In this document: positions 1 through 46,557 of the stretch, piece after piece
How positions within the stretch are numbered: the first letter of the stretch is position 1
Layout of the letters: each line of letters opens with the position of its first letter
Virus record (IMG/VR): IMGVR_UViG_3300037054_000363
Coordinates: 1 to 46,557 of that record
Length of the DNA: 46,557 nt
Direction: 5' to 3' (one strand)
From: a virus
The notes under the pieces: model-generated
Told to the model about the DNA's origin: nothing
The model's database searches: none
What the model saw: only the letters and a program-made list of their open reading frames with translations
Made by a program: the position numbers and the translations under genes

Positions 1-1227
1 TTAGCGAAGCCATTGTCGCGCTCTCAGCCCGGCGACTTGCTCAAGTTTCGGAATGTGTTTGACCTTCAGCCCGAGATAGCCGGAAACTTCGCTGAGCGTG
101 ATGCGTTCTTGATAATAATTTCCCAACACCATACGGACGAGTGGGCGGCCGAAGTTGCTAACGGTTTCCTGCGGCATATTGCGTTTAATCTCAACGCCGG
201 CTGATTGCTTCCTTTTCTGTTCAAGGTGCGCAAGATATGCCGTAATATATTGGGCGCGTTTTTGCTTGTAGAAATCATCTGTTGTTCGGTCGAACGTCAA
301 GAGGCGGCGAAGCAGAGATTCGCGACTCACATTGTATTGGCGCGCCAAGTCGCTCACTTCGGAGTCGGTCCATCTTGTGGAGCGGGGCCCGAGCGCAGTG
401 ACCCGTGGTTCGGCTAAGAGCAAATCTTTTGGAATTAAAGCGGCAGCAGCGGCATGATTACAAAAGACTTCAATTCGTTGGTCTTCAGGTGGCCGCTTCT
501 CGTCCGTTTCAAGATCGGAGACGCCACTGACATGGATCATCAGATGCGTAAGTTCATGTAACAGGCTGAACGTTCGGCGGGTTAGAGTGTCATTTCGATT
601 GACCGCAATCACGGGCAGGGTTTCGGCCGCGATTGCGAAACCCGACGCCTCATCGGATGGAAAGCGAGTGGTTTGAAAGACCAAAACGCCCAGGTCCTCG
701 ATTCGACCGCGCCAGCCATTGAAGCCAGTGCGGCCGTCGTTATCCCTCCAGGTCATTTGTAATTCGCGGGTTACGCCGAGTGCCTCTCGAATGCGCTTGC
801 CAACCTGTTCGGCATCTTCGCCTAGCGTGGCAGCGAGAGTGAACTTGGCGCTCGTCTCTTGGAGGTCCGCCACAAGTTCCGCCGCCAACTCTCGGCGCTC
901 GTTTGTGGCTCGGATTTCCAGTTGAAGAGCGGGCGAATAGTGGCGCGCACCCGTTCCGGGTAACCGTCGCAGATCGCGCATGACGTCGAACCGTGGAGGA
1001 GCTTCTTGCAGATAGAAGACGGCCAACGGTCGCTTGAACAGAGCCGCGAGTTTCCTCAATTGCGGAATCGAAGGCGCATCATCGCTAGTCGCATCTTCCC
1101 ACGCGGCAAGCTTTGCTTCATCGATTTTAAGACGCTCGGCCGCCGCCGCCACTGTGGCGAAGCCAGCGGTCTCCCTCGCCCATTTGATGAGCGCGGGGGT
1201 GACAAGGGCCTTTGTCCGTGCCGCCAT
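1..1227 (-). CDS. XRE-family HTH / ImmA-IrrE metallopeptidase
   Basis: Encodes about 408 residues. Residues 10-75 look like an XRE-type helix-turn-helix, and the middle holds a zinc-peptidase motif, HELTH, followed by a conserved CNHAAAAALIP segment. This is the ImmA/IrrE layout: proteins of this family sense a signal and cleave a partner repressor or antitoxin. I chose the ATG at 1227 (MAARTK), which has a GGAGAAGG ribosome site upstream; an earlier ATG at 1284 only adds an unconvincing basic extension. The stop codon is the first three bases of the window, so the gene is complete, but any downstream partner (toxins often follow such genes) lies outside. It sits outside the leftmost visible att site, so it belongs either to the chromosome or to another element on the left. 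Domain assignment is by motif recognition; the biological role is inferred. Confidence 0.85.
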   Translation of the reverse strand: MAARTKALVTPALIKWARETAGFATVAAAAERLKIDEAKLAAWEDATSDDAPSIPQLRKLAALFKRPLAVFYLQEAPPRFDVMRDLRRLPGTGARHYSPALQLEIRATNERRELAAELVADLQETSAKFTLAATLGEDAEQVGKRIREALGVTRELQMTWRDNDGRTGFNGWRGRIEDLGVLVFQTTRFPSDEASGFAIAAETLPVIAVNRNDTLTRRTFSLLHELTHLMIHVSGVSDLETDEKRPPEDQRIEVFCNHAAAAALIPKDLLLAEPRVTALGPRSTRWTDSEVSDLARQYNVSRESLLRRLLTFDRTTDDFYKQKRAQYITAYLAHLEQKRKQSAGVEIKRNMPQETVSNFGRPLVRMVLGNYYQERITLSEVSGYLGLKVKHIPKLEQVAGLRARQWLR

Positions 1228-1356
1228 CGTCGAGTGGCCTTCTCCGATCCTACAGCCGGAGCGCGCGCGCCATGGTGTCCGCAAGTGAGGGCCGTCGCAA
1301 GTCGGCCGTCAACGGAAACATCGTAGCGGAAATATGTAAGCGATTCTGCGCGGGCC

Positions 1357-1376
1357 GCACCTATGGCGTACCTACA
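1357..1376. promoter_or_regulatory. paired boxes left of att1 (possible integrase arm sites)
   Basis: Two copies of GYACCTA (1357-1363 and 1368-1374) lie 11 bp apart, about 48 bp outside the att1 repeat. The right ends of E1 and E2 each carry a pair of their own box at 11-12 bp spacing, 66-80 bp from the att repeat. By analogy this pair may be the right-end arm sites of a further element to the left. The copies are short and degenerate, so this is weak. Confidence 0.3.
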
Positions 1377-1421
1377 CGACTTTCAACAAGAAATGGATTT
1401 TGAAGAAGTGCTTGAAATTGT

Positions 1422-1466
1422 TGGCTCCCCGGGATGGATTCGAACCACCGACCAACCGGTTAACAG
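1422..1466 (-). repeat. att1, 3' part of tRNA-Asn (left end of E1)
   Basis: A 45-bp sequence identical to 16435-16479 and to the 3' part of the intact tRNA-Asn at 32464-32508. Read on the minus strand it runs from the anticodon loop to CCA. The sequence diverges immediately beyond the anticodon, so this is not a working tRNA gene. It is the attachment repeat left by site-specific integration into the tRNA 3' end, and marks the left edge of E1. Confidence 0.95.
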
Positions 1467-1547
1467 CTAGTCCCCACGGCGTTTCAGAGCATCGCACGCC
1501 GGTTCGTCCAATTGCATAAAATGCCGATTCTATTTGCATTTATGTTT

Positions 1548-1569
1548 GCAAGGCCTATCATTGCCTTGC
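1548..1569. promoter_or_regulatory. inverted repeat in E1 left end
   Basis: GCAAGGC (1548-1554) and GCCTTGC (1563-1569) form a perfect 7-bp stem with an 8-nt loop, in the AT-rich stretch between att1 and the integrase. It could be a protein-binding site in the att region or a small hairpin; nothing in the sequence decides. Confidence 0.4.
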
Positions 1570-1571
1570 TT

Positions 1572-1663
1572 GGGGCCACACTAAAGCGCATCGAAAATGT
1601 GGCCCCGATGTGGCCCCGGAAGCGAGCGAATTCCACCGGTTGGCCATGCCAGAGGGGGCCACA
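1572..1663. promoter_or_regulatory. four TGTGGCCCC boxes at E1 left end, abutting int
   Basis: TGTGGCCCC occurs inverted at 1572-1580, direct at 1598-1606 and 1609-1617, and inverted at 1655-1663, the last ending directly before the integrase ATG. Two further direct copies sit at the opposite end of E1 (16355-16374). Such end-specific boxes are what one expects of arm-type binding sites for the integrase N-terminal domain or for an excisionase. The copy at 1655-1663 covers the ribosome-binding region, so its occupant could repress int. The role is inferred from position. Confidence 0.7.
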
Positions 1664-2950
1664 ATGGCGAAAGTGAACCTTACTGACCGCAAGGTGCAGT
1701 CACTCAAGCCGGCGGCCGCCGGCGGGCGGCGCGAGTTGCTGGACAGCGTCGTCTCGGGCTTCGGCGTTCGCGTCACCGACAGCGGCGCGCGGACCTGGAT
1801 TCTCAAGACGCGGTATCCGGGCAGCACCAACCCGACACGCCGCGCCCTCGGCGAGTACCCGGCCATGACCCTTGAGCAGGCCCGGGCGAAGGCCGGCCAG
1901 TGGCGGACCCTGATCAAGCAGGGCAAGGACCCCCGGGACGAGGAGGAGCGCCAGCAACGCGCGGAAGCCCGGCAGCGGGCCAATACGTTCGCTGTCGTCG
2001 CTGAGGACTTCATCAAGGACAAGCTGGCGACCGAGCGCAAGGGCGCAGAGGTCGAGCGCGACATCCGCCGCGAGTTCCTGCCGGTGTGGGGCACACGGCC
2101 GATTACCGAGATTACCGCCCATGACGTGCGCGATCTCGTCAAGGGGATCAAGGATCGAGGCGCCCCGTATCAGGCTCACAACGTCCTAGGCCATGCGCGC
2201 CGGCTGTTTTCTTGGGCGATTGACCAACACGCCTTCGGGATCGAGGCTTCGCCATGCGATCGGCTGAAACCCAAGGCGATCATTGGCGAGAAAAAGGCCC
2301 GCAAGCGCGTCCTGTCCGACGATGAAATCCGGGCATTCTGGCGCAATGCCGGGCGGCTGCCCTATCCCTACGGCCCGCTTTGCCGGCTGCTGCTGTTGAC
2401 CGGGCAACGCCACAACGAGGTCGCCAAGGCGACGCGCGGCGAGTTTGCCCCCGATGGCGCCCTCTGGGCGATCGGCGCCGAACGGTTCAAGTCGGACGCG
2501 GACCATATGGTGCCGGTGTCGGACGATGCCCGCGCGATCTTCGCGGACCTGCCCCGGTTCAAGTCGGGTGATTTTATCTTTTCCACCACGTTCGGCGTCA
2601 AGCGGACCGTCATATCCGACAAGGTGAAAAATCGGCTTGACGCGCGCATGTTGCGCACCCTCCGGGCAGCGGCACGCAAGCGGGGCGACGATCCGACCCG
2701 GGTCGAGTTGAGGCCATGGATTATCCACGATCTGCGCCGGACCATGCGCACCCATCTTTCGGCGCTTCGCGTCTCGGAGCGCACCGCGGAAATGGTCATC
2801 GGGCACGGCGCCAAGGGGATCGAGCGCGTCTACGATCAACACCGCTACCTTGACGAAATGCGCGAGGCCCTGACCCTCTGGGCCGGCCGGCTGCGATCGA
2901 TCGTTGAGCCGCCGCCAGCGAACGTTGTGCAATTGCACTCGGCGGGGTGA
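1664..2950 (+). CDS. int: tyrosine recombinase / integrase of E1
   Basis: About 428 residues, a P4-type site-specific integrase. The N-terminus (residues 1-90) is a DUF4102-like arm-binding domain beginning MAKVNLTDRKV, followed by a SAM-like core-binding domain and a C-terminal catalytic domain. Catalytic features visible: the first Arg in LLTGQRHNEV, the HxxR box HDLRRT, the IGH box, and the nucleophile Tyr in ERVYDQHRY. I prefer ATG 1664 over the in-frame ATGs at 1610 and 1646 because family members start at MAKxxLT and because an AGAGGGGG ribosome site precedes it. The upstream starts would also place coding sequence over the TGTGGCCCC boxes. It should catalyse integration at tRNA-Asn att1 and, with AlpA, excision. 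It is not closely similar to the E2 integrase although both use the same att core. Confidence 0.95.
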   Translation: MAKVNLTDRKVQSLKPAAAGGRRELLDSVVSGFGVRVTDSGARTWILKTRYPGSTNPTRRALGEYPAMTLEQARAKAGQWRTLIKQGKDPRDEEERQQRAEARQRANTFAVVAEDFIKDKLATERKGAEVERDIRREFLPVWGTRPITEITAHDVRDLVKGIKDRGAPYQAHNVLGHARRLFSWAIDQHAFGIEASPCDRLKPKAIIGEKKARKRVLSDDEIRAFWRNAGRLPYPYGPLCRLLLLTGQRHNEVAKATRGEFAPDGALWAIGAERFKSDADHMVPVSDDARAIFADLPRFKSGDFIFSTTFGVKRTVISDKVKNRLDARMLRTLRAAARKRGDDPTRVELRPWIIHDLRRTMRTHLSALRVSERTAEMVIGHGAKGIERVYDQHRYLDEMREALTLWAGRLRSIVEPPPANVVQLHSAG

Positions 2951-3015
2951 ATTGGCGCGAAATAGCGTTCAGTTGACTTTCGCGTCTGACTGTGGCTTAA
3001 TGCTTCCTACGCCAA

Positions 3016-3052
3016 AGGCTCGGCCGGGGGAAACTCCGTCCCGAGCCTCTTT
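3016..3052 (+). terminator. Rho-independent-like terminator after int (E1)
   Basis: AGGCTCGG (3016-3023) pairs with CCGAGCCT (3041-3048), followed by CTTTAAT. It lies 65 bp after the integrase stop and could end the int transcript. Confidence 0.6.
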
Positions 3053-3063
3053 AATAATTGTCG

Positions 3064-3101
3064 CCCCGCCCTGACCTTGATTGGTCGCGGCGGGGGTTTT
3101 T
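3064..3101 (+). terminator. branched hairpin plus T-run before alpA
   Basis: CCCCGCC (3064-3070) pairs with GGCGGGG (3089-3095). An inner GACC/GGTC stem lies at 3073-3086, and a run of five T follows. It is a strong terminator shape just 24 bp before the next gene, so it may separate int from the following operon or act as an attenuator for it. Confidence 0.65.
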
Positions 3102-3124
3102 CGTTTCAAACGAAGGCACTCGCC

Positions 3125-3325
3125 ATGTCGCATGTACTCCTTCCCTACGCCGACCTTCGGACCAAGGGCATCACGCTTTCGAAGTGCCAAATTTGGCGCC
3201 TGGAGCGCGACAAGCGATTTCCGAAGCGCGTCCAGGTTTCCGACGCCCGCGTGGCGTGGGTCGAATCCGAAATCGACGCCTGGATTGCGCAGCGCATCGC
3301 CGCCCGCGACCTGGTCGCCGCGTAA
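3125..3325 (+). CDS. AlpA-like DNA-binding regulator / excisionase of E1
   Basis: 66 residues starting MSHVLLPYADL. The order of features (a strand, a helix around TLSKCQIWRLER, a KRVQVSDARVAW wing, then EIDAWIAQR) matches the AlpA/MerR-like winged-helix family of phage and satellite regulators. In P4-like elements AlpA switches on integrase and aids excision. ATG 3125 is preferred over an in-frame ATG at 3077, which would place coding sequence over the terminator hairpin. It stands first in a rightward run of particle-type genes, which is unusual, since AlpA genes normally sit with replication genes. Family assignment is fairly secure; the exact target is unknown but may be the TGTGGCCCC boxes. 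Confidence 0.85.
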   Translation: MSHVLLPYADLRTKGITLSKCQIWRLERDKRFPKRVQVSDARVAWVESEIDAWIAQRIAARDLVAA

Positions 3326-3352
3326 TCACCCCAACCAATTGGATCCCGCTAC

Positions 3353-3991
3353 ATGACCACCTCAGTGCTGTCCGGCAGTGCCGCCACTCGCGTCCTGCAG
3401 CCCGGCGAAATTCTCACCGTGACCGCCGACGCGGTATCGAGCGGTCGTGTCGGCCGGCTCGGCAATCTCCCGGGCGACAATGTCCCGGACGTGCCAGCCA
3501 CGTTCACGGCGCTTGCCGCCAGTAAGACACTCACCTTCGGCCCGTTTCCGACCGTCACGCGGCATTTGATCGAAGCATTGAGCGGGCAGGGCGTGGGGTT
3601 CACGCAGGCCGCAGCCGACGCGGCGCGCATGGAAATCGTCGGCGACGCGAGCGACCTCCGATTCATCGCCGCCGCAGGCGCGCCCACGGACTCCACCACC
3701 GGCGCGAACGTGGCGGGGATCGGCTCGCGCTACACGGACACCGCGACCGGCCGGCAATACGCCAACGAAGGCACAAAAGCGTCACCCGTTTGGCGCGCGA
3801 TGCCGACTGTGATCGGCGCCATCGGCGATATGTATTTTATCGTCGGGGCAGGCGCGCCCACGGACGCCACCACGGGCGCGAACGTCGCGGGAATCGGATC
3901 GCAGTACACCGACGTCACGAACGCCAATCTTTACATCAACGGCGGCACGAAGGCGTCACCCGTTTGGAAGCTGGTCACGCGCGCGGCGTAA
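3353..3991 (+). CDS. phage decoration/fibre-like protein with internal repeat
   Basis: 212 residues. The first ~80 residues (leader RVLQPGEILTVTADAVSSG, then TLTFGPFPTVTRHLIEA) resemble the N-terminal beta-rich segment of phage head-decoration and fibre-type proteins. The rest is two copies of a ~45-residue unit containing AGAPTDxTTGANVAGIGS, then YTD, then GTKASPVW, at about residues 105-145 and 163-205. No membrane segment or signal peptide is apparent. It lies between alpA and a further particle-type gene, so it is likely to be a structural or virion-surface protein. No exact family is recognised, and the ribosome site is weak. Confidence 0.65.
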   Translation: MTTSVLSGSAATRVLQPGEILTVTADAVSSGRVGRLGNLPGDNVPDVPATFTALAASKTLTFGPFPTVTRHLIEALSGQGVGFTQAAADAARMEIVGDASDLRFIAAAGAPTDSTTGANVAGIGSRYTDTATGRQYANEGTKASPVWRAMPTVIGAIGDMYFIVGAGAPTDATTGANVAGIGSQYTDVTNANLYINGGTKASPVWKLVTRAA

Positions 3992-4026
3992 CAACGGTCG
4001 CACACCGCGACTTATAAGGAAATACG

Positions 4027-4362
4027 ATGACCGCTCGCAAACCCATAGGGCCGCACTTTTCACAGCGCGACTATTTGCAAAGCCTTCCCCCGGAATACTT
4101 GGGAGATCACGTGGACGTCGCGTTTACCGAATTCATGCACGCGATATCGCGCTGCATTGCTGGCGTTCCCTTTCCGGCCGAAAAGGCGATCGGGTGGGTG
4201 CTGGCCAACATGGCTGCGGCTGGCGGCTACGGGTGGACGACCGATCTGGCTGCAAGAGGCTTGCCGAAAAATTTGGAAAATAGCACCGAGGCTGCAAGGA
4301 CATTTTCCGAAATGATTGTGGCGCACGTCGCCACCTTACCCGCGAATGGAGAATATCCATGA
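4027..4362 (+). CDS. hypothetical protein (E1 particle-gene block)
   Basis: 111 residues beginning MTARKPIGPHFSQRDYLQ, preceded by an AAGGAA ribosome site. No recognised domain, membrane span or cysteine pattern. Its TGA overlaps the start of the next gene (ATGA), indicating translational coupling to the DUF2793-type fibre gene. The coupling suggests a partner or assembly factor for that protein; nothing in the sequence shows a function. Confidence 0.6.
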   Translation: MTARKPIGPHFSQRDYLQSLPPEYLGDHVDVAFTEFMHAISRCIAGVPFPAEKAIGWVLANMAAAGGYGWTTDLAARGLPKNLENSTEAARTFSEMIVAHVATLPANGEYP

Positions 4363-5621
4363 GCGCACATGACGCAATTGCCGCACTGCCGACCGCCGGG
4401 GGCGCCGACCACGCGCTGATCCGCTCGTTGCTCACGAAGCGCGTAACGTACAACTTCGCATCGTCGGAAAACGTAACGACCTGGACGGCACTCGACCCCG
4501 ATACGGGCGCAATTCCGCTTTACGTTCGAATCGGCAACGTGACGTTTCAATACGACTCGACCGACTCGACCACGGCGAACGACGGCATTACGTGCCTCGT
4601 TACCTTGGACGGCAAGCGATACAAGTCGGCGTCGATCACCTACCCGTACGCGGTGCTCAGCGGCTCCGTGACCACGCCGCCCGTCTCGCCGACCATCGGC
4701 GACGCGTACCTCGTGGCGACCGCGTCGACCGGCACATGGTCCGGTAAAGACGGGCGCGTTGCTGTGTTCACAGCATCGGGCTGGCAATTCATCATTTACC
4801 CGATTGGGAAAATGCTTTTCGTTGAGGACACCACGACGTACTGGCATCGCGACGCCAGCGGAACGTGGGCGGTCGGCGTCGGGTCGATCCTGTTCGCCGG
4901 CGCTTCGATCACGGCGTCGAACCTGATCGGCAAACCGGTTCGGTGGATTGCCATCAATCAAACCACCAACGCGCCGCCGGGATCACCGACCGTTGGCGAT
5001 ACCTACATCATCGGCCCGTCGCCGACAGGCGCATGGTCGGGCAACACGACCAAGATTGCTGTTTGCGAGTCGGGCACCACGTTCACGATCTACACGCCGC
5101 GCACCGGCGAACTGGCATACGATATCGCATCGGGTAATGACTATCGGTTTAACGGGTCGGGTTGGGTATCGGGCAACGGCGCCTTTGTCGCCGAGGACTC
5201 GATTTATACTGTCGGTGCAGGAAGCGTAAACCCTGTGTCATCGGGCGGTTACTCCTATTCCGGAACGCCGCCGACAATCGGCGTAACGAACCTTACCGAC
5301 CTCGTGACGCTCACAAAATCGGCGAAACGGACCGGCGCTAAGCAACGGTTTAGATATTCGGCGCAAGTGCTGTCGGCGCAGGCAAACGAACGTATGACCG
5401 TTGGATTATACCGAGACTCCGGGGCGTCTGCGGTCGCCTGGCAGTCGGTATTTGTGGGAGTGCCGCAGGAAGTCAACTATACCGGAACCTTTATCCTAAC
5501 GGCTCCAGATACCTCGTCGCATGTCTACAAAGTGGCAGTTTCGGCCGGGATCGTGGGCGGTGTTGCGACAACGCCGCTCGGGATTTCACAGCGCACTTTC
5601 GAATACCTCGAATCCGCATAA
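4359..5621 (+). CDS. tail-fibre-like protein with two DUF2793-type segments
   Basis: 420 residues, rich in Thr, Ser, Gly and beta-forming residues. Two related segments are seen. One has PPVSPTIGDAYLVATASTGTW and a W-x-G-K-D-G-R-V-A-V-F motif (about residues 108-150). The other has PPGSPTVGDTYIIGPSPTG with the matching TKIAVCESGTTF motif (about 205-250). This SPTxGDxYLV...GxWxG...IAV pattern is typical of DUF2793 domains in phage tail fibre and host-recognition proteins. The C-terminus is a beta-rich region without a known match. In a satellite, a fibre could add to or replace host-recognition parts of a helper particle. The ATG overlaps the upstream stop. Confidence 0.75.
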   Translation: MSAHDAIAALPTAGGADHALIRSLLTKRVTYNFASSENVTTWTALDPDTGAIPLYVRIGNVTFQYDSTDSTTANDGITCLVTLDGKRYKSASITYPYAVLSGSVTTPPVSPTIGDAYLVATASTGTWSGKDGRVAVFTASGWQFIIYPIGKMLFVEDTTTYWHRDASGTWAVGVGSILFAGASITASNLIGKPVRWIAINQTTNAPPGSPTVGDTYIIGPSPTGAWSGNTTKIAVCESGTTFTIYTPRTGELAYDIASGNDYRFNGSGWVSGNGAFVAEDSIYTVGAGSVNPVSSGGYSYSGTPPTIGVTNLTDLVTLTKSAKRTGAKQRFRYSAQVLSAQANERMTVGLYRDSGASAVAWQSVFVGVPQEVNYTGTFILTAPDTSSHVYKVAVSAGIVGGVATTPLGISQRTFEYLESA

Positions 5622-5697
5622 GAGCGAATGCCGCATTAGCGAATGACTGCCCAAGCCCGGCGCGACGCCGGATGCAACATCGAAGGGACTTCGAAAA

Positions 5698-6468
5698 ATG
5701 GCGTTACAATTGGTTGTTGATTCTCTGGACTCCGTTCCTGAGCCGCTGCGCGGCGACTACGCCGCACAAGAGGGTGGCAAATTTCGCCTCAATGTCGACG
5801 GGTTGCAGGACAACGGCGCGCTGCTTAAGGCGCTCCGGACCGAACGCGAGTCCGTCAGTAAACTGAAGGCCGACGCCGCGCCGTGGAAAAAGCTTGGCAA
5901 GACGCCCGACGAAGTCGCCGCGATCCTTGCGGCGGGGGATGCAAGGGAAGCCGAGACGGCTGCGCTCGCCGAAAGAGCCGGGAATGTCGACGCGATCCTA
6001 AAGCAGCACCAAGAAACCTGGACGCAAAAGGAAAAGCTGCTCACTGGCGAATTGAATGCGGCGCGCGCGTCCGAACGCACCGCGATTATCGAAACGACCG
6101 TGACCGCCGCGCTCACCGCAGCGAAGGCCACACCGGAAGGGCTCGACCTGCTTACCGACCGACTCGGCAAGCGACTCCGACTTGAGACGGTAGACGGCAA
6201 ACGGAAGATTCAAATCCTGCAGGCCGATGGCGAGACGCCAATGGCTGGAAAGGGGCCGGGCGGAGTGGCAACCCTCAATGACCTCGTGCAAGAGGCCATG
6301 AAAACGTGGCCCTCGCTATTCATTGGGTCGGGCGCCGGTGGCGGCGGGAAGTCGTCACGGGAAAGCAAGTCCGCGCCGAGTCGCACGATCACTCGCGCGG
6401 AATTCGACACGCTGAGCCCGCGCGCACAGGCCGACAAGATGAAGGCCGGAATCAAACTGATCGACTGA
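5698..6468 (+). CDS. phage scaffolding-type protein (gp20-like)
   Basis: 256 residues. The N-terminus (LVVDSLDSVPEPLRGDYAAQ, then GGKFRLNVDGLQDNGALLKAL) is the signature of phage capsid-scaffolding or minor structural gp20-like proteins. A long charged helical and coiled-coil segment (residues 40-150), a TPEGLDLL region and a Gly-rich tail follow, with a final EFDTLSPRAQADKMKAG helix. In phages this gene directly precedes the major capsid gene and its product directs shell assembly. Here the next gene is not a capsid protein and none exists in E1, so the scaffold would have to act on a helper's capsid. It has a GAAGGG ribosome site. Family assignment is good; the hijacking role is inference. 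Confidence 0.75.
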   Translation: MALQLVVDSLDSVPEPLRGDYAAQEGGKFRLNVDGLQDNGALLKALRTERESVSKLKADAAPWKKLGKTPDEVAAILAAGDAREAETAALAERAGNVDAILKQHQETWTQKEKLLTGELNAARASERTAIIETTVTAALTAAKATPEGLDLLTDRLGKRLRLETVDGKRKIQILQADGETPMAGKGPGGVATLNDLVQEAMKTWPSLFIGSGAGGGGKSSRESKSAPSRTITRAEFDTLSPRAQADKMKAGIKLID

Positions 6469-6511
6469 CCGAGAGAGTCGGCCGCGACAGAAACCCACAC
6501 GGAGTCCGAAA

Positions 6512-7333
6512 ATGAGTTTATCAAATAGCCTCAAGAGCCGATGGAAGCCCGAGCACGAAAAGCACGGGATCGTTGCGGCCATGCGACCGCATTTCCATCG
6601 CGCGCTCGATATCCGCGAACAGCTACAGGCCAAGAAAGCCGCGCTCGCCACCGACAACCACTTGTCGGAACATGGGCGCCGCCAAGTGCTCCGCGATTTC
6701 GCCGCCACGGATGCGGCGCGCACCGTTGCGCGAGCGACGCGCGCGCTCTCCAAGGCGCAAGACAAGGTCCGCGAGCAGCGCATGGCGCTGACGCCGGCCG
6801 TGAAGGACAAGGGGAACGTCGCGAACGCGCTTTTGCGCCAGGAGATCAGGGCGAGTCTCCGCGGAAAAACGCCCGGCCAGCTAGCAACGCTGCTGTTCGA
6901 CCCGAGCGCGGATCCGCTCATGATCGAAGCCGCATTCGAAGCGCCGCTGTTCTTGACCGGCTTGACGGCCGAAATGAAGGACCATCTTCTTGAGGCTGTT
7001 GTCGCGCGCACCAAGGGGCCGCAAGTTGAGGCGCTGGCGCAGACTGCCGAGTCACTGGAAACCGTTGCGGCCGCCGTGCGCGTCGCCACGGACACGTTGC
7101 AGGAGGCCGCAGGGTGCGAGACGCCAGCGGCGTTCGAAGCGTGGTTGAGCAAGGCGGCCCCACTGGATCAAGCCGAACTCGCCGCCGAAAAGGTTGCGTA
7201 TGCGAAATTGGAAGCCGACTTGATCGCGCTAAACGCGGGTAATCTGCCACTCGCCGCGCGGATGACGTTGGTCGAATCGCTGCTCGCCACGAACACCGAC
7301 GAGCTGGCCGGGAAGGCGAGGGACGCCGCGTAA
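6512..7333 (+). CDS. helical protein of unknown function, follows scaffold gene
   Basis: 273 residues, nearly all predicted helix, rich in Ala, Leu, Arg and Glu. The basic N-terminal third (SLKSRWKPEHEKHGIVAAM) is followed by heptad-like stretches consistent with coiled coil. No capsid fold motif, membrane span or enzyme motif is seen. It has a GGAG ribosome site and is co-oriented 43 bp after the scaffolding gene, where a phage would carry its major capsid gene. It may be a second assembly factor. No family is recognised. Confidence 0.6.
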   Translation: MSLSNSLKSRWKPEHEKHGIVAAMRPHFHRALDIREQLQAKKAALATDNHLSEHGRRQVLRDFAATDAARTVARATRALSKAQDKVREQRMALTPAVKDKGNVANALLRQEIRASLRGKTPGQLATLLFDPSADPLMIEAAFEAPLFLTGLTAEMKDHLLEAVVARTKGPQVEALAQTAESLETVAAAVRVATDTLQEAAGCETPAAFEAWLSKAAPLDQAELAAEKVAYAKLEADLIALNAGNLPLAARMTLVESLLATNTDELAGKARDAA

Positions 7334-7350
7334 TCAAGCCACAACGGAAA

Positions 7351-7374
7351 GTAGCCGCGGCGAACTGCGGCTAC
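7351..7374. terminator. bidirectional hairpin after particle block
   Basis: GTAGCCGC (7351-7358) and GCGGCTAC (7367-7374) form a perfect 8-bp stem. It lies between the end of the rightward particle block and the convergent leftward genes. The sequence before it (CACAACGGAAAG) recurs before the hairpin at 7624, so the two are related. Confidence 0.6.
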
Positions 7375-7413
7375 ATTGCCGGGTTGACCGGCTTGCCCGT
7401 GACGCGTCGTGGT

Positions 7414-7581
7414 CTACTTGACGCCCTTGGGCTCACCTTCCTCGTGACGTTTCACCATGGCGTCGACCTGGACAGCAACCCGTTCCGTCGCATCCTTCGC
7501 GTCGTCCGCGTCAGACTTGAGCGCCGCGACCGCGCGGCGGTCTGCCTGAATCGCCTTCAATCGAATCGTGTCTTTGCTCAT
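7414..7581 (-). CDS. small helical protein, hypothetical
   Basis: 55 residues beginning MSKDTIRLKAIQADRRAVAA, highly charged and helical, with no known domain. An AGGG ribosome site precedes ATG 7581; a longer in-frame start at 7614 lacks one. It is transcribed against its neighbours, with a second small leftward gene upstream and hairpins on both sides. That arrangement suggests an independently expressed regulatory or moron-type unit. Function unknown. Confidence 0.5.
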   Translation of the reverse strand: MSKDTIRLKAIQADRRAVAALKSDADDAKDATERVAVQVDAMVKRHEEGEPKGVK

Positions 7582-7623
7582 GTGTTTCGCCCTCAGTGGT
7601 ATTGCGTAATCCACAAACGGAAA

Positions 7624-7647
7624 GCAGCCGCGGCTGCCCGCGGCTGC
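7624..7647. terminator. hairpin between two small leftward genes
   Basis: GCAGCCGCGG (7624-7633) and CCGCGGCTGC (7638-7647) form a 10-bp perfect stem with a 4-nt loop. It is preceded by CACAAACGGAAAG, nearly the same lead sequence as at 7351, so this is probably a duplicated terminator cassette. Confidence 0.55.
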
Positions 7648-7668
7648 CCGCCTCCGTCGCCGTGTCCG

Positions 7669-7842
7669 CTATTCGGAGGGGTCCCCGATCGGACGCAGCG
7701 CAGGAACCGCGATTCCATGGTGCTCGGCGAGCGCGAAAATCTGGACGCGCACGCGATGGGCGGCTTCGTGCAAGTTGGTCAGGTCGTCCACGAGCGCCAG
7801 CAATGCGCGCGCGGTTGCTTCGGTTTTCGCCTTGGTAGTCAT
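7669..7842 (-). CDS. small helical protein, hypothetical
   Basis: 57 residues starting MTTKAKTEATARALLALVDD, amphipathic and helical, with no membrane span. ATG 7842 has an AGGGG ribosome site at good spacing; the longer in-frame start at 7905 does not. Divergent from the replication operon starting at 7944, so the ~100-bp AT-rich gap probably holds promoters for both directions. No family recognised. Confidence 0.5.
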   Translation of the reverse strand: MTTKAKTEATARALLALVDDLTNLHEAAHRVRVQIFALAEHHGIAVPALRPIGDPSE

Positions 7843-7905
7843 CGGACCCCTCCGTGTGCTTGTGCTCAACAAAACCACGCTCGCACGGCCTGGCGAGTGT
7901 GTCAA

Positions 7906-7918
7906 CTAAGTATTTGAT
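7906..7918. promoter_or_regulatory. CTAAGTATTTGAT motif upstream of replication operon
   Basis: This 13-bp motif in an AT-rich divergent gap recurs exactly at 16416-16428, just inside the right end of E1. Here it lies 26 bp before ATG 7944 and could be part of a promoter or operator. Role uncertain. Confidence 0.3.
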
Positions 7919-7943
7919 ATTATTGATAAAACGGACAATCACC

Positions 7944-8102
7944 ATGATTGCAGACTGTCAACGCGACACAACCGATCAGCTCCCGTCGCCGCGACCGCGG
8001 CGCCTCGTGCTCGATCCCGGGGGCGGCATTTCGGATTGCTACAGCCGAATCCGCTTCGTGCTCGACGACCCGCGGCCGCCGGACAAAAAGATGCGCCGCT
8101 AA
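7944..8102 (+). CDS. small hypothetical protein, first gene of E1 replication operon
   Basis: 52 residues from MIADCQRDTTDQ to a basic PDKKMRR tail. Pro- and Arg-rich with no recognised domain. It follows the AT-rich divergent promoter gap and precedes the exported-type protein at 8126. Supported by position and a clean start only. Confidence 0.4.
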   Translation: MIADCQRDTTDQLPSPRPRRLVLDPGGGISDCYSRIRFVLDDPRPPDKKMRR

Positions 8103-8125
8103 TAACTGACGAGGAAATTGCAGCG

Positions 8126-8677
8126 TTGTTTTATGAAGTGATTGAAAGCTTTAATCCGGAACGTATTGACACCTGCGCCTTACTGAGTGCACCGTTTCCA
8201 TCCCTCAACCGGAGGCGGTTCCTCGTGCGTGCAATCGTCGCCGCCCTTGCTGTGTTCGCCGCCGCCAGTGCGCCTCTCAATGACGCCCTTGCGGCATGGA
8301 CCGTTACGCCCTTCGTGGATCCCATGACGGACCGGCACCATGCGGTCGCGACCGTATCCAGTCCCGAGGGCGTTCTGCTGCGCGTCCGGTGCCTCAATGG
8401 GCGCCCGTTCCCTGATATCGTCTTTCCGGGTGTGATCGGATTCGGCGAGATTGGTATCACCCACCGCATTGACTCGGCCGCGCCAGTGCCGCGCATTGCT
8501 CCCACCGGTACGGATGGCCGTAGCCTCTACCTGCTGGAAAGCGTTCCGGCGCTGTCGCGCGCGAAGCGGCTGCGCGTCACCGTGTTTCCGATCGGTGCCG
8601 ACTCCGTTTTCCTCGATTTTGATTTGACCGGGGCCGGGGAGGCGATTAGCGCCGTGCGAGCGGGGTGCGGTCGTTAG
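8126..8677 (+). CDS. putative exported or membrane-anchored protein
   Basis: The frame is open from 8036, but no ATG fits. A TTG at 8126 with GAGGAA nine bases upstream is the best start, giving about 183 residues. Residues 30-60 look like a signal sequence or membrane anchor: NRRR followed by a long hydrophobic FLVRAIVAALAVFAAASAP stretch and an ALA cleavage-like site. The remainder is a beta-rich domain without known motifs. The double Arg could make it a Tat substrate. Function unknown; possibly a host-surface or superinfection modifier. Confidence 0.5.
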   Translation: MFYEVIESFNPERIDTCALLSAPFPSLNRRRFLVRAIVAALAVFAAASAPLNDALAAWTVTPFVDPMTDRHHAVATVSSPEGVLLRVRCLNGRPFPDIVFPGVIGFGEIGITHRIDSAAPVPRIAPTGTDGRSLYLLESVPALSRAKRLRVTVFPIGADSVFLDFDLTGAGEAISAVRAGCGR

Positions 8678-8711
8678 GCTTTCGGTGCGTGCCCGATAAG
8701 AACGAGGGGCG

Positions 8712-8769
8712 TTGAAATACTTTCAAATCCCCGAGACCAGGTGTAGCAGTCTAAACAATTGATATTGTT
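8712..8769. promoter_or_regulatory. two perfect dyads and promoter-like AT-rich region
   Basis: TTGAAA-TAC-TTTCAA at 8712-8726 and AACAAT-TGAT-ATTGTT at 8754-8769 are perfect palindromes in the AT-rich gap 8678-8839. A TTGAGATATACT stretch follows at about 8820, just before ATG 8840. This looks like an operator and promoter region controlling the downstream replication genes. Confidence 0.55.
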
Positions 8770-8839
8770 AATAGAATCTGCCATGCAAAAGACAATTTGG
8801 TATTAGGGGAATTTACTCTTTTGAGATATACTGCCAGAT

Positions 8840-9433
8840 ATGCACAGCACCGACCTCGCCAATTTTTTGAGCGCCGCCCTGGAAATCCCCACCGGCACCG
8901 TCTTGGACCGCGCGAAAACTTTGCGCGCGTCCGATCTTTTGACCTGCGGAAAACAGGGGCGGTTTGCTCGGGCAAATCTAACCAGCGCCGACGCCGTCAA
9001 CTCGCTGATCGCGAACACGATCGACCGCCAGCGCGGCGAAAGTGTCGCCGACGCGGTGCAGCGCGTGCGCGCGCTACGCCCGGACTCGCCGCCCCTTGAG
9101 CTGCCGCAGGGACTCACGCGCGGCCTTTCGTTTTTCCACGCCGACAATGCGGGCGCCGCGCTGGAATCATTAATCGACGACATGCGGTCAGGCCGTCTCG
9201 CGGAGTGGGCCGCCGGCGAGCCCTACACGCTCGCCGTCACGTTCGACGCCCGCGGCGCCAGCGTGTTCGCATCGCTGGATTTGCCGAAGCGCTACGAACT
9301 GGATTTTCGGAACGCCATTTGCGGGTTCGCGCAACCGGGCTTTGCCGAGCGCGTGCGCCAGGTGGAGCGCAACATCACGGTCGGCGGCGACGTGTTCGAG
9401 AGACTCGCCGACGCGCTTGGTCCGCCTGACTGA
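8840..9433 (+). CDS. hypothetical protein upstream of vapE-like gene
   Basis: 197 residues. The N-terminus (SAALEIPTGTVLDRAKTL) could be a helix-turn-helix, and the C-terminal half is a mixed alpha/beta region (YTLAVTFDARGASVFASLD). No recognised family, no membrane span. It opens the transcription unit leading to the VapE-type ATPase, behind a dyad-rich control region, so a regulatory or replication-accessory role is plausible but unproven. Confidence 0.55.
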   Translation: MHSTDLANFLSAALEIPTGTVLDRAKTLRASDLLTCGKQGRFARANLTSADAVNSLIANTIDRQRGESVADAVQRVRALRPDSPPLELPQGLTRGLSFFHADNAGAALESLIDDMRSGRLAEWAAGEPYTLAVTFDARGASVFASLDLPKRYELDFRNAICGFAQPGFAERVRQVERNITVGGDVFERLADALGPPD

Positions 9434-9575
9434 CACAAAAGTTTGCCCCCGAACGCTGGCGCGATCGAGGGCGGGATGGGTGTTTGTGATGCGTCTGGAC
9501 AGCGCGTCTCTTATACTATCCCGCTCACCTTGTCAAGATTGCCACGCGTTCGGGCTCCGCAACAAGGAGTCTGAA

Positions 9576-11795
9576 ATGCACACGATCGACTATGTTCGTT
9601 CAATCACCGCCTTGCGCCGTGAGGTGGAGCGCGGCGAGATACTGCCTGACTTGCAAGCGCGACTCGCCGTTCGGATTTCAGAGGACGCGACCGAGTCTCT
9701 GATTTATTTTTTCGAACAGCAGCCGCCTAACTTTGATCCCGAACGCCTCGGATGGGATTTGCGGCGGCTTTTTCCGGAAGATGGATTCGACCTGTTCGCC
9801 TTGGCTGTCGCCGTGTTCGGCAATCCGCGCGACTCCGCGCTGCGGAATCGCGACGGCACGGCGCAGACGTACCTGGAGAGTGCGTGGGCGTCGTTCGATC
9901 GGCAGCGCGACACCGCCGACCGTCTCATGATTGACGAAATGGACGACGCGCGCGCGAGCGAATGGCCCGCGCCGCCCGAGATTGCCGCCGCAATCGAGGG
10001 TCTCACCGACCTTGCCGACCGCGCGCGCGCCGATCGCGACGCTGCCGCCGAACGTGCGTGGCAAATCGCGGCGGCCGCGGACTACGCGGCGGATATCGCC
10101 GCCGAACAGCAGAAAGCAAATCAAGTGAGCCAATTGCCCGCCGGAACGCCCGGCCCGGGCGGCATGCCGCTGCTTTCGGGACAAGCCGTCATCGTGGATC
10201 TTGGTGCGCCAATTCTTGAGGGTTTCAACGCCGGCCGTGCATCGATGCCATGCCCCGACGCACCGGCGCTACCCGACGTCATGGCGCCGCATCCGCTCTA
10301 CACCGCGGCCAATCTGGCGATTGGTCACTTGGTCGCCATGGCACAGTCGCCCGTCGCGTTCCGGGCGTCCACGGTCGCCGACGTGCTCGGTGTGCTCGCG
10401 GCGGTCCACGCCGACACGCTCGCGGCCGCTGTCGCGCGATTGCGCGGACTCGGCGTGGTGCTGCCCGAAGGAAAGCTAAGCATCGCCGCGAAGCGATTCG
10501 AAACCGCAGTCGCGCGCGAACTTCGCCAAGTGCGCGGCTACGTCAACCGGATCGACGGGACGCCCGAGCCGATGGACGCGCAGAATCTCGCGGTGTTCCT
10601 GCGGCTTGTCGGCGTCGAGACGCGCCATAACGCTTGGAAGCAACGCGCCGAGTTGCGATGGTCTGAGGGCGAATGGACACCTGTCACAGATGCAGAATTG
10701 AATCACCTACGCGCCATGGCGAGCGGCGAGGAGCATCGATTCCGGCCATCAAAAGAATGGTTTCGCGACATGCTCATGGACAACGCGCGGCAACATGGGT
10801 TCGATCCCGTGATCGACCGAATCGACTCGTGCCAAGCCAAATGGGATGGCGTGCCACGCATAGCAACGTGGTTGTCGCGCGTGTGCGGCGTGCCGTGCGA
10901 TCTGTATCACCAAGCGGTCGGAAAAAATCTTGTGGGTGGAATCGTCCGTCGCGCCCGGCACCCCGGGTCCAAGCATGACGAGACAGTGATTCTCATCGGT
11001 CCGCAGGGCTGCGGAAAATCGACGCTCTGTCGTATCCTCGCCTTGAACGACGAATGGTTTTCGGACTCTGTGACGTTCGACGGCACGCCGCAAAACACCG
11101 TGCCGATGCTGTTCGGCCGACTCGTGGTCGAACTCGGCGAGCTTGCCGCAATGCAGCGGCGGGAAATCGAATTTGTTAAGCGATTCCTCGTGGCGCAAAG
11201 CGACTCCGTGACATTGAAGTATCAGGCGTTCACGGACGATTTTGCGCGGCGCTGCGTATTTATCGGGTCGACCAACGCGGGCAACCCTTTGAACGACGTC
11301 ACTGGCAATCGTCGATTCCTGCCCGTCAATATCGCGGCCGGCTTCGAACTGGACCTCGTGTGGCTTCGCGAGAACGTCGACCAGATCGTCGGCGAGGCCG
11401 CGCACCTGGAGGCGGCCGGCGCCACGTTCGACATCCCGCGTGAGGTGTGGGGCGACGCCGCCGAGCACCAGGAGGCCGCGCGATCGGAGTCGCCTCTTGA
11501 GGTGCAATTGGCCGCATGGCTGGACACGAAGCCGGCCGACATATTCATTACCGCGGCTGACCTGCAGCACGGGTTGACGCTGGCGAAACTCAATCCCAAC
11601 GACAAGACGCTGCCCGCGCTCATGCGGCGATTCGGATTCGAGCGCCACAAGGTTCGGGTGCGCGATTTGGGCCAAGCCCGGGTGTGGGTGCGCTCGACGA
11701 CGGCCGCCTATCATCCCGAATGCGCACGCGCCGCACCGTACCAATCGCTACCGGGTCGGCCGGTCGAAATGCGACTCCAATCAATTCGTATTTGA
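9576..11795 (+). CDS. VapE-type replication ATPase (virulence-associated E family)
   Basis: 739 residues from ATG 9576, with a strong AAGGAG site; a longer frame upstream is not expected to be translated. The N-terminal half is helical and acidic with no clear primase motif. The VapE domain spans about residues 420-600: KWDGVPRIATWL, Walker A GPQGCGKST starting at Gly475, a Walker B-like VVELGEL, and the GNRRFLPVNI sensor segment. VapE proteins are superfamily-3-like helicase ATPases that serve as replication proteins in satellites and related islands. The gene is followed directly by an inverted iteron array and then the terminase genes, so it probably drives replication of excised E1. Domain call strong; substrate inferred. 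Confidence 0.9.
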   Translation: MHTIDYVRSITALRREVERGEILPDLQARLAVRISEDATESLIYFFEQQPPNFDPERLGWDLRRLFPEDGFDLFALAVAVFGNPRDSALRNRDGTAQTYLESAWASFDRQRDTADRLMIDEMDDARASEWPAPPEIAAAIEGLTDLADRARADRDAAAERAWQIAAAADYAADIAAEQQKANQVSQLPAGTPGPGGMPLLSGQAVIVDLGAPILEGFNAGRASMPCPDAPALPDVMAPHPLYTAANLAIGHLVAMAQSPVAFRASTVADVLGVLAAVHADTLAAAVARLRGLGVVLPEGKLSIAAKRFETAVARELRQVRGYVNRIDGTPEPMDAQNLAVFLRLVGVETRHNAWKQRAELRWSEGEWTPVTDAELNHLRAMASGEEHRFRPSKEWFRDMLMDNARQHGFDPVIDRIDSCQAKWDGVPRIATWLSRVCGVPCDLYHQAVGKNLVGGIVRRARHPGSKHDETVILIGPQGCGKSTLCRILALNDEWFSDSVTFDGTPQNTVPMLFGRLVVELGELAAMQRREIEFVKRFLVAQSDSVTLKYQAFTDDFARRCVFIGSTNAGNPLNDVTGNRRFLPVNIAAGFELDLVWLRENVDQIVGEAAHLEAAGATFDIPREVWGDAAEHQEAARSESPLEVQLAAWLDTKPADIFITAADLQHGLTLAKLNPNDKTLPALMRRFGFERHKVRVRDLGQARVWVRSTTAAYHPECARAAPYQSLPGRPVEMRLQSIRI

Positions 11796-11857
11796 AGTGT
11801 CCCGCGCGTACCGCAGCGGTCCCGCTTTTATCGTTGTGAATCAACATTGTTCCACTT

Positions 11858-11968
11858 GGGACACCTGGGACACCTGAATTAAAGAAAGACATAGAGAGTG
11901 AAACATAAAAAAAATATCGGGAACGGAAACATAGGAAAGTAGGTGTCCCACGCTGTCCCAGGTGTCCC
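11858..11968. repeat. inverted iteron array, GGGACA every 9-10 bp (E1)
   Basis: GGGACA at 11858 and 11867 faces TGTCCC at 11944, 11954 and 11963, across an AT-rich centre with a run of eight A (about 11900-11918). Tandem 9-bp iterons around an AT-rich core are typical of replication origins, and the array directly follows the replication ATPase gene. It also precedes the small terminase gene, so a packaging site is the alternative. Confidence 0.75.
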
Positions 11969-11975
11969 AACGCCC

Positions 11976-12183
11976 TTGGAAATTGTCGACAGCCGTCATC
12001 AAACCGCGCCGGTTTTCGATCCCTGTTGCGACCGCCTTTTGCTGCACAACTGGTCTAGTACCGGTTGGTCTCAAGCTAGAAATCCCGTATTTTATGGGAT
12101 AAATTGACTCTGACCGCTTAATCCTGTACTGTGGGCCACATACGGGCCACAAGTGGCGCAATTCGCGCCGATAAATTGCGAGA
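11976..12183 (+). other. non-coding leader of terminase operon
   Basis: No convincing gene. It contains several small dyads, among them TCCCGTATTTTATGGGA (about 12087-12103), GGCGCAATTCGCGCC (about 12153-12167), and two GGGCCACA copies about 16 bp apart near 12131-12155. Likely promoter, operator or packaging sequence for the TTG-initiated terminase operon. Confidence 0.4.
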
Positions 12184-12843
12184 TTGGAACTGGCGAAACG
12201 CGGACCTAACTGCACAGTCTGCCAACACGAAAAGCTGTCGCTGATCGACGTAGGGCTCGTGCACAAGGTTCCGATGCAGGCGCTCGCGGACCGCTTCGAC
12301 GTCAGCAAGGATGCCATCTGCCGGCACGCCACCAACCACCTAAGCCCCGTCCAGCGCGCGGCCATCCTCGCGGCGCAGAAACCGACCGCAATCGACCTGG
12401 ACGCACTCCGCGCGTCGGAAAGCGAAGGGTTGCTTGCGCAGCTTGTGACGCAACGCGCGCGGCTGCAAGGCCACGCCGAACTGGCGGCATCGCTCGGCGA
12501 CGTGCGCGGCGCCGTGAGTGCCGAAGGTGCGATCACCAGCAACCTAGCCCTGGTCGGCCGACTGCTCGGGCAGTTGGTGCAAGTCCATGACGTGCGACAC
12601 ACCTCAATCCTGATATCGGCCGACTACATCCGCCTACGTTCGGCGATCGTCGCGGCCCTTCGGCCATTCCCCGAGGCAGCGCGAGCCGTGGGCGCGGCCT
12701 TGCACGCGCTGGAGGCCGACGCCGCCCGGGACATCACCGCCGCGGCGGGCAGGGCCGCCAAGTCGGCGCCGGCGCTGATCGAGCACGAGGCAACCGCGCC
12801 CGTACCGGCGCGCGTCCGACCTTTGCCGCCGCCCCCGTGCTGA
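12184..12843 (+). CDS. small terminase-like HTH protein (E1)
   Basis: 219 residues from a TTG start (MELAKRGPNCTVCQHEK). An N-terminal CxxC precedes a helix-turn-helix-like segment, ALADRFDVSKDAICRHATN, and a long helical oligomerisation-type region and Pro-rich tail follow. The fold and its place immediately before the large terminase ATPase gene (7-bp overlap) fit a small terminase, which binds the packaging site and recruits the motor. The assignment rests on context and HTH layout, not on a sharp family signature. Confidence 0.65.
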   Translation: MELAKRGPNCTVCQHEKLSLIDVGLVHKVPMQALADRFDVSKDAICRHATNHLSPVQRAAILAAQKPTAIDLDALRASESEGLLAQLVTQRARLQGHAELAASLGDVRGAVSAEGAITSNLALVGRLLGQLVQVHDVRHTSILISADYIRLRSAIVAALRPFPEAARAVGAALHALEADAARDITAAAGRAAKSAPALIEHEATAPVPARVRPLPPPPC

Positions 12844-13592
12844 TCGGGCGCGACCTTGGCCGTATGCTTGACCCGGTGCTGTTCGCATCCGACTGCGGGA
12901 TAAAGCCCGACCCGTGGCAGGCGGGCCTACTGCGAGCCATGCCGCGGCGCGCGCTCCTCTTGTGCAGCCGGCAGTCCGGCAAGACGACCACAACCGCGCT
13001 CATGGCCCTGCATCGCGCGGCCTACGAATCGTCCGCCCTGGTCGTGGTCGTGTCGCCATCGCAGCGGCAGTCGGCCGAAATGCTGCGCACGATAAAAGGA
13101 CTCCACGGCCGGCTCGACGGCGCGCCCGCGCTCGATTCGGAATCGGTGCTCAAGGTCGAACTTGCCAACGGCTCGCGCATCCTGGCGCTGCCCGGCACCG
13201 AGCGCACCGTGCGCGGCTTCGCGGGGGCGAGCCTGGTCATCGTGGACGAGGCCGCGCGCGTCGAGGATGAATTACTTGCCGCGGTGCGGCCGATGCTCGC
13301 CACGAATGCCGCCGGCAGCCTCATCGCGTTGAGCACTCCCGCCGGAAAGCGCGGTTGGTTTTATGAGGCGTGGCACGGTCCCGCCTCCGATGGCTACTAC
13401 CGCGTGCGCGTGTCGGCGCAAGAATGTCCGCGGATATCGCAGGCGTTTCTAGACGAGGAATTGCGCGAGTTGGGGCCAACGCGATTTAGCGAGGAATACG
13501 GGCTCGCGTTCGTGGATCCCGAAGAGTCGGCGTTTCCTACCACGATCATTGATTCGGCCTTTTCAAACGAGGTACTGCCGCTATGGGGATGA
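12837..13592 (+). CDS. large terminase, ATPase half
   Basis: 251 residues from GTG 12837, overlapping the upstream gene by 7 bp. Motor motifs are visible: adenine-binding DPWQAGLLRA, Walker A CSRQSGKT, Walker B LVIVDEAAR, and the coupling motif LSTPAG. The protein stops at VLPLWG, exactly where an intact large terminase would run on into its RNase H-like nuclease. That nuclease is encoded by the next gene in the -1 frame, with a 10-bp overlap. It should power DNA translocation into a procapsid, and must associate with its nuclease half or be fused to it by frameshifting. Confidence 0.85.
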   Translation: MLIGRDLGRMLDPVLFASDCGIKPDPWQAGLLRAMPRRALLLCSRQSGKTTTTALMALHRAAYESSALVVVVSPSQRQSAEMLRTIKGLHGRLDGAPALDSESVLKVELANGSRILALPGTERTVRGFAGASLVIVDEAARVEDELLAAVRPMLATNAAGSLIALSTPAGKRGWFYEAWHGPASDGYYRVRVSAQECPRISQAFLDEELRELGPTRFSEEYGLAFVDPEESAFPTTIIDSAFSNEVLPLWG

Positions 13593-14272
13593 TAACCCGA
13601 CCCGCCGACTGGCGGCATATCCCGGCCCGCGCGGTCAATCGCTGGATCGTCGGCGCGGACCTCGGGCAGAGTACGGACCCCACTGCTATTTGCGTGATGC
13701 ATCACCGCGTCGTGCCGCTCGAAAAGTGGACGCCCAACGCGAAAGCCGAAATGTGGAGGCAAGACCGCGTCGAGCATTTCGACGTTCGGCATTTGGAACG
13801 ATTGCCGCTCGGCTTGTCCTACCCGGTACAGGTCGCGCGCGTCGCCGCGCTCTTGCAGCGTCCGCCGCTCAATGCGTGCAAACCGACTTTGATCGTTGAC
13901 GAGACGGGAGTCGGTCGTGCGGTTGCCGATATTTTTGACACCGCAGGACTCCGACCGCAGCGCGTGACGATCACGGCGGGCCTCGAAACGACGCAGCACG
14001 GCGGCAATTCATGGCACGTTGCCAAGACCGTCTTAATTTCGGGGCTCGATGCGCGTCTCCACACCGGCGAATTGAAAATCGCCGCCGCACTGTCTGACGC
14101 TGGCGCACTACTGGACGAGTTGAAAGATTTTCAGCGCAAGGTGTCGGACGCGGGGAGGGCAACATATGCCGCCCGGACCGGCGCGCACGATGACTTGGTA
14201 CTTTCCATTGCGATCGCGCTATGGTGGGCGACGTCGGGGCCGACCAGCAGCGTAGGGGAGCTACGACTATAA
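13583..14272 (+). CDS. large terminase, nuclease half
   Basis: 229 residues from ATG 13583, which lies inside the end of the ATPase gene (TATGGGGATGA). RNase H-like nuclease motifs: the first acidic residue in VGADLGQSTDPTAICV, a second in LIVDETGVGR, and the last in ARTGAHDDLVLSIAIA, where DD closes the metal site. All three acidic positions are kept, so the nuclease looks active. A GGGG run at the junction would allow a -1 shift giving a fused protein; otherwise this is stop-start reinitiation. A real split or a single-base assembly error cannot be separated from the sequence alone. Confidence 0.85.
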   Translation: MGMITRPADWRHIPARAVNRWIVGADLGQSTDPTAICVMHHRVVPLEKWTPNAKAEMWRQDRVEHFDVRHLERLPLGLSYPVQVARVAALLQRPPLNACKPTLIVDETGVGRAVADIFDTAGLRPQRVTITAGLETTQHGGNSWHVAKTVLISGLDARLHTGELKIAAALSDAGALLDELKDFQRKVSDAGRATYAARTGAHDDLVLSIAIALWWATSGPTSSVGELRL

Positions 14273-14302
14273 TTTAGTACCCGAATCAGGCAGGAGAGCG
14301 CC

Positions 14303-14764
14303 ATGTGGCAAATTGCAGTGGATTGGGCTAGAATTGCTCCAGGGATCACGCCGTTTGTTGCCCTATTGGCTGTAATTTTCGCCTGGAGACAGCTTCGAAA
14401 CAATCGCGTAAATCAGTGCGAGACTACTGCCAAAGGAATATTCCGTGAATACCTTAAGCTTGCATTTGAAAAACCGGAATTCGCCGAACCAGACTACAAC
14501 GATTTGATGAGCGACTCAAAAACGCGGGCGAAATATGAACTGTTTATCGCATATTTGCTTTGGAGTTGTGAGGAGATTTTGCGATACGCAAAAAACGACG
14601 CCATATGGAGAGCGAATCTTCAAGATAACGTGAACCCGCATTATGAATATTTTCGAGAACATCCTGAGTTTATAAGGAATGCGAACGGCAGTTTGATGTA
14701 TGAACCTGAGATTGAGGTTCTCGTCAGTGCTGCAATAGAGTTGGGAGCTAAAACGACGACTTGA
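14303..14764 (+). CDS. membrane-anchored hypothetical protein (AT-richer cargo)
   Basis: 153 residues. One N-terminal membrane segment lies at about residues 10-30 (ITPFVALLAVIFAW), followed by a cytosolic helical domain with many aromatic and acidic residues. The base composition is clearly more AT-rich than the flanking terminase genes, which suggests separate acquisition. It lies just after the terminase operon, where satellites and phages often carry defence or exclusion genes. No family recognised; role inferred from position only. Confidence 0.55.
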   Translation: MWQIAVDWARIAPGITPFVALLAVIFAWRQLRNNRVNQCETTAKGIFREYLKLAFEKPEFAEPDYNDLMSDSKTRAKYELFIAYLLWSCEEILRYAKNDAIWRANLQDNVNPHYEYFREHPEFIRNANGSLMYEPEIEVLVSAAIELGAKTTT

Positions 14765-14792
14765 CGTCACGCGCGTATTGATCGGCCTGGAA

Positions 14793-15392
14793 TTATTTTG
14801 CGCTGATTACGATTTCGATCGTATTGGGGGGCTGGACCATGCCCGGAAGGGCAGTAGCGTCGATTCCGTATTGTTTAAGCTTTTCGACAAGCGCGATTGC
14901 TGCCGCGGCGCGTTCGGTTTTTTCGGGAAAAATCACAGGCTTTGACAAATCAACCGCATAAGACACGACAACTCCAGCCGGGAATAGCACTGTAGCAGTA
15001 GCTGTTCCCGGCAATATTGTCATATCCCAGCCGGCCTCTCTAAGAGGGGCTGTTAACACTCGCGCGAACCATTCACTTTCAGGCGTCGATGGAGACGCAA
15101 TAACTGTCCCATGTTGGTTCTTGAACCCCGAAAGCGCAACAGTCAGTTCGCTTTGCTGGGCCTGTGTGATCAAGCGCGGCGCAACTTGCTTCCGAAGCCG
15201 GGCCGTCTCGTTATTTAGCTCGGCAATTTTTACGTCTTTGGCAGTCTCGATCCTTTCTTTGTGCGGCGCTCCAAATTTGAGTGCAGCAAATTCAATCGCC
15301 AATGCCACAACAACGGCAAGAAATGCCCAATGTTCTATTTCGCTCCAGAACCAAGCCCACCACGTAGCTTGGGCTAATTCTACGTCATTCAT
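14793..15392 (-). CDS. membrane-anchored coiled-coil protein (E1 cargo)
   Basis: 199 residues from ATG 15392, which has an AAGGGG site; the open frame extends to 15506 without a better start. One membrane segment (about residues 20-38, AFLAVVVALAIEFAALKF), then a coiled coil (KDVKIAELNNETARLRKQV), then a soluble alpha/beta domain (APLREAGWDMTILPGTATA). This layout is widespread in bacterial membrane proteins of unknown role. It forms a leftward pair with 15436-16323 at the element's right edge, a common place for defence or exclusion cargo. Confidence 0.6.
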   Translation of the reverse strand: MNDVELAQATWWAWFWSEIEHWAFLAVVVALAIEFAALKFGAPHKERIETAKDVKIAELNNETARLRKQVAPRLITQAQQSELTVALSGFKNQHGTVIASPSTPESEWFARVLTAPLREAGWDMTILPGTATATVLFPAGVVVSYAVDLSKPVIFPEKTERAAAAIALVEKLKQYGIDATALPGMVQPPNTIEIVISAK

Positions 15393-15435
15393 AAAAGCCC
15401 CTTGGAATTCGGCGAAGGTCCCGATGAGCCTCACA

Positions 15436-16323
15436 TTAGGTACGTGATCCGCCACGGCTCGGTGGAGATTTTTTCGAATGCTTCCTTGGCGCACGTTTGA
15501 GCGCAAGGCCCGCGACTAACGTTGTGACGAGCGAGCTATCGACCCCCAAGGCGTGGACGAACGCAAGACCCATTCCAAACAATCCAATGCGAAACGGCAC
15601 TTCGACTACGGTCGTCCGGTTTTCGTCAAGCCACTCCGCAACGGTCCGCTGGAGCCACCGCGCACACTCGGCTGCCTTGCCGAGGAACACAGGCTCGTGC
15701 TTGGCATCGGCCACAATAGTCTGGTCCAGAGCATTCGCCAGATTGCGGAGGCCGGTTGCCATCTTTTCGAAGAACAATACGAGCGCATCGTGGCCGGCCA
15801 ACGGACCCGGCTCGTTCGGCTTGTTGCGTTTCAGCTCCTCAATTTGTGCGCTGAACTCGGCCGCGAGCACACGCGCGGTGTCGCGAATTTCAGCCGTGTG
15901 TTCGGATAGCTGGCGCTCAATCGGTGGAATCGGTGCGTGCGACACCGACCTATCCTGAGGCGGCGTGATCACGGTATTGCTGCCGATCGTCGAGAGGGCG
16001 GCGGCGCTCAGCCGGCGACGCGAATTTGCGATTTGCGCAGCAGCCGCGTCCCAATTCGACTTATTGTCCCAATGTGACGGGTCTGGCTGCGAAGGCAGAG
16101 ACGGCGAGGGCGCGTCGCCCGTGGGTGTCGGTTGCTCCGAAATGCCGCCGTCGAGGCCGAAGATCGGCATGTCGAGCCCCATGATGGGCGCTTGATTGAG
16201 GGTGAAGGTGTTAAGTGGCAACGCGTTCAGCAACCCTCCTCCTCGCGCTTGCCGGCGCTTAGCCGGCCGTTTTTCTCGTGTGCGTCTTGCCGACTTCGGG
16301 GATCGCTTAAATTTCCTGGCCAT
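15436..16323 (-). CDS. basic N-terminus / C-terminal membrane protein (E1 cargo)
   Basis: 295 residues. A strongly basic N-terminal tail of about 28 residues is followed by a Gly/Pro-rich low-complexity stretch (GLDMPIFGLDGG), a helical middle, and a C-terminal hydrophobic segment (about residues 240-270, IGLFGMGLAFVHALG) before another basic tail. No known domain. It is upstream of and co-oriented with 14793-15392, 43 bp apart. The basic tail could bind DNA, RNA or the membrane surface. Unknown function, possibly a two-gene membrane-associated system. Confidence 0.55.
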   Translation of the reverse strand: MARKFKRSPKSARRTREKRPAKRRQARGGGLLNALPLNTFTLNQAPIMGLDMPIFGLDGGISEQPTPTGDAPSPSLPSQPDPSHWDNKSNWDAAAAQIANSRRRLSAAALSTIGSNTVITPPQDRSVSHAPIPPIERQLSEHTAEIRDTARVLAAEFSAQIEELKRNKPNEPGPLAGHDALVLFFEKMATGLRNLANALDQTIVADAKHEPVFLGKAAECARWLQRTVAEWLDENRTTVVEVPFRIGLFGMGLAFVHALGVDSSLVTTLVAGLALKRAPRKHSKKSPPSRGGSRT

Positions 16324-16354
16324 GACCGATCGCCCGCATACCAGTTCTGCAAAA

Positions 16355-16374
16355 TGTGGCCCCCAATGTGGCCC
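16355..16374 (+). promoter_or_regulatory. TGTGGCCC box pair at E1 right end
   Basis: TGTGGCCCC at 16355-16363 and TGTGGCCC at 16367-16374, 12 bp apart. They are the same box as at the E1 left end and 61-80 bp from att2. Probable right-arm sites of the E1 integrase or excisionase. They also lie just upstream of the leftward gene starting at 16323. Confidence 0.7.
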
Positions 16375-16434
16375 GGAAGCAAAAATGCACCGAAATGCAG
16401 AACCGATAAATCAACCTAAGTATTTGATTTAATT

Positions 16435-16479
16435 TGGCTCCCCGGGATGGATTCGAACCACCGACCAACCGGTTAACAG
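16435..16479 (-). repeat. att2, 3' part of tRNA-Asn (E1/E2 junction)
   Basis: Identical over 45 bp to 1422-1466 and 32464-32508. It is the 3' part of tRNA-Asn without its 5' half, shared by the right end of E1 and the left end of E2. It shows that the two elements were inserted one after the other at the same tRNA gene in the same orientation. Confidence 0.95.
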
Positions 16480-16619
16480 TGGTTTCAAGCCGCATTATAC
16501 CGCGCCCCACTGCAACGCGCTGCGATGGCATGCACAAGCTAACCGTTTGATGTTGCGGGCATAGCCCGTGCCAACGGATAGCAGCCCGTTGCACGCCCTT
16601 GCACCCAAGCGCGCGCACT

Positions 16620-16666
16620 GGTACCCACGGGGTACCGCAGCGACCAAGTTTCTGGGGAGGGGTACC
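16620..16666. promoter_or_regulatory. GGTACC(CC) boxes at E2 left end, abutting int
   Basis: GGTACCC (16620-16626), GGGGTACC (16629-16636) and GGGGTACC (16659-16666), the last directly before the integrase ATG and covering its ribosome site. Matching direct copies lie at the E2 right end (32398-32416). The arrangement parallels the TGTGGCCCC boxes of E1. Probable arm-type sites and int autorepression site; the function is inferred. Confidence 0.7.
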
Positions 16667-17905
16667 ATGCCGACTGTGCAGCTCACCGACCGGTTTTGCC
16701 AGACCGCCAAGGCGATCGACGACCGCACCGACTGGTTTGACGAAACCGTGCAGGGCCTCGCGCTGCGGGTGACCAAAGGCGGGCATCGGTCATGGTGCTA
16801 TCACTACCGTTCGCCGCGCGATGGCAAGCGGGCGAGGGCGACGATCGGCAGCTATCCAAGCACGTCCCTCGCTGCGGCGCGCGGGAGGGCTGATGAGGCC
16901 CGCGGTCACGTGGAGGCCGGGAACGATCCTCGCCTTGTGCTGGCGGGGCAGGCGACCGCTGGCATGACCCTGGCCGGGCTCGTGACCGCGTACCTTGACG
17001 ACCTGAAGGCCCGCGGCGACGTGCGCAGCGTCGCCGAGATCGAGCGGCGTCTCGCAAAGAACGTCACGCCGCTGATCGGCGAGGTGAAGCTCGATCAACT
17101 CAGGCGCGGCGATTTCCGCACTGTCACCGATGCTATTGTGAAGCGCGGAGCCAAGACCGAAGCCGTGCGCGTTTTTGAGGATGCACGGGCCATGTGCCGA
17201 TGGGGCGTGCAGGCCGACAAGCTCGCCGCGAATCCGATGGATGGAATGGCGAAGCCGGCTGAAGTCCAGGCGAGAGACCGCGTGCTGACCGATGGCGAAA
17301 TCCGAACGCTTTGGCATGGGCTGCCGAAGGCGCTGGCGCGGTCGGCGGCCTGCCAAGCGATCGTCAAACTCTGCCTCCTGACCGGCCAGCGCAGCGGCGA
17401 GGTGGCGGGCATGGTGCCGGCGGAAATCGACCTGAAGGCGCGCGAATGGAAGATACCCGCGGCAAGGTCGAAAAACGGGCATGGGCATACGGTTCCGCTG
17501 AGTGCCGCCGCGCTCGATATCGTCAAGGCGGCGATGGCGGCGGCCGGGGAGAGCAAGGCGCTGTTCGGTCTTTCGTCGATGGCGGTTGCGCGCTCGATCT
17601 TGCGCGCGAACGAGATCAGCAAGGAACGGCCCAAGGGCCGCTTCAAAATCGATCCCTGGAGCATGCACGATCTGCGGCGCACCGTGCTCGACAACATGGC
17701 TCGGCTCGGCATCGCGCCCATGACCATCGCCGCGGTCGCGAACCATCGCAGCGTCACGGCCGGCGGTGTGACGTTCAAGCATTACGTCACCTACGACTAT
17801 GCGAAGGAAAAGCGCCAAGCACTCGACACATGGGCCGAACGGCTAACCGCAATCATCGGTGAGGGCGCGGCCAAAGTACTGCCGATGAGCAGGGGGCGGC
17901 GGTGA
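16667..17905 (+). CDS. int: tyrosine recombinase / integrase of E2
   Basis: 412 residues starting MPTVQLTDRFCQTAKAID. DUF4102-like N-terminal arm-binding domain, SAM-like core-binding domain, and catalytic domain with Arg in LLTGQRSGEV and the HxxR box HDLRRT. The third box reads ANH where GH is usual, and the Tyr lies in FKHYVTYDY. ATG 16667 is chosen over the frame opening at 16568 because the family start pattern fits and the GGGGAGGGG ribosome site precedes it. It is distinct in sequence from the E1 integrase but uses the same 45-bp tRNA-Asn core. Its TGA overlaps the next gene's GTG. Confidence 0.95.
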   Translation: MPTVQLTDRFCQTAKAIDDRTDWFDETVQGLALRVTKGGHRSWCYHYRSPRDGKRARATIGSYPSTSLAAARGRADEARGHVEAGNDPRLVLAGQATAGMTLAGLVTAYLDDLKARGDVRSVAEIERRLAKNVTPLIGEVKLDQLRRGDFRTVTDAIVKRGAKTEAVRVFEDARAMCRWGVQADKLAANPMDGMAKPAEVQARDRVLTDGEIRTLWHGLPKALARSAACQAIVKLCLLTGQRSGEVAGMVPAEIDLKAREWKIPAARSKNGHGHTVPLSAAALDIVKAAMAAAGESKALFGLSSMAVARSILRANEISKERPKGRFKIDPWSMHDLRRTVLDNMARLGIAPMTIAAVANHRSVTAGGVTFKHYVTYDYAKEKRQALDTWAERLTAIIGEGAAKVLPMSRGRR

Positions 17906-18396
17906 CTCCGCGTGTGGTGCTTAAACTGCTGCTGCAACGCCTGGAGCCTAAAGTGGCGGGAGTAGGCCACGCCGATTTTTGCACTTTTGAAGGCGAAGAT
18001 GTTCGCCGTGGAAACATCGCGGCACCCGGTATGTTGCACATTGCCGAGGCCGTCTTAGAAGCGCGTGAGGCCCTGGCATCGGACAACGATCAACGCATCA
18101 TTCAAGCTGCAATGATCTGCGCCAGTTTGGAGCGTACCGGCCGTGATCTGGCGCAACATCATCGGGCGACTGAAGGCGGAAAGCGTCGTGGAGCAGATCA
18201 AGCAGGAGCAGCGGCGGCGTTGTGGCAACCGTATGTGCAGGAATTTGGGCGACTTCTTGCCAGCGGCGAGGCCCCTGCAAAAGCCCGTCAAACGGTAGTA
18301 AGGAAGATGGTGAAGGAAGGGTTTGTTCTGGCCAGCGGCGGGTTTCCTGACAAAAGAACAATCGGCAAGTGGCTTCCAGGAGCTTCGAAAAAATAA
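17902..18396 (+). CDS. hypothetical protein coupled to E2 integrase
   Basis: 164 residues from a GTG that overlaps the integrase stop (GTGA), so probably translationally coupled to int. Mostly helical, with a basic central region (RATEGGKRRGADQAG) and a C-terminal part ending DKRTIGKWLPGASKK that could be DNA-binding. No family recognised. The coupling suggests a recombination accessory or regulator. Confidence 0.6.
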   Translation: MTPRVVLKLLLQRLEPKVAGVGHADFCTFEGEDVRRGNIAAPGMLHIAEAVLEAREALASDNDQRIIQAAMICASLERTGRDLAQHHRATEGGKRRGADQAGAAAALWQPYVQEFGRLLASGEAPAKARQTVVRKMVKEGFVLASGGFPDKRTIGKWLPGASKK

Positions 18397-18398
18397 GC

Positions 18399-18421
18399 GG
18401 AACGCAGGTTAGCTGCGTTCC
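18399..18421 (+). terminator. hairpin terminator after int operon (E2)
   Basis: GGAACGCAG (18399-18407) pairs perfectly with CTGCGTTCC (18413-18421), a 9-bp stem with a 5-nt loop, overlapping the end of the 17902 gene's transcript. No strong T-run follows (CCCTCTT). Confidence 0.65.
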
Positions 18422-18490
18422 CCCTCTTCGCGAAATCTCGCCCTAGCTTCCCGTGTCAGCGCAATTCAGCGCGCACTAGCGGGAAGCACC

Positions 18491-18706
18491 ATGACCGAAC
18501 AGAACTCACCGCGACTCGGCAGCATCGAAGCGGCGTGCAGGCTTGTCGGTGGCGACAAGCCGATCAGCCCTAGCACGTATTACCGCGGGGCGGCCCGCGG
18601 CATTTATCCGGCCCCGATCAAGGTCGGGCCGAATATCTCGCGCGTCGATCTGGACGCCTTGACTGCGAAGATCCGGGCGCGCGTCGCGGCGACGGCGGCA
18701 GCGTGA
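18491..18706 (+). CDS. AlpA/MerR-like small DNA-binding protein of E2
   Basis: 71 residues beginning MTEQNSPRLGSIEAACRLVGG. The helix-turn region (SPSTYYRGAARGIYPAP), the IKVGPNISRVDLDAL wing and the final helix fit the short winged-helix AlpA-type regulators found in the other two elements. Likely regulator or excisionase of E2. It begins a rightward operon with the Zn-finger gene 6 bp downstream. Confidence 0.75.
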   Translation: MTEQNSPRLGSIEAACRLVGGDKPISPSTYYRGAARGIYPAPIKVGPNISRVDLDALTAKIRARVAATAAA

Positions 18707-18712
18707 TCCATC

Positions 18713-19315
18713 ATGGACACAGAAACGGCGAAGCCCGCACACCTTGATGGTGGTGGCGGGCTTCGAGAATTCGAGCAGCTTGGCGGCCGGCTCGAAATAA
18801 CCAATAGCGCGAACGACTCCGAAACTCAAGCGCGCGCGCTTGAGAGTGCGTTCGACAATACCGCACTGACTGCCACCACCTCCGACACCCTTGAACAAGG
18901 TAGCGCGACTCCCGCGCCATCATCCCCGCGGGCTCCCTACACAACCCGACTAGACGCTAAGTCGCCTGCGAGGGTGACAAATGGCGCATGTCGCGAATGC
19001 AGAGCGAAATTCACAGCACAGCGCGCAACCAAAGAATTCTGCAGCACCGCATGTCGGCAGGCATTCAACAATCGAAAGATGATCCGGGGCGCTGCGATCT
19101 ATTCCCTTGCGATGGAGTGGCGGGCGGACCGCTCTGACAAGACGGCTCTAAACTTGCTCTGTCGGCTGCTGGCAGAATTCAGGAGCGATGACGAGCGCGC
19201 CGGCCGCCGATCATGGGATAGCGCGGCTAGTGTGATCCGCGACAAGCCGTATCTGACCGCCACTCTGCTCGACACGAATCTTGCCGGTATGCGCCGGACT
19301 GGCAGGGGCAAGTGA
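18713..19315 (+). CDS. Zn-finger protein (CxxC...FCxxxCRxAFNNR family), E2 copy
   Basis: 200 residues. The N-terminal ~85 residues are low-complexity and poorly conserved. A treble-clef-type finger follows: CRECRAKFTAQRATKEFC, then CRQAFNNR, then a helical domain (LLCRLLAEFRSDDERAGRRS). The E3 gene at 37974 encodes the same finger and helical domain in the same place before replication genes. It probably binds nucleic acid. The start may be internal, since only the finger onward is shared with E3. Stop overlaps the next gene's GTG. Confidence 0.7.
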   Translation: MDTETAKPAHLDGGGGLREFEQLGGRLEITNSANDSETQARALESAFDNTALTATTSDTLEQGSATPAPSSPRAPYTTRLDAKSPARVTNGACRECRAKFTAQRATKEFCSTACRQAFNNRKMIRGAAIYSLAMEWRADRSDKTALNLLCRLLAEFRSDDERAGRRSWDSAASVIRDKPYLTATLLDTNLAGMRRTGRGK

Positions 19316-19584
19316 AGCCCTTGCTGACTCAGGTGATCGACGGGCTGCGACCGCAGCTCGCGCGCAACTTCCCGGTTCGGGAACGCATTGTCGTTGTCTG
19401 GGCGGTGATCGTCGAGAGCCGCGATCTCGGTTCAAGCGATGTTGTCGCCGATGATTTTCGAGAGCTCGCCGCCGAGACAGGCTTGATCGCCGACCTTGGC
19501 CGGCACGGTGTCGAAGATTTTGAGCACGTCCTGCGCGCCGGAATGTGCGGATGGAATCCTTTTGAAAAAGGTCGCGTCGCATGA
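19312..19584 (+). CDS. hypothetical protein, coupled to helicase/primase gene
   Basis: 90 residues from GTG 19312 (GTGA overlap with the upstream stop), ending in an ATGA overlap with the ATPase gene. Predicted alpha/beta, no metal or nucleotide motif. Overlaps on both sides place it in the replication operon, possibly as a loader or accessory of the ATPase. Confidence 0.6.
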   Translation: MKPLLTQVIDGLRPQLARNFPVRERIVVVWAVIVESRDLGSSDVVADDFRELAAETGLIADLGRHGVEDFEHVLRAGMCGWNPFEKGRVA

Positions 19585-21203
19585 CCAATCCCGTCGAAGA
19601 TATTTTGGCGCGCGCCGCTGCTCGGACGGGGAAACCCACGGGCAAGCCGGCGGTTAATGCTGCGCCGAATGGTGGGCACAAAATTGATCCGGCGGGCGAA
19701 GGCGATGCCGAAACCTCCGCCGACTCCAGCAAGTCCGGTAAGCCGAAGCAAGCCGATCTCCTGATCTCGCTGGCGCAAGGGGCCGCGCTCTTTCACACCG
19801 CGGACGGCACGCCGTTCGCGGACGTGAAGGTCGGCGACCACCGCGAAACCTGGAACGTGCGGAATAAGGGCTTCCGTCGCTGGTTGGCTCGGCGATTTTT
19901 CAATGAGACCGGCGGCGCTCCAAGCTCCGAGGCTCTTCAGGCGGCGCTTAATGTTGTCGAGGCGCGCGCACATTTTGACGGACCCTTGCGCGATATTTAT
20001 GTCCGCGTAGGCGGAGGTGACGGCAAAATCTACATCGACCTTTGCGACGACACTTGGCGGGCGATCGAGATAACGGGTGATGGCTGGCAGGTTCTTGCCG
20101 AACCTCCCGTTCGGTTTCGTCGGGCGGCCGGCATGAAGACGCTGCCAGAACCGACCCGCGGCGGATCAATCGACCTGCTGCGTCGGTTTCTGAACATCGC
20201 ACACGACGAGGAATTTACGCTCGTGGTGGCGTGGCTGCTCGCCACCCTGCGAAACCGCGGCCCGTATCCCGTTCTCCTCGTCAACGGCGAACAGGGGTCG
20301 GCGAAGTCAACGTTCTGTTCTCTCGTGCGATCGTTGGTTGATCCGAACAGCGCGCCTTTGCGCGCCTTGCCCCGCGAAGATCGTGATTTGTTCATCGCCG
20401 CTAACAATAGCCACGTCCTCGCCTTCGACAACGTTAGCGGGATGCAGACCTGGATTTCCGACACCTTGTGCCGCTTGTCCACGGGCGGCGGCTTCGCGGT
20501 GCGAAAGTTGTATTCGGATTCGGACGAGGAATTGTTCGACGCATCGAAGCCGACCATTCTCAACGGCATCGACTCGGTCATCACGCGGCCGGATCTGGCC
20601 GACCGCGCAATCTTCCTGACGCTCGATCCTATTCCCGATTCCGCCCGGGTGCCTGAGCAGGAATTGGTGGAGCAGTTCGACCGTGAGCGGCCGGCGATCC
20701 TTGGCGCTCTTCTAGATGGTGTTGTTCGAGGACTCCGCGACCTTTCTTCTACGCGCCTCGATCGTCTGCCGCGCATGGCTGATTTCGCCTTGTGGGCGGC
20801 GGCCTGCGAGTCTGAGTTCTGGCCGGCAGGTACATTCTCCGCCGCTTACGGTGACAACCGCGCCGATATTGTCAGCGACGTGCTCGATGCCGACCCGGTG
20901 GCGTCGGCGGTGATCTCCTACATGAAGGAGCAGGCGGAGCCGGTGGCACACACCGCGGCCGCGCTGCTGAGCCTCCTGAGCGAACTCGTTACCACGCAAC
21001 AGCGCAAGGCGAAGGGTTGGCCCGACACACCGCGCGCCTTGTCGTCCCGCCTTCGGCGGTGCGCACCGTTTTTGCGGAAAGCCGGGATATCGATTGAGTT
21101 CGGCGGCCGGGAGGGCCATGCGCGCGCCCGCATGATCCGGTTGTTCGCGGACGGTGCGGACGATGACTCCTCTGGGTGCCCTGAAACGACAAACGAGGAA
21201 TAG
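19581..21203 (+). CDS. helicase/primase-type ATPase, E2 replication protein
   Basis: 540 residues. A disordered Gly/Pro/Lys-rich N-terminus is followed by a beta-rich domain (IYVRVGGGDGKIYIDL), then a P-loop domain with Walker A GEQGSAKST starting at Gly236, Walker B VLAFDNVSG, and a sensor-like segment FLTLDPIPDS. A C-terminal winged-helix region ends the protein. This is the DUF927/SF3-like phage replication ATPase pattern, different from the VapE protein of E1 though in the same relative position. A GTCCGC iteron array begins 35 bp after its stop. It probably acts at that array as an initiator or helicase; that pairing is inferred. Confidence 0.85.
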   Translation: MTNPVEDILARAAARTGKPTGKPAVNAAPNGGHKIDPAGEGDAETSADSSKSGKPKQADLLISLAQGAALFHTADGTPFADVKVGDHRETWNVRNKGFRRWLARRFFNETGGAPSSEALQAALNVVEARAHFDGPLRDIYVRVGGGDGKIYIDLCDDTWRAIEITGDGWQVLAEPPVRFRRAAGMKTLPEPTRGGSIDLLRRFLNIAHDEEFTLVVAWLLATLRNRGPYPVLLVNGEQGSAKSTFCSLVRSLVDPNSAPLRALPREDRDLFIAANNSHVLAFDNVSGMQTWISDTLCRLSTGGGFAVRKLYSDSDEELFDASKPTILNGIDSVITRPDLADRAIFLTLDPIPDSARVPEQELVEQFDRERPAILGALLDGVVRGLRDLSSTRLDRLPRMADFALWAAACESEFWPAGTFSAAYGDNRADIVSDVLDADPVASAVISYMKEQAEPVAHTAAALLSLLSELVTTQQRKAKGWPDTPRALSSRLRRCAPFLRKAGISIEFGGREGHARARMIRLFADGADDDSSGCPETTNEE

Positions 21204-21237
21204 GAGTGAGGCCGCCAGAATGGGTAAGCAAAACACC

Positions 21238-21393
21238 GTCCGCACCGTCCGCACCGTCCGCAGCCCAACCTATCAAGGGGTTAGGGCGGACGATCGTGCG
21301 GACGCAAACGCGGACGCAAAACATACCGTCCGCAGTATCGTCCGCCATAAGTGTTTGATCTGCATACGAAAGAACGGTGCGGACGGTGCGGAC
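21238..21393. repeat. nested iteron array, GTCCGC every 9 and 12 bp (E2a)
   Basis: GTCCGC at 21238, 21247 and 21256 (9-bp steps) faces GCGGAC at 21379 and 21388 (9-bp step). Inside lie GCGGAC at 21286, 21298 and 21310 and GTCCGC at 21328 and 21340, in 12-bp steps. Outer and inner arrays share a centre near 21316-21321. One more copy lies at 21425. It begins 35 bp after the replication ATPase gene, so it is a candidate replication origin. Confidence 0.8.
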
Positions 21394-21461
21394 GCAAAAT
21401 TGCGTACCCATTCCAAGTGCGCCAGTCCGCACTTGGGCGACGGGCGAAAGGATCGCGCGGC

Positions 21462-21767
21462 ATGAGCCATAACTCACATGGCGGCTGGAGGTCCATTAGG
21501 GCGCACGAGCACCTGCTGACGGCGCTTGAGATTGAGCGACGAGACCAGGCCAATTATTGGCGCGCGTTCGACAAGCTCCCGTCGGAGGTTCGCGCATTAC
21601 TCGCGAATGCAGCGTGCAACTGGGCACCCCAGCCAGTCCTCACACAATGGCGGCGCGGGCGGACCGTTGAACAAATAGCCAAGGCCATTGAGCATTGGGA
21701 CGCGGGGCGACGAAGGCCGACACCAAGGCCCGATCTCGCCGGCAGCGGCGGTGAAGCGGCCCCATGA
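21462..21767 (+). CDS. small hypothetical protein between iteron arrays
   Basis: 101 residues from ATG 21462 (MSHNSHGGWRSIRAHEHL). The middle (YWRAFDKLPSEVRALLANAACNW) resembles a short motif found in small alphaproteobacterial proteins of unknown function, followed by a helix and a Pro-rich tail. An in-frame start at 21351 would place codons across the iterons and is not preferred. No enzyme motif. It lies between the two iteron arrays, so regulation of replication or packaging is possible. Confidence 0.55.
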   Translation: MSHNSHGGWRSIRAHEHLLTALEIERRDQANYWRAFDKLPSEVRALLANAACNWAPQPVLTQWRRGRTVEQIAKAIEHWDAGRRRPTPRPDLAGSGGEAAP

Positions 21768-21862
21768 ATGCGGCACATACCCATACCCGCAAGGTCGTGC
21801 AATCGCCTCAGCGGCGATCCCACGGCTTCCGACTAAACGCTAACAAGAGATCGCGCACTCTA

Positions 21863-21979
21863 TCCGACGGCTCCGACACATCCGACAGGACCTCCGGTAT
21901 GTACCGTACTCGCGCGCGCGTATGTACGCGCGTGACGGTGATAACCAGATTTCGCGTCGGATGTGTCGGGCGTGTCGGA
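21863..21979. repeat. symmetric iteron array, TCCGAC every 9 bp (E2b)
   Basis: TCCGAC at 21863, 21872 and 21881 faces GTCGGA/G at 21956, 21965 and 21974, all in 9-bp steps. A perfect dyad CGCGCGTA-TG-TACGCGCG (21915-21932) sits almost exactly at the centre. It lies 80 bp before the small terminase start. A packaging (cos/pac) site bound by the small terminase or a second origin are both possible. Confidence 0.8.
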
Positions 21980-22061
21980 ATTCCGGCCGGCGAGCGAGCT
22001 GAAACTTGTAGGGCCAGCCGTCAGTTCCATATAGGCTATCAAGAGGGTCGCCTTCAATTAG

Positions 22062-22655
22062 ATGCGGAAAATGATGATGAGCAAACAACCGAAACGAAAA
22101 ACGCAAAAGCAAATGCGATTGACAAAGATTGAACGCCACGAGCGGGAAATGCAGCGCCTCGCCGGCCTACTTGCCTCGACCGGCGATAGTGTGACCGCGC
22201 CACCTGAACTGTTGAATGATCCGCGCCGTGCTATCGCGTTGAGGTTCTGGACGGACCATGCGCCGCGCCTTGCCGCGCTAGGCGTCCTTGATGATCTATC
22301 CCGCCTCAATCTGTGGCTGCTAGCGGCGTATGTGAGCGAGTGGATCACAGCCGATGACGACGTGCAGCGGCGTGGCTATTCCATGATGGTGCCGACCGTT
22401 GCTGGCGGCGCGCGTGGTGCGATGCCCAGACTGAACCCGGCGGTCGATCGTAGGGACCACGCTCTGAAGGTCATCATTGAGCTGCAACGTCATTTCGGCT
22501 TTTCCGCACTTGATCGCGCTGCGCTCATGCGGCTGCGCCGCGCTGTCGACTCCTTGCCAATGTTTCCAAGTGGTGATGAGGCGCCTCGCGCATCATCTGC
22601 CACCGCCGCCGATCCTGGTCAGTGGGATCGGCTCGAACGTCCCAAGGTGAACTGA
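22062..22655 (+). CDS. small terminase, P27 family-like
   Basis: 197 residues. A basic N-terminal tail is followed by the P27-type pattern: ALRFWTDHAPRLAALGVLD, DDLSRLNLWLLAAYVSEW, then GYSMMVPTVAGGARGAMPRLNP, and a helix ending FGFSALDRAALMRL. In phages it binds the packaging site and starts cleavage with the large terminase. It is followed directly by an HNH gene (TGATG overlap), a pairing typical of cos phages where HNH and terminase act together. The start could also be ATG 22071 or 22074 in the cluster of Met codons. Confidence 0.8.
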   Translation: MRKMMMSKQPKRKTQKQMRLTKIERHEREMQRLAGLLASTGDSVTAPPELLNDPRRAIALRFWTDHAPRLAALGVLDDLSRLNLWLLAAYVSEWITADDDVQRRGYSMMVPTVAGGARGAMPRLNPAVDRRDHALKVIIELQRHFGFSALDRAALMRLRRAVDSLPMFPSGDEAPRASSATAADPGQWDRLERPKVN

Positions 22656-23071
22656 TGTCACGCCTCCGAATGCTGCGAACATCGGCTATCACGACCGTCG
22701 ATACGCGAGTCGCAAAACCGCCCGATGACTTGGAGCGTCCTGGCGCTCGCCAGCGCGGGTATGACGCCGCATGGGAAAAAGCGGCGGCCGATTTCAAGCA
22801 CGCACATCCGTACTGTCTGGGCTGTGCGGCGATCGGTGTGCGGACGCGAACCGAAGTTGTTGACCACATCATTCCGCACAAAGGCGATCGCGCCCGGTTC
22901 TGGGATAGAAAAAACTGGCAGCCGGGATGTAAGCGTTGCCATGACGGGGTTAAGGCGACACTTGAAGGGTTGTTCGAGCGGGGCACGATATCAGTTGCGG
23001 CGCTGCAGTTGAACAGCGCAACGGCGGTGTCGCTGTCGCTGCGTGCACGAGCGCTGAGGTCTGAAACATAG
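22655..23071 (+). CDS. HNH endonuclease (E2)
   Basis: 138 residues from ATG 22655. HNH motif with zinc-binding cysteine pairs: HPYCLGC, the catalytic VVDHIIPHKG, and CKRCHD. Phage HNH proteins of this size next to the small terminase are needed for cleavage at cos. The C-terminus is helical. An in-frame start at 22622 would overlap the small terminase more and is not preferred. A GGGGGGG run begins at the last base of its stop codon. Confidence 0.85.
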   Translation: MSRLRMLRTSAITTVDTRVAKPPDDLERPGARQRGYDAAWEKAAADFKHAHPYCLGCAAIGVRTRTEVVDHIIPHKGDRARFWDRKNWQPGCKRCHDGVKATLEGLFERGTISVAALQLNSATAVSLSLRARALRSET

Positions 23072-23118
23072 GGGGGGTCGAAATCCTTCCGACCTTTGGG
23101 GGCCCGGACCGTTGGGGG
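23071..23118 (+). other. G7 motif region after HNH gene (possible cos)
   Basis: GGGGGGGTCGAAATCCTT at 23071-23088, then two TTGGGGGC repeats around 23096 and 23110. Motifs of the form G5-7, T, purine-rich, TCCTT recur in E3 at 40233 and 41095. The position after the small terminase and HNH genes fits a packaging-end site. No gene is seen in 23072-23246. Confidence 0.4.
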
Positions 23119-23246
23119 CTCAGCCAGAGATTTTGTTGATTGTGTTCGTTTTTCTTTTTTTTGAGTGTCGGATCAAGACTTGGTTGGTTGCGTGGGTGTG
23201 TCGCTGAGCGCGAGCGTGTCGCGCGAATCGTGGATCACCGATATCA

Positions 23247-23768
23247 ATGTCGCCGGGCGAGGCCATCAGGAAGCTGCAGCGCGCGATCATCGTGCTGGCC
23301 GAGACCGGCGAGCCAGATCCCGTATGCGTCGCGGGATGGCTTCGCCAATTGCTCGAGGCTTCCGACGAAGTCATGTTGCACCAAATTATAGGCGTCGGGC
23401 GCGACTATCGGAGTGCCGACAAACGGTGCAGGCGCGATGATCTCCTTTGCCAGATCAAGGAACGGTATTTTTCCGACCTTTCGAACCGGGAGGTGGCGCA
23501 CCGGATCAGCGCCGAGGTCCAGCGCTACAAGGGCACCGCCTGGCAGCTTGACAGAGGCGCCCGTCGGCGCCCGCGCGGCATCAAGGGGGACTTTTTCCAG
23601 ATTCTAACATTGACGGATCGCGGACTCAGCGAGCCATCGGTTCGCCGGGCGCTGGATCACGGAAGGCCTTTGCGATTAGCCAAAGCAGGGTCCAAGGTCG
23701 ATCAGTCAGGCACCGAGGTGAAACAAAATGTTGCAGATATTGAAGGCAAAGCAGCAAAACGACGATGA
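23247..23768 (+). CDS. hypothetical HTH-like protein (E2)
   Basis: 173 residues. The helical N-terminus (GEAIRKLQRAIIVLAETGE) and central DLSNREVAHRISAEVQRYK segment could be a DNA-binding helix-turn-helix; the tail is basic. No recognised family. It overlaps the next gene by 41 bp in another frame, so one of the two boundaries may be shorter than drawn. It stands between HNH and protease genes where a phage would have its large terminase or portal. Confidence 0.55.
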   Translation: MSPGEAIRKLQRAIIVLAETGEPDPVCVAGWLRQLLEASDEVMLHQIIGVGRDYRSADKRCRRDDLLCQIKERYFSDLSNREVAHRISAEVQRYKGTAWQLDRGARRRPRGIKGDFFQILTLTDRGLSEPSVRRALDHGRPLRLAKAGSKVDQSGTEVKQNVADIEGKAAKRR

Positions 23769-24333
23769 AGTTCGGCCGATTTCGGAGAATGCAGAATTTG
23801 TGGATGCCGCCGCGCTGCTGTCGCGTCTGCAGGGCGAGATTGTGGCGGTGGATCGGCAGATCGAGGCGCTCAATGCACGTTGGTACCGCGAGCAATCCGC
23901 CAACGGCCGCGATGCCGATCCGCTGGTCACTGCCCAACAACTGCTAGACGGGGGCATTCTCGACTCCAGAACGGATGTGGAGAAAATTGACGAGTTGCGC
24001 CGGAGGCGCGAGGTCATCAACGCAGGAATGCGCCGACAGGCGCAGGTAGTTGAGAAAATCAAGGGGAAACTTTCCTTTGAAGCGTCCCGGCGCGTGCGCG
24101 ATCGTCATCGCGATGCTTTGCTTTCCCTCCTTGAGGCGACTCGTGATCTGGTCGCCGCAGCCGCTGCCGAACGTCGTATCCGCGGCGCGCTGATCGAGGC
24201 GGGTTACGCGCCGTCCGAATCGCTATTGCCGGCACCGCGACTTGCTGCTGCGCTGGCGCTGGGCGACGAAAGTTGGGTGGACTCGCCGATCTCGTTTTTC
24301 CGTCGGCAACTCGAAGAGATAGGCATCGCATGA
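23728..24333 (+). CDS. coiled-coil protein upstream of prohead protease
   Basis: 201 residues with long charged helices (LQGEIVAVDRQIEALNARW; EKIDELRRRREVINAGMRR), consistent with coiled coil. No enzyme motif. Its TGA overlaps the protease ATG (ATGA). In E3 a protein of equal length and similar helical nature (41800-42405) directly precedes the capsid gene. Coupling to a maturation protease hints at a scaffold or assembly factor, but no family is recognised. Confidence 0.6.
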   Translation: MLQILKAKQQNDDEVRPISENAEFVDAAALLSRLQGEIVAVDRQIEALNARWYREQSANGRDADPLVTAQQLLDGGILDSRTDVEKIDELRRRREVINAGMRRQAQVVEKIKGKLSFEASRRVRDRHRDALLSLLEATRDLVAAAAAERRIRGALIEAGYAPSESLLPAPRLAAALALGDESWVDSPISFFRRQLEEIGIA

Positions 24334-25103
24334 ATGCCATCGATACGGCGCGCGGTTATGCGGTGGTATGGGGCGCGCGAAGCGTCCCCATCGCCGACAA
24401 CGGCGTGACCTTCGTCGAGATGATCGCGCAAGGTGCTGCGACTTGGTACGGGGACGTCTCGGCCAACTATGGCCATGCGGCACAGACCGGATTTGCTTCG
24501 ACTACGGACAAGTCGCTGCGGATTTGGGCGGACGATTGCGGCGTCGCATTCGAATGCGATATCGCAGCCACGCTCAAGGGCGTCGGTGTCCGCGCCATGC
24601 TCGCGGATACTGGACGGGCATGGGGATGCTCGCCGCTGCTCCGAATCTATGGCCGCGAAAGCACTGGCGTCGAAAACGGTTTCCCAATCGAGCGTCTAAC
24701 GCGGTGCCGGATCGAGCATATCAGCGTTACCGATACACCTTGCTATGCGGCAACCTCAATCTGGTTGAAGTCGTCTCCGCCAGACAGATTGCGGCCGGAA
24801 ATCCGGGTTGCGCGGCGGCGATGGCATCTTAGCGTTCTTGCCGCGGAATCAAAAGTGCAAGCGCCGACGCGCCGCCGGCCCGAACCAATCCAGATCGATG
24901 GTCTTCTTAAGTCCGCCGCGTTCTTGCAGGCATCACGCGCCATGAATTATTGGCAGTGTGCCTCTCAACGAGCCGCGGCCAACCGTCAGTCGCTCGCATC
25001 GGCCGACGTCGTGACGGTCGATACGACCGAACGGATGGGAGAATCTCGCCTGATACGTGGTCGTTGCATCTATCGCAATGGCCATTGGGAGAAACGATCA
25101 TGA
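24330..25103 (+). CDS. HK97-family prohead protease
   Basis: 257 residues from ATG 24330. Family features: GYAVVWGARSVP at the start, a catalytic His in NYGHAAQTG, LRIWADDCGVAFECDI, and the Ser-containing EHISVTDTPCYAATSIW block. The C-terminal ~80 residues are an unusual basic extension. Such serine proteases cleave the scaffold and capsid delta domain during shell maturation. E2 encodes no capsid or portal, so the substrate would have to come from a helper or from another element. The start overlaps the upstream stop. Confidence 0.85.
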   Translation: MNAIDTARGYAVVWGARSVPIADNGVTFVEMIAQGAATWYGDVSANYGHAAQTGFASTTDKSLRIWADDCGVAFECDIAATLKGVGVRAMLADTGRAWGCSPLLRIYGRESTGVENGFPIERLTRCRIEHISVTDTPCYAATSIWLKSSPPDRLRPEIRVARRRWHLSVLAAESKVQAPTRRRPEPIQIDGLLKSAAFLQASRAMNYWQCASQRAAANRQSLASADVVTVDTTERMGESRLIRGRCIYRNGHWEKRS

Positions 25104-25240
25104 GATTCGAAGTGCCGATGTTAGGCCCGGTGCTTCGGAAACCATGCCGCGTGCATCGGCATGGCCTCTGGGAAGCCCGGCGGAACGGGGAGGGCTCCAC
25201 GTTCCGCCGGGCGGATATCGGCTTGCCCGTGGAAATATGA
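25100..25240 (+). CDS. very small hypothetical protein
   Basis: 46 residues (MRFEVPMLGPVLRKPCRVHR to ADIGLPVEI), with its ATG overlapping the protease stop (ATGA). No domain. The overlap with the upstream stop and only 10 bp to the terminase start make translation plausible. Confidence 0.4.
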   Translation: MRFEVPMLGPVLRKPCRVHRHGLWEARRNGEGSTFRRADIGLPVEI

Positions 25241-25250
25241 CAGTGCTTTG

Positions 25251-27029
25251 ATGGCATGGAATCTAAGTTGCAACGACTGGGAGGATCGCCTTCGCGGCGG
25301 TCGATCGCTTGTGCCTGATCTTCCGCTCGATCGATTCGAAGCGGACCAAGCCCTGAAATTCTTCAATCAGCTGCAACTGCCGGACGTTCCCGGCAAGCCG
25401 GCGTTGGCGGAGGCCGGCGGAGATTGGTTCCGCGATATTGTCGCGGCGCTTTTCGGTTCACTCGTTCCAGGCAGCAACGAGCGGCTGATCCGAGAACTGT
25501 TCATCCTGGCGCCGAAGAAATCCAGCAAAACGACTTACGGGGCCGCGCTCATGATGACGGCGTTGCTCGTGAACAGGCGACCGCGCGCCGAGTTCCTGAT
25601 CGTGGCCCCTACCAAAATGATTGCGGACCTTTCGTTTAACCAGGCGGTCGGCATGATCCAGGCCGCGCCCGAGCTTGCAAAGCGGTTTCATATTCAAGAG
25701 CATTTAAAACAGATCACGGACGCGCGGAGCGAAAGTCGCGGCGGTACGCAAGCGCAGCTCAAAATCAAGACCTTTGACACGGGCGTTCTGACCGGAGTCA
25801 AGCCGGCAGGTGCGCTGCTAGATGAGCTGCACGAGATCGCCAAGGATCCCGCCGCGTCGCGAATTATAGGTCAATTGCGCGGCGGTCTCCTACCAAATCC
25901 TGAGGGGTTTTTGGCGTTTATCACCACACAAAGCGATCAACCGCCGAGCGGCATTTTCCGGACCGAGCTAATCAAGGCGCGAATGATCCGCGACGGCAAG
26001 GCCGGCGGTGCAATGCTGCCCGTGCTTTACGAATTTCCCGAAAGCATGCTGGCCTCGGGCGAATGGCGCGATCCGGAACAATGGTGGATGGTAACCCCAA
26101 ATCGGGGAAAGTCCGTAACAATCGATCGGCTTAAGGAAGACTGGGAATCGGCGCAGCTCGCGGGCGAGGATGAAGTCTGCCGATGGGCATCGCAGCATTT
26201 GAATATTCAAATCGGGCTGACGCTCCGATCGGATCGATGGGTGGGCGCCGACTTTTGGGATACGTGTGTTGATGACACTTTGACGCTGGACACGCTGATT
26301 GACCGCTGCGAAGTGATCGTCGTTGGCGTCGACGGCGGCGGGCTCGACGACTTGATGGGAATTGCCGTTCTCGGCCGAGAGAAGACAACGCGCCGATGGC
26401 TGTTATGGTCGAGAGCATGGGCACATGCCATCGTGCTTGCGCGCCGCAAGAGCGAGGCCGTCCGGTTCCGAGACTTCGAACGTGATGGCGATCTTGCGAT
26501 TGTTTCGCAGATCGGGCAGGACGTGCTCGAAATTGCTGAGATTATCGAGCGGATCGATGCGTCGGGCCGGCTGGCGGAAAAGGCTGCGATCGGCGTTGAC
26601 CCCGTGGGTATTGGTCAGGTGATCGAAGAGCTGGCGGCCCGCGGTATTGGCGGCGAGCGTGTCGTGGGCGTGCCCCAAGGGTACAAACTTAACGGTGCGA
26701 TCAAGACGCTCGAACGCAAGCTTGCGGAAAATGCGATCGTGCACGGCGGCCGACCGCTTATGGCCTACTGTATCGGCAATGCGCGCATTGAACCGCGCGA
26801 CAATGCGGTGCTGATTACGAAAGCCGCATCTGGAACCGCCAAGATCGACCCGTTGATGGCGCTGCTCGACGCCGTAGCATTGATGAGCAAAAATCCCGAG
26901 GCGGCAATCGGTCGATCCGTGTACGAAGAAATTGCCGAGCGCGCCAAGCTGCAAGGCGAAAAGCCGAGCAGGCTAAGTCCGGCGCGGCGCGATCCTGAGG
27001 ACGAGCGGTATTGGCAGGAGCTTGCATAA
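25251..27029 (+). CDS. large terminase (E2), intact ATPase-nuclease
   Basis: 592 residues. The ATPase domain has a Walker A-like APKKSSKT at residues 87-94, lacking the usual Gly as in some P27-partner terminases, and a Walker B-like ALLDELHE. The nuclease domain begins about residue 355 with VIVVGVDGGGLDDLMG, continues with AAIGVDPVGIGQVIEE, and ends near KIDPLMALLDAV. All three acidic clusters are present. ATG 25251 is chosen over the frame opening at 25161 because the family start fits and the upstream stretch overlaps the 46-residue gene. It partners the small terminase at 22062. The gene order, with the protease before the large terminase, is unusual. Confidence 0.9.
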   Translation: MAWNLSCNDWEDRLRGGRSLVPDLPLDRFEADQALKFFNQLQLPDVPGKPALAEAGGDWFRDIVAALFGSLVPGSNERLIRELFILAPKKSSKTTYGAALMMTALLVNRRPRAEFLIVAPTKMIADLSFNQAVGMIQAAPELAKRFHIQEHLKQITDARSESRGGTQAQLKIKTFDTGVLTGVKPAGALLDELHEIAKDPAASRIIGQLRGGLLPNPEGFLAFITTQSDQPPSGIFRTELIKARMIRDGKAGGAMLPVLYEFPESMLASGEWRDPEQWWMVTPNRGKSVTIDRLKEDWESAQLAGEDEVCRWASQHLNIQIGLTLRSDRWVGADFWDTCVDDTLTLDTLIDRCEVIVVGVDGGGLDDLMGIAVLGREKTTRRWLLWSRAWAHAIVLARRKSEAVRFRDFERDGDLAIVSQIGQDVLEIAEIIERIDASGRLAEKAAIGVDPVGIGQVIEELAARGIGGERVVGVPQGYKLNGAIKTLERKLAENAIVHGGRPLMAYCIGNARIEPRDNAVLITKAASGTAKIDPLMALLDAVALMSKNPEAAIGRSVYEEIAERAKLQGEKPSRLSPARRDPEDERYWQELA

Positions 27030-29401
27030 TGGCATCACTCGAAACTATTCGCCTGATCACGATCAAAGCAACGGCCGAGGGTGTTGATCCCGCGACGCAA
27101 TCATTGAACAAGCTTGCGGCAGCCCAGGACAATGTCGCGGTCGTCTCGGACAAGTCGTCGAAGTCAACGTTGAGCATGCAGAATGTGCTCGACAAACAGC
27201 AACGTTCGCTCGACGCGAACTGGAGATCCAGCACCCAATATGGCAAGGCCGTCTCCGATCTTGAACGTGCTCATGCACAAGGCCTGACGACGCTCGATCG
27301 GCACAATCAATTGATGGGGCTGGCGGCAGATAAGTACGGCCAGGCCAGCACCACCTCGAAAGCCTTCGCCGCAGCAACCACGGGTGTCTCGGCGCAACTG
27401 ATCGCACTCTCCGCAGGCGCCGGACCGGTTGGCGTGTTTCTCGCCGCGCTCGGTCCATGGGGTATTGCGGCGGCGGTCGGACTCGGCGCGGTCGCGGCGG
27501 CGTTCAATTATGTCGCGGAAGAATCCGCTCGCATGGGGCAGAAGTCGATCGATCTTCAACAGTTCGCCGCCGTAACGGGGTTGACGGTCAGTCAGATCGC
27601 CGCTCTGCGAGCCGAGGGCGCCGAGCTCGGCATTGCGGGCGACAAAATCACGATGTCGTTTGAACGCATGACGGGGCAACTCGCTGAAGCCCATCGAGCG
27701 AATGGAACGCTTTACGAGGACGTCCGCAAGATAAACGTCGGCCTTGCTGACGAGTTGCGCCAAACGACCACGACGGCCGACGCGATCAACGTGCTGGCGA
27801 GGGCATATAAACAGGCCGGCGACGACGCAACCAAGGCCCAGATTGCCCGCGCTGCGTTCGGCGGCCGTGGCGGTCAAGCGCTCGGGCCGGTGCTCGGGCA
27901 GATCGCCGATGCTGGTAGCCTGGGCGTGCTTAGCGACAAGATGCGCTCTCTAAATGACGCGACCGATGTGGAGACAAAGCACTGGGCGCAGATGCAGGCC
28001 CAGATCGACGAGACCAACAAGCGCGCGAAGAACATCTTGGCGAGCATTTTCACCGAGGAAGGGTTGCAGATGCAACTCGCCGCGGCACAAGTGATGGAGC
28101 GGATTGCACGTGCGGCGAAGTCAATTGCCGATCAGCAGCAAGGGCTGACAGCAGCACAACGGTTCATGGTCGATCAAACACGCACCGGCGGCGTGGATAC
28201 CAGCGGCGTCGGCGTGACGATGCCGGCCGGAAACGACGCGGACGCCGCGATGATGGCGGCGCGCTTCCGACTCGGAAATCAGCTTTCCGCCGGCGTCAAG
28301 CTCTCACCGGCGGATATCCAGGCATGGAATCAGCTCGGCGACGCCTTCGCGGGCGTCGGGACCAAGGGCAAGGCGCTAGACAAGACGCTGCTTGATTTGC
28401 AGAACGAGGCCGCTGCAGCAGCAAAACAAACGAGCGAACTAAACGCCTTTCTTGGCTCGGGAGCAACAATCCAGGAAAAGCTCGCCGCAAGGCTCGCGAC
28501 GATCAATTCGCTCTACCTCGACAATAAGACCGGGGTGACAGACGTAGCCAAGGCGCTCGATCTGAAAAACAGAGCGGAGGGTGCGGCGAGGCTCGAATCT
28601 ACGATTCAGTTGGAATCGCTCCGACTTGGATTGATGGGGAATCTCGCGAATGTGTCAGAGGTGGTCACGGCGAAGCAGAACGCGATTAATAGGGCGAACC
28701 AAGAAGGGGCGAAGATCAGCGATACTCTTGCGGCGAATATCAGGCTGCAGACGCAGGCGCAGGCGGAGGCCAGCAAGCTCCAGACGTCCGCTCAATTCGG
28801 GATCTTCGATCCAACGCGGCAACTCGCCAATGCAAAGTTGGAGCTCCAAAGCCTTTTCAATGATCCGTCGATCATAAAGAGCCCGGAGAATTACGCGGAC
28901 GCATGGGCTGTTCTCACAAAACGGATGAAGGAGACGAGCGACCAAGCCGCCGTTGCGCGCTCGACCTTGCCGCAGCTCACGCAGTTCATGCTTGACGCAG
29001 GCAACATGTCGAAGCAATTCGACACGCTTGGAACGACGGGCCTCAACGATTTCAACAGCAGCTTGCTCGATTTTCAGATGGGGACAAAGTCTGCCGGCGA
29101 TGCGATGAAGGATTTCGAGGCTAAGTTCGCCCGCTCGCTCTTGAACATGATGAACCAAATGCTGATCTTGCAGCCGATCGCGGCGGCGCTGAAGGCCGCC
29201 CTCCCAGGGGGCGGAGGCGGCGGTGGATTCAATTTCATGTCGTTCTTCGGCGCCGGTGGCGGGGCGGGCAACGGAATGGCGGCGACCGGCGAGTTCCCCA
29301 TGGCACATTCCGGCGGTATGATTGGCATTGATAGCTTTCCAATGCGCGAGATCAACCCGACCGGCGGTGAGCCGGGCGGATTTGGGGACGTGCTGTCATG
29401 A
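27029..29401 (+). CDS. phage tail tape-measure protein (E2)
   Basis: 790 residues from ATG 27029 (1-bp overlap with the terminase stop). A coiled-coil N-terminus is followed by a hydrophobic Gly/Ala-rich segment (AALGPWGIAAAVGLGAVAAA, about residues 140-165). Long helical repeats come next, and a Gly-rich C-terminus (GGGGGGFNFMSFFGAGG) before HSGGMIGIDSF. This is the usual tape-measure layout, where length sets tail length. Finding it directly after the terminase, without head-tail connectors or tube genes, is odd and supports a reduced or hijacking tail role. Confidence 0.85.
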   Translation: MASLETIRLITIKATAEGVDPATQSLNKLAAAQDNVAVVSDKSSKSTLSMQNVLDKQQRSLDANWRSSTQYGKAVSDLERAHAQGLTTLDRHNQLMGLAADKYGQASTTSKAFAAATTGVSAQLIALSAGAGPVGVFLAALGPWGIAAAVGLGAVAAAFNYVAEESARMGQKSIDLQQFAAVTGLTVSQIAALRAEGAELGIAGDKITMSFERMTGQLAEAHRANGTLYEDVRKINVGLADELRQTTTTADAINVLARAYKQAGDDATKAQIARAAFGGRGGQALGPVLGQIADAGSLGVLSDKMRSLNDATDVETKHWAQMQAQIDETNKRAKNILASIFTEEGLQMQLAAAQVMERIARAAKSIADQQQGLTAAQRFMVDQTRTGGVDTSGVGVTMPAGNDADAAMMAARFRLGNQLSAGVKLSPADIQAWNQLGDAFAGVGTKGKALDKTLLDLQNEAAAAAKQTSELNAFLGSGATIQEKLAARLATINSLYLDNKTGVTDVAKALDLKNRAEGAARLESTIQLESLRLGLMGNLANVSEVVTAKQNAINRANQEGAKISDTLAANIRLQTQAQAEASKLQTSAQFGIFDPTRQLANAKLELQSLFNDPSIIKSPENYADAWAVLTKRMKETSDQAAVARSTLPQLTQFMLDAGNMSKQFDTLGTTGLNDFNSSLLDFQMGTKSAGDAMKDFEAKFARSLLNMMNQMLILQPIAAALKAALPGGGGGGGFNFMSFFGAGGGAGNGMAATGEFPMAHSGGMIGIDSFPMREINPTGGEPGGFGDVLS

Positions 29402-30153
29402 CCGCGATACAAGTTCTCCGCCGACCGAATTGCATCGAGTTTTGCACAGATGGTGCGGGTTATCTCGCGTCCAATGCTGGCGGAGTCCTGGGACAACTCG
29501 CCAGCAAGATCGTCATATTTCCAGAAATTTCGTGCGCTCTCGCGAGTCGCGGACCGGGCTATTTTTTGCCGTTTGTGCATCGAAGGATATTAGGATGTTT
29601 CGCCGATTTTGATGCATTACTCCGCGACTTTTCGGACGTGGCGCTCTGCACATTGAACGACCTTCAGGAATTTCATAACGATGAAAGCGTCGAGGACTTC
29701 GAGGTGATTGTCGGCGGTTGGTCGGAAAGTCGTGCGCGTTTTGAGACCTATAGCCTCGTATCACACGATCTCTGGGTAAAGCATGGGTTTGCGCCATGGA
29801 CGCTAATGCCACTTAGCGAGTTCTATGCGGTGCCATGGCCGGACGACGACGACATACGGGCAGTCGGCTTGTACGGAGAAGACGGCAAGATCCAGGTAGC
29901 ATTGTCCCCTGAGGGAATGCCACTCTTCATGCAGGCTCAGAGATTGCGGAAAATTCCGCGGGAAGACACACCCTGTCTCGCGGGCGGCTTCATCCAAAAA
30001 ACCGCGATCGGGAAGGGATGGGCGCAGACGGCCATTGTGTTCCACTGGAATGATAAAATGGGCGAAGTGGTCCGGCCGAACCTTCAGGAAGCTGAGGACA
30101 TTCGCTTGGCAATAACGTCCGCGTCGACAGTTGCAGGATCGGAGAGGAAATAG
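29398..30153 (+). CDS. hypothetical protein, possible Ntn-hydrolase-like fold
   Basis: 251 residues, coupled to the tape-measure gene by ATGA overlap. The first 60 residues (MTAIQVLRRPNCIEFCTDGA, then GVLGQLASKIVIFPEIS, then CALASRGPG) have the strand pattern of proteasome-like Ntn hydrolases: a TDGAGY loop, then KxxxxP and SRG. The rest is alpha/beta with no tail-fibre repeats. Proteins of this kind are sometimes found beside tail genes in alphaproteobacterial prophages. Assignment is tentative; activity and the N-terminal nucleophile are not evident. Confidence 0.5.
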   Translation: MTAIQVLRRPNCIEFCTDGAGYLASNAGGVLGQLASKIVIFPEISCALASRGPGYFLPFVHRRILGCFADFDALLRDFSDVALCTLNDLQEFHNDESVEDFEVIVGGWSESRARFETYSLVSHDLWVKHGFAPWTLMPLSEFYAVPWPDDDDIRAVGLYGEDGKIQVALSPEGMPLFMQAQRLRKIPREDTPCLAGGFIQKTAIGKGWAQTAIVFHWNDKMGEVVRPNLQEAEDIRLAITSASTVAGSERK

Positions 30154-30158
30154 AATCC

Positions 30159-30488
30159 ATGACTGATTCCGATGCCCCTACATTCGATCTACCCGAGCCG
30201 CCGCACGGCAAGGTCGAAGAGTTCACTGCTGCAGGTCGAAAGGTCGGCGAGTGGTTTGGCGCAAAATCCACCGAGCTTGTGAGAAAGGCCGAACGTCTGG
30301 GCGTTCTGACGGAAGAGTGGAACGACGATCTGACCCAAAAGATTGCCGGCGACCTTGTCGCCACCGTGAATGATCTGCGAACGCGAGGTTATCCAGATCG
30401 CAAAGTAGCAGCGTTTGAAAAGAGCGCTCTGTCGAGCTGCAAAAAATACATGGGGCGTGCGAGCAAGATCGAGGGGCTGAAAGGTTGA
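30159..30488 (+). CDS. small hypothetical protein after tail genes
   Basis: 109 residues, acidic N-terminus (MTDSDAPTFDLPEPPHG) and helical C-terminus with basic residues. No known domain. It lies 5 bp after the preceding gene and is the last gene of the particle-type operon of E2. Confidence 0.55.
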   Translation: MTDSDAPTFDLPEPPHGKVEEFTAAGRKVGEWFGAKSTELVRKAERLGVLTEEWNDDLTQKIAGDLVATVNDLRTRGYPDRKVAAFEKSALSSCKKYMGRASKIEGLKG

Positions 30489-30754
30489 CGGTCGCGGCGA
30501 GTGACGTGGGCCGGCTCAGCCGTGACGCCGCCCGCCGCCGAGCATAGCATCATCCGAAATCGCGGAACTGGCCTTGCGCAGTGGGGGCAAATCAGCGAAT
30601 CTAGGTGCGCCCGACCCGCCGTCTGGAAAACGGCGGGCCGGACGACTTGCCATCAACCGCCACGGAACGGCGACCGATGACCGAATCAAGCCTACCAAAA
30701 AACCGATCGGCATTCCGCCGTGGCCGTGGCTCCATCAACAGGGAGTCCACCACC
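30489..30754 (+). other. non-coding gap with hairpin before Tat-signal genes
   Basis: No convincing gene; an open frame from 30605 joins the downstream gene but lacks a ribosome site. A perfect 8-bp hairpin CCCGCCGT/ACGGCGGG lies at 30615-30637, a likely terminator of the tail operon. The remainder probably holds the promoter of the Tat-signal gene pair. Confidence 0.5.
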
Positions 30755-31480
30755 ATGACCACCACCACGTCACGTCGGGCCATCCTAGCCGGGGCCGCTG
30801 CGCTTCCCGCGCTCGCCACCAGCCAAGCGCTCGCCAATTTCTCGAACCTCACGCCGGATCCGATCTTCGCCGCCCTTGATGCCTACCGCCGCGCCGACGC
30901 CGCATGTGTTGCGGTCGACGGGGATATGCCGGACCATTTGATGGGCGCCCGCGACGATGCGATCGACGTGCTGTTGCGCGCCCGGCCGACCACGCCGGAT
31001 GGTCTTTCTGCTTTCACCGGCTGGACGCGCGAACAGGCCGATTGGCTCTGCCGAAATGGTTCGACCTGGGCGCCCAGCTACCTCTCGAAAGTCGCCGCCG
31101 CGATCGACGACGCGACCCGCGGGATGACTGGGCTGCAGCCGTGGTCGCCGCCCGCGTCGATCGTCACCGGGAATGATCCGATCTTTGCGGCGATCGACGC
31201 CGCGCGCGCTGCCGAAACGGTGCTAGCGAAAGAACAAGAAGACGAAAATTCGCCAAGCATGGGCGGGCTCAAAATGCTGAACGCAGCACGCCCCGCGCTG
31301 GCGCGCACCGTGCCCACCACGCCGGCCGGGCTCGCCGCATTGACGGCATTCTTCCGGGAAGCACAAGCGAACCTGCACGGTGCCGGGCCATATTTCGAAG
31401 AGGCCGAAGACAGCGAAGCGTTCGCTCGATCACTCGACGTCGCGGTGCGCGGCATGTACGGCAAGGCGGTGCGGTCATGA
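30755..31480 (+). CDS. Tat-signal protein with two repeated domains
   Basis: 241 residues from ATG 30755 (AGGGAG site). The Tat-like signal TTSRRAILAGAAALPALATS ends near ALA at residue 28. Two copies of a ~100-residue unit follow, each opening with DPIFAA(L/I)DA and containing TTPxGL(S/A)A(F/L)T, so the mature part is an internal duplication. Similar short Tat-signal proteins occur in prophage-like regions of Rhizobiales. It should be exported to the periplasm if the signal works. Its function is unknown; a surface change such as superinfection exclusion is conceivable. Overlaps the next gene's ATG. Confidence 0.65.
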   Translation: MTTTTSRRAILAGAAALPALATSQALANFSNLTPDPIFAALDAYRRADAACVAVDGDMPDHLMGARDDAIDVLLRARPTTPDGLSAFTGWTREQADWLCRNGSTWAPSYLSKVAAAIDDATRGMTGLQPWSPPASIVTGNDPIFAAIDAARAAETVLAKEQEDENSPSMGGLKMLNAARPALARTVPTTPAGLAALTAFFREAQANLHGAGPYFEEAEDSEAFARSLDVAVRGMYGKAVRS

Positions 31481-32034
31481 GCAGCACCACATCACGCCGC
31501 GCCGTCCTGGCCGGCATCGCCGCCAGTCCCGCCCTAGCCGCGCCAGCGCTCGCCAGCCATGCCAGCGATGCCCGCTTGCGGGAACTTTGGGCGCAATACC
31601 TTGAGCACCTTGCAGCCGATCAGGCCGCGTGCCTTGCGATGGCCATGGCACGAGCAGCATACGACGCTGAGGAGCCACCTTGCCCGCCTAACGTGCTGCC
31701 CTTTCATCACTCCGAAGCGTTCCGGCCGCTGTGGAAAAAGCGCGGCCTCGATCGGCTCTTTGCCGCCTGGAACGCCGCAGGCGAGCGGGCAGATGAGATT
31801 GTGAAGGCTATCCGCGAAGAGGAAGCCGAAGGGCTATTTGGCATCGGCGTGAAGCTCGCCGCCCTGCCAGTCGACGGCAATGCTCGTGACGATGCCCCCG
31901 ATCACGAGGACGCGATCGTATCAGCGCTTAGCGAAATCGACCGCATGATCGGTACCACCTTCGTTTCATCGTTCTCGGTGCACATACACAACGACGATGA
32001 GTCCGGGGCCGAAGAGACGGCGGTGCAGTCATGA
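31477..32034 (+). CDS. Tat-signal protein, second of pair
   Basis: 185 residues, ATGA overlap with the first Tat gene. The signal TTSRRAVLAGIAASPALAAP closely resembles that of its neighbour; the mature part is acidic and helical without the DPIFAA repeat. Two neighbouring genes with near-identical signals but different bodies suggest a signal module spread by recombination. No enzyme motif. Stop overlaps the next gene's ATG. Confidence 0.65.
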   Translation: MSSTTSRRAVLAGIAASPALAAPALASHASDARLRELWAQYLEHLAADQAACLAMAMARAAYDAEEPPCPPNVLPFHHSEAFRPLWKKRGLDRLFAAWNAAGERADEIVKAIREEEAEGLFGIGVKLAALPVDGNARDDAPDHEDAIVSALSEIDRMIGTTFVSSFSVHIHNDDESGAEETAVQS

Positions 32035-32321
32035 GCACAGTCAAAATTCTCGACCGACCGCCGGCCGGATGGCACGCGCTTGACGTGATGAAGTCCGGAA
32101 GCGGCAAATGGAATTGGAATGCGCTCATGATCGACGTGCACCCCGACGAACTGAAGCACTGCCGCTGCAAGATCGCGTTCCTCTACGTCCATCCGAACGA
32201 ATACAAGCCGGATGGAAGCCGCACGGCTCAAGAGGCGTGGGTCCGCGTGCCCGGCAAACATCGCAACAAGGAAGCCGCCTGGAACGCCCTGCACGACATC
32301 ATCAGCACGCCGGGCCATTAG
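32031..32321 (+). CDS. small hypothetical protein, last gene of E2
   Basis: 96 residues, ATGA overlap with the upstream gene. Starts MSTVKILDRPPAGWHALDVM; mixed alpha/beta with many aromatic residues and a CRC motif (HCRCKIAFLYVHPN). No known family, no signal peptide, so probably cytosolic unlike the two Tat proteins it is coupled to. A strong terminator follows. Confidence 0.6.
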   Translation: MSTVKILDRPPAGWHALDVMKSGSGKWNWNALMIDVHPDELKHCRCKIAFLYVHPNEYKPDGSRTAQEAWVRVPGKHRNKEAAWNALHDIISTPGH

Positions 32322-32353
32322 ACCACGCGGAGTGTGACCCAGCCCGCGTCCGA

Positions 32354-32393
32354 AAAGCCCGCCCGGTGAAGGAAGCCGGGCGGGTTTCCTTTT
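32354..32393 (+). terminator. strong Rho-independent terminator at E2 right end
   Basis: AAGCCCGCCCGG (32355-32366) pairs with CCGGGCGGGTTT (32376-32387) with one G-U pair, followed by CCTTTT. It ends the E2 cargo operon before the att site and tRNA. Confidence 0.8.
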
Positions 32394-32397
32394 GGCC

Positions 32398-32416
32398 GGT
32401 ACCCCAGCGGTACCCC
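32398..32416 (+). promoter_or_regulatory. GGTACCCC box pair at E2 right end
   Basis: GGTACCCC at 32398-32405 and 32409-32416, 11 bp apart and 48-66 bp from the att repeat. It matches the boxes before the E2 integrase. Probable right-arm sites of the E2 integrase. Confidence 0.7.
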
Positions 32417-32427
32417 GGCAAGTTTAA

Positions 32428-32443
32428 GGGGCCGTGTGGCCCC
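32428..32443 (+). terminator. GGGGCC-GTGT-GGCCCC hairpin near att3
   Basis: A perfect 6-bp GC stem with a 4-nt loop. It also contains the E1 box TGTGGCCCC (32435-32443). It could be a terminator or a leftover arm site of an E1-type element once integrated next to this tRNA. Confidence 0.4.
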
Positions 32444-32463
32444 TCAGAAACCCTTGATTTTGT

Positions 32464-32538
32464 TGGCTCCCCGGGATGGATTCGAACCACCGACCAACCG
32501 GTTAACAGCCGGTTGCTCTACCACTGAGCTACCGGGGA
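32464..32538 (-). tRNA. tRNA-Asn (anticodon GTT)
   Basis: 75 nt including encoded CCA. Read on the minus strand: acceptor TCCCCGG pairs with CCGGGGA, D arm GCTCAGTGGTAGAGC, anticodon arm ending in CTGTTAA (GTT), T arm GGTTCGAATCC, discriminator G then CCA. It is the only intact copy of the sequence whose 3' part is repeated at 1422 and 16435, so it is the integration target of E1 and E2 and is restored by the att repeat. Confidence 0.97.
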
Positions 32539-32731
32539 ACGGCGCGCCTCGATGGTGGTCGCCCTATAACAAACGCCCGCCGGCTTTGCAAAGCGGCAAA
32601 TGCCGGCGGATTCGCCCGCATGGTGCAGGCTCAGGCCGGAAAAGCGAATGCCGCGACGGGCGGGCTGCGCCACATCACGGCATCGGCAGATCAGGTCGGC
32701 GTGCCGCTCGGGCACGCCAAAGAGCGGTCGT
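32539..32731. other. chromosomal intergenic stretch
   Basis: About 190 bp between tRNA-Asn and the DUF1127 gene. Several open frames cross it but none has a credible start or domain; nothing further seen. Confidence 0.4.
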
Positions 32732-32950
32732 TCAGTGGCGGCCCCGGCCGGCCAGCGCCGCTTGCGGGACATCCGAGCGCCGCAGGCCGAGGCGGGCGAG
32801 CTCGGAGTCGCTCTTGCTCGCGAGCGCGTCGTAGCGGGCGGCGAGCTCGAAGCCTTCGCGCACGCCGTCGGCGAAGTCGTTGAGATATCTCAGGATGCCC
32901 AGCCGGCGGGTGCCGCGGCCGGACGGAAGGGGCAGGGTCAGGGTGTTCAT
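32732..32950 (-). CDS. DUF1127 small protein
   Basis: 72 residues from ATG 32950 (MNTLTLPLPSGRG). The C-terminal DUF1127 pattern is present: YDALASKSDSELARLGLRRS. Such short Arg-rich proteins are abundant in Rhizobiales, and related ones affect RNA turnover or phosphate and stress responses; the role of this one is unknown. It is the clearest chromosomal gene in the window and supports the alphaproteobacterial assignment. An AT-rich promoter region with an inverted repeat lies upstream. Confidence 0.85.
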   Translation of the reverse strand: MNTLTLPLPSGRGTRRLGILRYLNDFADGVREGFELAARYDALASKSDSELARLGLRRSDVPQAALAGRGRH

Positions 32951-32963
32951 GGCAGGTCCTCGC

Positions 32964-33006
32964 ATTCCAGCAAAACGATTCTTGGAACGATTATATATAC
33001 TGGAAT
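32964..33006. promoter_or_regulatory. ATTCCAG/CTGGAAT inverted repeat, promoter of DUF1127 gene
   Basis: ATTCCAG (32964-32970) and CTGGAAT (33000-33006) flank an AT-rich TTATATATA stretch 14-56 bp before the DUF1127 start. This could be an operator around its promoter. Confidence 0.45.
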
Positions 33007-33455
33007 AACAGTGTCAGTTACGTGACTTACCGCATGGCAGCAGAATTATATTGCATGGCACAATTAAGCTTCTGTTTACTCTGGGAATTGCCGCGGGACG
33101 GCCGTGACGACGCCCCGGCCCGGTAGCAGGGACCTCGGCAGGTCATTCTTCGGGGCGAGCTTATGGGCCGCCCCACCGTTGTCCCTCATCTCCGGAACCT
33201 TCGATGGCACGCGGGGGGCTTACCGCCAGTCGTGAACGCGCGGATGCCCCCCTTACCCCGACCCTCGCGGGCCGCCAGCCCTTGACTCCAACCCGTCAGC
33301 CACAAGACCAGCGCCGCGACGGCAACGATCAGGTGCTGCGGCGGTTTCCCGCCGGCTTGATTGCGCGAAATCGATGCGCATTGCGTTGGCCGCGGAAGGC
33401 TGTTTGGATCGCGGGGGGAATCGGGCTCTCGGCTCCCACATCAAGGAGAACCTCG
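33007..33455. other. chromosomal non-coding region
   Basis: The first ~60 bp is AT-rich; the rest is GC-rich with overlapping open frames on both strands but no credible start, ribosome site or domain. No RNA gene recognised. It probably holds the promoter of the 33456 gene. Confidence 0.4.
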
Positions 33456-33695
33456 ATGGGCGGCAAACTCACGCCCGCGGGCCTGCTCGCGGCGGCGGTC
33501 ATCTCGGCGCAGCCGGCGGCGGCGGGGAACGCGAATGGCGTCGCGATCGGCGCCGTCATCGGCAGTGCCGCCGGCGCTGTTATCGCCGAGCAGGGTGAGC
33601 AGCGCTCTTCCGGCTACTATTTATGGCGCGGCGGCTGCTATTTTCGTTACCCGGAGGGCAGCTGGCTGAGGGTGAAAAACGCTCGTTGTGATTGA
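33456..33695 (+). CDS. small exported glycine-zipper protein
   Basis: 79 residues with an AAGGAG site. Signal peptide (LTPAGLLAAAVISAQPAAAG), then a glycine-zipper stretch (VAIGAVIGSAAGAVIAEQG), then an aromatic C-terminus with two Cys (YYLWRGGCYFRYPEGSWLRV). Short proteins with this layout are common in Bradyrhizobium-like genomes and are probably periplasmic or membrane-associated. Function unknown. Confidence 0.7.
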   Translation: MGGKLTPAGLLAAAVISAQPAAAGNANGVAIGAVIGSAAGAVIAEQGEQRSSGYYLWRGGCYFRYPEGSWLRVKNARCD

Positions 33696-33713
33696 GGGCC
33701 GCGACGGCACCAG

Positions 33714-33744
33714 GTCATTTCCGCTAACACGTCATTTCCGCTAA
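33714..33744 (+). repeat. two 14-bp direct repeats (GTCATTTCCGCTAA)
   Basis: Exact copies at 33714-33727 and 33731-33744, 17 bp apart, with a third partial GTCATT at about 33745. They lie 18 bp outside the tRNA-Cys remnant. Role unknown; possibly outside arm sites of an element or a mobile-element footprint. Confidence 0.5.
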
Positions 33745-33761
33745 GTCATTGAAAAATAGAG

Positions 33762-33806
33762 TGGAGGCCACGCCCGGAATTGAACCGGGGTAAACGGTTT
33801 TGCAGG
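33762..33806 (-). repeat. att of E3: 3' half of tRNA-Cys (GCA)
   Basis: On the minus strand this reads CTGCAAA (anticodon loop, GCA), a T arm CCCGG-TTCAATT-CCGGG, acceptor CGTGGCC, discriminator T and CCA. A T at the discriminator with a GCA anticodon marks tRNA-Cys. The 5' half (acceptor GGCCACG, D arm) is absent, so it is a truncated copy of the type left at an integration edge, as at att1 and att2. The intact tRNA-Cys should lie beyond the window. Confidence 0.75.
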
Positions 33807-33834
33807 CTAATCCGGTGGCGTCGACGGGGGTTGC

Positions 33835-33920
33835 GGGGACTCACTCACCATTGAAATAATTATGTGAACTGCTACGAAAATCCGTGTACCTTCAGCAAAA
33901 TTCATGAAAAATGAGTCCCC
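33835..33920. promoter_or_regulatory. TGAGTCCCC boxes at E3 left end
   Basis: GGGGACTCAC at 33835-33844 is the inverse of ATGAGTCCCC at 33911-33920. They lie between the att half-tRNA and the integrase start, parallel to the element-specific boxes of E1 and E2. Probable arm-type sites; the right-end copies would lie outside the window. Confidence 0.55.
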
Positions 33921-33948
33921 AGGCACTCATTTGGCGGGTAAACGGATC

Positions 33949-35205
33949 ATGCAGAAATCGGCGTTGCGGCTGACCGAGGCCGTGGTTGAGGCGGAGCCCG
34001 TCGACGGCCGGGATCGAATCGTTTTCGATGCCCTGCAGCCAGGCTTTGGGGTGCGGATCACGCCGGCCGGGACCAAGATTTTCATCGCGCAGGCACGAAT
34101 CGGCGGACGGCCGCGCCGGATCGCAATCGGCCGCTTCCCGGATAAGAAGGTCGCAGACGCCCGGGCAGACGCCCGTGGTGCGCTCCAGGACATGCGGGCG
34201 GGGCGCGACCCCAAGATCGAACAGGCGGCACGAGCGCAGGCACTGGAGGCCGGGCAGACGACCGTGGCGGCATTTGCTGATCGGTGGTTGGCCGAGCTCG
34301 TGCATCCGAAACGCAAACCGCGGACTGCGGCCGATTACGCAGCGCTGGTCGAGCGGAAAATCAAACCCGCCCTCGGGCACCTAATTTTGGCTCGCGTTAC
34401 CCAAGACGACATTCTCAAGTTTCACGCCACAATGAAGGCAACCCCGCGGCGAGCAAATTACACGGTCCGCACCGTTGGTGCCCTCATGACCTACGCCGAA
34501 AAACGCGGCTTGAGACCCCAGAATAGCAACCCCTGCTGGCGGCTCGAAATGTACCCTGAGCGCATGCGCGAGCGCTTCATGGACGAGGCCGAGATCGGCC
34601 GCGCTGCCGAGGCCATCACCGGAGCCGAGCGGGAAGGGGTCATCGGACCGCACGCGGCGGCTGGGCTGCGGCTGGCATTGCTGACGGGAGCCCGCTCCGG
34701 CGAGGTCACGGCGATTCGCTGGGTTCACGTCGATTTGGAGCGCCGGCAGATTCGGCTTCCAGATAGTGACGAGCCGGGCCGCAAGAACGGTGCGAGGACG
34801 ATCTACTTAAGCGATGCCGCCATTGAAGTGATCAAGACCGTGCCTCGCGTCGGCCCTTTCGTGATCGCGGGCGCGAAGCAGGGCGAGCCCTACAAAAATC
34901 TAAGCCGCGCGTGGATCGTGGTGCGACGCCGAGCCAAGCTCGATGACGTCCGGCTTCACGACGTTCGCCACAGCTACGCGAGCCTTGCGGCTGGCAAAGG
35001 GCACACGCTCTTGATGATCGGCAAGTTGTTGGGACATCGGGTCGCGCAGACCACGCAGCGCTATGCTCACCTCGCTCGCGATGTCGTCTCAGCCGTGAGC
35101 GACGAGATCGGCGTTGCGATGACGGCGGCGATCGAGAAAAAATCTCCGCCGCCTGCCAATGTTGTGAAGCTTCGGCGGCGGCGCAGCAAGACGGTCGGTG
35201 GCTGA
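33949..35205 (+). CDS. int: tyrosine recombinase / integrase of E3
   Basis: 418 residues. DUF4102-like N-terminal domain (ALQPGFGVRITPAGTKIF), core-binding domain, and catalytic domain with Arg in LLTGARSGEV, HDVRHS for the HxxR box, LLGH, and the Tyr in QTTQRYAHL. ATG 33949 (MQKSALRLTEAV) is preferred over the frame opening at 33904, which would run through the TGAGTCCCC box. It presumably targets tRNA-Cys, as its att remnant indicates. It is of the same general family as the E1 and E2 integrases but differs clearly in sequence, fitting the different target. Confidence 0.95.
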   Translation: MQKSALRLTEAVVEAEPVDGRDRIVFDALQPGFGVRITPAGTKIFIAQARIGGRPRRIAIGRFPDKKVADARADARGALQDMRAGRDPKIEQAARAQALEAGQTTVAAFADRWLAELVHPKRKPRTAADYAALVERKIKPALGHLILARVTQDDILKFHATMKATPRRANYTVRTVGALMTYAEKRGLRPQNSNPCWRLEMYPERMRERFMDEAEIGRAAEAITGAEREGVIGPHAAAGLRLALLTGARSGEVTAIRWVHVDLERRQIRLPDSDEPGRKNGARTIYLSDAAIEVIKTVPRVGPFVIAGAKQGEPYKNLSRAWIVVRRRAKLDDVRLHDVRHSYASLAAGKGHTLLMIGKLLGHRVAQTTQRYAHLARDVVSAVSDEIGVAMTAAIEKKSPPPANVVKLRRRRSKTVGG

Positions 35206-35206
35206 A

Positions 35207-35947
35207 ATGACCACCAAAGATGAGCGGTTGGCATTCGTGGCAGAGCTGCGATTCGAGCGGGCTGTTTTTGATCACGCGGACAAGCTCCGGGAGCCTTGGA
35301 CTTCTAAGGCCCCGCGATGCCAACTGAGCAGAGCATACGAGCTGCTGCATCCGGGCGATCTTCGCCGCGCTATCGTTCAATGGTGTCTCGCGTTTGCATG
35401 TGAATATCATCCCGGAACGGTTTCGAACCCGATCACCGCGCAACACCTGCCAGAGCTTTACCGTGAGGGCAAAATCGAGTTCCCCGAGTTGCCCTATCTG
35501 CGTCCCTATCTGCATTTGCTGGTGCTGGCGGCTCTACAGCACGGATTGCTCGCCGCGTGGGCTCTCGAAAGGGACACGGTCGCAAGGGGCAAGCGCCACC
35601 AAGTTGACGCAGACAGATGGAATATTTTGCAGCCGGACTTCGAGCATGAGGTCGCATCGGTGGACGGTGAGCAGCAGCTATTCGGGATCGAGGTCGAGGT
35701 CGCTCAGGCGACGGATGCGCGACCGATCCGTCGCAAAGTCTCTCAATCTGACCTGACCAGATGGTACCGCGAGACGTGGATTCCTGCATGTCGAGTGGAA
35801 GGTCGCATTCCCAGTCGAGATGATGATTTCGCAGCCGCCAAGGCGCATTTCGATGGAGGCGACTTCAGCAGGGATTGGCTGCGGAGGTTGAGACCGCGGG
35901 ATTGGTCGCTCCCAGGTATAAGAGCGGCTCCTAAACTGGCAGACTAA
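35207..35947 (+). CDS. hypothetical protein following E3 integrase
   Basis: 246 residues from ATG 35207; a GTG at 35198 overlapping the integrase end is an alternative. Helical, with a hydrophobic middle (LRPYLHLLVLAALQHGLLAAW) that is rather short and mixed for a membrane span, and a C-terminal DLTRWYRETWIPACRVEGR segment. No known domain. Coupled to the integrase, so it may be a recombination accessory or cargo. Confidence 0.6.
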   Translation: MTTKDERLAFVAELRFERAVFDHADKLREPWTSKAPRCQLSRAYELLHPGDLRRAIVQWCLAFACEYHPGTVSNPITAQHLPELYREGKIEFPELPYLRPYLHLLVLAALQHGLLAAWALERDTVARGKRHQVDADRWNILQPDFEHEVASVDGEQQLFGIEVEVAQATDARPIRRKVSQSDLTRWYRETWIPACRVEGRIPSRDDDFAAAKAHFDGGDFSRDWLRRLRPRDWSLPGIRAAPKLAD

Positions 35948-36051
35948 AACTGGCGGCGAATTTCGTCCTGCCAATTTGCCAATTTAGACAACGCATGAAT
36001 CTTCGCCAATATTGATTGCGTCGGATCAAGACGCAATCGGTGAGGTGAAGC

Positions 36052-36255
36052 ATGACCGCGGTCGATCCCAATGAACTGATCTCGCCTGACGAAACGGCGA
36101 AGCTGCTTCGTGTAAAAGAGGCCACGTTGACATCGTGGCGGAATCAAAAGCGCGGGCCTGCCTATCTGAAGGTCGGCCGGTTCGTCCACTACCGCCGCGT
36201 CGACATTTGCGAATGGTTGGCCGCGCAACGTCATTGCCCCGCGGTGGCGGCATGA
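36052..36255 (+). CDS. AlpA/Xis-type excisionase or regulator of E3
   Basis: 67 residues with the short winged-helix (HTH_17-like) pattern: LISPDETAKLLRVKEATLTS, W, then GPAYLKVGRFVHYRRVDI and CEWLAAQ. Comparable in size and place to the AlpA-like genes of E1 and E2. It should bind near the att site and promote excision or regulate int. A perfectly coupled gene (ATGA) follows. Confidence 0.85.
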   Translation: MTAVDPNELISPDETAKLLRVKEATLTSWRNQKRGPAYLKVGRFVHYRRVDICEWLAAQRHCPAVAA

Positions 36256-36440
36256 GTCAGCCCGACGCCTACATCCGAGTTCTCCCGGGTGAAAAATCCG
36301 ACGCACACCGCGGCGTAATGGTCGAGGTCGATCCCGGTCGGCACGTCAACCTGAAGGCCGCCCTTGCTTTGGGATTGATTCCACGCGGCGTCGCTGGCGT
36401 GATCCAGGCGAACATCAACTCGATAGCGAAGGCCACCTAG
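36252..36440 (+). CDS. small hypothetical protein coupled to excisionase
   Basis: 62 residues from ATG 36252 (MSQPDAYIRVLPGEKSDAHR), overlapping the upstream stop. A compact beta-alpha pattern, no cysteine or metal motif. Unknown; may act with the excisionase. Confidence 0.55.
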   Translation: MSQPDAYIRVLPGEKSDAHRGVMVEVDPGRHVNLKAALALGLIPRGVAGVIQANINSIAKAT

Positions 36441-36443
36441 TCC

Positions 36444-36620
36444 ATGGCCTCCAGCTCCTCCAAGCCGCGCGGCATCTTCATTCCGCCCGAACAGGTCGAG
36501 GCCTACATTCACAACGGTTGGGCCGTGGTCGACGATTTGAATCCACATCACGTTCTGATGTTGCCGCCGACTCACCATCGTCCGCATGATCGAGCGGAGG
36601 GCCGAGCCGATGACTCTTGA
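36444..36620 (+). CDS. small hypothetical protein (58 residues)
   Basis: ATG 36444 to TGA 36618-36620, giving MASSSSKPRGIFIPPEQVEA, then YIHNGWAVVDDLNPHHVLML and an Arg/His-rich tail. It starts 3 bp after the previous stop and overlaps the next gene's start by 11 bp. Clean spacing supports translation; no function known. Confidence 0.5.
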   Translation: MASSSSKPRGIFIPPEQVEAYIHNGWAVVDDLNPHHVLMLPPTHHRPHDRAEGRADDS

Positions 36621-37977
36621 AAGCACGAGGCCCGGAACCGCTGGCGGCGGGTCCGAGCCTCTGAATGTTGATCAGCTTGGCGAGCGGATCGAGGTGGTTG
36701 ATACACCAAACGATAACATCTCGCAAGACTTTCCGGCTGTCTCCACCACAACATTCGACTATAGCGACGTTCCCGAACGGATCGCCCTTGCCACCAAGGC
36801 CGCCGCGGTAATTATCCGCGCCGACCTGCGACTGATTCAATTCAATATAATAGATGTCGGCCGTAAGCTGATCGAGATCAAGGATTGGCTCGGGCACGGC
36901 AAGTTTTTGAAATGGATCGCCGCCGAGTTCGGCATGAGCGACCAAACCGCCCACAACTATATGAACGTAACCCGCCGCTTTGGCGACGGTCAAATTCCAA
37001 ACGGTTTGGAATTTCAGCCGAGCGTCCTTTACATGCTGGCCTCGCCCTCGACCTCCGGCGAGGTGGTCGAGGCCATGGTCGAGCAGGCGAAGGCCGGGCA
37101 CAAGGTCACGCGCGACGATGTGCTCGCACTCAAACGCGAGATCGGTGCGAGCGTCGCCCGGCTACCAATGGAAGCGCAGCGGGAAGTCCTCGGCGAGATC
37201 GCGCTTGACGCCAAGGGTCGCCGAGCAATCAAACAGGTTGCGAAGGAAGCGCGTGCGGAAGATCTAAAAGACTTACACGCCGATCGACAACAAAAATGCG
37301 AGAAGATCGCGGCGCGCAATCCAGCGCTTCCGGCCGGTCGCTTATTCAGTCTCGTTTTAATCGACGTGCCGCGCCACCACGATGTCTACTCCGACGACAC
37401 CGGCAGCGAAAAGGCACCGGAGAATCATTTTCCAACAATTCAATTCGAGGGGCTTTGCGATTTTCCGATCGATCGATTTGCCGCGGTCGATGCCGTTATC
37501 CTCTATTGGTCAACGGCCGCCTCGCTGCTTGACGATCTCGATATTCTCGCCGAGTGGGGCTTTGTGTCGCTTCGCCCGCGAGACGAAAATGGAAAGCTGC
37601 TACGCGGAGAAGACGGCAAACGTGTTCCGCCGATCGGCGGCGGAAAATACGGATCGCATCAAATCTGGCGCAAGCGTCGTGTCGGTCGGCAGACTGGCAC
37701 CGGCCGATGGTTTTTCGACCAACACGAAATGCTGATCGCTGCGCGGCGCGGGAACGTGCCCGCACCATTGCCCGGCACTCAAGATCAGTCGGTGTTCGAT
37801 GCCCCGGTCGGCAAGCATTCGACGAAGCCGCACGACCACGTCCGCGCCTGGATAGATCGATGCTGGCCCGACATGAGCAAGATCGAGGTATTCGCCCGCG
37901 GCGTCGCGCCTCCCGGATGGACTTTCTGGGGTAATCAGATCGAGCCGCCGCCTGGATACGGAGATAAGGCGCCATGA
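36610..37977 (+). CDS. DUF3102 + MT-A70-like methyltransferase with altered catalytic motif
   Basis: 455 residues from ATG 36610, preceded by GGAGGG; ATG 36586 is an alternative. Residues ~58-120 match DUF3102 (IIDVGRKLIEIKDWLGHGKF, then FGMSDQTAHNYM), a DNA-binding-like module of mobile elements. Residues ~245-450 follow the MT-A70 adenine methyltransferase plan: ENHFPTIQFEGLCDFPI, AVILYWSTA, WGFVSL, a WFFDQHEMLIAARRGNVPAP segment, HSTKPHDHV, and the end WTFWGNQIEPP. The catalytic DPPW is replaced by DVPR at residues 252-255, so it may be inactive or changed. Its role may be DNA modification or regulation. Confidence 0.8.
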   Translation: MTLESTRPGTAGGGSEPLNVDQLGERIEVVDTPNDNISQDFPAVSTTTFDYSDVPERIALATKAAAVIIRADLRLIQFNIIDVGRKLIEIKDWLGHGKFLKWIAAEFGMSDQTAHNYMNVTRRFGDGQIPNGLEFQPSVLYMLASPSTSGEVVEAMVEQAKAGHKVTRDDVLALKREIGASVARLPMEAQREVLGEIALDAKGRRAIKQVAKEARAEDLKDLHADRQQKCEKIAARNPALPAGRLFSLVLIDVPRHHDVYSDDTGSEKAPENHFPTIQFEGLCDFPIDRFAAVDAVILYWSTAASLLDDLDILAEWGFVSLRPRDENGKLLRGEDGKRVPPIGGGKYGSHQIWRKRRVGRQTGTGRWFFDQHEMLIAARRGNVPAPLPGTQDQSVFDAPVGKHSTKPHDHVRAWIDRCWPDMSKIEVFARGVAPPGWTFWGNQIEPPPGYGDKAP

Positions 37978-38519
37978 CCGACTCCGCTCCAGCGGCGTTC
38001 CCACGCCTTGTCCATCTTGGATGTGGTGCCGTGTTTGGTGGTATAGGTGCGGGAGGAATCCTCACTGGCGGTTCCGCCAGTGACGGATATTGCCGGTTGC
38101 ATTTCCTTCCTCGCTCTACCGACCATATCATGGCGTCTAGACGCTATCCCGCAAAGCCCGCCACGTGCCGCGAATGTGGGGCCGCCTATACCGCGCAGCG
38201 ATCTACCAGCCAATTCTGCCGCGCGTCCTGCCGCCGAGCATTCAACAATCGCCGCCGCCGACGCGGCTCGGACCTTTACGACCTGATCATGGTCATGCGG
38301 CACGATCGCGCCAACGCCGCGCGTGAAGGCACATGGTCGCTGCTTTGTCGGATGGCTGCGGCGTTCAAACTCGAAGACGATCGCGAGCGTGATGGTCGCA
38401 AGTCCTATGACGATGTTGCTGCGGTTCGCGCACGTAACACGCATTTGCAGGCAACTGTGGTCGGCACGAATATCGGGAAGGTGCGCCGCAGTGGCCTCAT
38501 GCGGGATGCGCATCGATGA
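37974..38519 (+). CDS. Zn-finger protein (CxxC...FCxxxCRxAFNNR family), E3 copy
   Basis: 181 residues from an ATG overlapping the upstream stop; the conserved part begins near ATG 38130. Finger: CRECGAAYTAQRSTSQFC, then CRRAFNNRRRRRG, then a helical domain (WSLLCRMAAAF; LQATVVGTNIGKVRRSG). It is homologous to the E2 gene at 18713, including the segment between finger and C-terminus. A nucleic-acid-binding role in replication or regulation is likely. It overlaps the DnaT-like gene by 4 bp. Confidence 0.7.
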   Translation: MTDSAPAAFPRLVHLGCGAVFGGIGAGGILTGGSASDGYCRLHFLPRSTDHIMASRRYPAKPATCRECGAAYTAQRSTSQFCRASCRRAFNNRRRRRGSDLYDLIMVMRHDRANAAREGTWSLLCRMAAAFKLEDDRERDGRKSYDDVAAVRARNTHLQATVVGTNIGKVRRSGLMRDAHR

Positions 38520-39058
38520 AGACGCCGATCACCGACATGATCGGGCCAATGATGGCGGCGGGGACTGCGCCCGATGTCATCTTGGCGGCTGTGCGGGCGG
38601 TCGAGCTCGCCCGCGATGATGATCGTCGAGGACGACGTTCAACAGGTGCGGTGACAACTGCATCACAAGCTCGTGGCACTCGCCTTCCCGACGATTGGCA
38701 ACCGTCCGAACAGTGCATCGCCTACGCGCTCGATCACGGCATGACGCGCGACCGGATGATGATCGAGGCGGAGAAATTTCGAAACTACTGGACGGCGAAG
38801 AGCGGGCACCACGCGGTCAAACGAGATTGGGGGGCAACCTGGCGCAATTGGATTCTGAAAGCATTGGAGACCCGAAATGTTACCCGCAATTACGACGGTC
38901 GAGCGTATCCCGCTGCCCGATCTGCGCCGACCGGAGCGAATGCCATCCTTGCCGGAATGGGTCGCGTCGCGCGTCGCATCTCTGCGGAGCGAATATCAAA
39001 AGGGTCGAACGGTGCCGACGTTGCCCAAGAGCTTGACCTTGAACCTGATCGAACGTGA
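38516..39058 (+). CDS. DnaT-like phage replication protein
   Basis: 180 residues. The central part (TRLPDDWQPSEQCIAYALDH, MTRDRMMIEAEKFRNYWTAK, WGATWRNWILKAL) is the DnaT-like domain found in phage and prophage replication genes, where it helps load the host helicase. The C-terminal tail overlaps the next open frame by about 180 bp. The start overlaps the Zn-finger stop (ATGA). Confidence 0.75.
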   Translation: MKTPITDMIGPMMAAGTAPDVILAAVRAVELARDDDRRGRRSTGAVTTASQARGTRLPDDWQPSEQCIAYALDHGMTRDRMMIEAEKFRNYWTAKSGHHAVKRDWGATWRNWILKALETRNVTRNYDGRAYPAARSAPTGANAILAGMGRVARRISAERISKGSNGADVAQELDLEPDRT

Positions 39059-39605
39059 CGAGATCGCGCGGCATGTCGTTGAGCTGCGCGCAATCTGCGC
39101 TGCGACACCGGACAATGATTTGACAGCCGAGGAATCGGTTTTGATCGCAGTGACAAAAATGATGTTGGTGCTGCCGGCATCGCAGCAGAATGAAGCAAGC
39201 GCAGAAGCGCGCGGCGAGGCCTTTATGGCTGCGCTTGACGATGTGCCGCCGTGGGCCGTCGCCGCTGCAATCCGACGCTGGTATCGCGGCGACGCCGGGG
39301 AAAACGAACGCGGACAAGCCTACGATTACCATTGGTGTCCCGCGCCCGCAGAATTGCATTGCATCGCTCGGCTGGAGCTGTGGCGAGTGAAAGGTCGCGC
39401 CGAAACGCTGGACCGATTGCTTGCCGCCGAAGAATTGATCGAGTTCTCGGACGAGCACTGCGCTGCGATGCGCGCGAAGCTCGCAAATCTCTTTACCTCT
39501 CTTAAAAGCCCGCTGGTCGGCAAAGACGGCAGCGGCGGGCCGATCGGCGAAGGCCGATCGATGGCGCGCACTGTGGGACACGATCAAAGCGCACCCCGGC
39601 CTTAA
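38877..39605 (+). CDS. hypothetical protein overlapping DnaT-like gene
   Basis: Up to 242 residues from ATG 38877; internal starts at ATG 38940 or GTG 39012 would shorten a 182-bp overlap with the DnaT-like gene. The body holds LNLIERDEIARHVVELRAIC and VPPWAVAAAIRRWYRGDAGE, then HWCPAPAELHCIARLELW, a pattern seen in phage proteins next to DnaT-like genes whose role is unknown to me. Probably replication accessory. The long overlap is real in the sequence but which start is used is uncertain. Confidence 0.6.
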   Translation: MLPAITTVERIPLPDLRRPERMPSLPEWVASRVASLRSEYQKGRTVPTLPKSLTLNLIERDEIARHVVELRAICAATPDNDLTAEESVLIAVTKMMLVLPASQQNEASAEARGEAFMAALDDVPPWAVAAAIRRWYRGDAGENERGQAYDYHWCPAPAELHCIARLELWRVKGRAETLDRLLAAEELIEFSDEHCAAMRAKLANLFTSLKSPLVGKDGSGGPIGEGRSMARTVGHDQSAPRP

Positions 39606-39739
39606 GCGTGAGGGGGATCGTCCGCCACGTCACTGGCGGGAAGTAGACGCGACCGACCGCGCTGTGACGAGCAGCGGTTGGGTCCGAAGCGACGGGCCTG
39701 GCTCCGCCGGCATGATCGCAAGGACATGGGACGGACCCG

Positions 39740-40093
39740 GTGCGAAAGCACGGGGACTCCGCTCCTATGTCCTCGCAACAAACCTTCACCACCGGCATGG
39801 ATCGATCCATGCAGGACGAGGATGACACAAGGCGACCAGCGATGAAACGCAGAAATCTATTTCTCGACCACCGGCAGAGGGCTTTTGCCCGAGCCGTCGC
39901 GGAAGGATCGCCGAAGGCGAAAGCGCAAGAGGTCGCCGGCTACAAGCCGAACAGAAAAAACGCCAACCTGCTCTTGCGGGATGAGCGAGTGCTCGCCGAG
40001 ATCGCCCGCGTTCGCACCGTGATCGAGCTGGCCCAATACGGGCGCGACGGTGGCGCTAATGAATCGCATTGCGACACAGAGCGGCGCCGATGA
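39740..40093 (+). CDS. small terminase-like HTH protein (E3)
   Basis: 117 residues as drawn, though MKRRNLFLDHRQRAF at ATG 39842 may be the real start. The core (QRAFARAVAEGSPKAKAQEV, AGYKPNRKNANLLLRDERVL) is the typical N-terminal helix-turn-helix of phage small terminases. No large terminase follows within the window. It may bind a packaging site in the G-rich motifs downstream, or act as a regulator. Confidence 0.65.
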   Translation: MRKHGDSAPMSSQQTFTTGMDRSMQDEDDTRRPAMKRRNLFLDHRQRAFARAVAEGSPKAKAQEVAGYKPNRKNANLLLRDERVLAEIARVRTVIELAQYGRDGGANESHCDTERRR

Positions 40094-40576
40094 ATCGCTC
40101 TGTGGCAATAACTCGGCAATTCGGACTCCCCGTGATGCATTCTCGCAAATCGGGTCGGGCGCTCGCGCGTCGACACATGAATAAACGGAATCGGATTGAA
40201 TCGCTTCGCGCAATTCGCTCATATCTAGGGGTGGGGGTTAAGTCCTTTGAGCCGCGCTGGCCCGCACCGCATGGGGGCACATCCAAAGATTCCCAGGCCT
40301 TTTCGTCCCAAAATATTTTCACCCCTTGTCCGGTGCTGCAATGATCGCCGGCCGGCACGCGCAATCGCTATTCGTCTGGGCGGCTCGCGCCTGGCGCCGC
40401 TGCACCGATCGACCGGGTAGGGGGTTTACTCCCTACCGGCATCGAGGCGGCGGACCGGTTGGCACATTCGCACGAAGGATTGCAAAATTAAATACACAAA
40501 GCCCATTGGCCGATGCCGCGACAGGATTTGATTTCGGGCGCGATAATCAATGGAATCAAAATTGCGGAGCGCGAGC
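40094..40576 (+). other. region without a firm gene; G-rich motif at 40233
   Basis: Open frames exist (40069-40344 and 40341-40580) but lack ribosome sites or domains. GGGGGTTAAGTCCTT-type motif at 40233-40247, and GTAGGGGGTTTACTCCCTAC, a hairpin, at about 40418-40437. The motif recurs at 41095-41112 and, in E2, at 23071. It may be a packaging or regulatory region. Confidence 0.45.
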
Positions 40577-41032
40577 ATGATGCAGCCTCACGCGATCGTG
40601 CGTCGGTGCCCATGTGGTGCAACCTTCTCGACGGTAGTACGCGGAGCGGGACGTCCGTCCGGGTTTTGCTCGGATGTGTGCCGAGCTGAGGCGCGGCGGA
40701 ATTCGAGTCGGCCCGTCCACGCAAGGACGTGTGCCGTTTGCGAGCAGCCGTTCACGACCACGAGCGCGACTGTCGAGTGCTGCAGCCGGCGTTGCGGTTG
40801 GGTGCTCGGCAAGCAACGAAGCAACTCAACGCGCAGTGCCAACGCTCGCGAACGAGCGCGGCGGGTCTGTGAGACGTGCAGCGAAGACTTCATCGCGCGC
40901 AGTCCGAGCGGTCGCGCTCGGCGGGGCGAGGTACGCGAAGGGCGATTCTGCTCACGAAGGTGCCAGGTTGTATGGTTCACGCGGCGGCCGGCGAAGCAAC
41001 TCGATCTATTCGGCGGCGGGTCGCAGCCATGA
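40577..41032 (+). CDS. triple zinc-knuckle protein
   Basis: 151 residues from ATG 40577. Three successive cysteine modules: CPCG...GFCSDVC, CAVC...CCSRRC, and CETC...RFCSRRC, each the half-finger plus half-finger layout of treble-clef ribbons. The spacers are basic. It is related in style to the finger proteins at 18713 and 37974 but has three fingers. Probably nucleic-acid binding. Its stop overlaps the next ATG. Confidence 0.65.
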   Translation: MMQPHAIVRRCPCGATFSTVVRGAGRPSGFCSDVCRAEARRNSSRPVHARTCAVCEQPFTTTSATVECCSRRCGWVLGKQRSNSTRSANARERARRVCETCSEDFIARSPSGRARRGEVREGRFCSRRCQVVWFTRRPAKQLDLFGGGSQP

Positions 41033-41238
41033 CGCGCCCGGCCCTGCATCATCTCGCGGACGAGCTACTGCAGCTCGCCAGCGTCGCGTGGGCAGGGGGG
41101 GTAAAGTCCTTAGAGCAATTCGCGCGAGACCGCGTTCCCACGACCGCGACGATTTCCGCGAAATTCGCCAAACTTTTTTTTCGCCTGATGACTCGGCGGC
41201 GCCGGGCGACCATTCTGAGCCGGAACGCTCGCCCATGA
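41029..41238 (+). CDS. small hypothetical protein in coupled chain
   Basis: 69 residues from ATG 41029, with ATGA overlaps at both ends. Starts MTRPALHHLADELLQLASVA; a helical N-terminus and a basic tail. The G7 motif at 41095 lies inside it, so part of this stretch may serve as a DNA site as well as a gene. Unknown function. Confidence 0.45.
   Translation: MTRPALHHLADELLQLASVAWAGGVKSLEQFARDRVPTTATISAKFAKLFFRLMTRRRRATILSRNARP
41095..41112 (+). repeat. G7 motif, second E3 copy
   Basis: GGGGGGGTAAAGTCCTTA. It resembles 40233-40247 (same element) and 23071-23088 (E2, after the HNH gene). Candidate packaging-end or recognition sequence; function inferred from recurrence near small-terminase genes. 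Confidence 0.45.
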
Positions 41239-41417
41239 CGCCGTGTCCGAAATCCGTCGTGATCGAGCAGACGCTCGACGACGTGATTGCAGCGCTCGAC
41301 CTGATGGGCGGACCGAATCCGATGGATGGAGTTCGGACGCTGGCGGATGTCATTGCCGATCTTGAGCGCGAAGGCGAATGTCCGCTCGAGCTGTTGGGCG
41401 GCGCGCGTCGACCATGA
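41235..41417 (+). CDS. small hypothetical protein in coupled chain
   Basis: 60 residues (MTPCPKSVVIEQTLDDVIAA, then LADVIADLEREGECPLELL), acidic and helical, with ATGA overlaps both upstream and downstream. No known domain. Its overlaps on each side argue that it is translated. Confidence 0.5.
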   Translation: MTPCPKSVVIEQTLDDVIAALDLMGGPNPMDGVRTLADVIADLEREGECPLELLGGARRP

Positions 41418-41788
41418 GCGCACGGGATCCTCACCACGCGATTATCGAACGCGCCGTGAGGGCCGCAGCGCTTGCGCTGTGGGCGCGTGAGCAGACCGTC
41501 GCCGAGGTCACCGCCGCGCTTGCCGCTGCGGTGGCGAGCGATGCGCCGGCCGACATCACGCCGCGTGAGCGCGTGGCCGAGGCGCGCCACGCGCGGCGCG
41601 AGAAGATGGTCGCCGAGGTCATCCGCCTAGAGCGCGAAGGTCGCGGGCGCAGCGCTGTGATGCTGGTCGCGCGCAAATTCGCCCACGACTCGCTCGACGC
41701 CGTCGAGCTCGAAAGCCTTGCGCGAGCGCTGCGCCGTTGGCGAAAGAAAATCGGACAGTGTCCGGTTGCCTGCCCCAAAAGCGGATAG
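41414..41788 (+). CDS. small helical hypothetical protein in coupled chain
   Basis: 124 residues from ATG 41414, overlapping the upstream stop. Ala/Arg-rich helices (REQTVAEVTAALAAAVA; AVELESLARALRRWRKK) and a HTH-like middle (GRGRSAVMLVARKFAHDSLD). Possibly DNA-binding. No family recognised. Confidence 0.55.
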   Translation: MSARDPHHAIIERAVRAAALALWAREQTVAEVTAALAAAVASDAPADITPRERVAEARHARREKMVAEVIRLEREGRGRSAVMLVARKFAHDSLDAVELESLARALRRWRKKIGQCPVACPKSG

Positions 41789-41799
41789 AGGGATTGTCC

Positions 41800-42405
41800 A
41801 TGGCTACGAACACCCAAGAGATTCACACTCTCACAACCGCCGAGATCGCTCGCCAGGTTGCGATTCACACCGCGCGGCGGCGGCAGATCGTCAATGAACG
41901 TGCGGCTATGTTCGCGAACGCGCTGAAAAATGGCGGGAGCACCGAGTCGCCAGTTGTCGATTCTGACGAGCGGGCGGCGCGTGAGCACGCGAAGGCGCTC
42001 CTAAATGGAGCAGCGCCGCCCTCGCTGTCGCTGCCGCCGGAGATCACCCGCGACAAGGCGCTTTTTAGGGAACAGCGCGGGATAGATATTGCATTGAGAA
42101 TTTTGGCCGACGAAAGTCTCGCGGCACGCGCAGCCGACGCGGTTGCGTGGTCCGAAACCCATAGCGACCAATGGGGCGCGCTATGCCGCGAGATCGCGCT
42201 GGCGGCGATCAGGCTGCAAGCGCTGGAAAATCGCGCACGCGAATTGATCGGCCAGTGTCCCGACATTTTTGCAGTGCGTCTTCCGATGACAAACCTCATC
42301 GGCGGGCGAACGGTCGCCGAAATTCCCGTGAGTGATTTGACGGACGCTGCCATTAGCGAAGGCGTCATCACACTCGCCGAAATCAGGAAGGCACAAACAT
42401 GTTGA
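41800..42405 (+). CDS. coiled-coil protein directly upstream of capsid gene
   Basis: 201 residues from ATG 41800; an in-frame start at 41737 would overlap the upstream gene. Mostly helical (AEIARQVAIHTARRRQIVNE; EHAKALLNGAAPP). It overlaps the capsid gene by 7 bp. Because the capsid protein appears to lack the usual long N-terminal delta domain, this protein may be a separate scaffold. It occupies the place that the coiled-coil gene at 23728 has before the protease in E2. The scaffold role is inference. Confidence 0.6.
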   Translation: MATNTQEIHTLTTAEIARQVAIHTARRRQIVNERAAMFANALKNGGSTESPVVDSDERAAREHAKALLNGAAPPSLSLPPEITRDKALFREQRGIDIALRILADESLAARAADAVAWSETHSDQWGALCREIALAAIRLQALENRARELIGQCPDIFAVRLPMTNLIGGRTVAEIPVSDLTDAAISEGVITLAEIRKAQTC

Positions 42406-43454
42406 ATCAATCTCGGGTGCGCGCCTTCACGGGCGCCGGGGCCGAACAGCGGGCCGAGCGCGTCGGGTACTTTTTCAAGGCCTTGGCCGGCCAGGATGCC
42501 GCAAAGCGATGGTGTATCGAAAACCAAATCGGCCTTACGAAGGCGACGAACGAAAGTGCGAACGTGACGGGCGGATTTTTGGCGCCGCAGGATTTCGATG
42601 CTGCGATTATTTCGGTTCGTGAGCGTATGGGTGCTTTCCGCCAGGGAGCGGAAATTCGGCCGACGCAGAGCGACGGACAGGTCCGGCCGCGCCGTGTCGG
42701 TGGACTGACGGCCAATTTCGTGAGCGAGGGTGCGGCAATCCCGGAGAGTTCATTTCAGCTAGACGCGGTCGAGTCCGCGCAGAAAAAGCTTGCGGTCCTC
42801 GGGAGGGCCTCGTCCGAGCTGTTCGACGACGATGCCGCGGGGCTAGGCGAATTCCTTACGAGCGAGATCGGGTATGCCTTTGCCTCAACCGAAGACGACT
42901 GCGGTTTCAACGGTGACGGCACATCGTTATTCCGCGGAATCTCTGGGCTGGCTTTGAAGCTGGGCGGCCTTAAGTCGGCGGTCGTTGCAGCATCCGGGCA
43001 CAATACGTTCGCAACTCTCGACATCACGGACATTTCGAACTTGATGGCCGGCTTGCTCGCCACGGCGATTCCGGGCGCGGCCTGGTACACGAGTGCGACC
43101 GGCTATGCGCAGACGTTCTGCCGGCTCGCAGCCGTGAGCGGCGGGCTGGTCGCGACCATGCGGCCGGATGGGACGATCGCGGCCTCTTACCTCGGATTCC
43201 CGGTGAGGTTCTCGGGAAAACTTCCCGACACCCAATCGAGTCTGAGCACAAAGGCAATGTTGTTTTTCGGCAACTTGGGAATGTCGAGCGTTTTGGTCGA
43301 GCGGAATACTCAGACGATCCTCGCCATAAGCCGCCATCGTGCTCTCGACACCGACCAGATTCTGATCCGCGGAATCCAGCGGTGCGACATCATCAACCAC
43401 ACGGTCGGCGACGCGAGCACGCGTGGGCCGATCGCGATGCTGACCGCACCGTGA
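42399..43454 (+). CDS. HK97-type major capsid protein
   Basis: 351 residues. HK97-fold features in order: TGGFLAPQDFDAAIISVRER (start of the shell domain, about residue 57), TQSDGQVRPRRVGGLTANFV (E-loop region), SEGAAIPESSFQLD, the spine-helix region SELFDDDAAGLGEFLTSEIG, DCGFNGDGTSLFRGISGL, and a P/A-domain ending AISRHRALDTDQILIRG. The N-terminal segment before the shell is only ~55 residues, shorter than the ~100-residue delta domain usual in self-scaffolding members. No prohead protease or portal is seen nearby. It should form the shell of an E3 or hybrid particle. Confidence 0.9.
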   Translation: MLNQSRVRAFTGAGAEQRAERVGYFFKALAGQDAAKRWCIENQIGLTKATNESANVTGGFLAPQDFDAAIISVRERMGAFRQGAEIRPTQSDGQVRPRRVGGLTANFVSEGAAIPESSFQLDAVESAQKKLAVLGRASSELFDDDAAGLGEFLTSEIGYAFASTEDDCGFNGDGTSLFRGISGLALKLGGLKSAVVAASGHNTFATLDITDISNLMAGLLATAIPGAAWYTSATGYAQTFCRLAAVSGGLVATMRPDGTIAASYLGFPVRFSGKLPDTQSSLSTKAMLFFGNLGMSSVLVERNTQTILAISRHRALDTDQILIRGIQRCDIINHTVGDASTRGPIAMLTAP

Positions 43455-43468
43455 CGAAGGGACGGACC

Positions 43469-43681
43469 ATGGCGAAGTTCAAGCGAATGCCGCGAAAAAT
43501 TGTCGGCGACGATGGGCCGATCAAACCGAGCGATCCGTCGAACGTGGCGCAGAATCCGAGTCCGCCGACGCCAACCTTCCCGGACTCACAGGTGGCACCT
43601 GGGACGTCGACTGTCGTTCGTCCTGTCGTGCAGCCGCCAGCGCCCGGGTCTGCTCAACCGAGCCCGCCGCTCGTTCCCTGA
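43469..43681 (+). CDS. small Pro-rich protein after capsid gene
   Basis: 70 residues from ATG 43469 (GGGACGG site). Basic start MAKFKRMPRKIVGDDGPIKP followed by a Pro/Ser-rich, probably unstructured tail. Located right after the capsid gene, where decoration or connector genes occur. Unknown role. Confidence 0.5.
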   Translation: MAKFKRMPRKIVGDDGPIKPSDPSNVAQNPSPPTPTFPDSQVAPGTSTVVRPVVQPPAPGSAQPSPPLVP

Positions 43682-43715
43682 CTGTCGTTGATGCGAAGAC
43701 TTACGAGGTTCGAAA

Positions 43716-44057
43716 ATGATGAAGTCGAAGGTGATGCACCGAAACAGCGGCTCTCGCATAAGCCGGGGAACAACCGTGCGGATGAGCGACGGGTGGCGTG
43801 GCAAGGTCGAAGAAAACTGCGGCTCTTTTATTGCCTGCATCGCCGATGGGGCACGCCCCTGCATCCACTGGACCGGCGACTACCGATTGGTTTCCGTCAG
43901 CTCCGTCACGATCGAAGGGAGCAAGGCGATCGTCAGATGGAAATCGCGGCCAACGGCATCCAGGCTGAAGGTCGATCGTGACGAGCAGCTTCGCCGCGTG
44001 GTCGCGGACCATAACCGTGCGCGGCGCGAGCGCGAATGGGAAAGTGCTTTGGATTGA
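43716..44057 (+). CDS. hypothetical protein in E3 particle operon
   Basis: 113 residues. The middle has a small beta-rich pattern (GTTVRMSDGWRGKVEE; YRLVSVSSVTIEGSKAIVRW) and the C-terminus is basic and helical. No recognised head-tail connector signature. Placed between capsid and tape-measure genes, where connectors would be expected. Confidence 0.5.
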   Translation: MMKSKVMHRNSGSRISRGTTVRMSDGWRGKVEENCGSFIACIADGARPCIHWTGDYRLVSVSSVTIEGSKAIVRWKSRPTASRLKVDRDEQLRRVVADHNRARREREWESALD

Positions 44058-44114
44058 GGGCAGCGCTGACGGGGTAGCGGGCTTTGGCGCGCAAGTCTTA
44101 GAGAAGAGAAAAAC

Positions 44115-46220
44115 GTGGCTGGTCCGACGCTCACCGCGACGCTTCAAGCGAAGCTCGACGCCTTTACGCAACAGATGACGCAGGCCGGTGACATCGCCGA
44201 GCAGGCGGTGAAGAAGATCGAGGACACGTTCTCGAACGCCAATCCGCAGTTCGGGGGCGATTTTCTCAAGACCGCGCTCGGCGGCATCGCCGGTGGCGGC
44301 GCGCTCGCTGCGTTCGTCGCGCTGTTGCAGTCGGCCAACAAGGAAATGGCCGAGCTTCACGACAACGCCAAGCTTGTAAGTCTGTCAATCGAGGACTTCC
44401 AGAAATTCCAGTTCGCCGCGAACGTCGGCGGTTTGTCGAATAAAGACTTTGCCTCCGGCGTCACGGCCATGGCGACCAAGCTCAACGACGCGGTGCGCAG
44501 CGAGAATGATCTTACCAAGCTGCTCGATGCCAACAACGTCACATATAAGGACGACAACGATAAGCTGATCACGACCAATCAGCTCTTCACGATCGCGGCG
44601 AACCTTGTCCATAACGCCAGGACGGAGCTCGACAAGGTCAAGATCGCCGACATGCTCGGGCTGACGAAGGAATGGGTGCCAGTCCTCGAGCAGGGTGGCG
44701 CGGCGTTCAACAATCTCGCGAATAAAGCGATTGACGCGGGCGCGGTCATCGATACCGAGACCATCAATAAGGCCAAGCTTTTCGAGACGCAGTGGAATCA
44801 ATCCACCGCGCGTTGGTCAGCGATGTTCAAGGCGGAGACCGGCGAGATTGCCGGCTATCTCAACACGCTGATCGACAAGGCCGGACAGTTTGTCGCGGCG
44901 GCGATGCCGAAGCAGGCGCAGTCTGGCGGCGCCCAGTTCGGTGGCCAGACGCAACAGGATCACAATAACGACACGATCACGCTGCTCGTCGCGCTGGCGA
45001 AGGCATATTTCGACGTCAAGCTCAATGCCGAGGAGCTGGAAGCGATCCAGAACCGCGCCGCGTTGCGCGGCGAGGGTGTTCCGCAGGTCGTGCTCGACAA
45101 GCTCGACGCGCTGAAAACGAAATCTGATGCCGCCAAGAAGTCCATGCAGGAGCTGGCGGCGCAGACCTTCGGCGATAACGTCCCGCTGCCGCGGGCGCGT
45201 CCGGCCGCCGCGGATGCCAACGGCGACCCGACCAACATTCCGGGGGCCGCCGATGAATCGAACAAAGCGCTCGATCGCGAGGTTGCCCGTCTCGATCGCC
45301 ACATCGCGACGCTCGACGCCGACACGGTCGCGGTCGGGCTAAATGCCGGAGAGCACGAGAAGCTTCGCACTGAGCTGATCCTTCTCAACGCCGCGTCGCA
45401 AGACGACGAAGCCATCACGACGGCAAAGATCGACCAATACACCAAGCTTCGCGCCACCATGTCGGCGCAGCAGGCGCTTGATGCGGCCGGGATCGAGCTC
45501 GACAAGAAGCATTCCGCCGCCTTCGCCGAGGTGCCCCCACGCGCCGCCGAGGCGGGCCTTGCCGCGGCCAAGGCCAAGCAGGAATTCGCCGGTCTCAACA
45601 GTGCACTCACCTTCGCGGGCGATCAGGCGATCTCGATCGTCGATGGGCTACGCACGCACAGTCTCACGGCCGCGCAAGCGGTGCAGCAGCTTACCAACCA
45701 GATCATCACGGCGCTGGAGAAGGCGGTGCTGCTCGGCCAAGGGCCGCTGGCGGCTTTCCTCGGACTCGCGGGCCAGCCAGGCTCGGGTGGTCTTGGCGGC
45801 ATCCTAGGGATGTTGACGACCAAGGGCGGCAGCGCGGGTTCGGCCGGCGGCATGGGTGGAGAAATCCCCGCCTTCGCGTCGGGCACCGACTCCGCGCCAG
45901 GCGGCCCGGCATGGGTTGGAGAGAGCGGCCCAGAGCTGATCAATCTGCCGAAGGGCGCGAGCGTGACGCCGATGAGTGCGCTGCAATCGATGGCGGGCGG
46001 AGGTGGTGGCGGAGGTGGACCGATCAACGTCTCTCTCAATGTCGTCAACAATGCCGGCGCGGAAGTAAACATGGGCTCGCCGCAGCCGAATGGGAACGGC
46101 GGCTTCGATCTGACCGTTCTGATCGACAAGGCAGTCGCCACCAAAGCATCGCAGCCAGGATCACAGATAAATCGCGCGCTCGGTGGCTACGGCATTTCTC
46201 AGCAACCGGTGCGGAGATGA
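44115..46220 (+). CDS. phage tail tape-measure protein (E3)
   Basis: 701 residues from GTG 44115. N-terminal helices (LTATLQAKLDAFTQQMTQAG), a hydrophobic Gly/Ala segment (TALGGIAGGGALAAFVALL), long helical middle, Gly-rich C-terminus with EIPAFASGTDSAPGG and WVGESGPELINLPKGASVTP, which is the typical tape-measure end. It is not clearly homologous to the E2 tape measure in the N-terminal part. No tube or connector genes precede it, so the tail context is incomplete. Confidence 0.85.
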   Translation: MAGPTLTATLQAKLDAFTQQMTQAGDIAEQAVKKIEDTFSNANPQFGGDFLKTALGGIAGGGALAAFVALLQSANKEMAELHDNAKLVSLSIEDFQKFQFAANVGGLSNKDFASGVTAMATKLNDAVRSENDLTKLLDANNVTYKDDNDKLITTNQLFTIAANLVHNARTELDKVKIADMLGLTKEWVPVLEQGGAAFNNLANKAIDAGAVIDTETINKAKLFETQWNQSTARWSAMFKAETGEIAGYLNTLIDKAGQFVAAAMPKQAQSGGAQFGGQTQQDHNNDTITLLVALAKAYFDVKLNAEELEAIQNRAALRGEGVPQVVLDKLDALKTKSDAAKKSMQELAAQTFGDNVPLPRARPAAADANGDPTNIPGAADESNKALDREVARLDRHIATLDADTVAVGLNAGEHEKLRTELILLNAASQDDEAITTAKIDQYTKLRATMSAQQALDAAGIELDKKHSAAFAEVPPRAAEAGLAAAKAKQEFAGLNSALTFAGDQAISIVDGLRTHSLTAAQAVQQLTNQIITALEKAVLLGQGPLAAFLGLAGQPGSGGLGGILGMLTTKGGSAGSAGGMGGEIPAFASGTDSAPGGPAWVGESGPELINLPKGASVTPMSALQSMAGGGGGGGGPINVSLNVVNNAGAEVNMGSPQPNGNGGFDLTVLIDKAVATKASQPGSQINRALGGYGISQQPVRR

Positions 46221-46223
46221 TTT

Positions 46224-46289
46224 ATGGTCGACGCTTGGCCGAGCGATCCGCAGCAGCGGCAGGCGCGGCTGCGCTCGCTCGGCAAATAG
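46224..46289 (+). CDS. very short open frame (21 residues)
   Basis: MVDAWPSDPQQRQARLRSLG followed by K and a stop. It lies in the gap between the tape-measure gene and the next gene. Too short for firm support, but the gap holds no other frame with a start. Confidence 0.3.
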   Translation: MVDAWPSDPQQRQARLRSLGK

Positions 46290-46311
46290 ACGCAAAGCGA
46301 GGTCACAATCG

Positions 46312-46557
46312 ATGAGCGATCAAGAGCCGCCGAAGCGGACGCATTTCGACCGGGCCGTTGTAAGCGTTTGGGTCGAAGCGATGATCAAATCCGGCCGCGA
46401 GCAAAAGATGGACGATCTATTGCTTGGCATAGAACTGATCGCCCACGGGCAGGCGCTAATCACCGAACGGCCCGTCGATGAGGTACGCGCCGAGGTCGAC
46501 AAGACCTTTGAGATCGCGATAGCGCGGGCGAAGACGGCACCGACGGGGCGGGCATGA
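46312..46557 (+). CDS. small hypothetical protein at window end
   Basis: 81 residues from ATG 46312 (MSDQEPPKRTHFDRAVVSVW) to a TGA that is the last three bases of the window. Helical and acidic, no domain recognised. Complete by coordinates; the operon continues outside. Confidence 0.55.
   Translation: MSDQEPPKRTHFDRAVVSVWVEAMIKSGREQKMDDLLLGIELIAHGQALITERPVDEVRAEVDKTFEIAIARAKTAPTGRA

Follow-up and report, generated by a model that had tools for sequence, protein, structure and literature searches.

A candidate phage satellite with a full-length capsid scaffolding gene, a two-gene terminase and no recognized capsid gene

A scaffolding gene that lies in a mobile element without a capsid gene raises the question of whose coat protein it serves, if any. 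We addressed this question in a 46,557-base virus record, the whole of which is referred to as the window. The first-pass annotation of this DNA had described an element, E1, that encodes a gp20-like scaffolding protein, a decoration-like protein and a DUF2793-type fibre, with no capsid or portal gene and with a helical orphan in the position following the scaffold. The 46-nt 3′ end of a tRNA-Asn gene is found in three identical copies (1421–1466, 16434–16479 and 32463–32508), and the complete tRNA-Asn gene is located on the minus strand at 32464–32538. These three perfect repeats indicate that the window contains two tandem elements, E1 and E2. E1 is a discrete element of 15,013 bp (1421–16433), with its left attachment repeat at 1421–1466 and its right attachment repeat at 16434–16479, the latter being common to E1 and E2 (16434–32462; 16,029 bp). 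In both elements, the left repeat is closely followed by a tyrosine integrase gene lying within the element. Another element, E3, begins with a third integrase (33904) and is cut by the end of the window.

The following genes of E1 are all on the plus strand. The integrase (1610–2950; likely start at the ATG at 1664, with a ribosome-binding site upstream) presents a P4-type arm-binding domain (Pfam PF13356, 2.8e-18; PF22022; PF00589) and precedes an AlpA-type regulator or excisionase (3077–3325; Pfam PF05930, 1.4e-12; phrog_2790, 2.2e-11); both genes are intact. They are followed by a single co-directional run of five genes: the decoration-like gene (3353–3991), a gene for a 111-aa protein without family match in Pfam or PHROGs (4027–4362), whose stop overlaps the start of the fibre-type gene at 4359, the fibre-type gene itself (4359–5621), the scaffolding gene (5698–6468) and the helical orphan (6512–7333). 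A G+C-rich hairpin with an 8-pair stem and a T-run on the minus side only (7351–7374) closes the run that starts with alpA. Further downstream, we identified a phrog_1848 protein (8036–8677; E = 1.1e-9), a family that carries no assigned function, and a VapE-like primase/helicase likely devoted to replication (9342–11795; Pfam PF05272, 1.2e-52; phrog_256, 1e-65). A set of terminase genes then follows, which the first-pass annotation had left out; the rest of its inventory, i.e., scaffold, decoration-like and fibre genes without capsid or portal, stands. All the named genes are open and most are preceded by plausible ribosome sites; the promoter scan yielded signals no more frequent than expected by chance. 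A low-G+C patch of E1 also contains a gene (14303–14764) that matches the membrane partner in Drt1b, a defence system based on a reverse transcriptase (PADLOC, 6.5e-25), with no reverse transcriptase recognized alongside.

We further analyzed the scaffolding protein. Its match to phrog_206 (head scaffolding protein) is full-length (E = 3.7e-24; residues 1–244), and it presents 52%, 48% and 46% identity to the scaffolds of the phage contigs L012, L002 and L010, respectively, in agreement with the gp20-like assignment made earlier. The phrog_206 profile alone also matches in 2 of 14 control genomes, and the assignment therefore rests on these alignments and on gene context. The N-terminal motif MALxLxVD is conserved and forms the invariant N-terminus of a seven-sequence alignment. 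A structural model that draws on seven relatives (pLDDT 73, with a pTM of only 0.39) places a long helix in the centre of the protein, together with a flexible Gly-rich linker and a C-terminal domain predicted with confidence. Scaffolds usually bind the coat through their C-terminal domain; by analogy, this domain would represent the coat-binding end of the E1 protein. Compared with viral models in Foldseek, the model gave 19 matches at E ≤ 0.001, some of them to proteins named as scaffolding or GP20 proteins, in agreement with a scaffold-type fold. No significant structural match to the model was found in the PDB, and the best matches of the scaffold profile among PDB sequences were designed helical proteins, together with a few weak unrelated ones. 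A non-exhaustive contig scan requiring exact short peptides found no such scaffold in bacterial genomes.

The E1 scaffold is 256 aa long, relative to 247–264 aa for the phage scaffolds that it resembles, and its length thus gives no argument for the assembly of a smaller shell; CpmB, for comparison, is a short protein. Its C-terminus (...MKAGIKLID) does not contain the RIIK motif of CpmB-type scaffolds. In the tree, the scaffolds of E1 and L012 are sisters (support 0.93) with nearly equal branch lengths (0.416 and 0.412, respectively), which indicates that the E1 scaffold has diverged no faster than the copy of L012 that adjoins its capsid gene.

The gene that follows the scaffold distinguishes E1 from its relatives. 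In six of them (L002, L010, L011, L012, L013 and L020), the major capsid gene starts 12–187 nt after the scaffold; three of these capsid calls pass the Pfam threshold for P22 coat and the others were made by tblastn. Another capsid-like protein, assigned by inspection, follows the scaffold in L017 and L022. Unlike all these relatives with a readable downstream region, the E1 scaffold is followed by 6512–7333 and is not directly upstream of a capsid gene; this position upstream of capsid genes constitutes context rather than homology. We note that the reading frame of the L012 capsid gene (10875–12033) is interrupted near 11440 and continues in a second frame, which represents either a frameshift or a sequencing error. 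The capsids of L002 and L020 and the portal and MuF proteins of L002 showed no tblastn match anywhere in the window, and searches of E1 with Pfam, PHROGs and tblastn identified no capsid, portal, protease or connector gene, as the first-pass annotation had stated for capsid and portal.

Could 6512–7333 itself be the capsid gene? We found no match to this protein in Pfam, PHROGs, the PDB, phages, plasmids, viral and genome contigs or five whole records, the contig scans being non-exhaustive since they require exact short peptides. Its single-sequence model is wholly helical with low confidence (pLDDT 58) and has no structural match at E ≤ 0.001. At this low confidence, the model contains none of the strands of an HK97-like fold. 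These predictions suggest that 6512–7333 is probably not an HK97-type capsid protein. Alternatively, 6512–7333 might encode a capsid protein that is novel or has diverged strongly, from which E1 would build its own shell; the gene lies exactly at the expected capsid position and has no homologue. This reading appears most improbable to us, given the low-confidence all-helical prediction without beta strands, unlike the HK97 fold, the lack of structural match and the fact that no portal was found.

Outside E1, the neighbouring E3 contains a capsid gene at 42399–43454, which belongs to a different family (PF05065). A tape measure gene lies close behind it, and this element (33904–46557) also possesses an integrase and an MT-A70-type methyltransferase, with no portal or terminase match within the window. 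E2 encodes TerS, an HNH protein, a TerL that is not divided and a tape measure, as well as a protein with weak similarity to proteases, and it gave no capsid or portal match. The two elements have in common a zinc-finger-type protein of phrog_20494 (18713–19315 in E2 and 37974–38519 in E3; 45% identity), a sequence similarity that suggests that they are related elements. The E1 scaffold might thus work with the PF05065 capsid protein of E3 in a cooperation of tandem elements, a scenario in which capsid and tape measure would come from E3, a terminase and a protease-like protein from E2, and scaffold and terminase from E1. We regard this as very unlikely: no relative of the scaffold was seen beside a PF05065 capsid, the closest scaffolds being paired with P22-type coats, and E3 lies beyond an intact tRNA gene and is cut by the end of the window.

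The 14-kb region L004:1–14244 resembles E2 in its plan, with an integrase, a primase, a terminase that is split and a tape measure of 980 aa, and no capsid or portal gene was recognized in it. Searches with the primase and with the integrases of E1 and E2 yielded no sibling of E1. The closest integrase found (45%) is encoded on the Bradyrhizobium plasmid pCC829_1 (L023:11983–14298), in the vicinity of a small terminase-family gene and of another gene that carries the annotation DNA polymerase III beta; this region is perhaps another satellite-like element.

No family match was obtained for 3353–3991 in Pfam or PHROGs. The protein presents two-ended similarity to L012:12369–13220 (34% over 73 residues and 60% over the last 30), the product of a gene that lies a short distance downstream of the capsid gene of L012. 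It also matches part of UOF76937, whose gene is the immediate downstream neighbour of the MW202444 capsid gene. These similarities bear out its description as decoration-like, and a head-fibre-like role is an alternative label. Since its relatives sit just after capsid genes, E1 possesses versions of both capsid-flanking genes without the capsid gene. A 155-nt tandem duplication within the gene (3639–3967; 75% identical) has doubled its C-terminal repeat. The product of 4359–5621 matches DUF2793 in two stretches (Pfam, 7.4e-30) and phrog_7049 ‘tail fiber protein’ (3.4e-19), which agrees with the fibre assignment; in annotated phage proteins, DUF2793 is found in tail-fibre or virion structural proteins.

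In addition, E1 encodes its own packaging genes, also on the plus strand. A protein similar to terminase small subunits (12184–12843) shows 23–35% identity to the product of the gene preceding TerL in L006, L007 and L008. The large subunit is encoded by two overlapping genes (12837–14272): an ATPase half (12837–13592; phrog_7579, 9.9e-55; Pfam PF03237, 6.2e-12) and a nuclease half (13583–14272; phrog_27743, 6.9e-41). In L004–L009, too, each half occupies its own frame, and the split is therefore a conserved feature rather than a product of sequencing error. With the terms that we used, our literature search returned no description of a split large terminase. A terminase large subunit is itself unusual for P4 and ordinary PICIs. 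Phages of Meiothermus and Thermus encode relatives of the ATPase half. Other capsid families (PF20911 and PF17236) are present in L007 and L008, two of the contigs with a related terminase, and the packaging and scaffold genes of E1 therefore appear to have been drawn from different phages. Terminase and scaffold, coming from different lineages, may not fit one portal and one coat.

This mixed origin bears on the main rival explanation, under which E1 is a mosaic prophage remnant whose head and tail module has been lost except for the scaffold, decoration and fibre genes, now idle as a set. The structural gene set is indeed partial, the scaffold and the terminase trace back to distinct phage lineages, and we found a single example of this arrangement, while genes acquired recently could still look intact. 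However, no gene is disrupted and most have a plausible ribosome site, the attachment repeats are free of mismatches and the branch of the scaffold is no longer than that of its phage sister. Moreover, the order decoration–fibre–scaffold, with the terminase more than 5 kb away past the replication gene, is unlike the product of a simple deletion in a late operon. We consider that a remnant is a possible origin of E1, albeit a doubtful one. Because no second element with this scaffold and without a capsid gene was found, E1 could possibly be a remnant of recent formation.

The reading that we favor, with about an even chance of being correct, is that E1 represents an integrated satellite of a phage: its scaffold would act on the coat protein of a helper and its own terminase would package E1 DNA. 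It relies on the combination of an intact element with perfect repeats, a full-length scaffold, no capsid gene, and its own terminase and VapE. Under this model, a helper phage would induce E1, AlpA and the integrase would excise it and the VapE-type primase/helicase would replicate it. The co-directional run 3353–7333 would then yield capsid-assembly accessories: the full-length scaffold would bind the coat of the helper, probably a P22-type coat such as L012-like phages have, and compete with or replace the helper’s scaffold, while the decoration-like and fibre-type proteins would dress the particle. The redirection of a helper capsid and the altered host range envisaged in the first-pass annotation would be further, hypothetical effects of the scaffold and the fibre, as would a smaller shell. 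Finally, the small subunit and the two-gene terminase would select E1 DNA and package it through the helper portal, on which we assume that the terminase docks.

Alternatively, E1 could be a satellite whose scaffold and helical protein mainly poison helper assembly, through a dominant-negative scaffold acting in interference or defence, rather than build particles for E1. An imperfectly fitting foreign scaffold could derail assembly, PICI proteins that interfere with tail assembly are documented (PMC11364771) and E1 contains an orphan defence-type gene, the Drt1b-like 14303–14764. We judge this version unlikely, as the terminase, fibre-type and decoration-type genes rather suggest particle production.

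Returning to the reading of E1 as a satellite that builds particles from helper coat, we classify the element, with moderate confidence, as a phage satellite of a new variety. In the literature that we consulted (PMC10945586), satellite capsid strategies are based either on dedicated scaffold proteins (CpmB, Sid and TcaP) or on whole-head, capsid-forming gene sets. If our reading is true, E1 would be intermediate, in that it combines a genuine phage scaffold of full length and a decoration gene with the lack of a capsid, and it would show how scaffold-based piracy can start by gene capture. More tentatively, and with a probability well short of even, E1 might represent an unrecognized satellite plan between PICIs and capsid-forming PICIs, in which the capsid-flanking genes (full-length internal scaffold and decoration protein) and a two-gene terminase are carried by the satellite and only coat, portal and tail are taken from the helper, E2 and E3 being further members with partial morphogenesis. 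E1 offers a simple co-expression test, in which its scaffold is combined with a P22-type coat protein.

Among phages, the closest counterparts are the head modules of L012, L002 and L010, whose scaffolds (46–52% identical to that of E1) stand ahead of a P22-type capsid gene; L012 also encodes a relative of the decoration-like protein. In E1, the capsid gene is missing from this arrangement. Among satellites, E1 resembles Gram-negative PICIs, P4-like satellites and AH14b-type elements by its size of about 15 kb, its integrase beside AlpA and its primase-type gene (PMC6092414, PMC4936722), and it presents the feature set of Gram-negative PICIs: about 15 kb, integrase, AlpA, primase and a specific attachment site. 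In contrast, its scaffold and fibre-type genes depart from the ‘absence of phage structural genes’ that defines PICIs (PMC6092414), and it encodes TerL, whereas Gram-negative PICIs, P4-like satellites and AH14b-type elements possess neither phage structural genes nor TerL, AH14b having no terminase at all (PMC6092414, PMC4936722). Like E1, cfPICIs are integrated and encode their own small and large terminase subunits and head genes (PMC10690885), although the large subunit of E1 is split and the capsid, protease, portal and connectors encoded by cfPICIs were not found in E1.

Precedents for a satellite-encoded scaffold are the internal CpmB (PMC6893505) and the external Sid and TcaP (PMC10945586); CpmB and Sid are analogues of the E1 scaffold in their proposed function only, and not its homologues. 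P4 Sid and PLE TcaP are satellite proteins that govern the assembly of helper coat (PMC10945586), as we propose for E1, but they are external scaffolds of other families, whereas the E1 scaffold resembles internal ones. No homologues of Sid, Psu and Delta of P4-like satellites were found among the Pfam and PHROGs profile matches of the scanned E1 proteins. SaPI1, with CpmB acting alongside CpmA, is like E1 in encoding an internal scaffold while the satellite itself has no capsid gene, and the coat-binding end of CpmB shares its type with phage scaffolds (PMC6893505). Relative to SaPI1, E1 adds terminase, decoration-like and fibre-type genes, with no CpmA-like gene identified, and its scaffold belongs to another family (phrog_206) and has the full length of a phage scaffold.

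Follow-up and report, generated by a model that had tools for sequence, protein, structure and literature searches.

A putative replication origin with facing TGGGACA iterons directly downstream of a VapE-type helicase gene in element E1

In E1, the first element of the DNA analysed here, the iteron array located directly 3' of the vapE-type gene is very probably the origin at which the VapE-type helicase of E1 itself starts replication, as judged from sequence and predicted structure. The array consists of two iteron sets, two forward and three reverse copies of TGGGACA, which flank a 68-bp AT-rich core. In the following, the window means the whole stretch of DNA analysed (46,557 nucleotides), which is a virus record.

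Results

Structure of the array and its neighbourhood

Besides the vapE gene with its putative origin, E1 carries an integrase (1610-2950), a scaffold-like gene (5698-6468, phrog_206) and the TerL ATPase (12837-13592). The features around the array are as follows.

9576-11795, plus strand: vapE-type SF3 helicase, 739 aa, proposed initiator (PF05272, phrog_256, 7pds profile)
11797-11970, no strand: whole iteron array, proposed origin (five exact and two one-mismatch copies)
11798-11804, minus strand: degenerate iteron TGTCCCG (one mismatch; 2 bp after the vapE stop)
11848-11854, minus strand: degenerate iteron TGTTCCA (one mismatch)
11857-11863, plus strand: iteron TGGGACA (exact copy)
11866-11872, plus strand: iteron TGGGACA (exact copy)
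11873-11940, no strand: AT-rich, purine-biased core, predicted melting site (AT content, duplex energies)
11944-11950, minus strand: iteron TGTCCCA (exact copy)
11954-11960, minus strand: iteron TGTCCCA (exact copy)
11963-11969, minus strand: iteron TGTCCCA (exact copy)
12184-12843, plus strand: unassigned 219-aa ORF, placed where a small terminase subunit would lie (position only)
12837-13592, plus strand: terminase large subunit, ATPase half (phrog_7579 E=1e-54, PF03237 E=6e-12)

The vapE start (ATG at 9576, AAGGAGTCTGAAATG) was our choice. For the ORF at 12184-12843, no family was found in PHROGs at E<=0.1, and HTH_Tnp_4 was matched weakly (E=0.05). The E1 TerL may be split, the ATPase half being followed by an ORF (13583-14272) that matches phrog_27743 (function unknown).

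In a direct reading of the stretch, all five exact iterons were copies of the 7-mer TGGGACA/TGTCCCA, two forward (11857, 11866) and three reverse (11944, 11954, 11963). The GGGACA core was present on the plus strand at 11858 and 11867 with a spacing of 9 bp, and TGTCCC at 11944, 11954 and 11963 with spacings of 10 and 9 bp. The two sets face inward across the core with an opposed-orientation gap of 77 bp, and the outer iterons pair as a perfect 17-nt inverted repeat (11856-11872 and 11954-11970) with 81 nt between the arms. The main array begins 61 bp past the vapE stop (11795), and the first degenerate iteron lies 2 bp past it.

An earlier note on this DNA had described two forward and three reverse GGGACA steps facing each other across an A-rich centre, after the VapE-type gene and before the terminases. 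All five steps were recovered as exact 7-mer copies, the centre is indeed rich in A, and the placement agrees with the vapE stop at 11795 and the TerL ATPase half from 12837. The span given there, 11858-11968, marks a real site but starts too late, the weaker copies at 11798 and 11848 having been missed.

The core (11873-11940, 68 bp) has an AT content of 68%, compared with 39% for the window, and is 53% A and 75% purine on the plus strand. Among all 68-bp segments of the window, 0.08% were as AT-rich and 0.04% as purine-biased. By nearest-neighbour energies, the least stable 60-bp duplex site of the 46.6-kb window was the core (site 11874).

Chance expectation was taken from dinucleotide shuffles of the whole window. 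A 7-mer present five or more times within 120 bp, with copies on both strands, occurred in 1 of 200 shuffles, and a perfect 17-nt inverted repeat with arms at most 200 nt apart in none of 200. Hexamer clusters appeared in 16 of 40 shuffles, so a hexamer cluster alone is weaker evidence; the E1 array holds six GGGACA-core copies, and the shuffle maximum was five.

Other structures were considered for the same site. A simple hairpin was rejected since the additional non-symmetric copies suit iterons better, a structured RNA since the array had no Rfam match, and a terminator since the sole terminator-like match was at shuffle level. Literature searches for a TGGGACA iteron gave nothing relevant, and the GC-skew minimum of E1 (13208) lies away from the array and is uninformative for so short an element.

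The VapE-type protein

The protein matched PF05272 (E=1e-52) and phrog_256 (DNA helicase, E=1e-65), with the P-loop and core at about residues 419-636 and a predicted C-terminal winged helix at about residues 640-706. Its best solved relative by profile was PDB 7pds (PriRep1 with dsDNA, E=2e-124). PriRep1 (7pds) was also the best fold match in Foldseek (E=3e-22, target-normalised TM 0.63-0.65), obtained with an AlphaFold2 model of mean pLDDT 60 overall that is reliable only for about residues 400-706, covering the ATPase core and the winged helix; the NrS-1 primase-helicase and the SaPI5 primase-helicase 7ola were found further down the structure list. In this model the C-terminus folds as H-H-H-E-E, three helices and a beta hairpin forming a winged helix. 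Profile and model together point to an SF3 initiator helicase like SaPI Rep, with a predicted DNA-binding domain at its C-terminus.

The first 390 or so residues showed no recognisable primase domain, and priming for E1 is therefore probably provided by a host primase or another element-encoded one. Peptide patterns gave no close relatives of the E1 VapE in viral or genome contigs, and no related DNA was found in phage records.

Arrays at VapE loci collected independently of the motif

VapE loci were gathered from genomes, named phages and plasmids without using the motif. At five positions relative to the gene, the count of the commonest hexamer in a 500-bp stretch was set against 60 dinucleotide-preserving shuffles. 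Directly 3' of the vapE stop, this hexamer exceeded all 60 shuffles in 21 of 36 loci, and in all 21 it was present in both orientations. The same test at the control positions gave 0/38 at the gene end, 1/38 in the gene middle, 0/20 on the 5' side and 0/28 far 3'. By this exact-hexamer test, 15 of the 36 loci were without an array.

The iteron words varied between VapE lineages and included GGAACA, GTTACA, GGCAAC, TGAACA, GTGACA, AGGACA, GGTGGA and others. Opposed iterons 70-140 bp apart were observed in 17 of 22 arrays when the E1 window is counted and in 16 of 21 without it, where shuffling the orientations gave an expectation of 8.9 and random positions one of 4.8. At 16 of 22 loci (expected 2.9), the array contained the weakest 50 bp of the 1.9 kb around it. 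Across the sequences compared, the iteron sequence shifts between lineages and the architecture persists. As to the conservation in related elements on which the earlier note had made its reading depend, the exact repeat is not universal, and what recurs at most of the VapE loci compared is a lineage-specific repeat with the same layout at the same place.

This layout was observed beside VapE-type helicases in Acidovorax, Pasteurella, Corynebacterium and Paenibacillus phages and in a staphylococcal Triavirus. In two E. coli plasmids, L477 (NZ_CP051223.1, 3690-5320) and L478 (NZ_OP242302.1, 1266-2980), VapE is the sole annotated replication gene (their gene tables are incomplete) and the same layout lies 3' of it. 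Both are small enterobacterial plasmids (10-13 kb) carrying a GGTGGA iteron array with a 118-bp opposed gap; they may be satellite-like, with an uncharacterised type of replicon.

Once similarity of the ATPase domain was accounted for, loci with more similar C-termini were no more alike in iteron type (partial rho 0.05, p=0.23). In the Pseudomonas-type VapE clan the GGGACA arrays face outward, opposite to the inward-facing iterons of E1, so one detailed loading geometry may not be general for all VapE arrays.

The GGGACA word at other initiators

Viral contigs were scanned for TGGGACANNTGGGACA and, as a control, for the same pattern read backwards. Sites with at least two nearby copies in opposite orientation made up 52 of 119 for TGGGACANNTGGGACA and 5 of 119 for the backward pattern. 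A 15-mer scan gave 66 matches, near the estimated chance level, and for this reason clustering and orientation alone were taken as evidence.

The genes neighbouring GGGACA arrays were overwhelmingly replication initiators (AAA_25, VapE/DUF5906, Prim-Pol and Toprim); of 46 such genes, 17 were AAA_25, 14 VapE and 12 Prim-Pol, with overlap for the Prim-Pol count. In one AAA_25 initiator family the array was located 1-34 bp past the stop in 41 of 41 relatives, with GGGACA-type words in 38 and GAACAA or GGGTAC in the other three. As the GGGACA sets were picked by the motif or from one seed, these counts show that the arrangement is conserved and not how frequent GGGACA is overall. In some AAA_25 initiator genes (L052, L059) the iterons fall within the coding sequence, in its final few hundred bases. 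By the exact-hexamer test none of six D5_N genomic loci had an array, and seven Prim-Pol genomic loci gave no convincing array save two weak cases.

At the motif-unselected VapE loci (L439-L492), ACA/TGT was observed within the iteron words of 9 of 21 arrays. This is an excess over the 11.7% of hexamers that contain it (p=3e-4) and over 19 of 298 control windows, the loci being not fully independent. A portable iteron code, in which TGGGACA, or more generally a word ending in ACA, serves the origins of unrelated motors (the SF3 VapE/DUF5906 and the RecA-fold AAA_25), is conceivable but rather doubtful, and the GGGACA set in this comparison was itself selected by that motif. If true, such a code would have spread through joint swapping of C-terminal DNA-binding domains and origin across phages, satellites and plasmids.

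A second element, E2

E2 repeats the arrangement of E1 with another word. A 540-aa P-loop protein is encoded at 19581-21203 (phrog_1156 DNA primase, E=0.019; poor AlphaFold2 model), a relative of which is annotated as DNA helicase/primase in Microbacterium phage Zeta1847. The array (21147-21430) contains 13 copies of GCGGAC in both orientations with a unit of about TGCGGACG, and the P-loop gene ends inside it; TerS (22062-22655, PF05119) and TerL (25161-27029) follow. The relative L493 keeps CGTCCGC, and L496 has GTACTGAC repeats instead. A single tRNA-Asn (gtt) was found inside E2 (32464-32538, minus strand).

Discussion

Proposed mechanism of initiation

The origin of SaPIs and Gram-negative PICIs adjoins the 3' end of rep and consists of an AT-rich region with an iteron set on either side, and plasmids carrying rep and ori of this type replicate autonomously (PMC6092414). 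SaPI Rep binds its own downstream repeats via the C-terminal domain (PMC7581432), and opposed repeats load two head-to-head hexamers (PMC9894130). By analogy with this SaPI and PICI work and that on SCCmec, VapE is proposed to bind both iteron sets, melt the core and act as replicative helicase. Its C-terminal winged helix would recognise the TGGGACA iterons of either set, two hexamers would assemble face to face, open the AT-rich core and then part as replicative helicases, and a primase and the host polymerase would load onto the moving helicases. Helicase gene and origin would travel as a single cassette, so that the iteron sequence would change with the helicase.

Alternative explanations of the array

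The array could be an origin whose iterons are bound by a separate protein, encoded by the element or the host, with VapE loaded secondarily. This would fit the presence of the same GGGACA iterons beside different ATPase types (VapE, DUF5906/D5 and AAA_25) and the null result of the C-terminus/iteron covariation test. It is nevertheless improbable, since the iterons vary strongly among VapE loci, unlike a conserved host site, since the C-terminal domains of SaPI Rep and Cch2 bind the repeats downstream of their own genes (PMC7581432), and since the E1 VapE carries a predicted C-terminal winged helix. The first proposal of the earlier note, in which the element's own initiator binds the array as its origin, gains support from position, architecture, conservation across unrelated elements and predicted protein structure.

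The same note had offered a packaging site as the other choice, and this was disfavoured. A pac/cos-like initiation site recognised by the terminase encoded just downstream would account for the terminase genes within 1 kb after the array, and in Caulobacter phage BL94 and Pseudomonas phage vB_Pae_U5, too, terminase genes come after the helicase gene. The array does not track the element's terminase, however: seven relatives of the E1 TerL (L580-L586) had no clustered GGGACA upstream, and one of them, L582, pairs another helicase with another array. Its helicase is of the DUF5906 type, and the 3' flank of the gene reads ATTTCCATGATTTCCAAGATTTCC, an AT-rich core containing A/T runs, and TGGAAATTTTGGAAATCATGGAAAT, with TGGAAAT iterons that face each other across the core. 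The architecture is that of E1, but the word is not. Arrays also follow the helicase without an adjacent terminase, in plasmids L477 and L478 and in phages where VRR-NUC or other genes come next. From these TerL relatives, the helicase-linked iterons of L582 and the two plasmids, the array goes with the helicase rather than with packaging, and a packaging role is very unlikely. An operator for a transcriptional regulator of the downstream terminase operon has, if anything, a slightly smaller chance still. The array does lie between genes, ahead of those for packaging, and short inverted repeats are typical of operators, but no promoter-like site was found in 11700-12250 with the sigma-70 consensus, the array remains 3' of the initiator whichever gene comes next, and no duplex in the window is weaker than the one at its centre, which is an origin property.

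Implications of a probable origin 3' of the helicase gene

The published confinement of this layout to PICIs looks too narrow, the literature after 2018 having been covered in part. Once called peculiar to PICIs, the layout is common in phages, occurs in plasmids too and is found again next to AAA_25 initiators. It provides a rule for locating phage origins, namely to inspect the region 3' of the initiator gene, and the loci compared here offer many natural origin/initiator pairs for specificity tests.

Comparison with known systems

The alpha protein of phage P4 is a primase-helicase that binds short iterons at ori and crr. Its iteron, GGTGAACA, resembles the TGAACA array of the VapE locus L447. 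Unlike E1, P4 depends on two sites that lie apart and has a helicase other than VapE.

In pRN1, the essential region lies directly 3' of the primase-polymerase/helicase gene ORF904, as in the layout of E1 (PMC4234260), but pRN1 differs in having a 100-nt stem-loop with GTG/CAC motifs, and its authors found no iterons. The SCCmec helicase Cch2 resembles the E1 proposal in that its C-terminal domain binds repeats directly 3' of the gene (PMC7581432). Unlike E1, with VapE and facing repeats, Cch2 is a D5_N/Primase_Cterm helicase whose binding needs three direct repeats.

The rep-ori systems of SaPIs and PICIs (SaPIbov1, SaPI1, SaPI5 and EcCICFT073) differ from E1 in iteron sequence, TGGGACA in E1, and the VapE N-terminal half is without a recognised primase domain. 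A PICI is a small island with int, regulators, a pri-rep-ori module, interference genes and in some cases terS. E1 has an integrase and vapE with its putative origin, but also a TerL ATPase and a scaffold-like gene, not only an interference/TerS set, which leaves E1 as a whole only a candidate PICI. The likeness lies in the origin, a proposed one in E1, which in both is located immediately 3' of the gene of a self-loading helicase and has short iterons in two sets on either side of an AT-rich melting site. The initiators are alike as well, PriRep1 (7pds) being the closest structure to VapE, with the SaPI5 primase-helicase 7ola lower in the list, and the predicted winged helix of VapE fits a SaPI Rep-like SF3 initiator. 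As a putative origin, the E1 array belongs to the known SaPI/PICI-type kind.

Follow-up and report, generated by a model that had tools for sequence, protein, structure and literature searches.

An integrated alphaproteobacterial element with a prohead protease, a cos-type terminase and a tape measure protein, and with no recognizable portal or capsid gene, is probably a phage satellite

Results

Three integrated elements and the gene content of E2

The window analyzed here is a whole 46.6-kb IMG/VR record of alphaproteobacterial character, in which we recognized three integrated elements (E1, E2 and E3). The 3' part of a tRNA-Asn gene (46-50 bp) recurs at 1418-1421, 16434 and 32460-32463, and E1 (~1421-16434, 15.0 kb) and E2 (16434-32463, 16.0 kb) lie in tandem in this one tRNA gene; E3, whose first gene is an integrase of its own (33904), stands outside the tandem array and extends past the end of the window. 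The integrases of the three elements differ from one another. The sole capsid gene in the window (42399-43454) belongs to E3, which has neither a protease nor a TerL gene in its visible part, and E1, which has no capsid gene, encodes a head scaffolding protein (phrog_206, 3.7e-24). Because att repeats bound E2 (Table 1), the genes it lacks do not simply lie beyond the range inspected in the initial annotation.

Table 1. Features of E2, with coordinates in the window and supporting matches
Feature	Position	Strand or location	Evidence
attL-like copy of 46-bp tRNA-Asn 3' core	16434..16479	E1/E2 junction	exact repeat of 32463 and 1421
E2 tyrosine integrase	16568..17905	+	PF00589 2.1e-16, PF13356 8e-19
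AlpA-like small DNA-binding protein, excisionase/regulator candidate	18491..18706	+	sequence resemblance; no Pfam or PHROG match
Primase/helicase-type P-loop ATPase (replication)	19581..21203	+	weak phrog_1156 0.019; homologues L104-L111, 45-63%, in small elements
TerS	22062..22655	+	PF05119 3.4e-9, phrog_83 5.3e-13; 43-47% identity to L119/L121/L024 TerS
HNH endonuclease, cos-packaging type	22622..23071	+	phrog_2323 2.1e-26
173-aa protein	23247..23768	+	matches no family; poor model, pLDDT 39
201-aa helical-hairpin coiled coil, scaffold-like candidate	23728..24333	+	AF2 helices 2-58, 81-157; pLDDT 69
S78 prohead protease	24330..25103	+	PF04586 6.4e-9
TerL, HK97-type	25161..27029	+	phrog_9 4.5e-110, PF20441, PF03354
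Tail tape measure protein (TMP), 790 aa	27029..29401	+	phrog_9483 1.5e-9 near N-terminus; Tape_meas_lam_C 4.3e-4 at C-terminus
251-aa tail-associated candidate, ATGA overlap with TMP	29398..30153	+	23% homologue, 7e-6, upstream of fibre-like gene in G366 element
Small conserved satellite gene	32031..32321	+	41% identity, 1e-23, to L165 gene between TerL and integrase
attR-like core	32463..32508	inside tRNA-Asn 32464-32538 (minus strand)	46-bp repeat

The genes of E2 (the less characterized ones named here by their start positions) are, in order, the integrase, the AlpA-like protein, the primase-like ATPase, TerS, HNH, 23247, 23728, the S78 protease and TerL, followed by the TMP, 29398, 30159, two Tat-signal-like proteins and 32031. 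Pfam and PHROGs searches confirmed the succession from TerS to TMP as initially annotated, and likewise its claim that portal, capsid, connectors and tube are absent: between the att sites, neither these databases nor our local profiles for portal, capsid, adaptor, closure, tail-terminator and MTP proteins (zero matches) detected a portal, capsid, connector, tail terminator or tube. In the genes adjoining the TMP, PHROGs recognized neither a TAC nor a hub. The reading frames were indeed intact, as had been claimed, being undamaged and coupled with a coding-like codon-position GC pattern, with two starts refined. The refined protease start is ATG 24330, which shares an ATGA with the stop codon of 23728; that of the TMP is ATG 27029, with a one-base overlap with the TerL stop (TGATG or similar); with the ATGA overlap at the TMP/29398 junction, these start/stop overlaps make the junctions resemble those of a working operon.

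Individual proteins of the E2 head and tail region

The alignment of the E2 protease to its family profile covered the S78 domain in full and placed His49 and Ser101 on the conserved His and Ser; the third conserved position was less clear, E2 having a His there with a Glu beside it. Judged from this alignment, protease activity is plausible. A search for hidden portal or capsid folds in 23247-24333 had been proposed with the initial annotation, and for 23728 its result was negative. The single-sequence AF2 model of 23728 is a long helical hairpin, for which Foldseek returned generic coiled coils only (best E-value 0.27) and no capsid or portal match; its size and predicted secondary structure indicate that it is neither a portal nor an HK97 capsid protein. 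The 173 residues of 23247 are too few for a portal, and by size it is not an HK97 capsid protein either. The position of 23728 is that of the coiled-coil genes found ahead of the protease or capsid in relatives, and from this position we would guess at a scaffold role. Homology of 23728 to the E3 coiled-coil protein E3_41737 or to the coiled coils of the clade-B elements described below was unsupported (no significant match by BLAST or HHalign); the E3-type and L136-type coiled coils matched each other weakly (probability 71%).

The E2 TMP had zero matches among 50,697 phages, and IMG/VR scans with the TMP and the att core found zero relatives; partial matches (22-33% identity) were present in 6 of 385 alphaproteobacterial genomes. 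BLAST detected no homology between the TMPs of E2 and E3.

TerL relatives without a detected portal

We gathered ~150 TerL relatives from IMG/VR and annotated them with iterated profiles seeded on phages Bcep176 and Rivra, in which the gene order is TerS-TerL-portal-protease-capsid-connectors-tube-TMP. In 87% of the 126 portal-bearing relatives the portal started no more than 800 bp from TerL, and a limit of 3 kb took in 98%. Other contigs without a portal call (L045, L051, L056, L059, L064, L170 and similar contigs) were judged to be truncated or to have fused or divergent head genes and were not counted as satellites. In the TerL tree, E2 grouped with L120, L121 and L024 (clade A; bootstrap/SH-aLRT 100/99, FastTree 0.977), near a second group comprising L028, L135, L136, L138, L145, L132 and L146 (clade B; 100/100), and no portal was detected beside TerL in any member of either clade. 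Several of these contigs end 0.6-3.3 kb beyond TerL, and each single absence, for which a more distant portal is possible, is therefore weaker than the group pattern; the clustering of the no-portal label on the tree exceeded that in all 500 shuffles.

TerL members of clade A differ by 17-37% of residues, and pN/pS for TerL was 0.12-0.24 in the closer pairs within clades, with synonymous divergence near saturation, values that mark the clades as old lineages under purifying selection. The lack of a portal appears to be special to these clades, since each of the 13 isolate-genome regions retrieved around the best TerL matches, from a search of 397 genomes of the order, proved to be an ordinary prophage that has portal, protease and capsid. 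A TerL scan of genome contigs found one distant Sphingomonas prophage only.

Partial sets of head and tail genes in related elements

Outside E2, the combination of TMP, TerS and TerL without portal or capsid recurs in clade A in a different gene order. The near-identical pieces L119 and L120, which represent one element, carry TMP-155 aa-141 aa-TerS-TerL; the overlapping and near-identical L121 and L165 carry TMP-TerS-TerL-131 aa-166 aa-E2_32031 homologue-integrase; and L024 carries 112 aa-TerS-TerL-120 aa-HTH-integrase. Assignment of the 112-residue protein ahead of TerS in L024 as a tail assembly chaperone was considered and dropped, as PHROGs placed it in an unknown family. The clade-A elements thus resemble E2 in having TerS-TerL without a detected portal, a TMP in two elements and an E2_32031 homologue in one, but their TMP precedes TerS, where that of E2 follows TerL, they have no visible protease, and BLAST aligned their TMPs to that of E2 over a short stretch only (0.008). 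The L121 TMP was most closely related (42-45% identity) to those of L226 (a 58.6-kb contig) and L227 (the same contig as L149), complete-looking phages with capsid and adaptor genes; the satellite TMP is ~4% shorter (658 residues in L121 versus ~684 in L226).

In clade B, at least L028, L136 and L138 have the order coiled coil-protease-(small genes)-TerL, in which the protease directly follows the coiled coil and no capsid intervenes; L028 continues into apparent chromosomal genes, including a ligase-like sequence. The order in L146 is capsid-protease-147 aa-cold-shock-like gene-TerL. These four elements share with E2 a protease and TerL without a detected portal, and their TerL proteins are 57-61% identical to that of E2 (57% for L146), but they differ in TerS type, in their replication gene (AAA_25) and in having no visible TMP, and the E2 protease is 23-27% identical to clade-B proteases. 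The L146 capsid shares 77% identity with the lone E3 capsid and 77-83% with the lone capsids of G808 and G580, two isolate-genome elements in which the capsid follows an E3-type coiled-coil gene with neither protease nor TerL in the visible stretch. Against the 50,697 phage records, the E3-type capsid gave ~31% partial matches only.

The elements found through the E2 primase were more varied. L104 has a TerL of another type (phrog_38), L109 has TerS-TerL, and L110, related to E2 by its primase only, has a portal, a fused protease-capsid, HNH, a TerS-like gene and TerL, and is cf-PICI-like. Capsid, protease, TerL and TMP genes are re-sorted among these small elements, and the partial head-gene sets in clade A, clade B and E3 indicate that such re-sorted sets are recurrent and conserved. 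The search for the same gene order in related genomes, as proposed with the initial annotation, thus succeeded in part: the TMP-TerS-TerL and protease-TerL pairings recur, whereas the exact order of E2 (TerS-HNH-x-x-protease-TerL-TMP) occurred in no other element examined and is so far a single case. We found no relatives with the missing genes in place that would point to a fresh deletion in E2, with the caveat of the L146 capsid and the L110 portal and capsid, which indicate that a capsid was lost or exchanged within the group, but long ago.

Discussion

E2 as a probable satellite

We consider it probable that E2 is an integrated phage satellite that uses a helper-derived head and a chimeric tail, and not a decayed prophage. 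At 16.0 kb it falls within the ~7-20 kb class of satellites, with att sites, an integrase, a replication gene and no complete virion set. Of the features of cf-PICIs it has its own cos module (HNH, TerS and TerL) and lacks its own capsid and portal; as in PLEs, it has its own TMP without tube or sheath. It does not resemble a complete or recently decayed siphophage prophage, as the genes are absent, no portal was detected in clades A and B and a capsid is found only in L146. That distant relatives lack the same parts makes it probable that E2 is built on the shell and tail of another virus rather than being a broken virus. The boundaries and gene content of E2, its intact coupled genes, its place in TerL clades with no detected portal and the recurring pairings of TMP with TerS and TerL and of protease with TerL, with no capsid or portal next to them, are direct observations; the satellite life style, the use of a helper head, the substrate of the protease and the incorporation of the TMP are inferred.

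On this satellite reading, the integrase, AlpA-like protein and primase would bring about excision and replication of E2, and the cos-type terminase (TerS, HNH and TerL), which looks complete enough for E2 to select and cut its own DNA, would package it. The shell and portal of the procapsid would be supplied by a helper phage, or possibly by another resident satellite, and the coiled-coil protein and S78 protease may enter this foreign procapsid and process or remodel it. The E2 TMP would then replace that of the helper and, with the helper's tube and other tail proteins, form a chimeric tail. Because the L121 TMP is just ~4% shorter than that of L226, a swap for identity or compatibility is as likely as length control.

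The main alternative is that E2 is the remnant of an HK97-like siphophage prophage, nearing extinction, that lost its portal, capsid, connectors and tube by deletion or recombination. HNH, TerS, TerL, S78 protease and TMP are all ordinary siphophage protein types, almost all other TerL relatives sit in complete phages, the exact E2 order is unique in our data and the clade-B relative L146 keeps a capsid. We nevertheless regard decay as unlikely, because the E2 genes are intact and translation-coupled, so that a deletion would have had to fall exactly at the TerL/TMP junction, and because the replication module and precise att ends have been kept at satellite size. Moreover, the lack of a detected portal beside TerL is common to two well-supported, long-diverged clades, in both of which TerL is under purifying selection; together with the recurrence of partial sets, this upholds the initial judgment that the omission was no recent accident. 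It is also conceivable that the TMP and protease are weapons that mis-assemble with the tail or procapsid of an invading phage, with transfer secondary or absent, as interference with tail assembly is a reported strategy of satellites, including PICIs, and of defence systems (PMC11364771; the Rta protein, PMC12987554). This is highly improbable in our view, as it would leave unexplained both the TerS, HNH and TerL genes in the same operon and the TMP-TerS-TerL pairing of the relatives.

The lone capsid of E3 raises the question of whether the resident satellites share a particle, with E3 providing the capsid, E2 the protease, TerL and TMP, E1 a scaffold, tail fibre and terminase, and a helper the rest. 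The visible part of E3 has a capsid without protease or TerL and E2 has the reverse, L146 joins an E3-type capsid (77% identity) to a protease and to a TerL 57% identical to that of E2, and E1 has its head scaffolding protein without a capsid. Against this, the clade-B proteases, kin of the one that accompanies the E3-type capsid, are only distantly similar to that of E2 (23-27%), the integrases of E1, E2 and E3 differ with E3 outside the tandem array, and unrelated satellites often co-reside by chance, so that we give such sharing very little credence. A broader version, in which an L146-like capsid-protease-TerL module has been split into complementing co-resident elements, capsid-only (E3, G580, G808) and protease-terminase (L028, L136, L138 and, with a TMP, E2), and in which a particle comprises two to three satellites and a helper tail, seems to us doubtful in the extreme, if a shade less so.

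Comparison with known satellites

A capsid and portal of their own are part of the definition of cf-PICIs, and E2 has neither. The two are otherwise alike, both being small, integrated and equipped with HK97-type cos packaging genes, and putative tmp genes are reported in some cf-PICIs (PMC12987554 Extended Data Fig. 10). The closest parallel for the TMP is in the PLE satellites of Vibrio cholerae, which parasitize phage ICP1 and of which PLE11, PLE1 and PLE4 are reported to encode a TMP, a TAC and BhuB (PMC12987554). According to the same 2026 report, the TMP and hub found in PLE11 virions are those of the satellite, to the exclusion of the phage's, the tails are 10 nm shorter, and deletion of the PLE tmp lowers transduction by 96-99.9%; PLEs are presented there as the first satellites demonstrated to substitute a tape measure of their own (PMC12987554). 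Like E2, PLEs have a TMP of their own and not the remaining tail genes, and their chimeric tails have been shown by experiment (PMC12987554). PLEs differ in their dependence on a contractile-tailed lytic phage and in encoding TAC and BhuB, and the available part of that report describes no combination of protease with a TerS/HNH/TerL set.

For the head, the SaPIs offer a model. Cos-type SaPIs such as SaPIbov5 are reported to encode Ccm, a capsid homologue that redirects the helper procapsid (PMC8569155), and SaPI1 to encode CpmB (CpmA/B), a scaffold competitor with the same effect (PMC5644958); other single head proteins reported in satellites are Sid of P4 (PMC7552001) and TcaP of PLE (PMC10945586). 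In their use of single head-assembly proteins the SaPIs resemble E2 and could serve as a model for its coiled coil and protease and for the lone capsid of E3. Unlike in E2, no prohead protease or TMP is described for SaPIbov5 or SaPI1 in the available parts of these sources, and the E2 protease comes without a capsid. No paper in the literature searched dealt with a phage satellite together with a protease, a large terminase subunit and a portal. E2 is best interpreted as a satellite from a lineage that has no portal, set apart by the combination of protease, TerL and TMP in an element that has no capsid gene.

Together with its relatives, E2 suggests that there are independent tape-measure-bearing satellites in alphaproteobacteria in which the TMP is paired with a full TerS-TerL motor, and to this set E2 adds a head protease without a shell. 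The prediction is that a protease and scaffold alone would let a satellite mature or remodel a stolen head, and that its own ruler would select the tail partner. As capsid, protease, TerL and TMP are re-sorted among these elements, they also offer a natural experiment as to which parts of head and tail can be exchanged for one another.

Morphogenesis genes of the neighbouring and related elements

The element E1 (1421-16434) is a further partial morphogenesis set, beside E2, with genes for head and tail-fibre-like functions listed below; no capsid or portal was recognised in E1. As the tandem neighbour of E2 it also encodes a primase-helicase, a gene at the TerS position and TerL. This TerL appears to be split into two overlapping ORFs (12837-14272), one for the ATPase half and one for the nuclease half, and each has its own half-length PHROG family as match (phrog_7579 and phrog_27743, respectively). 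The third element, E3, encodes a single HK97 capsid (TIGR01554, 2.7e-36) and a 701-aa TMP; there was no protease, TerL or portal in its portion within the window. Its integrase and capsid are 83% and 77% identical, respectively, to those of a 6.6-kb contig (L118) of isolate genome G808.

Features of E1, E2, E3 and related elements
Feature	Position	Description
E1 head scaffolding protein	5698-6468	phrog_206 3.7e-24
E1 DUF2793 tail-fibre-like protein	4359-5621	
E2 neighbouring gene pair	30605-31480 and 31477-32034	common twin-arginine-like signal TSRRAxLAG at start
E3	33904-46557	portion inside window
L110 gene row	5394-14120	E2-type primase, portal, fused protease-capsid, HNH, TerS-like gene, TerL
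L146 gene row	1-4058	E3-type capsid, protease, small cold-shock-like gene, clade-B TerL, consecutive

Relatives of E2

Directly after the TMP, E2 encodes a protein (29398-30153) with a 23% homologue on contig L112 (14488-15165). The homologue belongs to an element of isolate genome G366 that also has an integrase, and a tail-fibre-like gene follows it immediately downstream; the E2 product may be a tail-associated protein. The G580 element (L115 and L116 joined, 24094-24801) encodes a protein similar to the E2 pair; it carries a Tat-like signal and the motif PDPIFA, and these proteins may form a shared cargo family. The element on contig L110 is a cf-PICI-like relative of E2, linked through its replication module. 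The row on contig L146, whose TerL falls in a second supported clade near that of E2, is apparently the unsplit form of a module that other elements carry divided.
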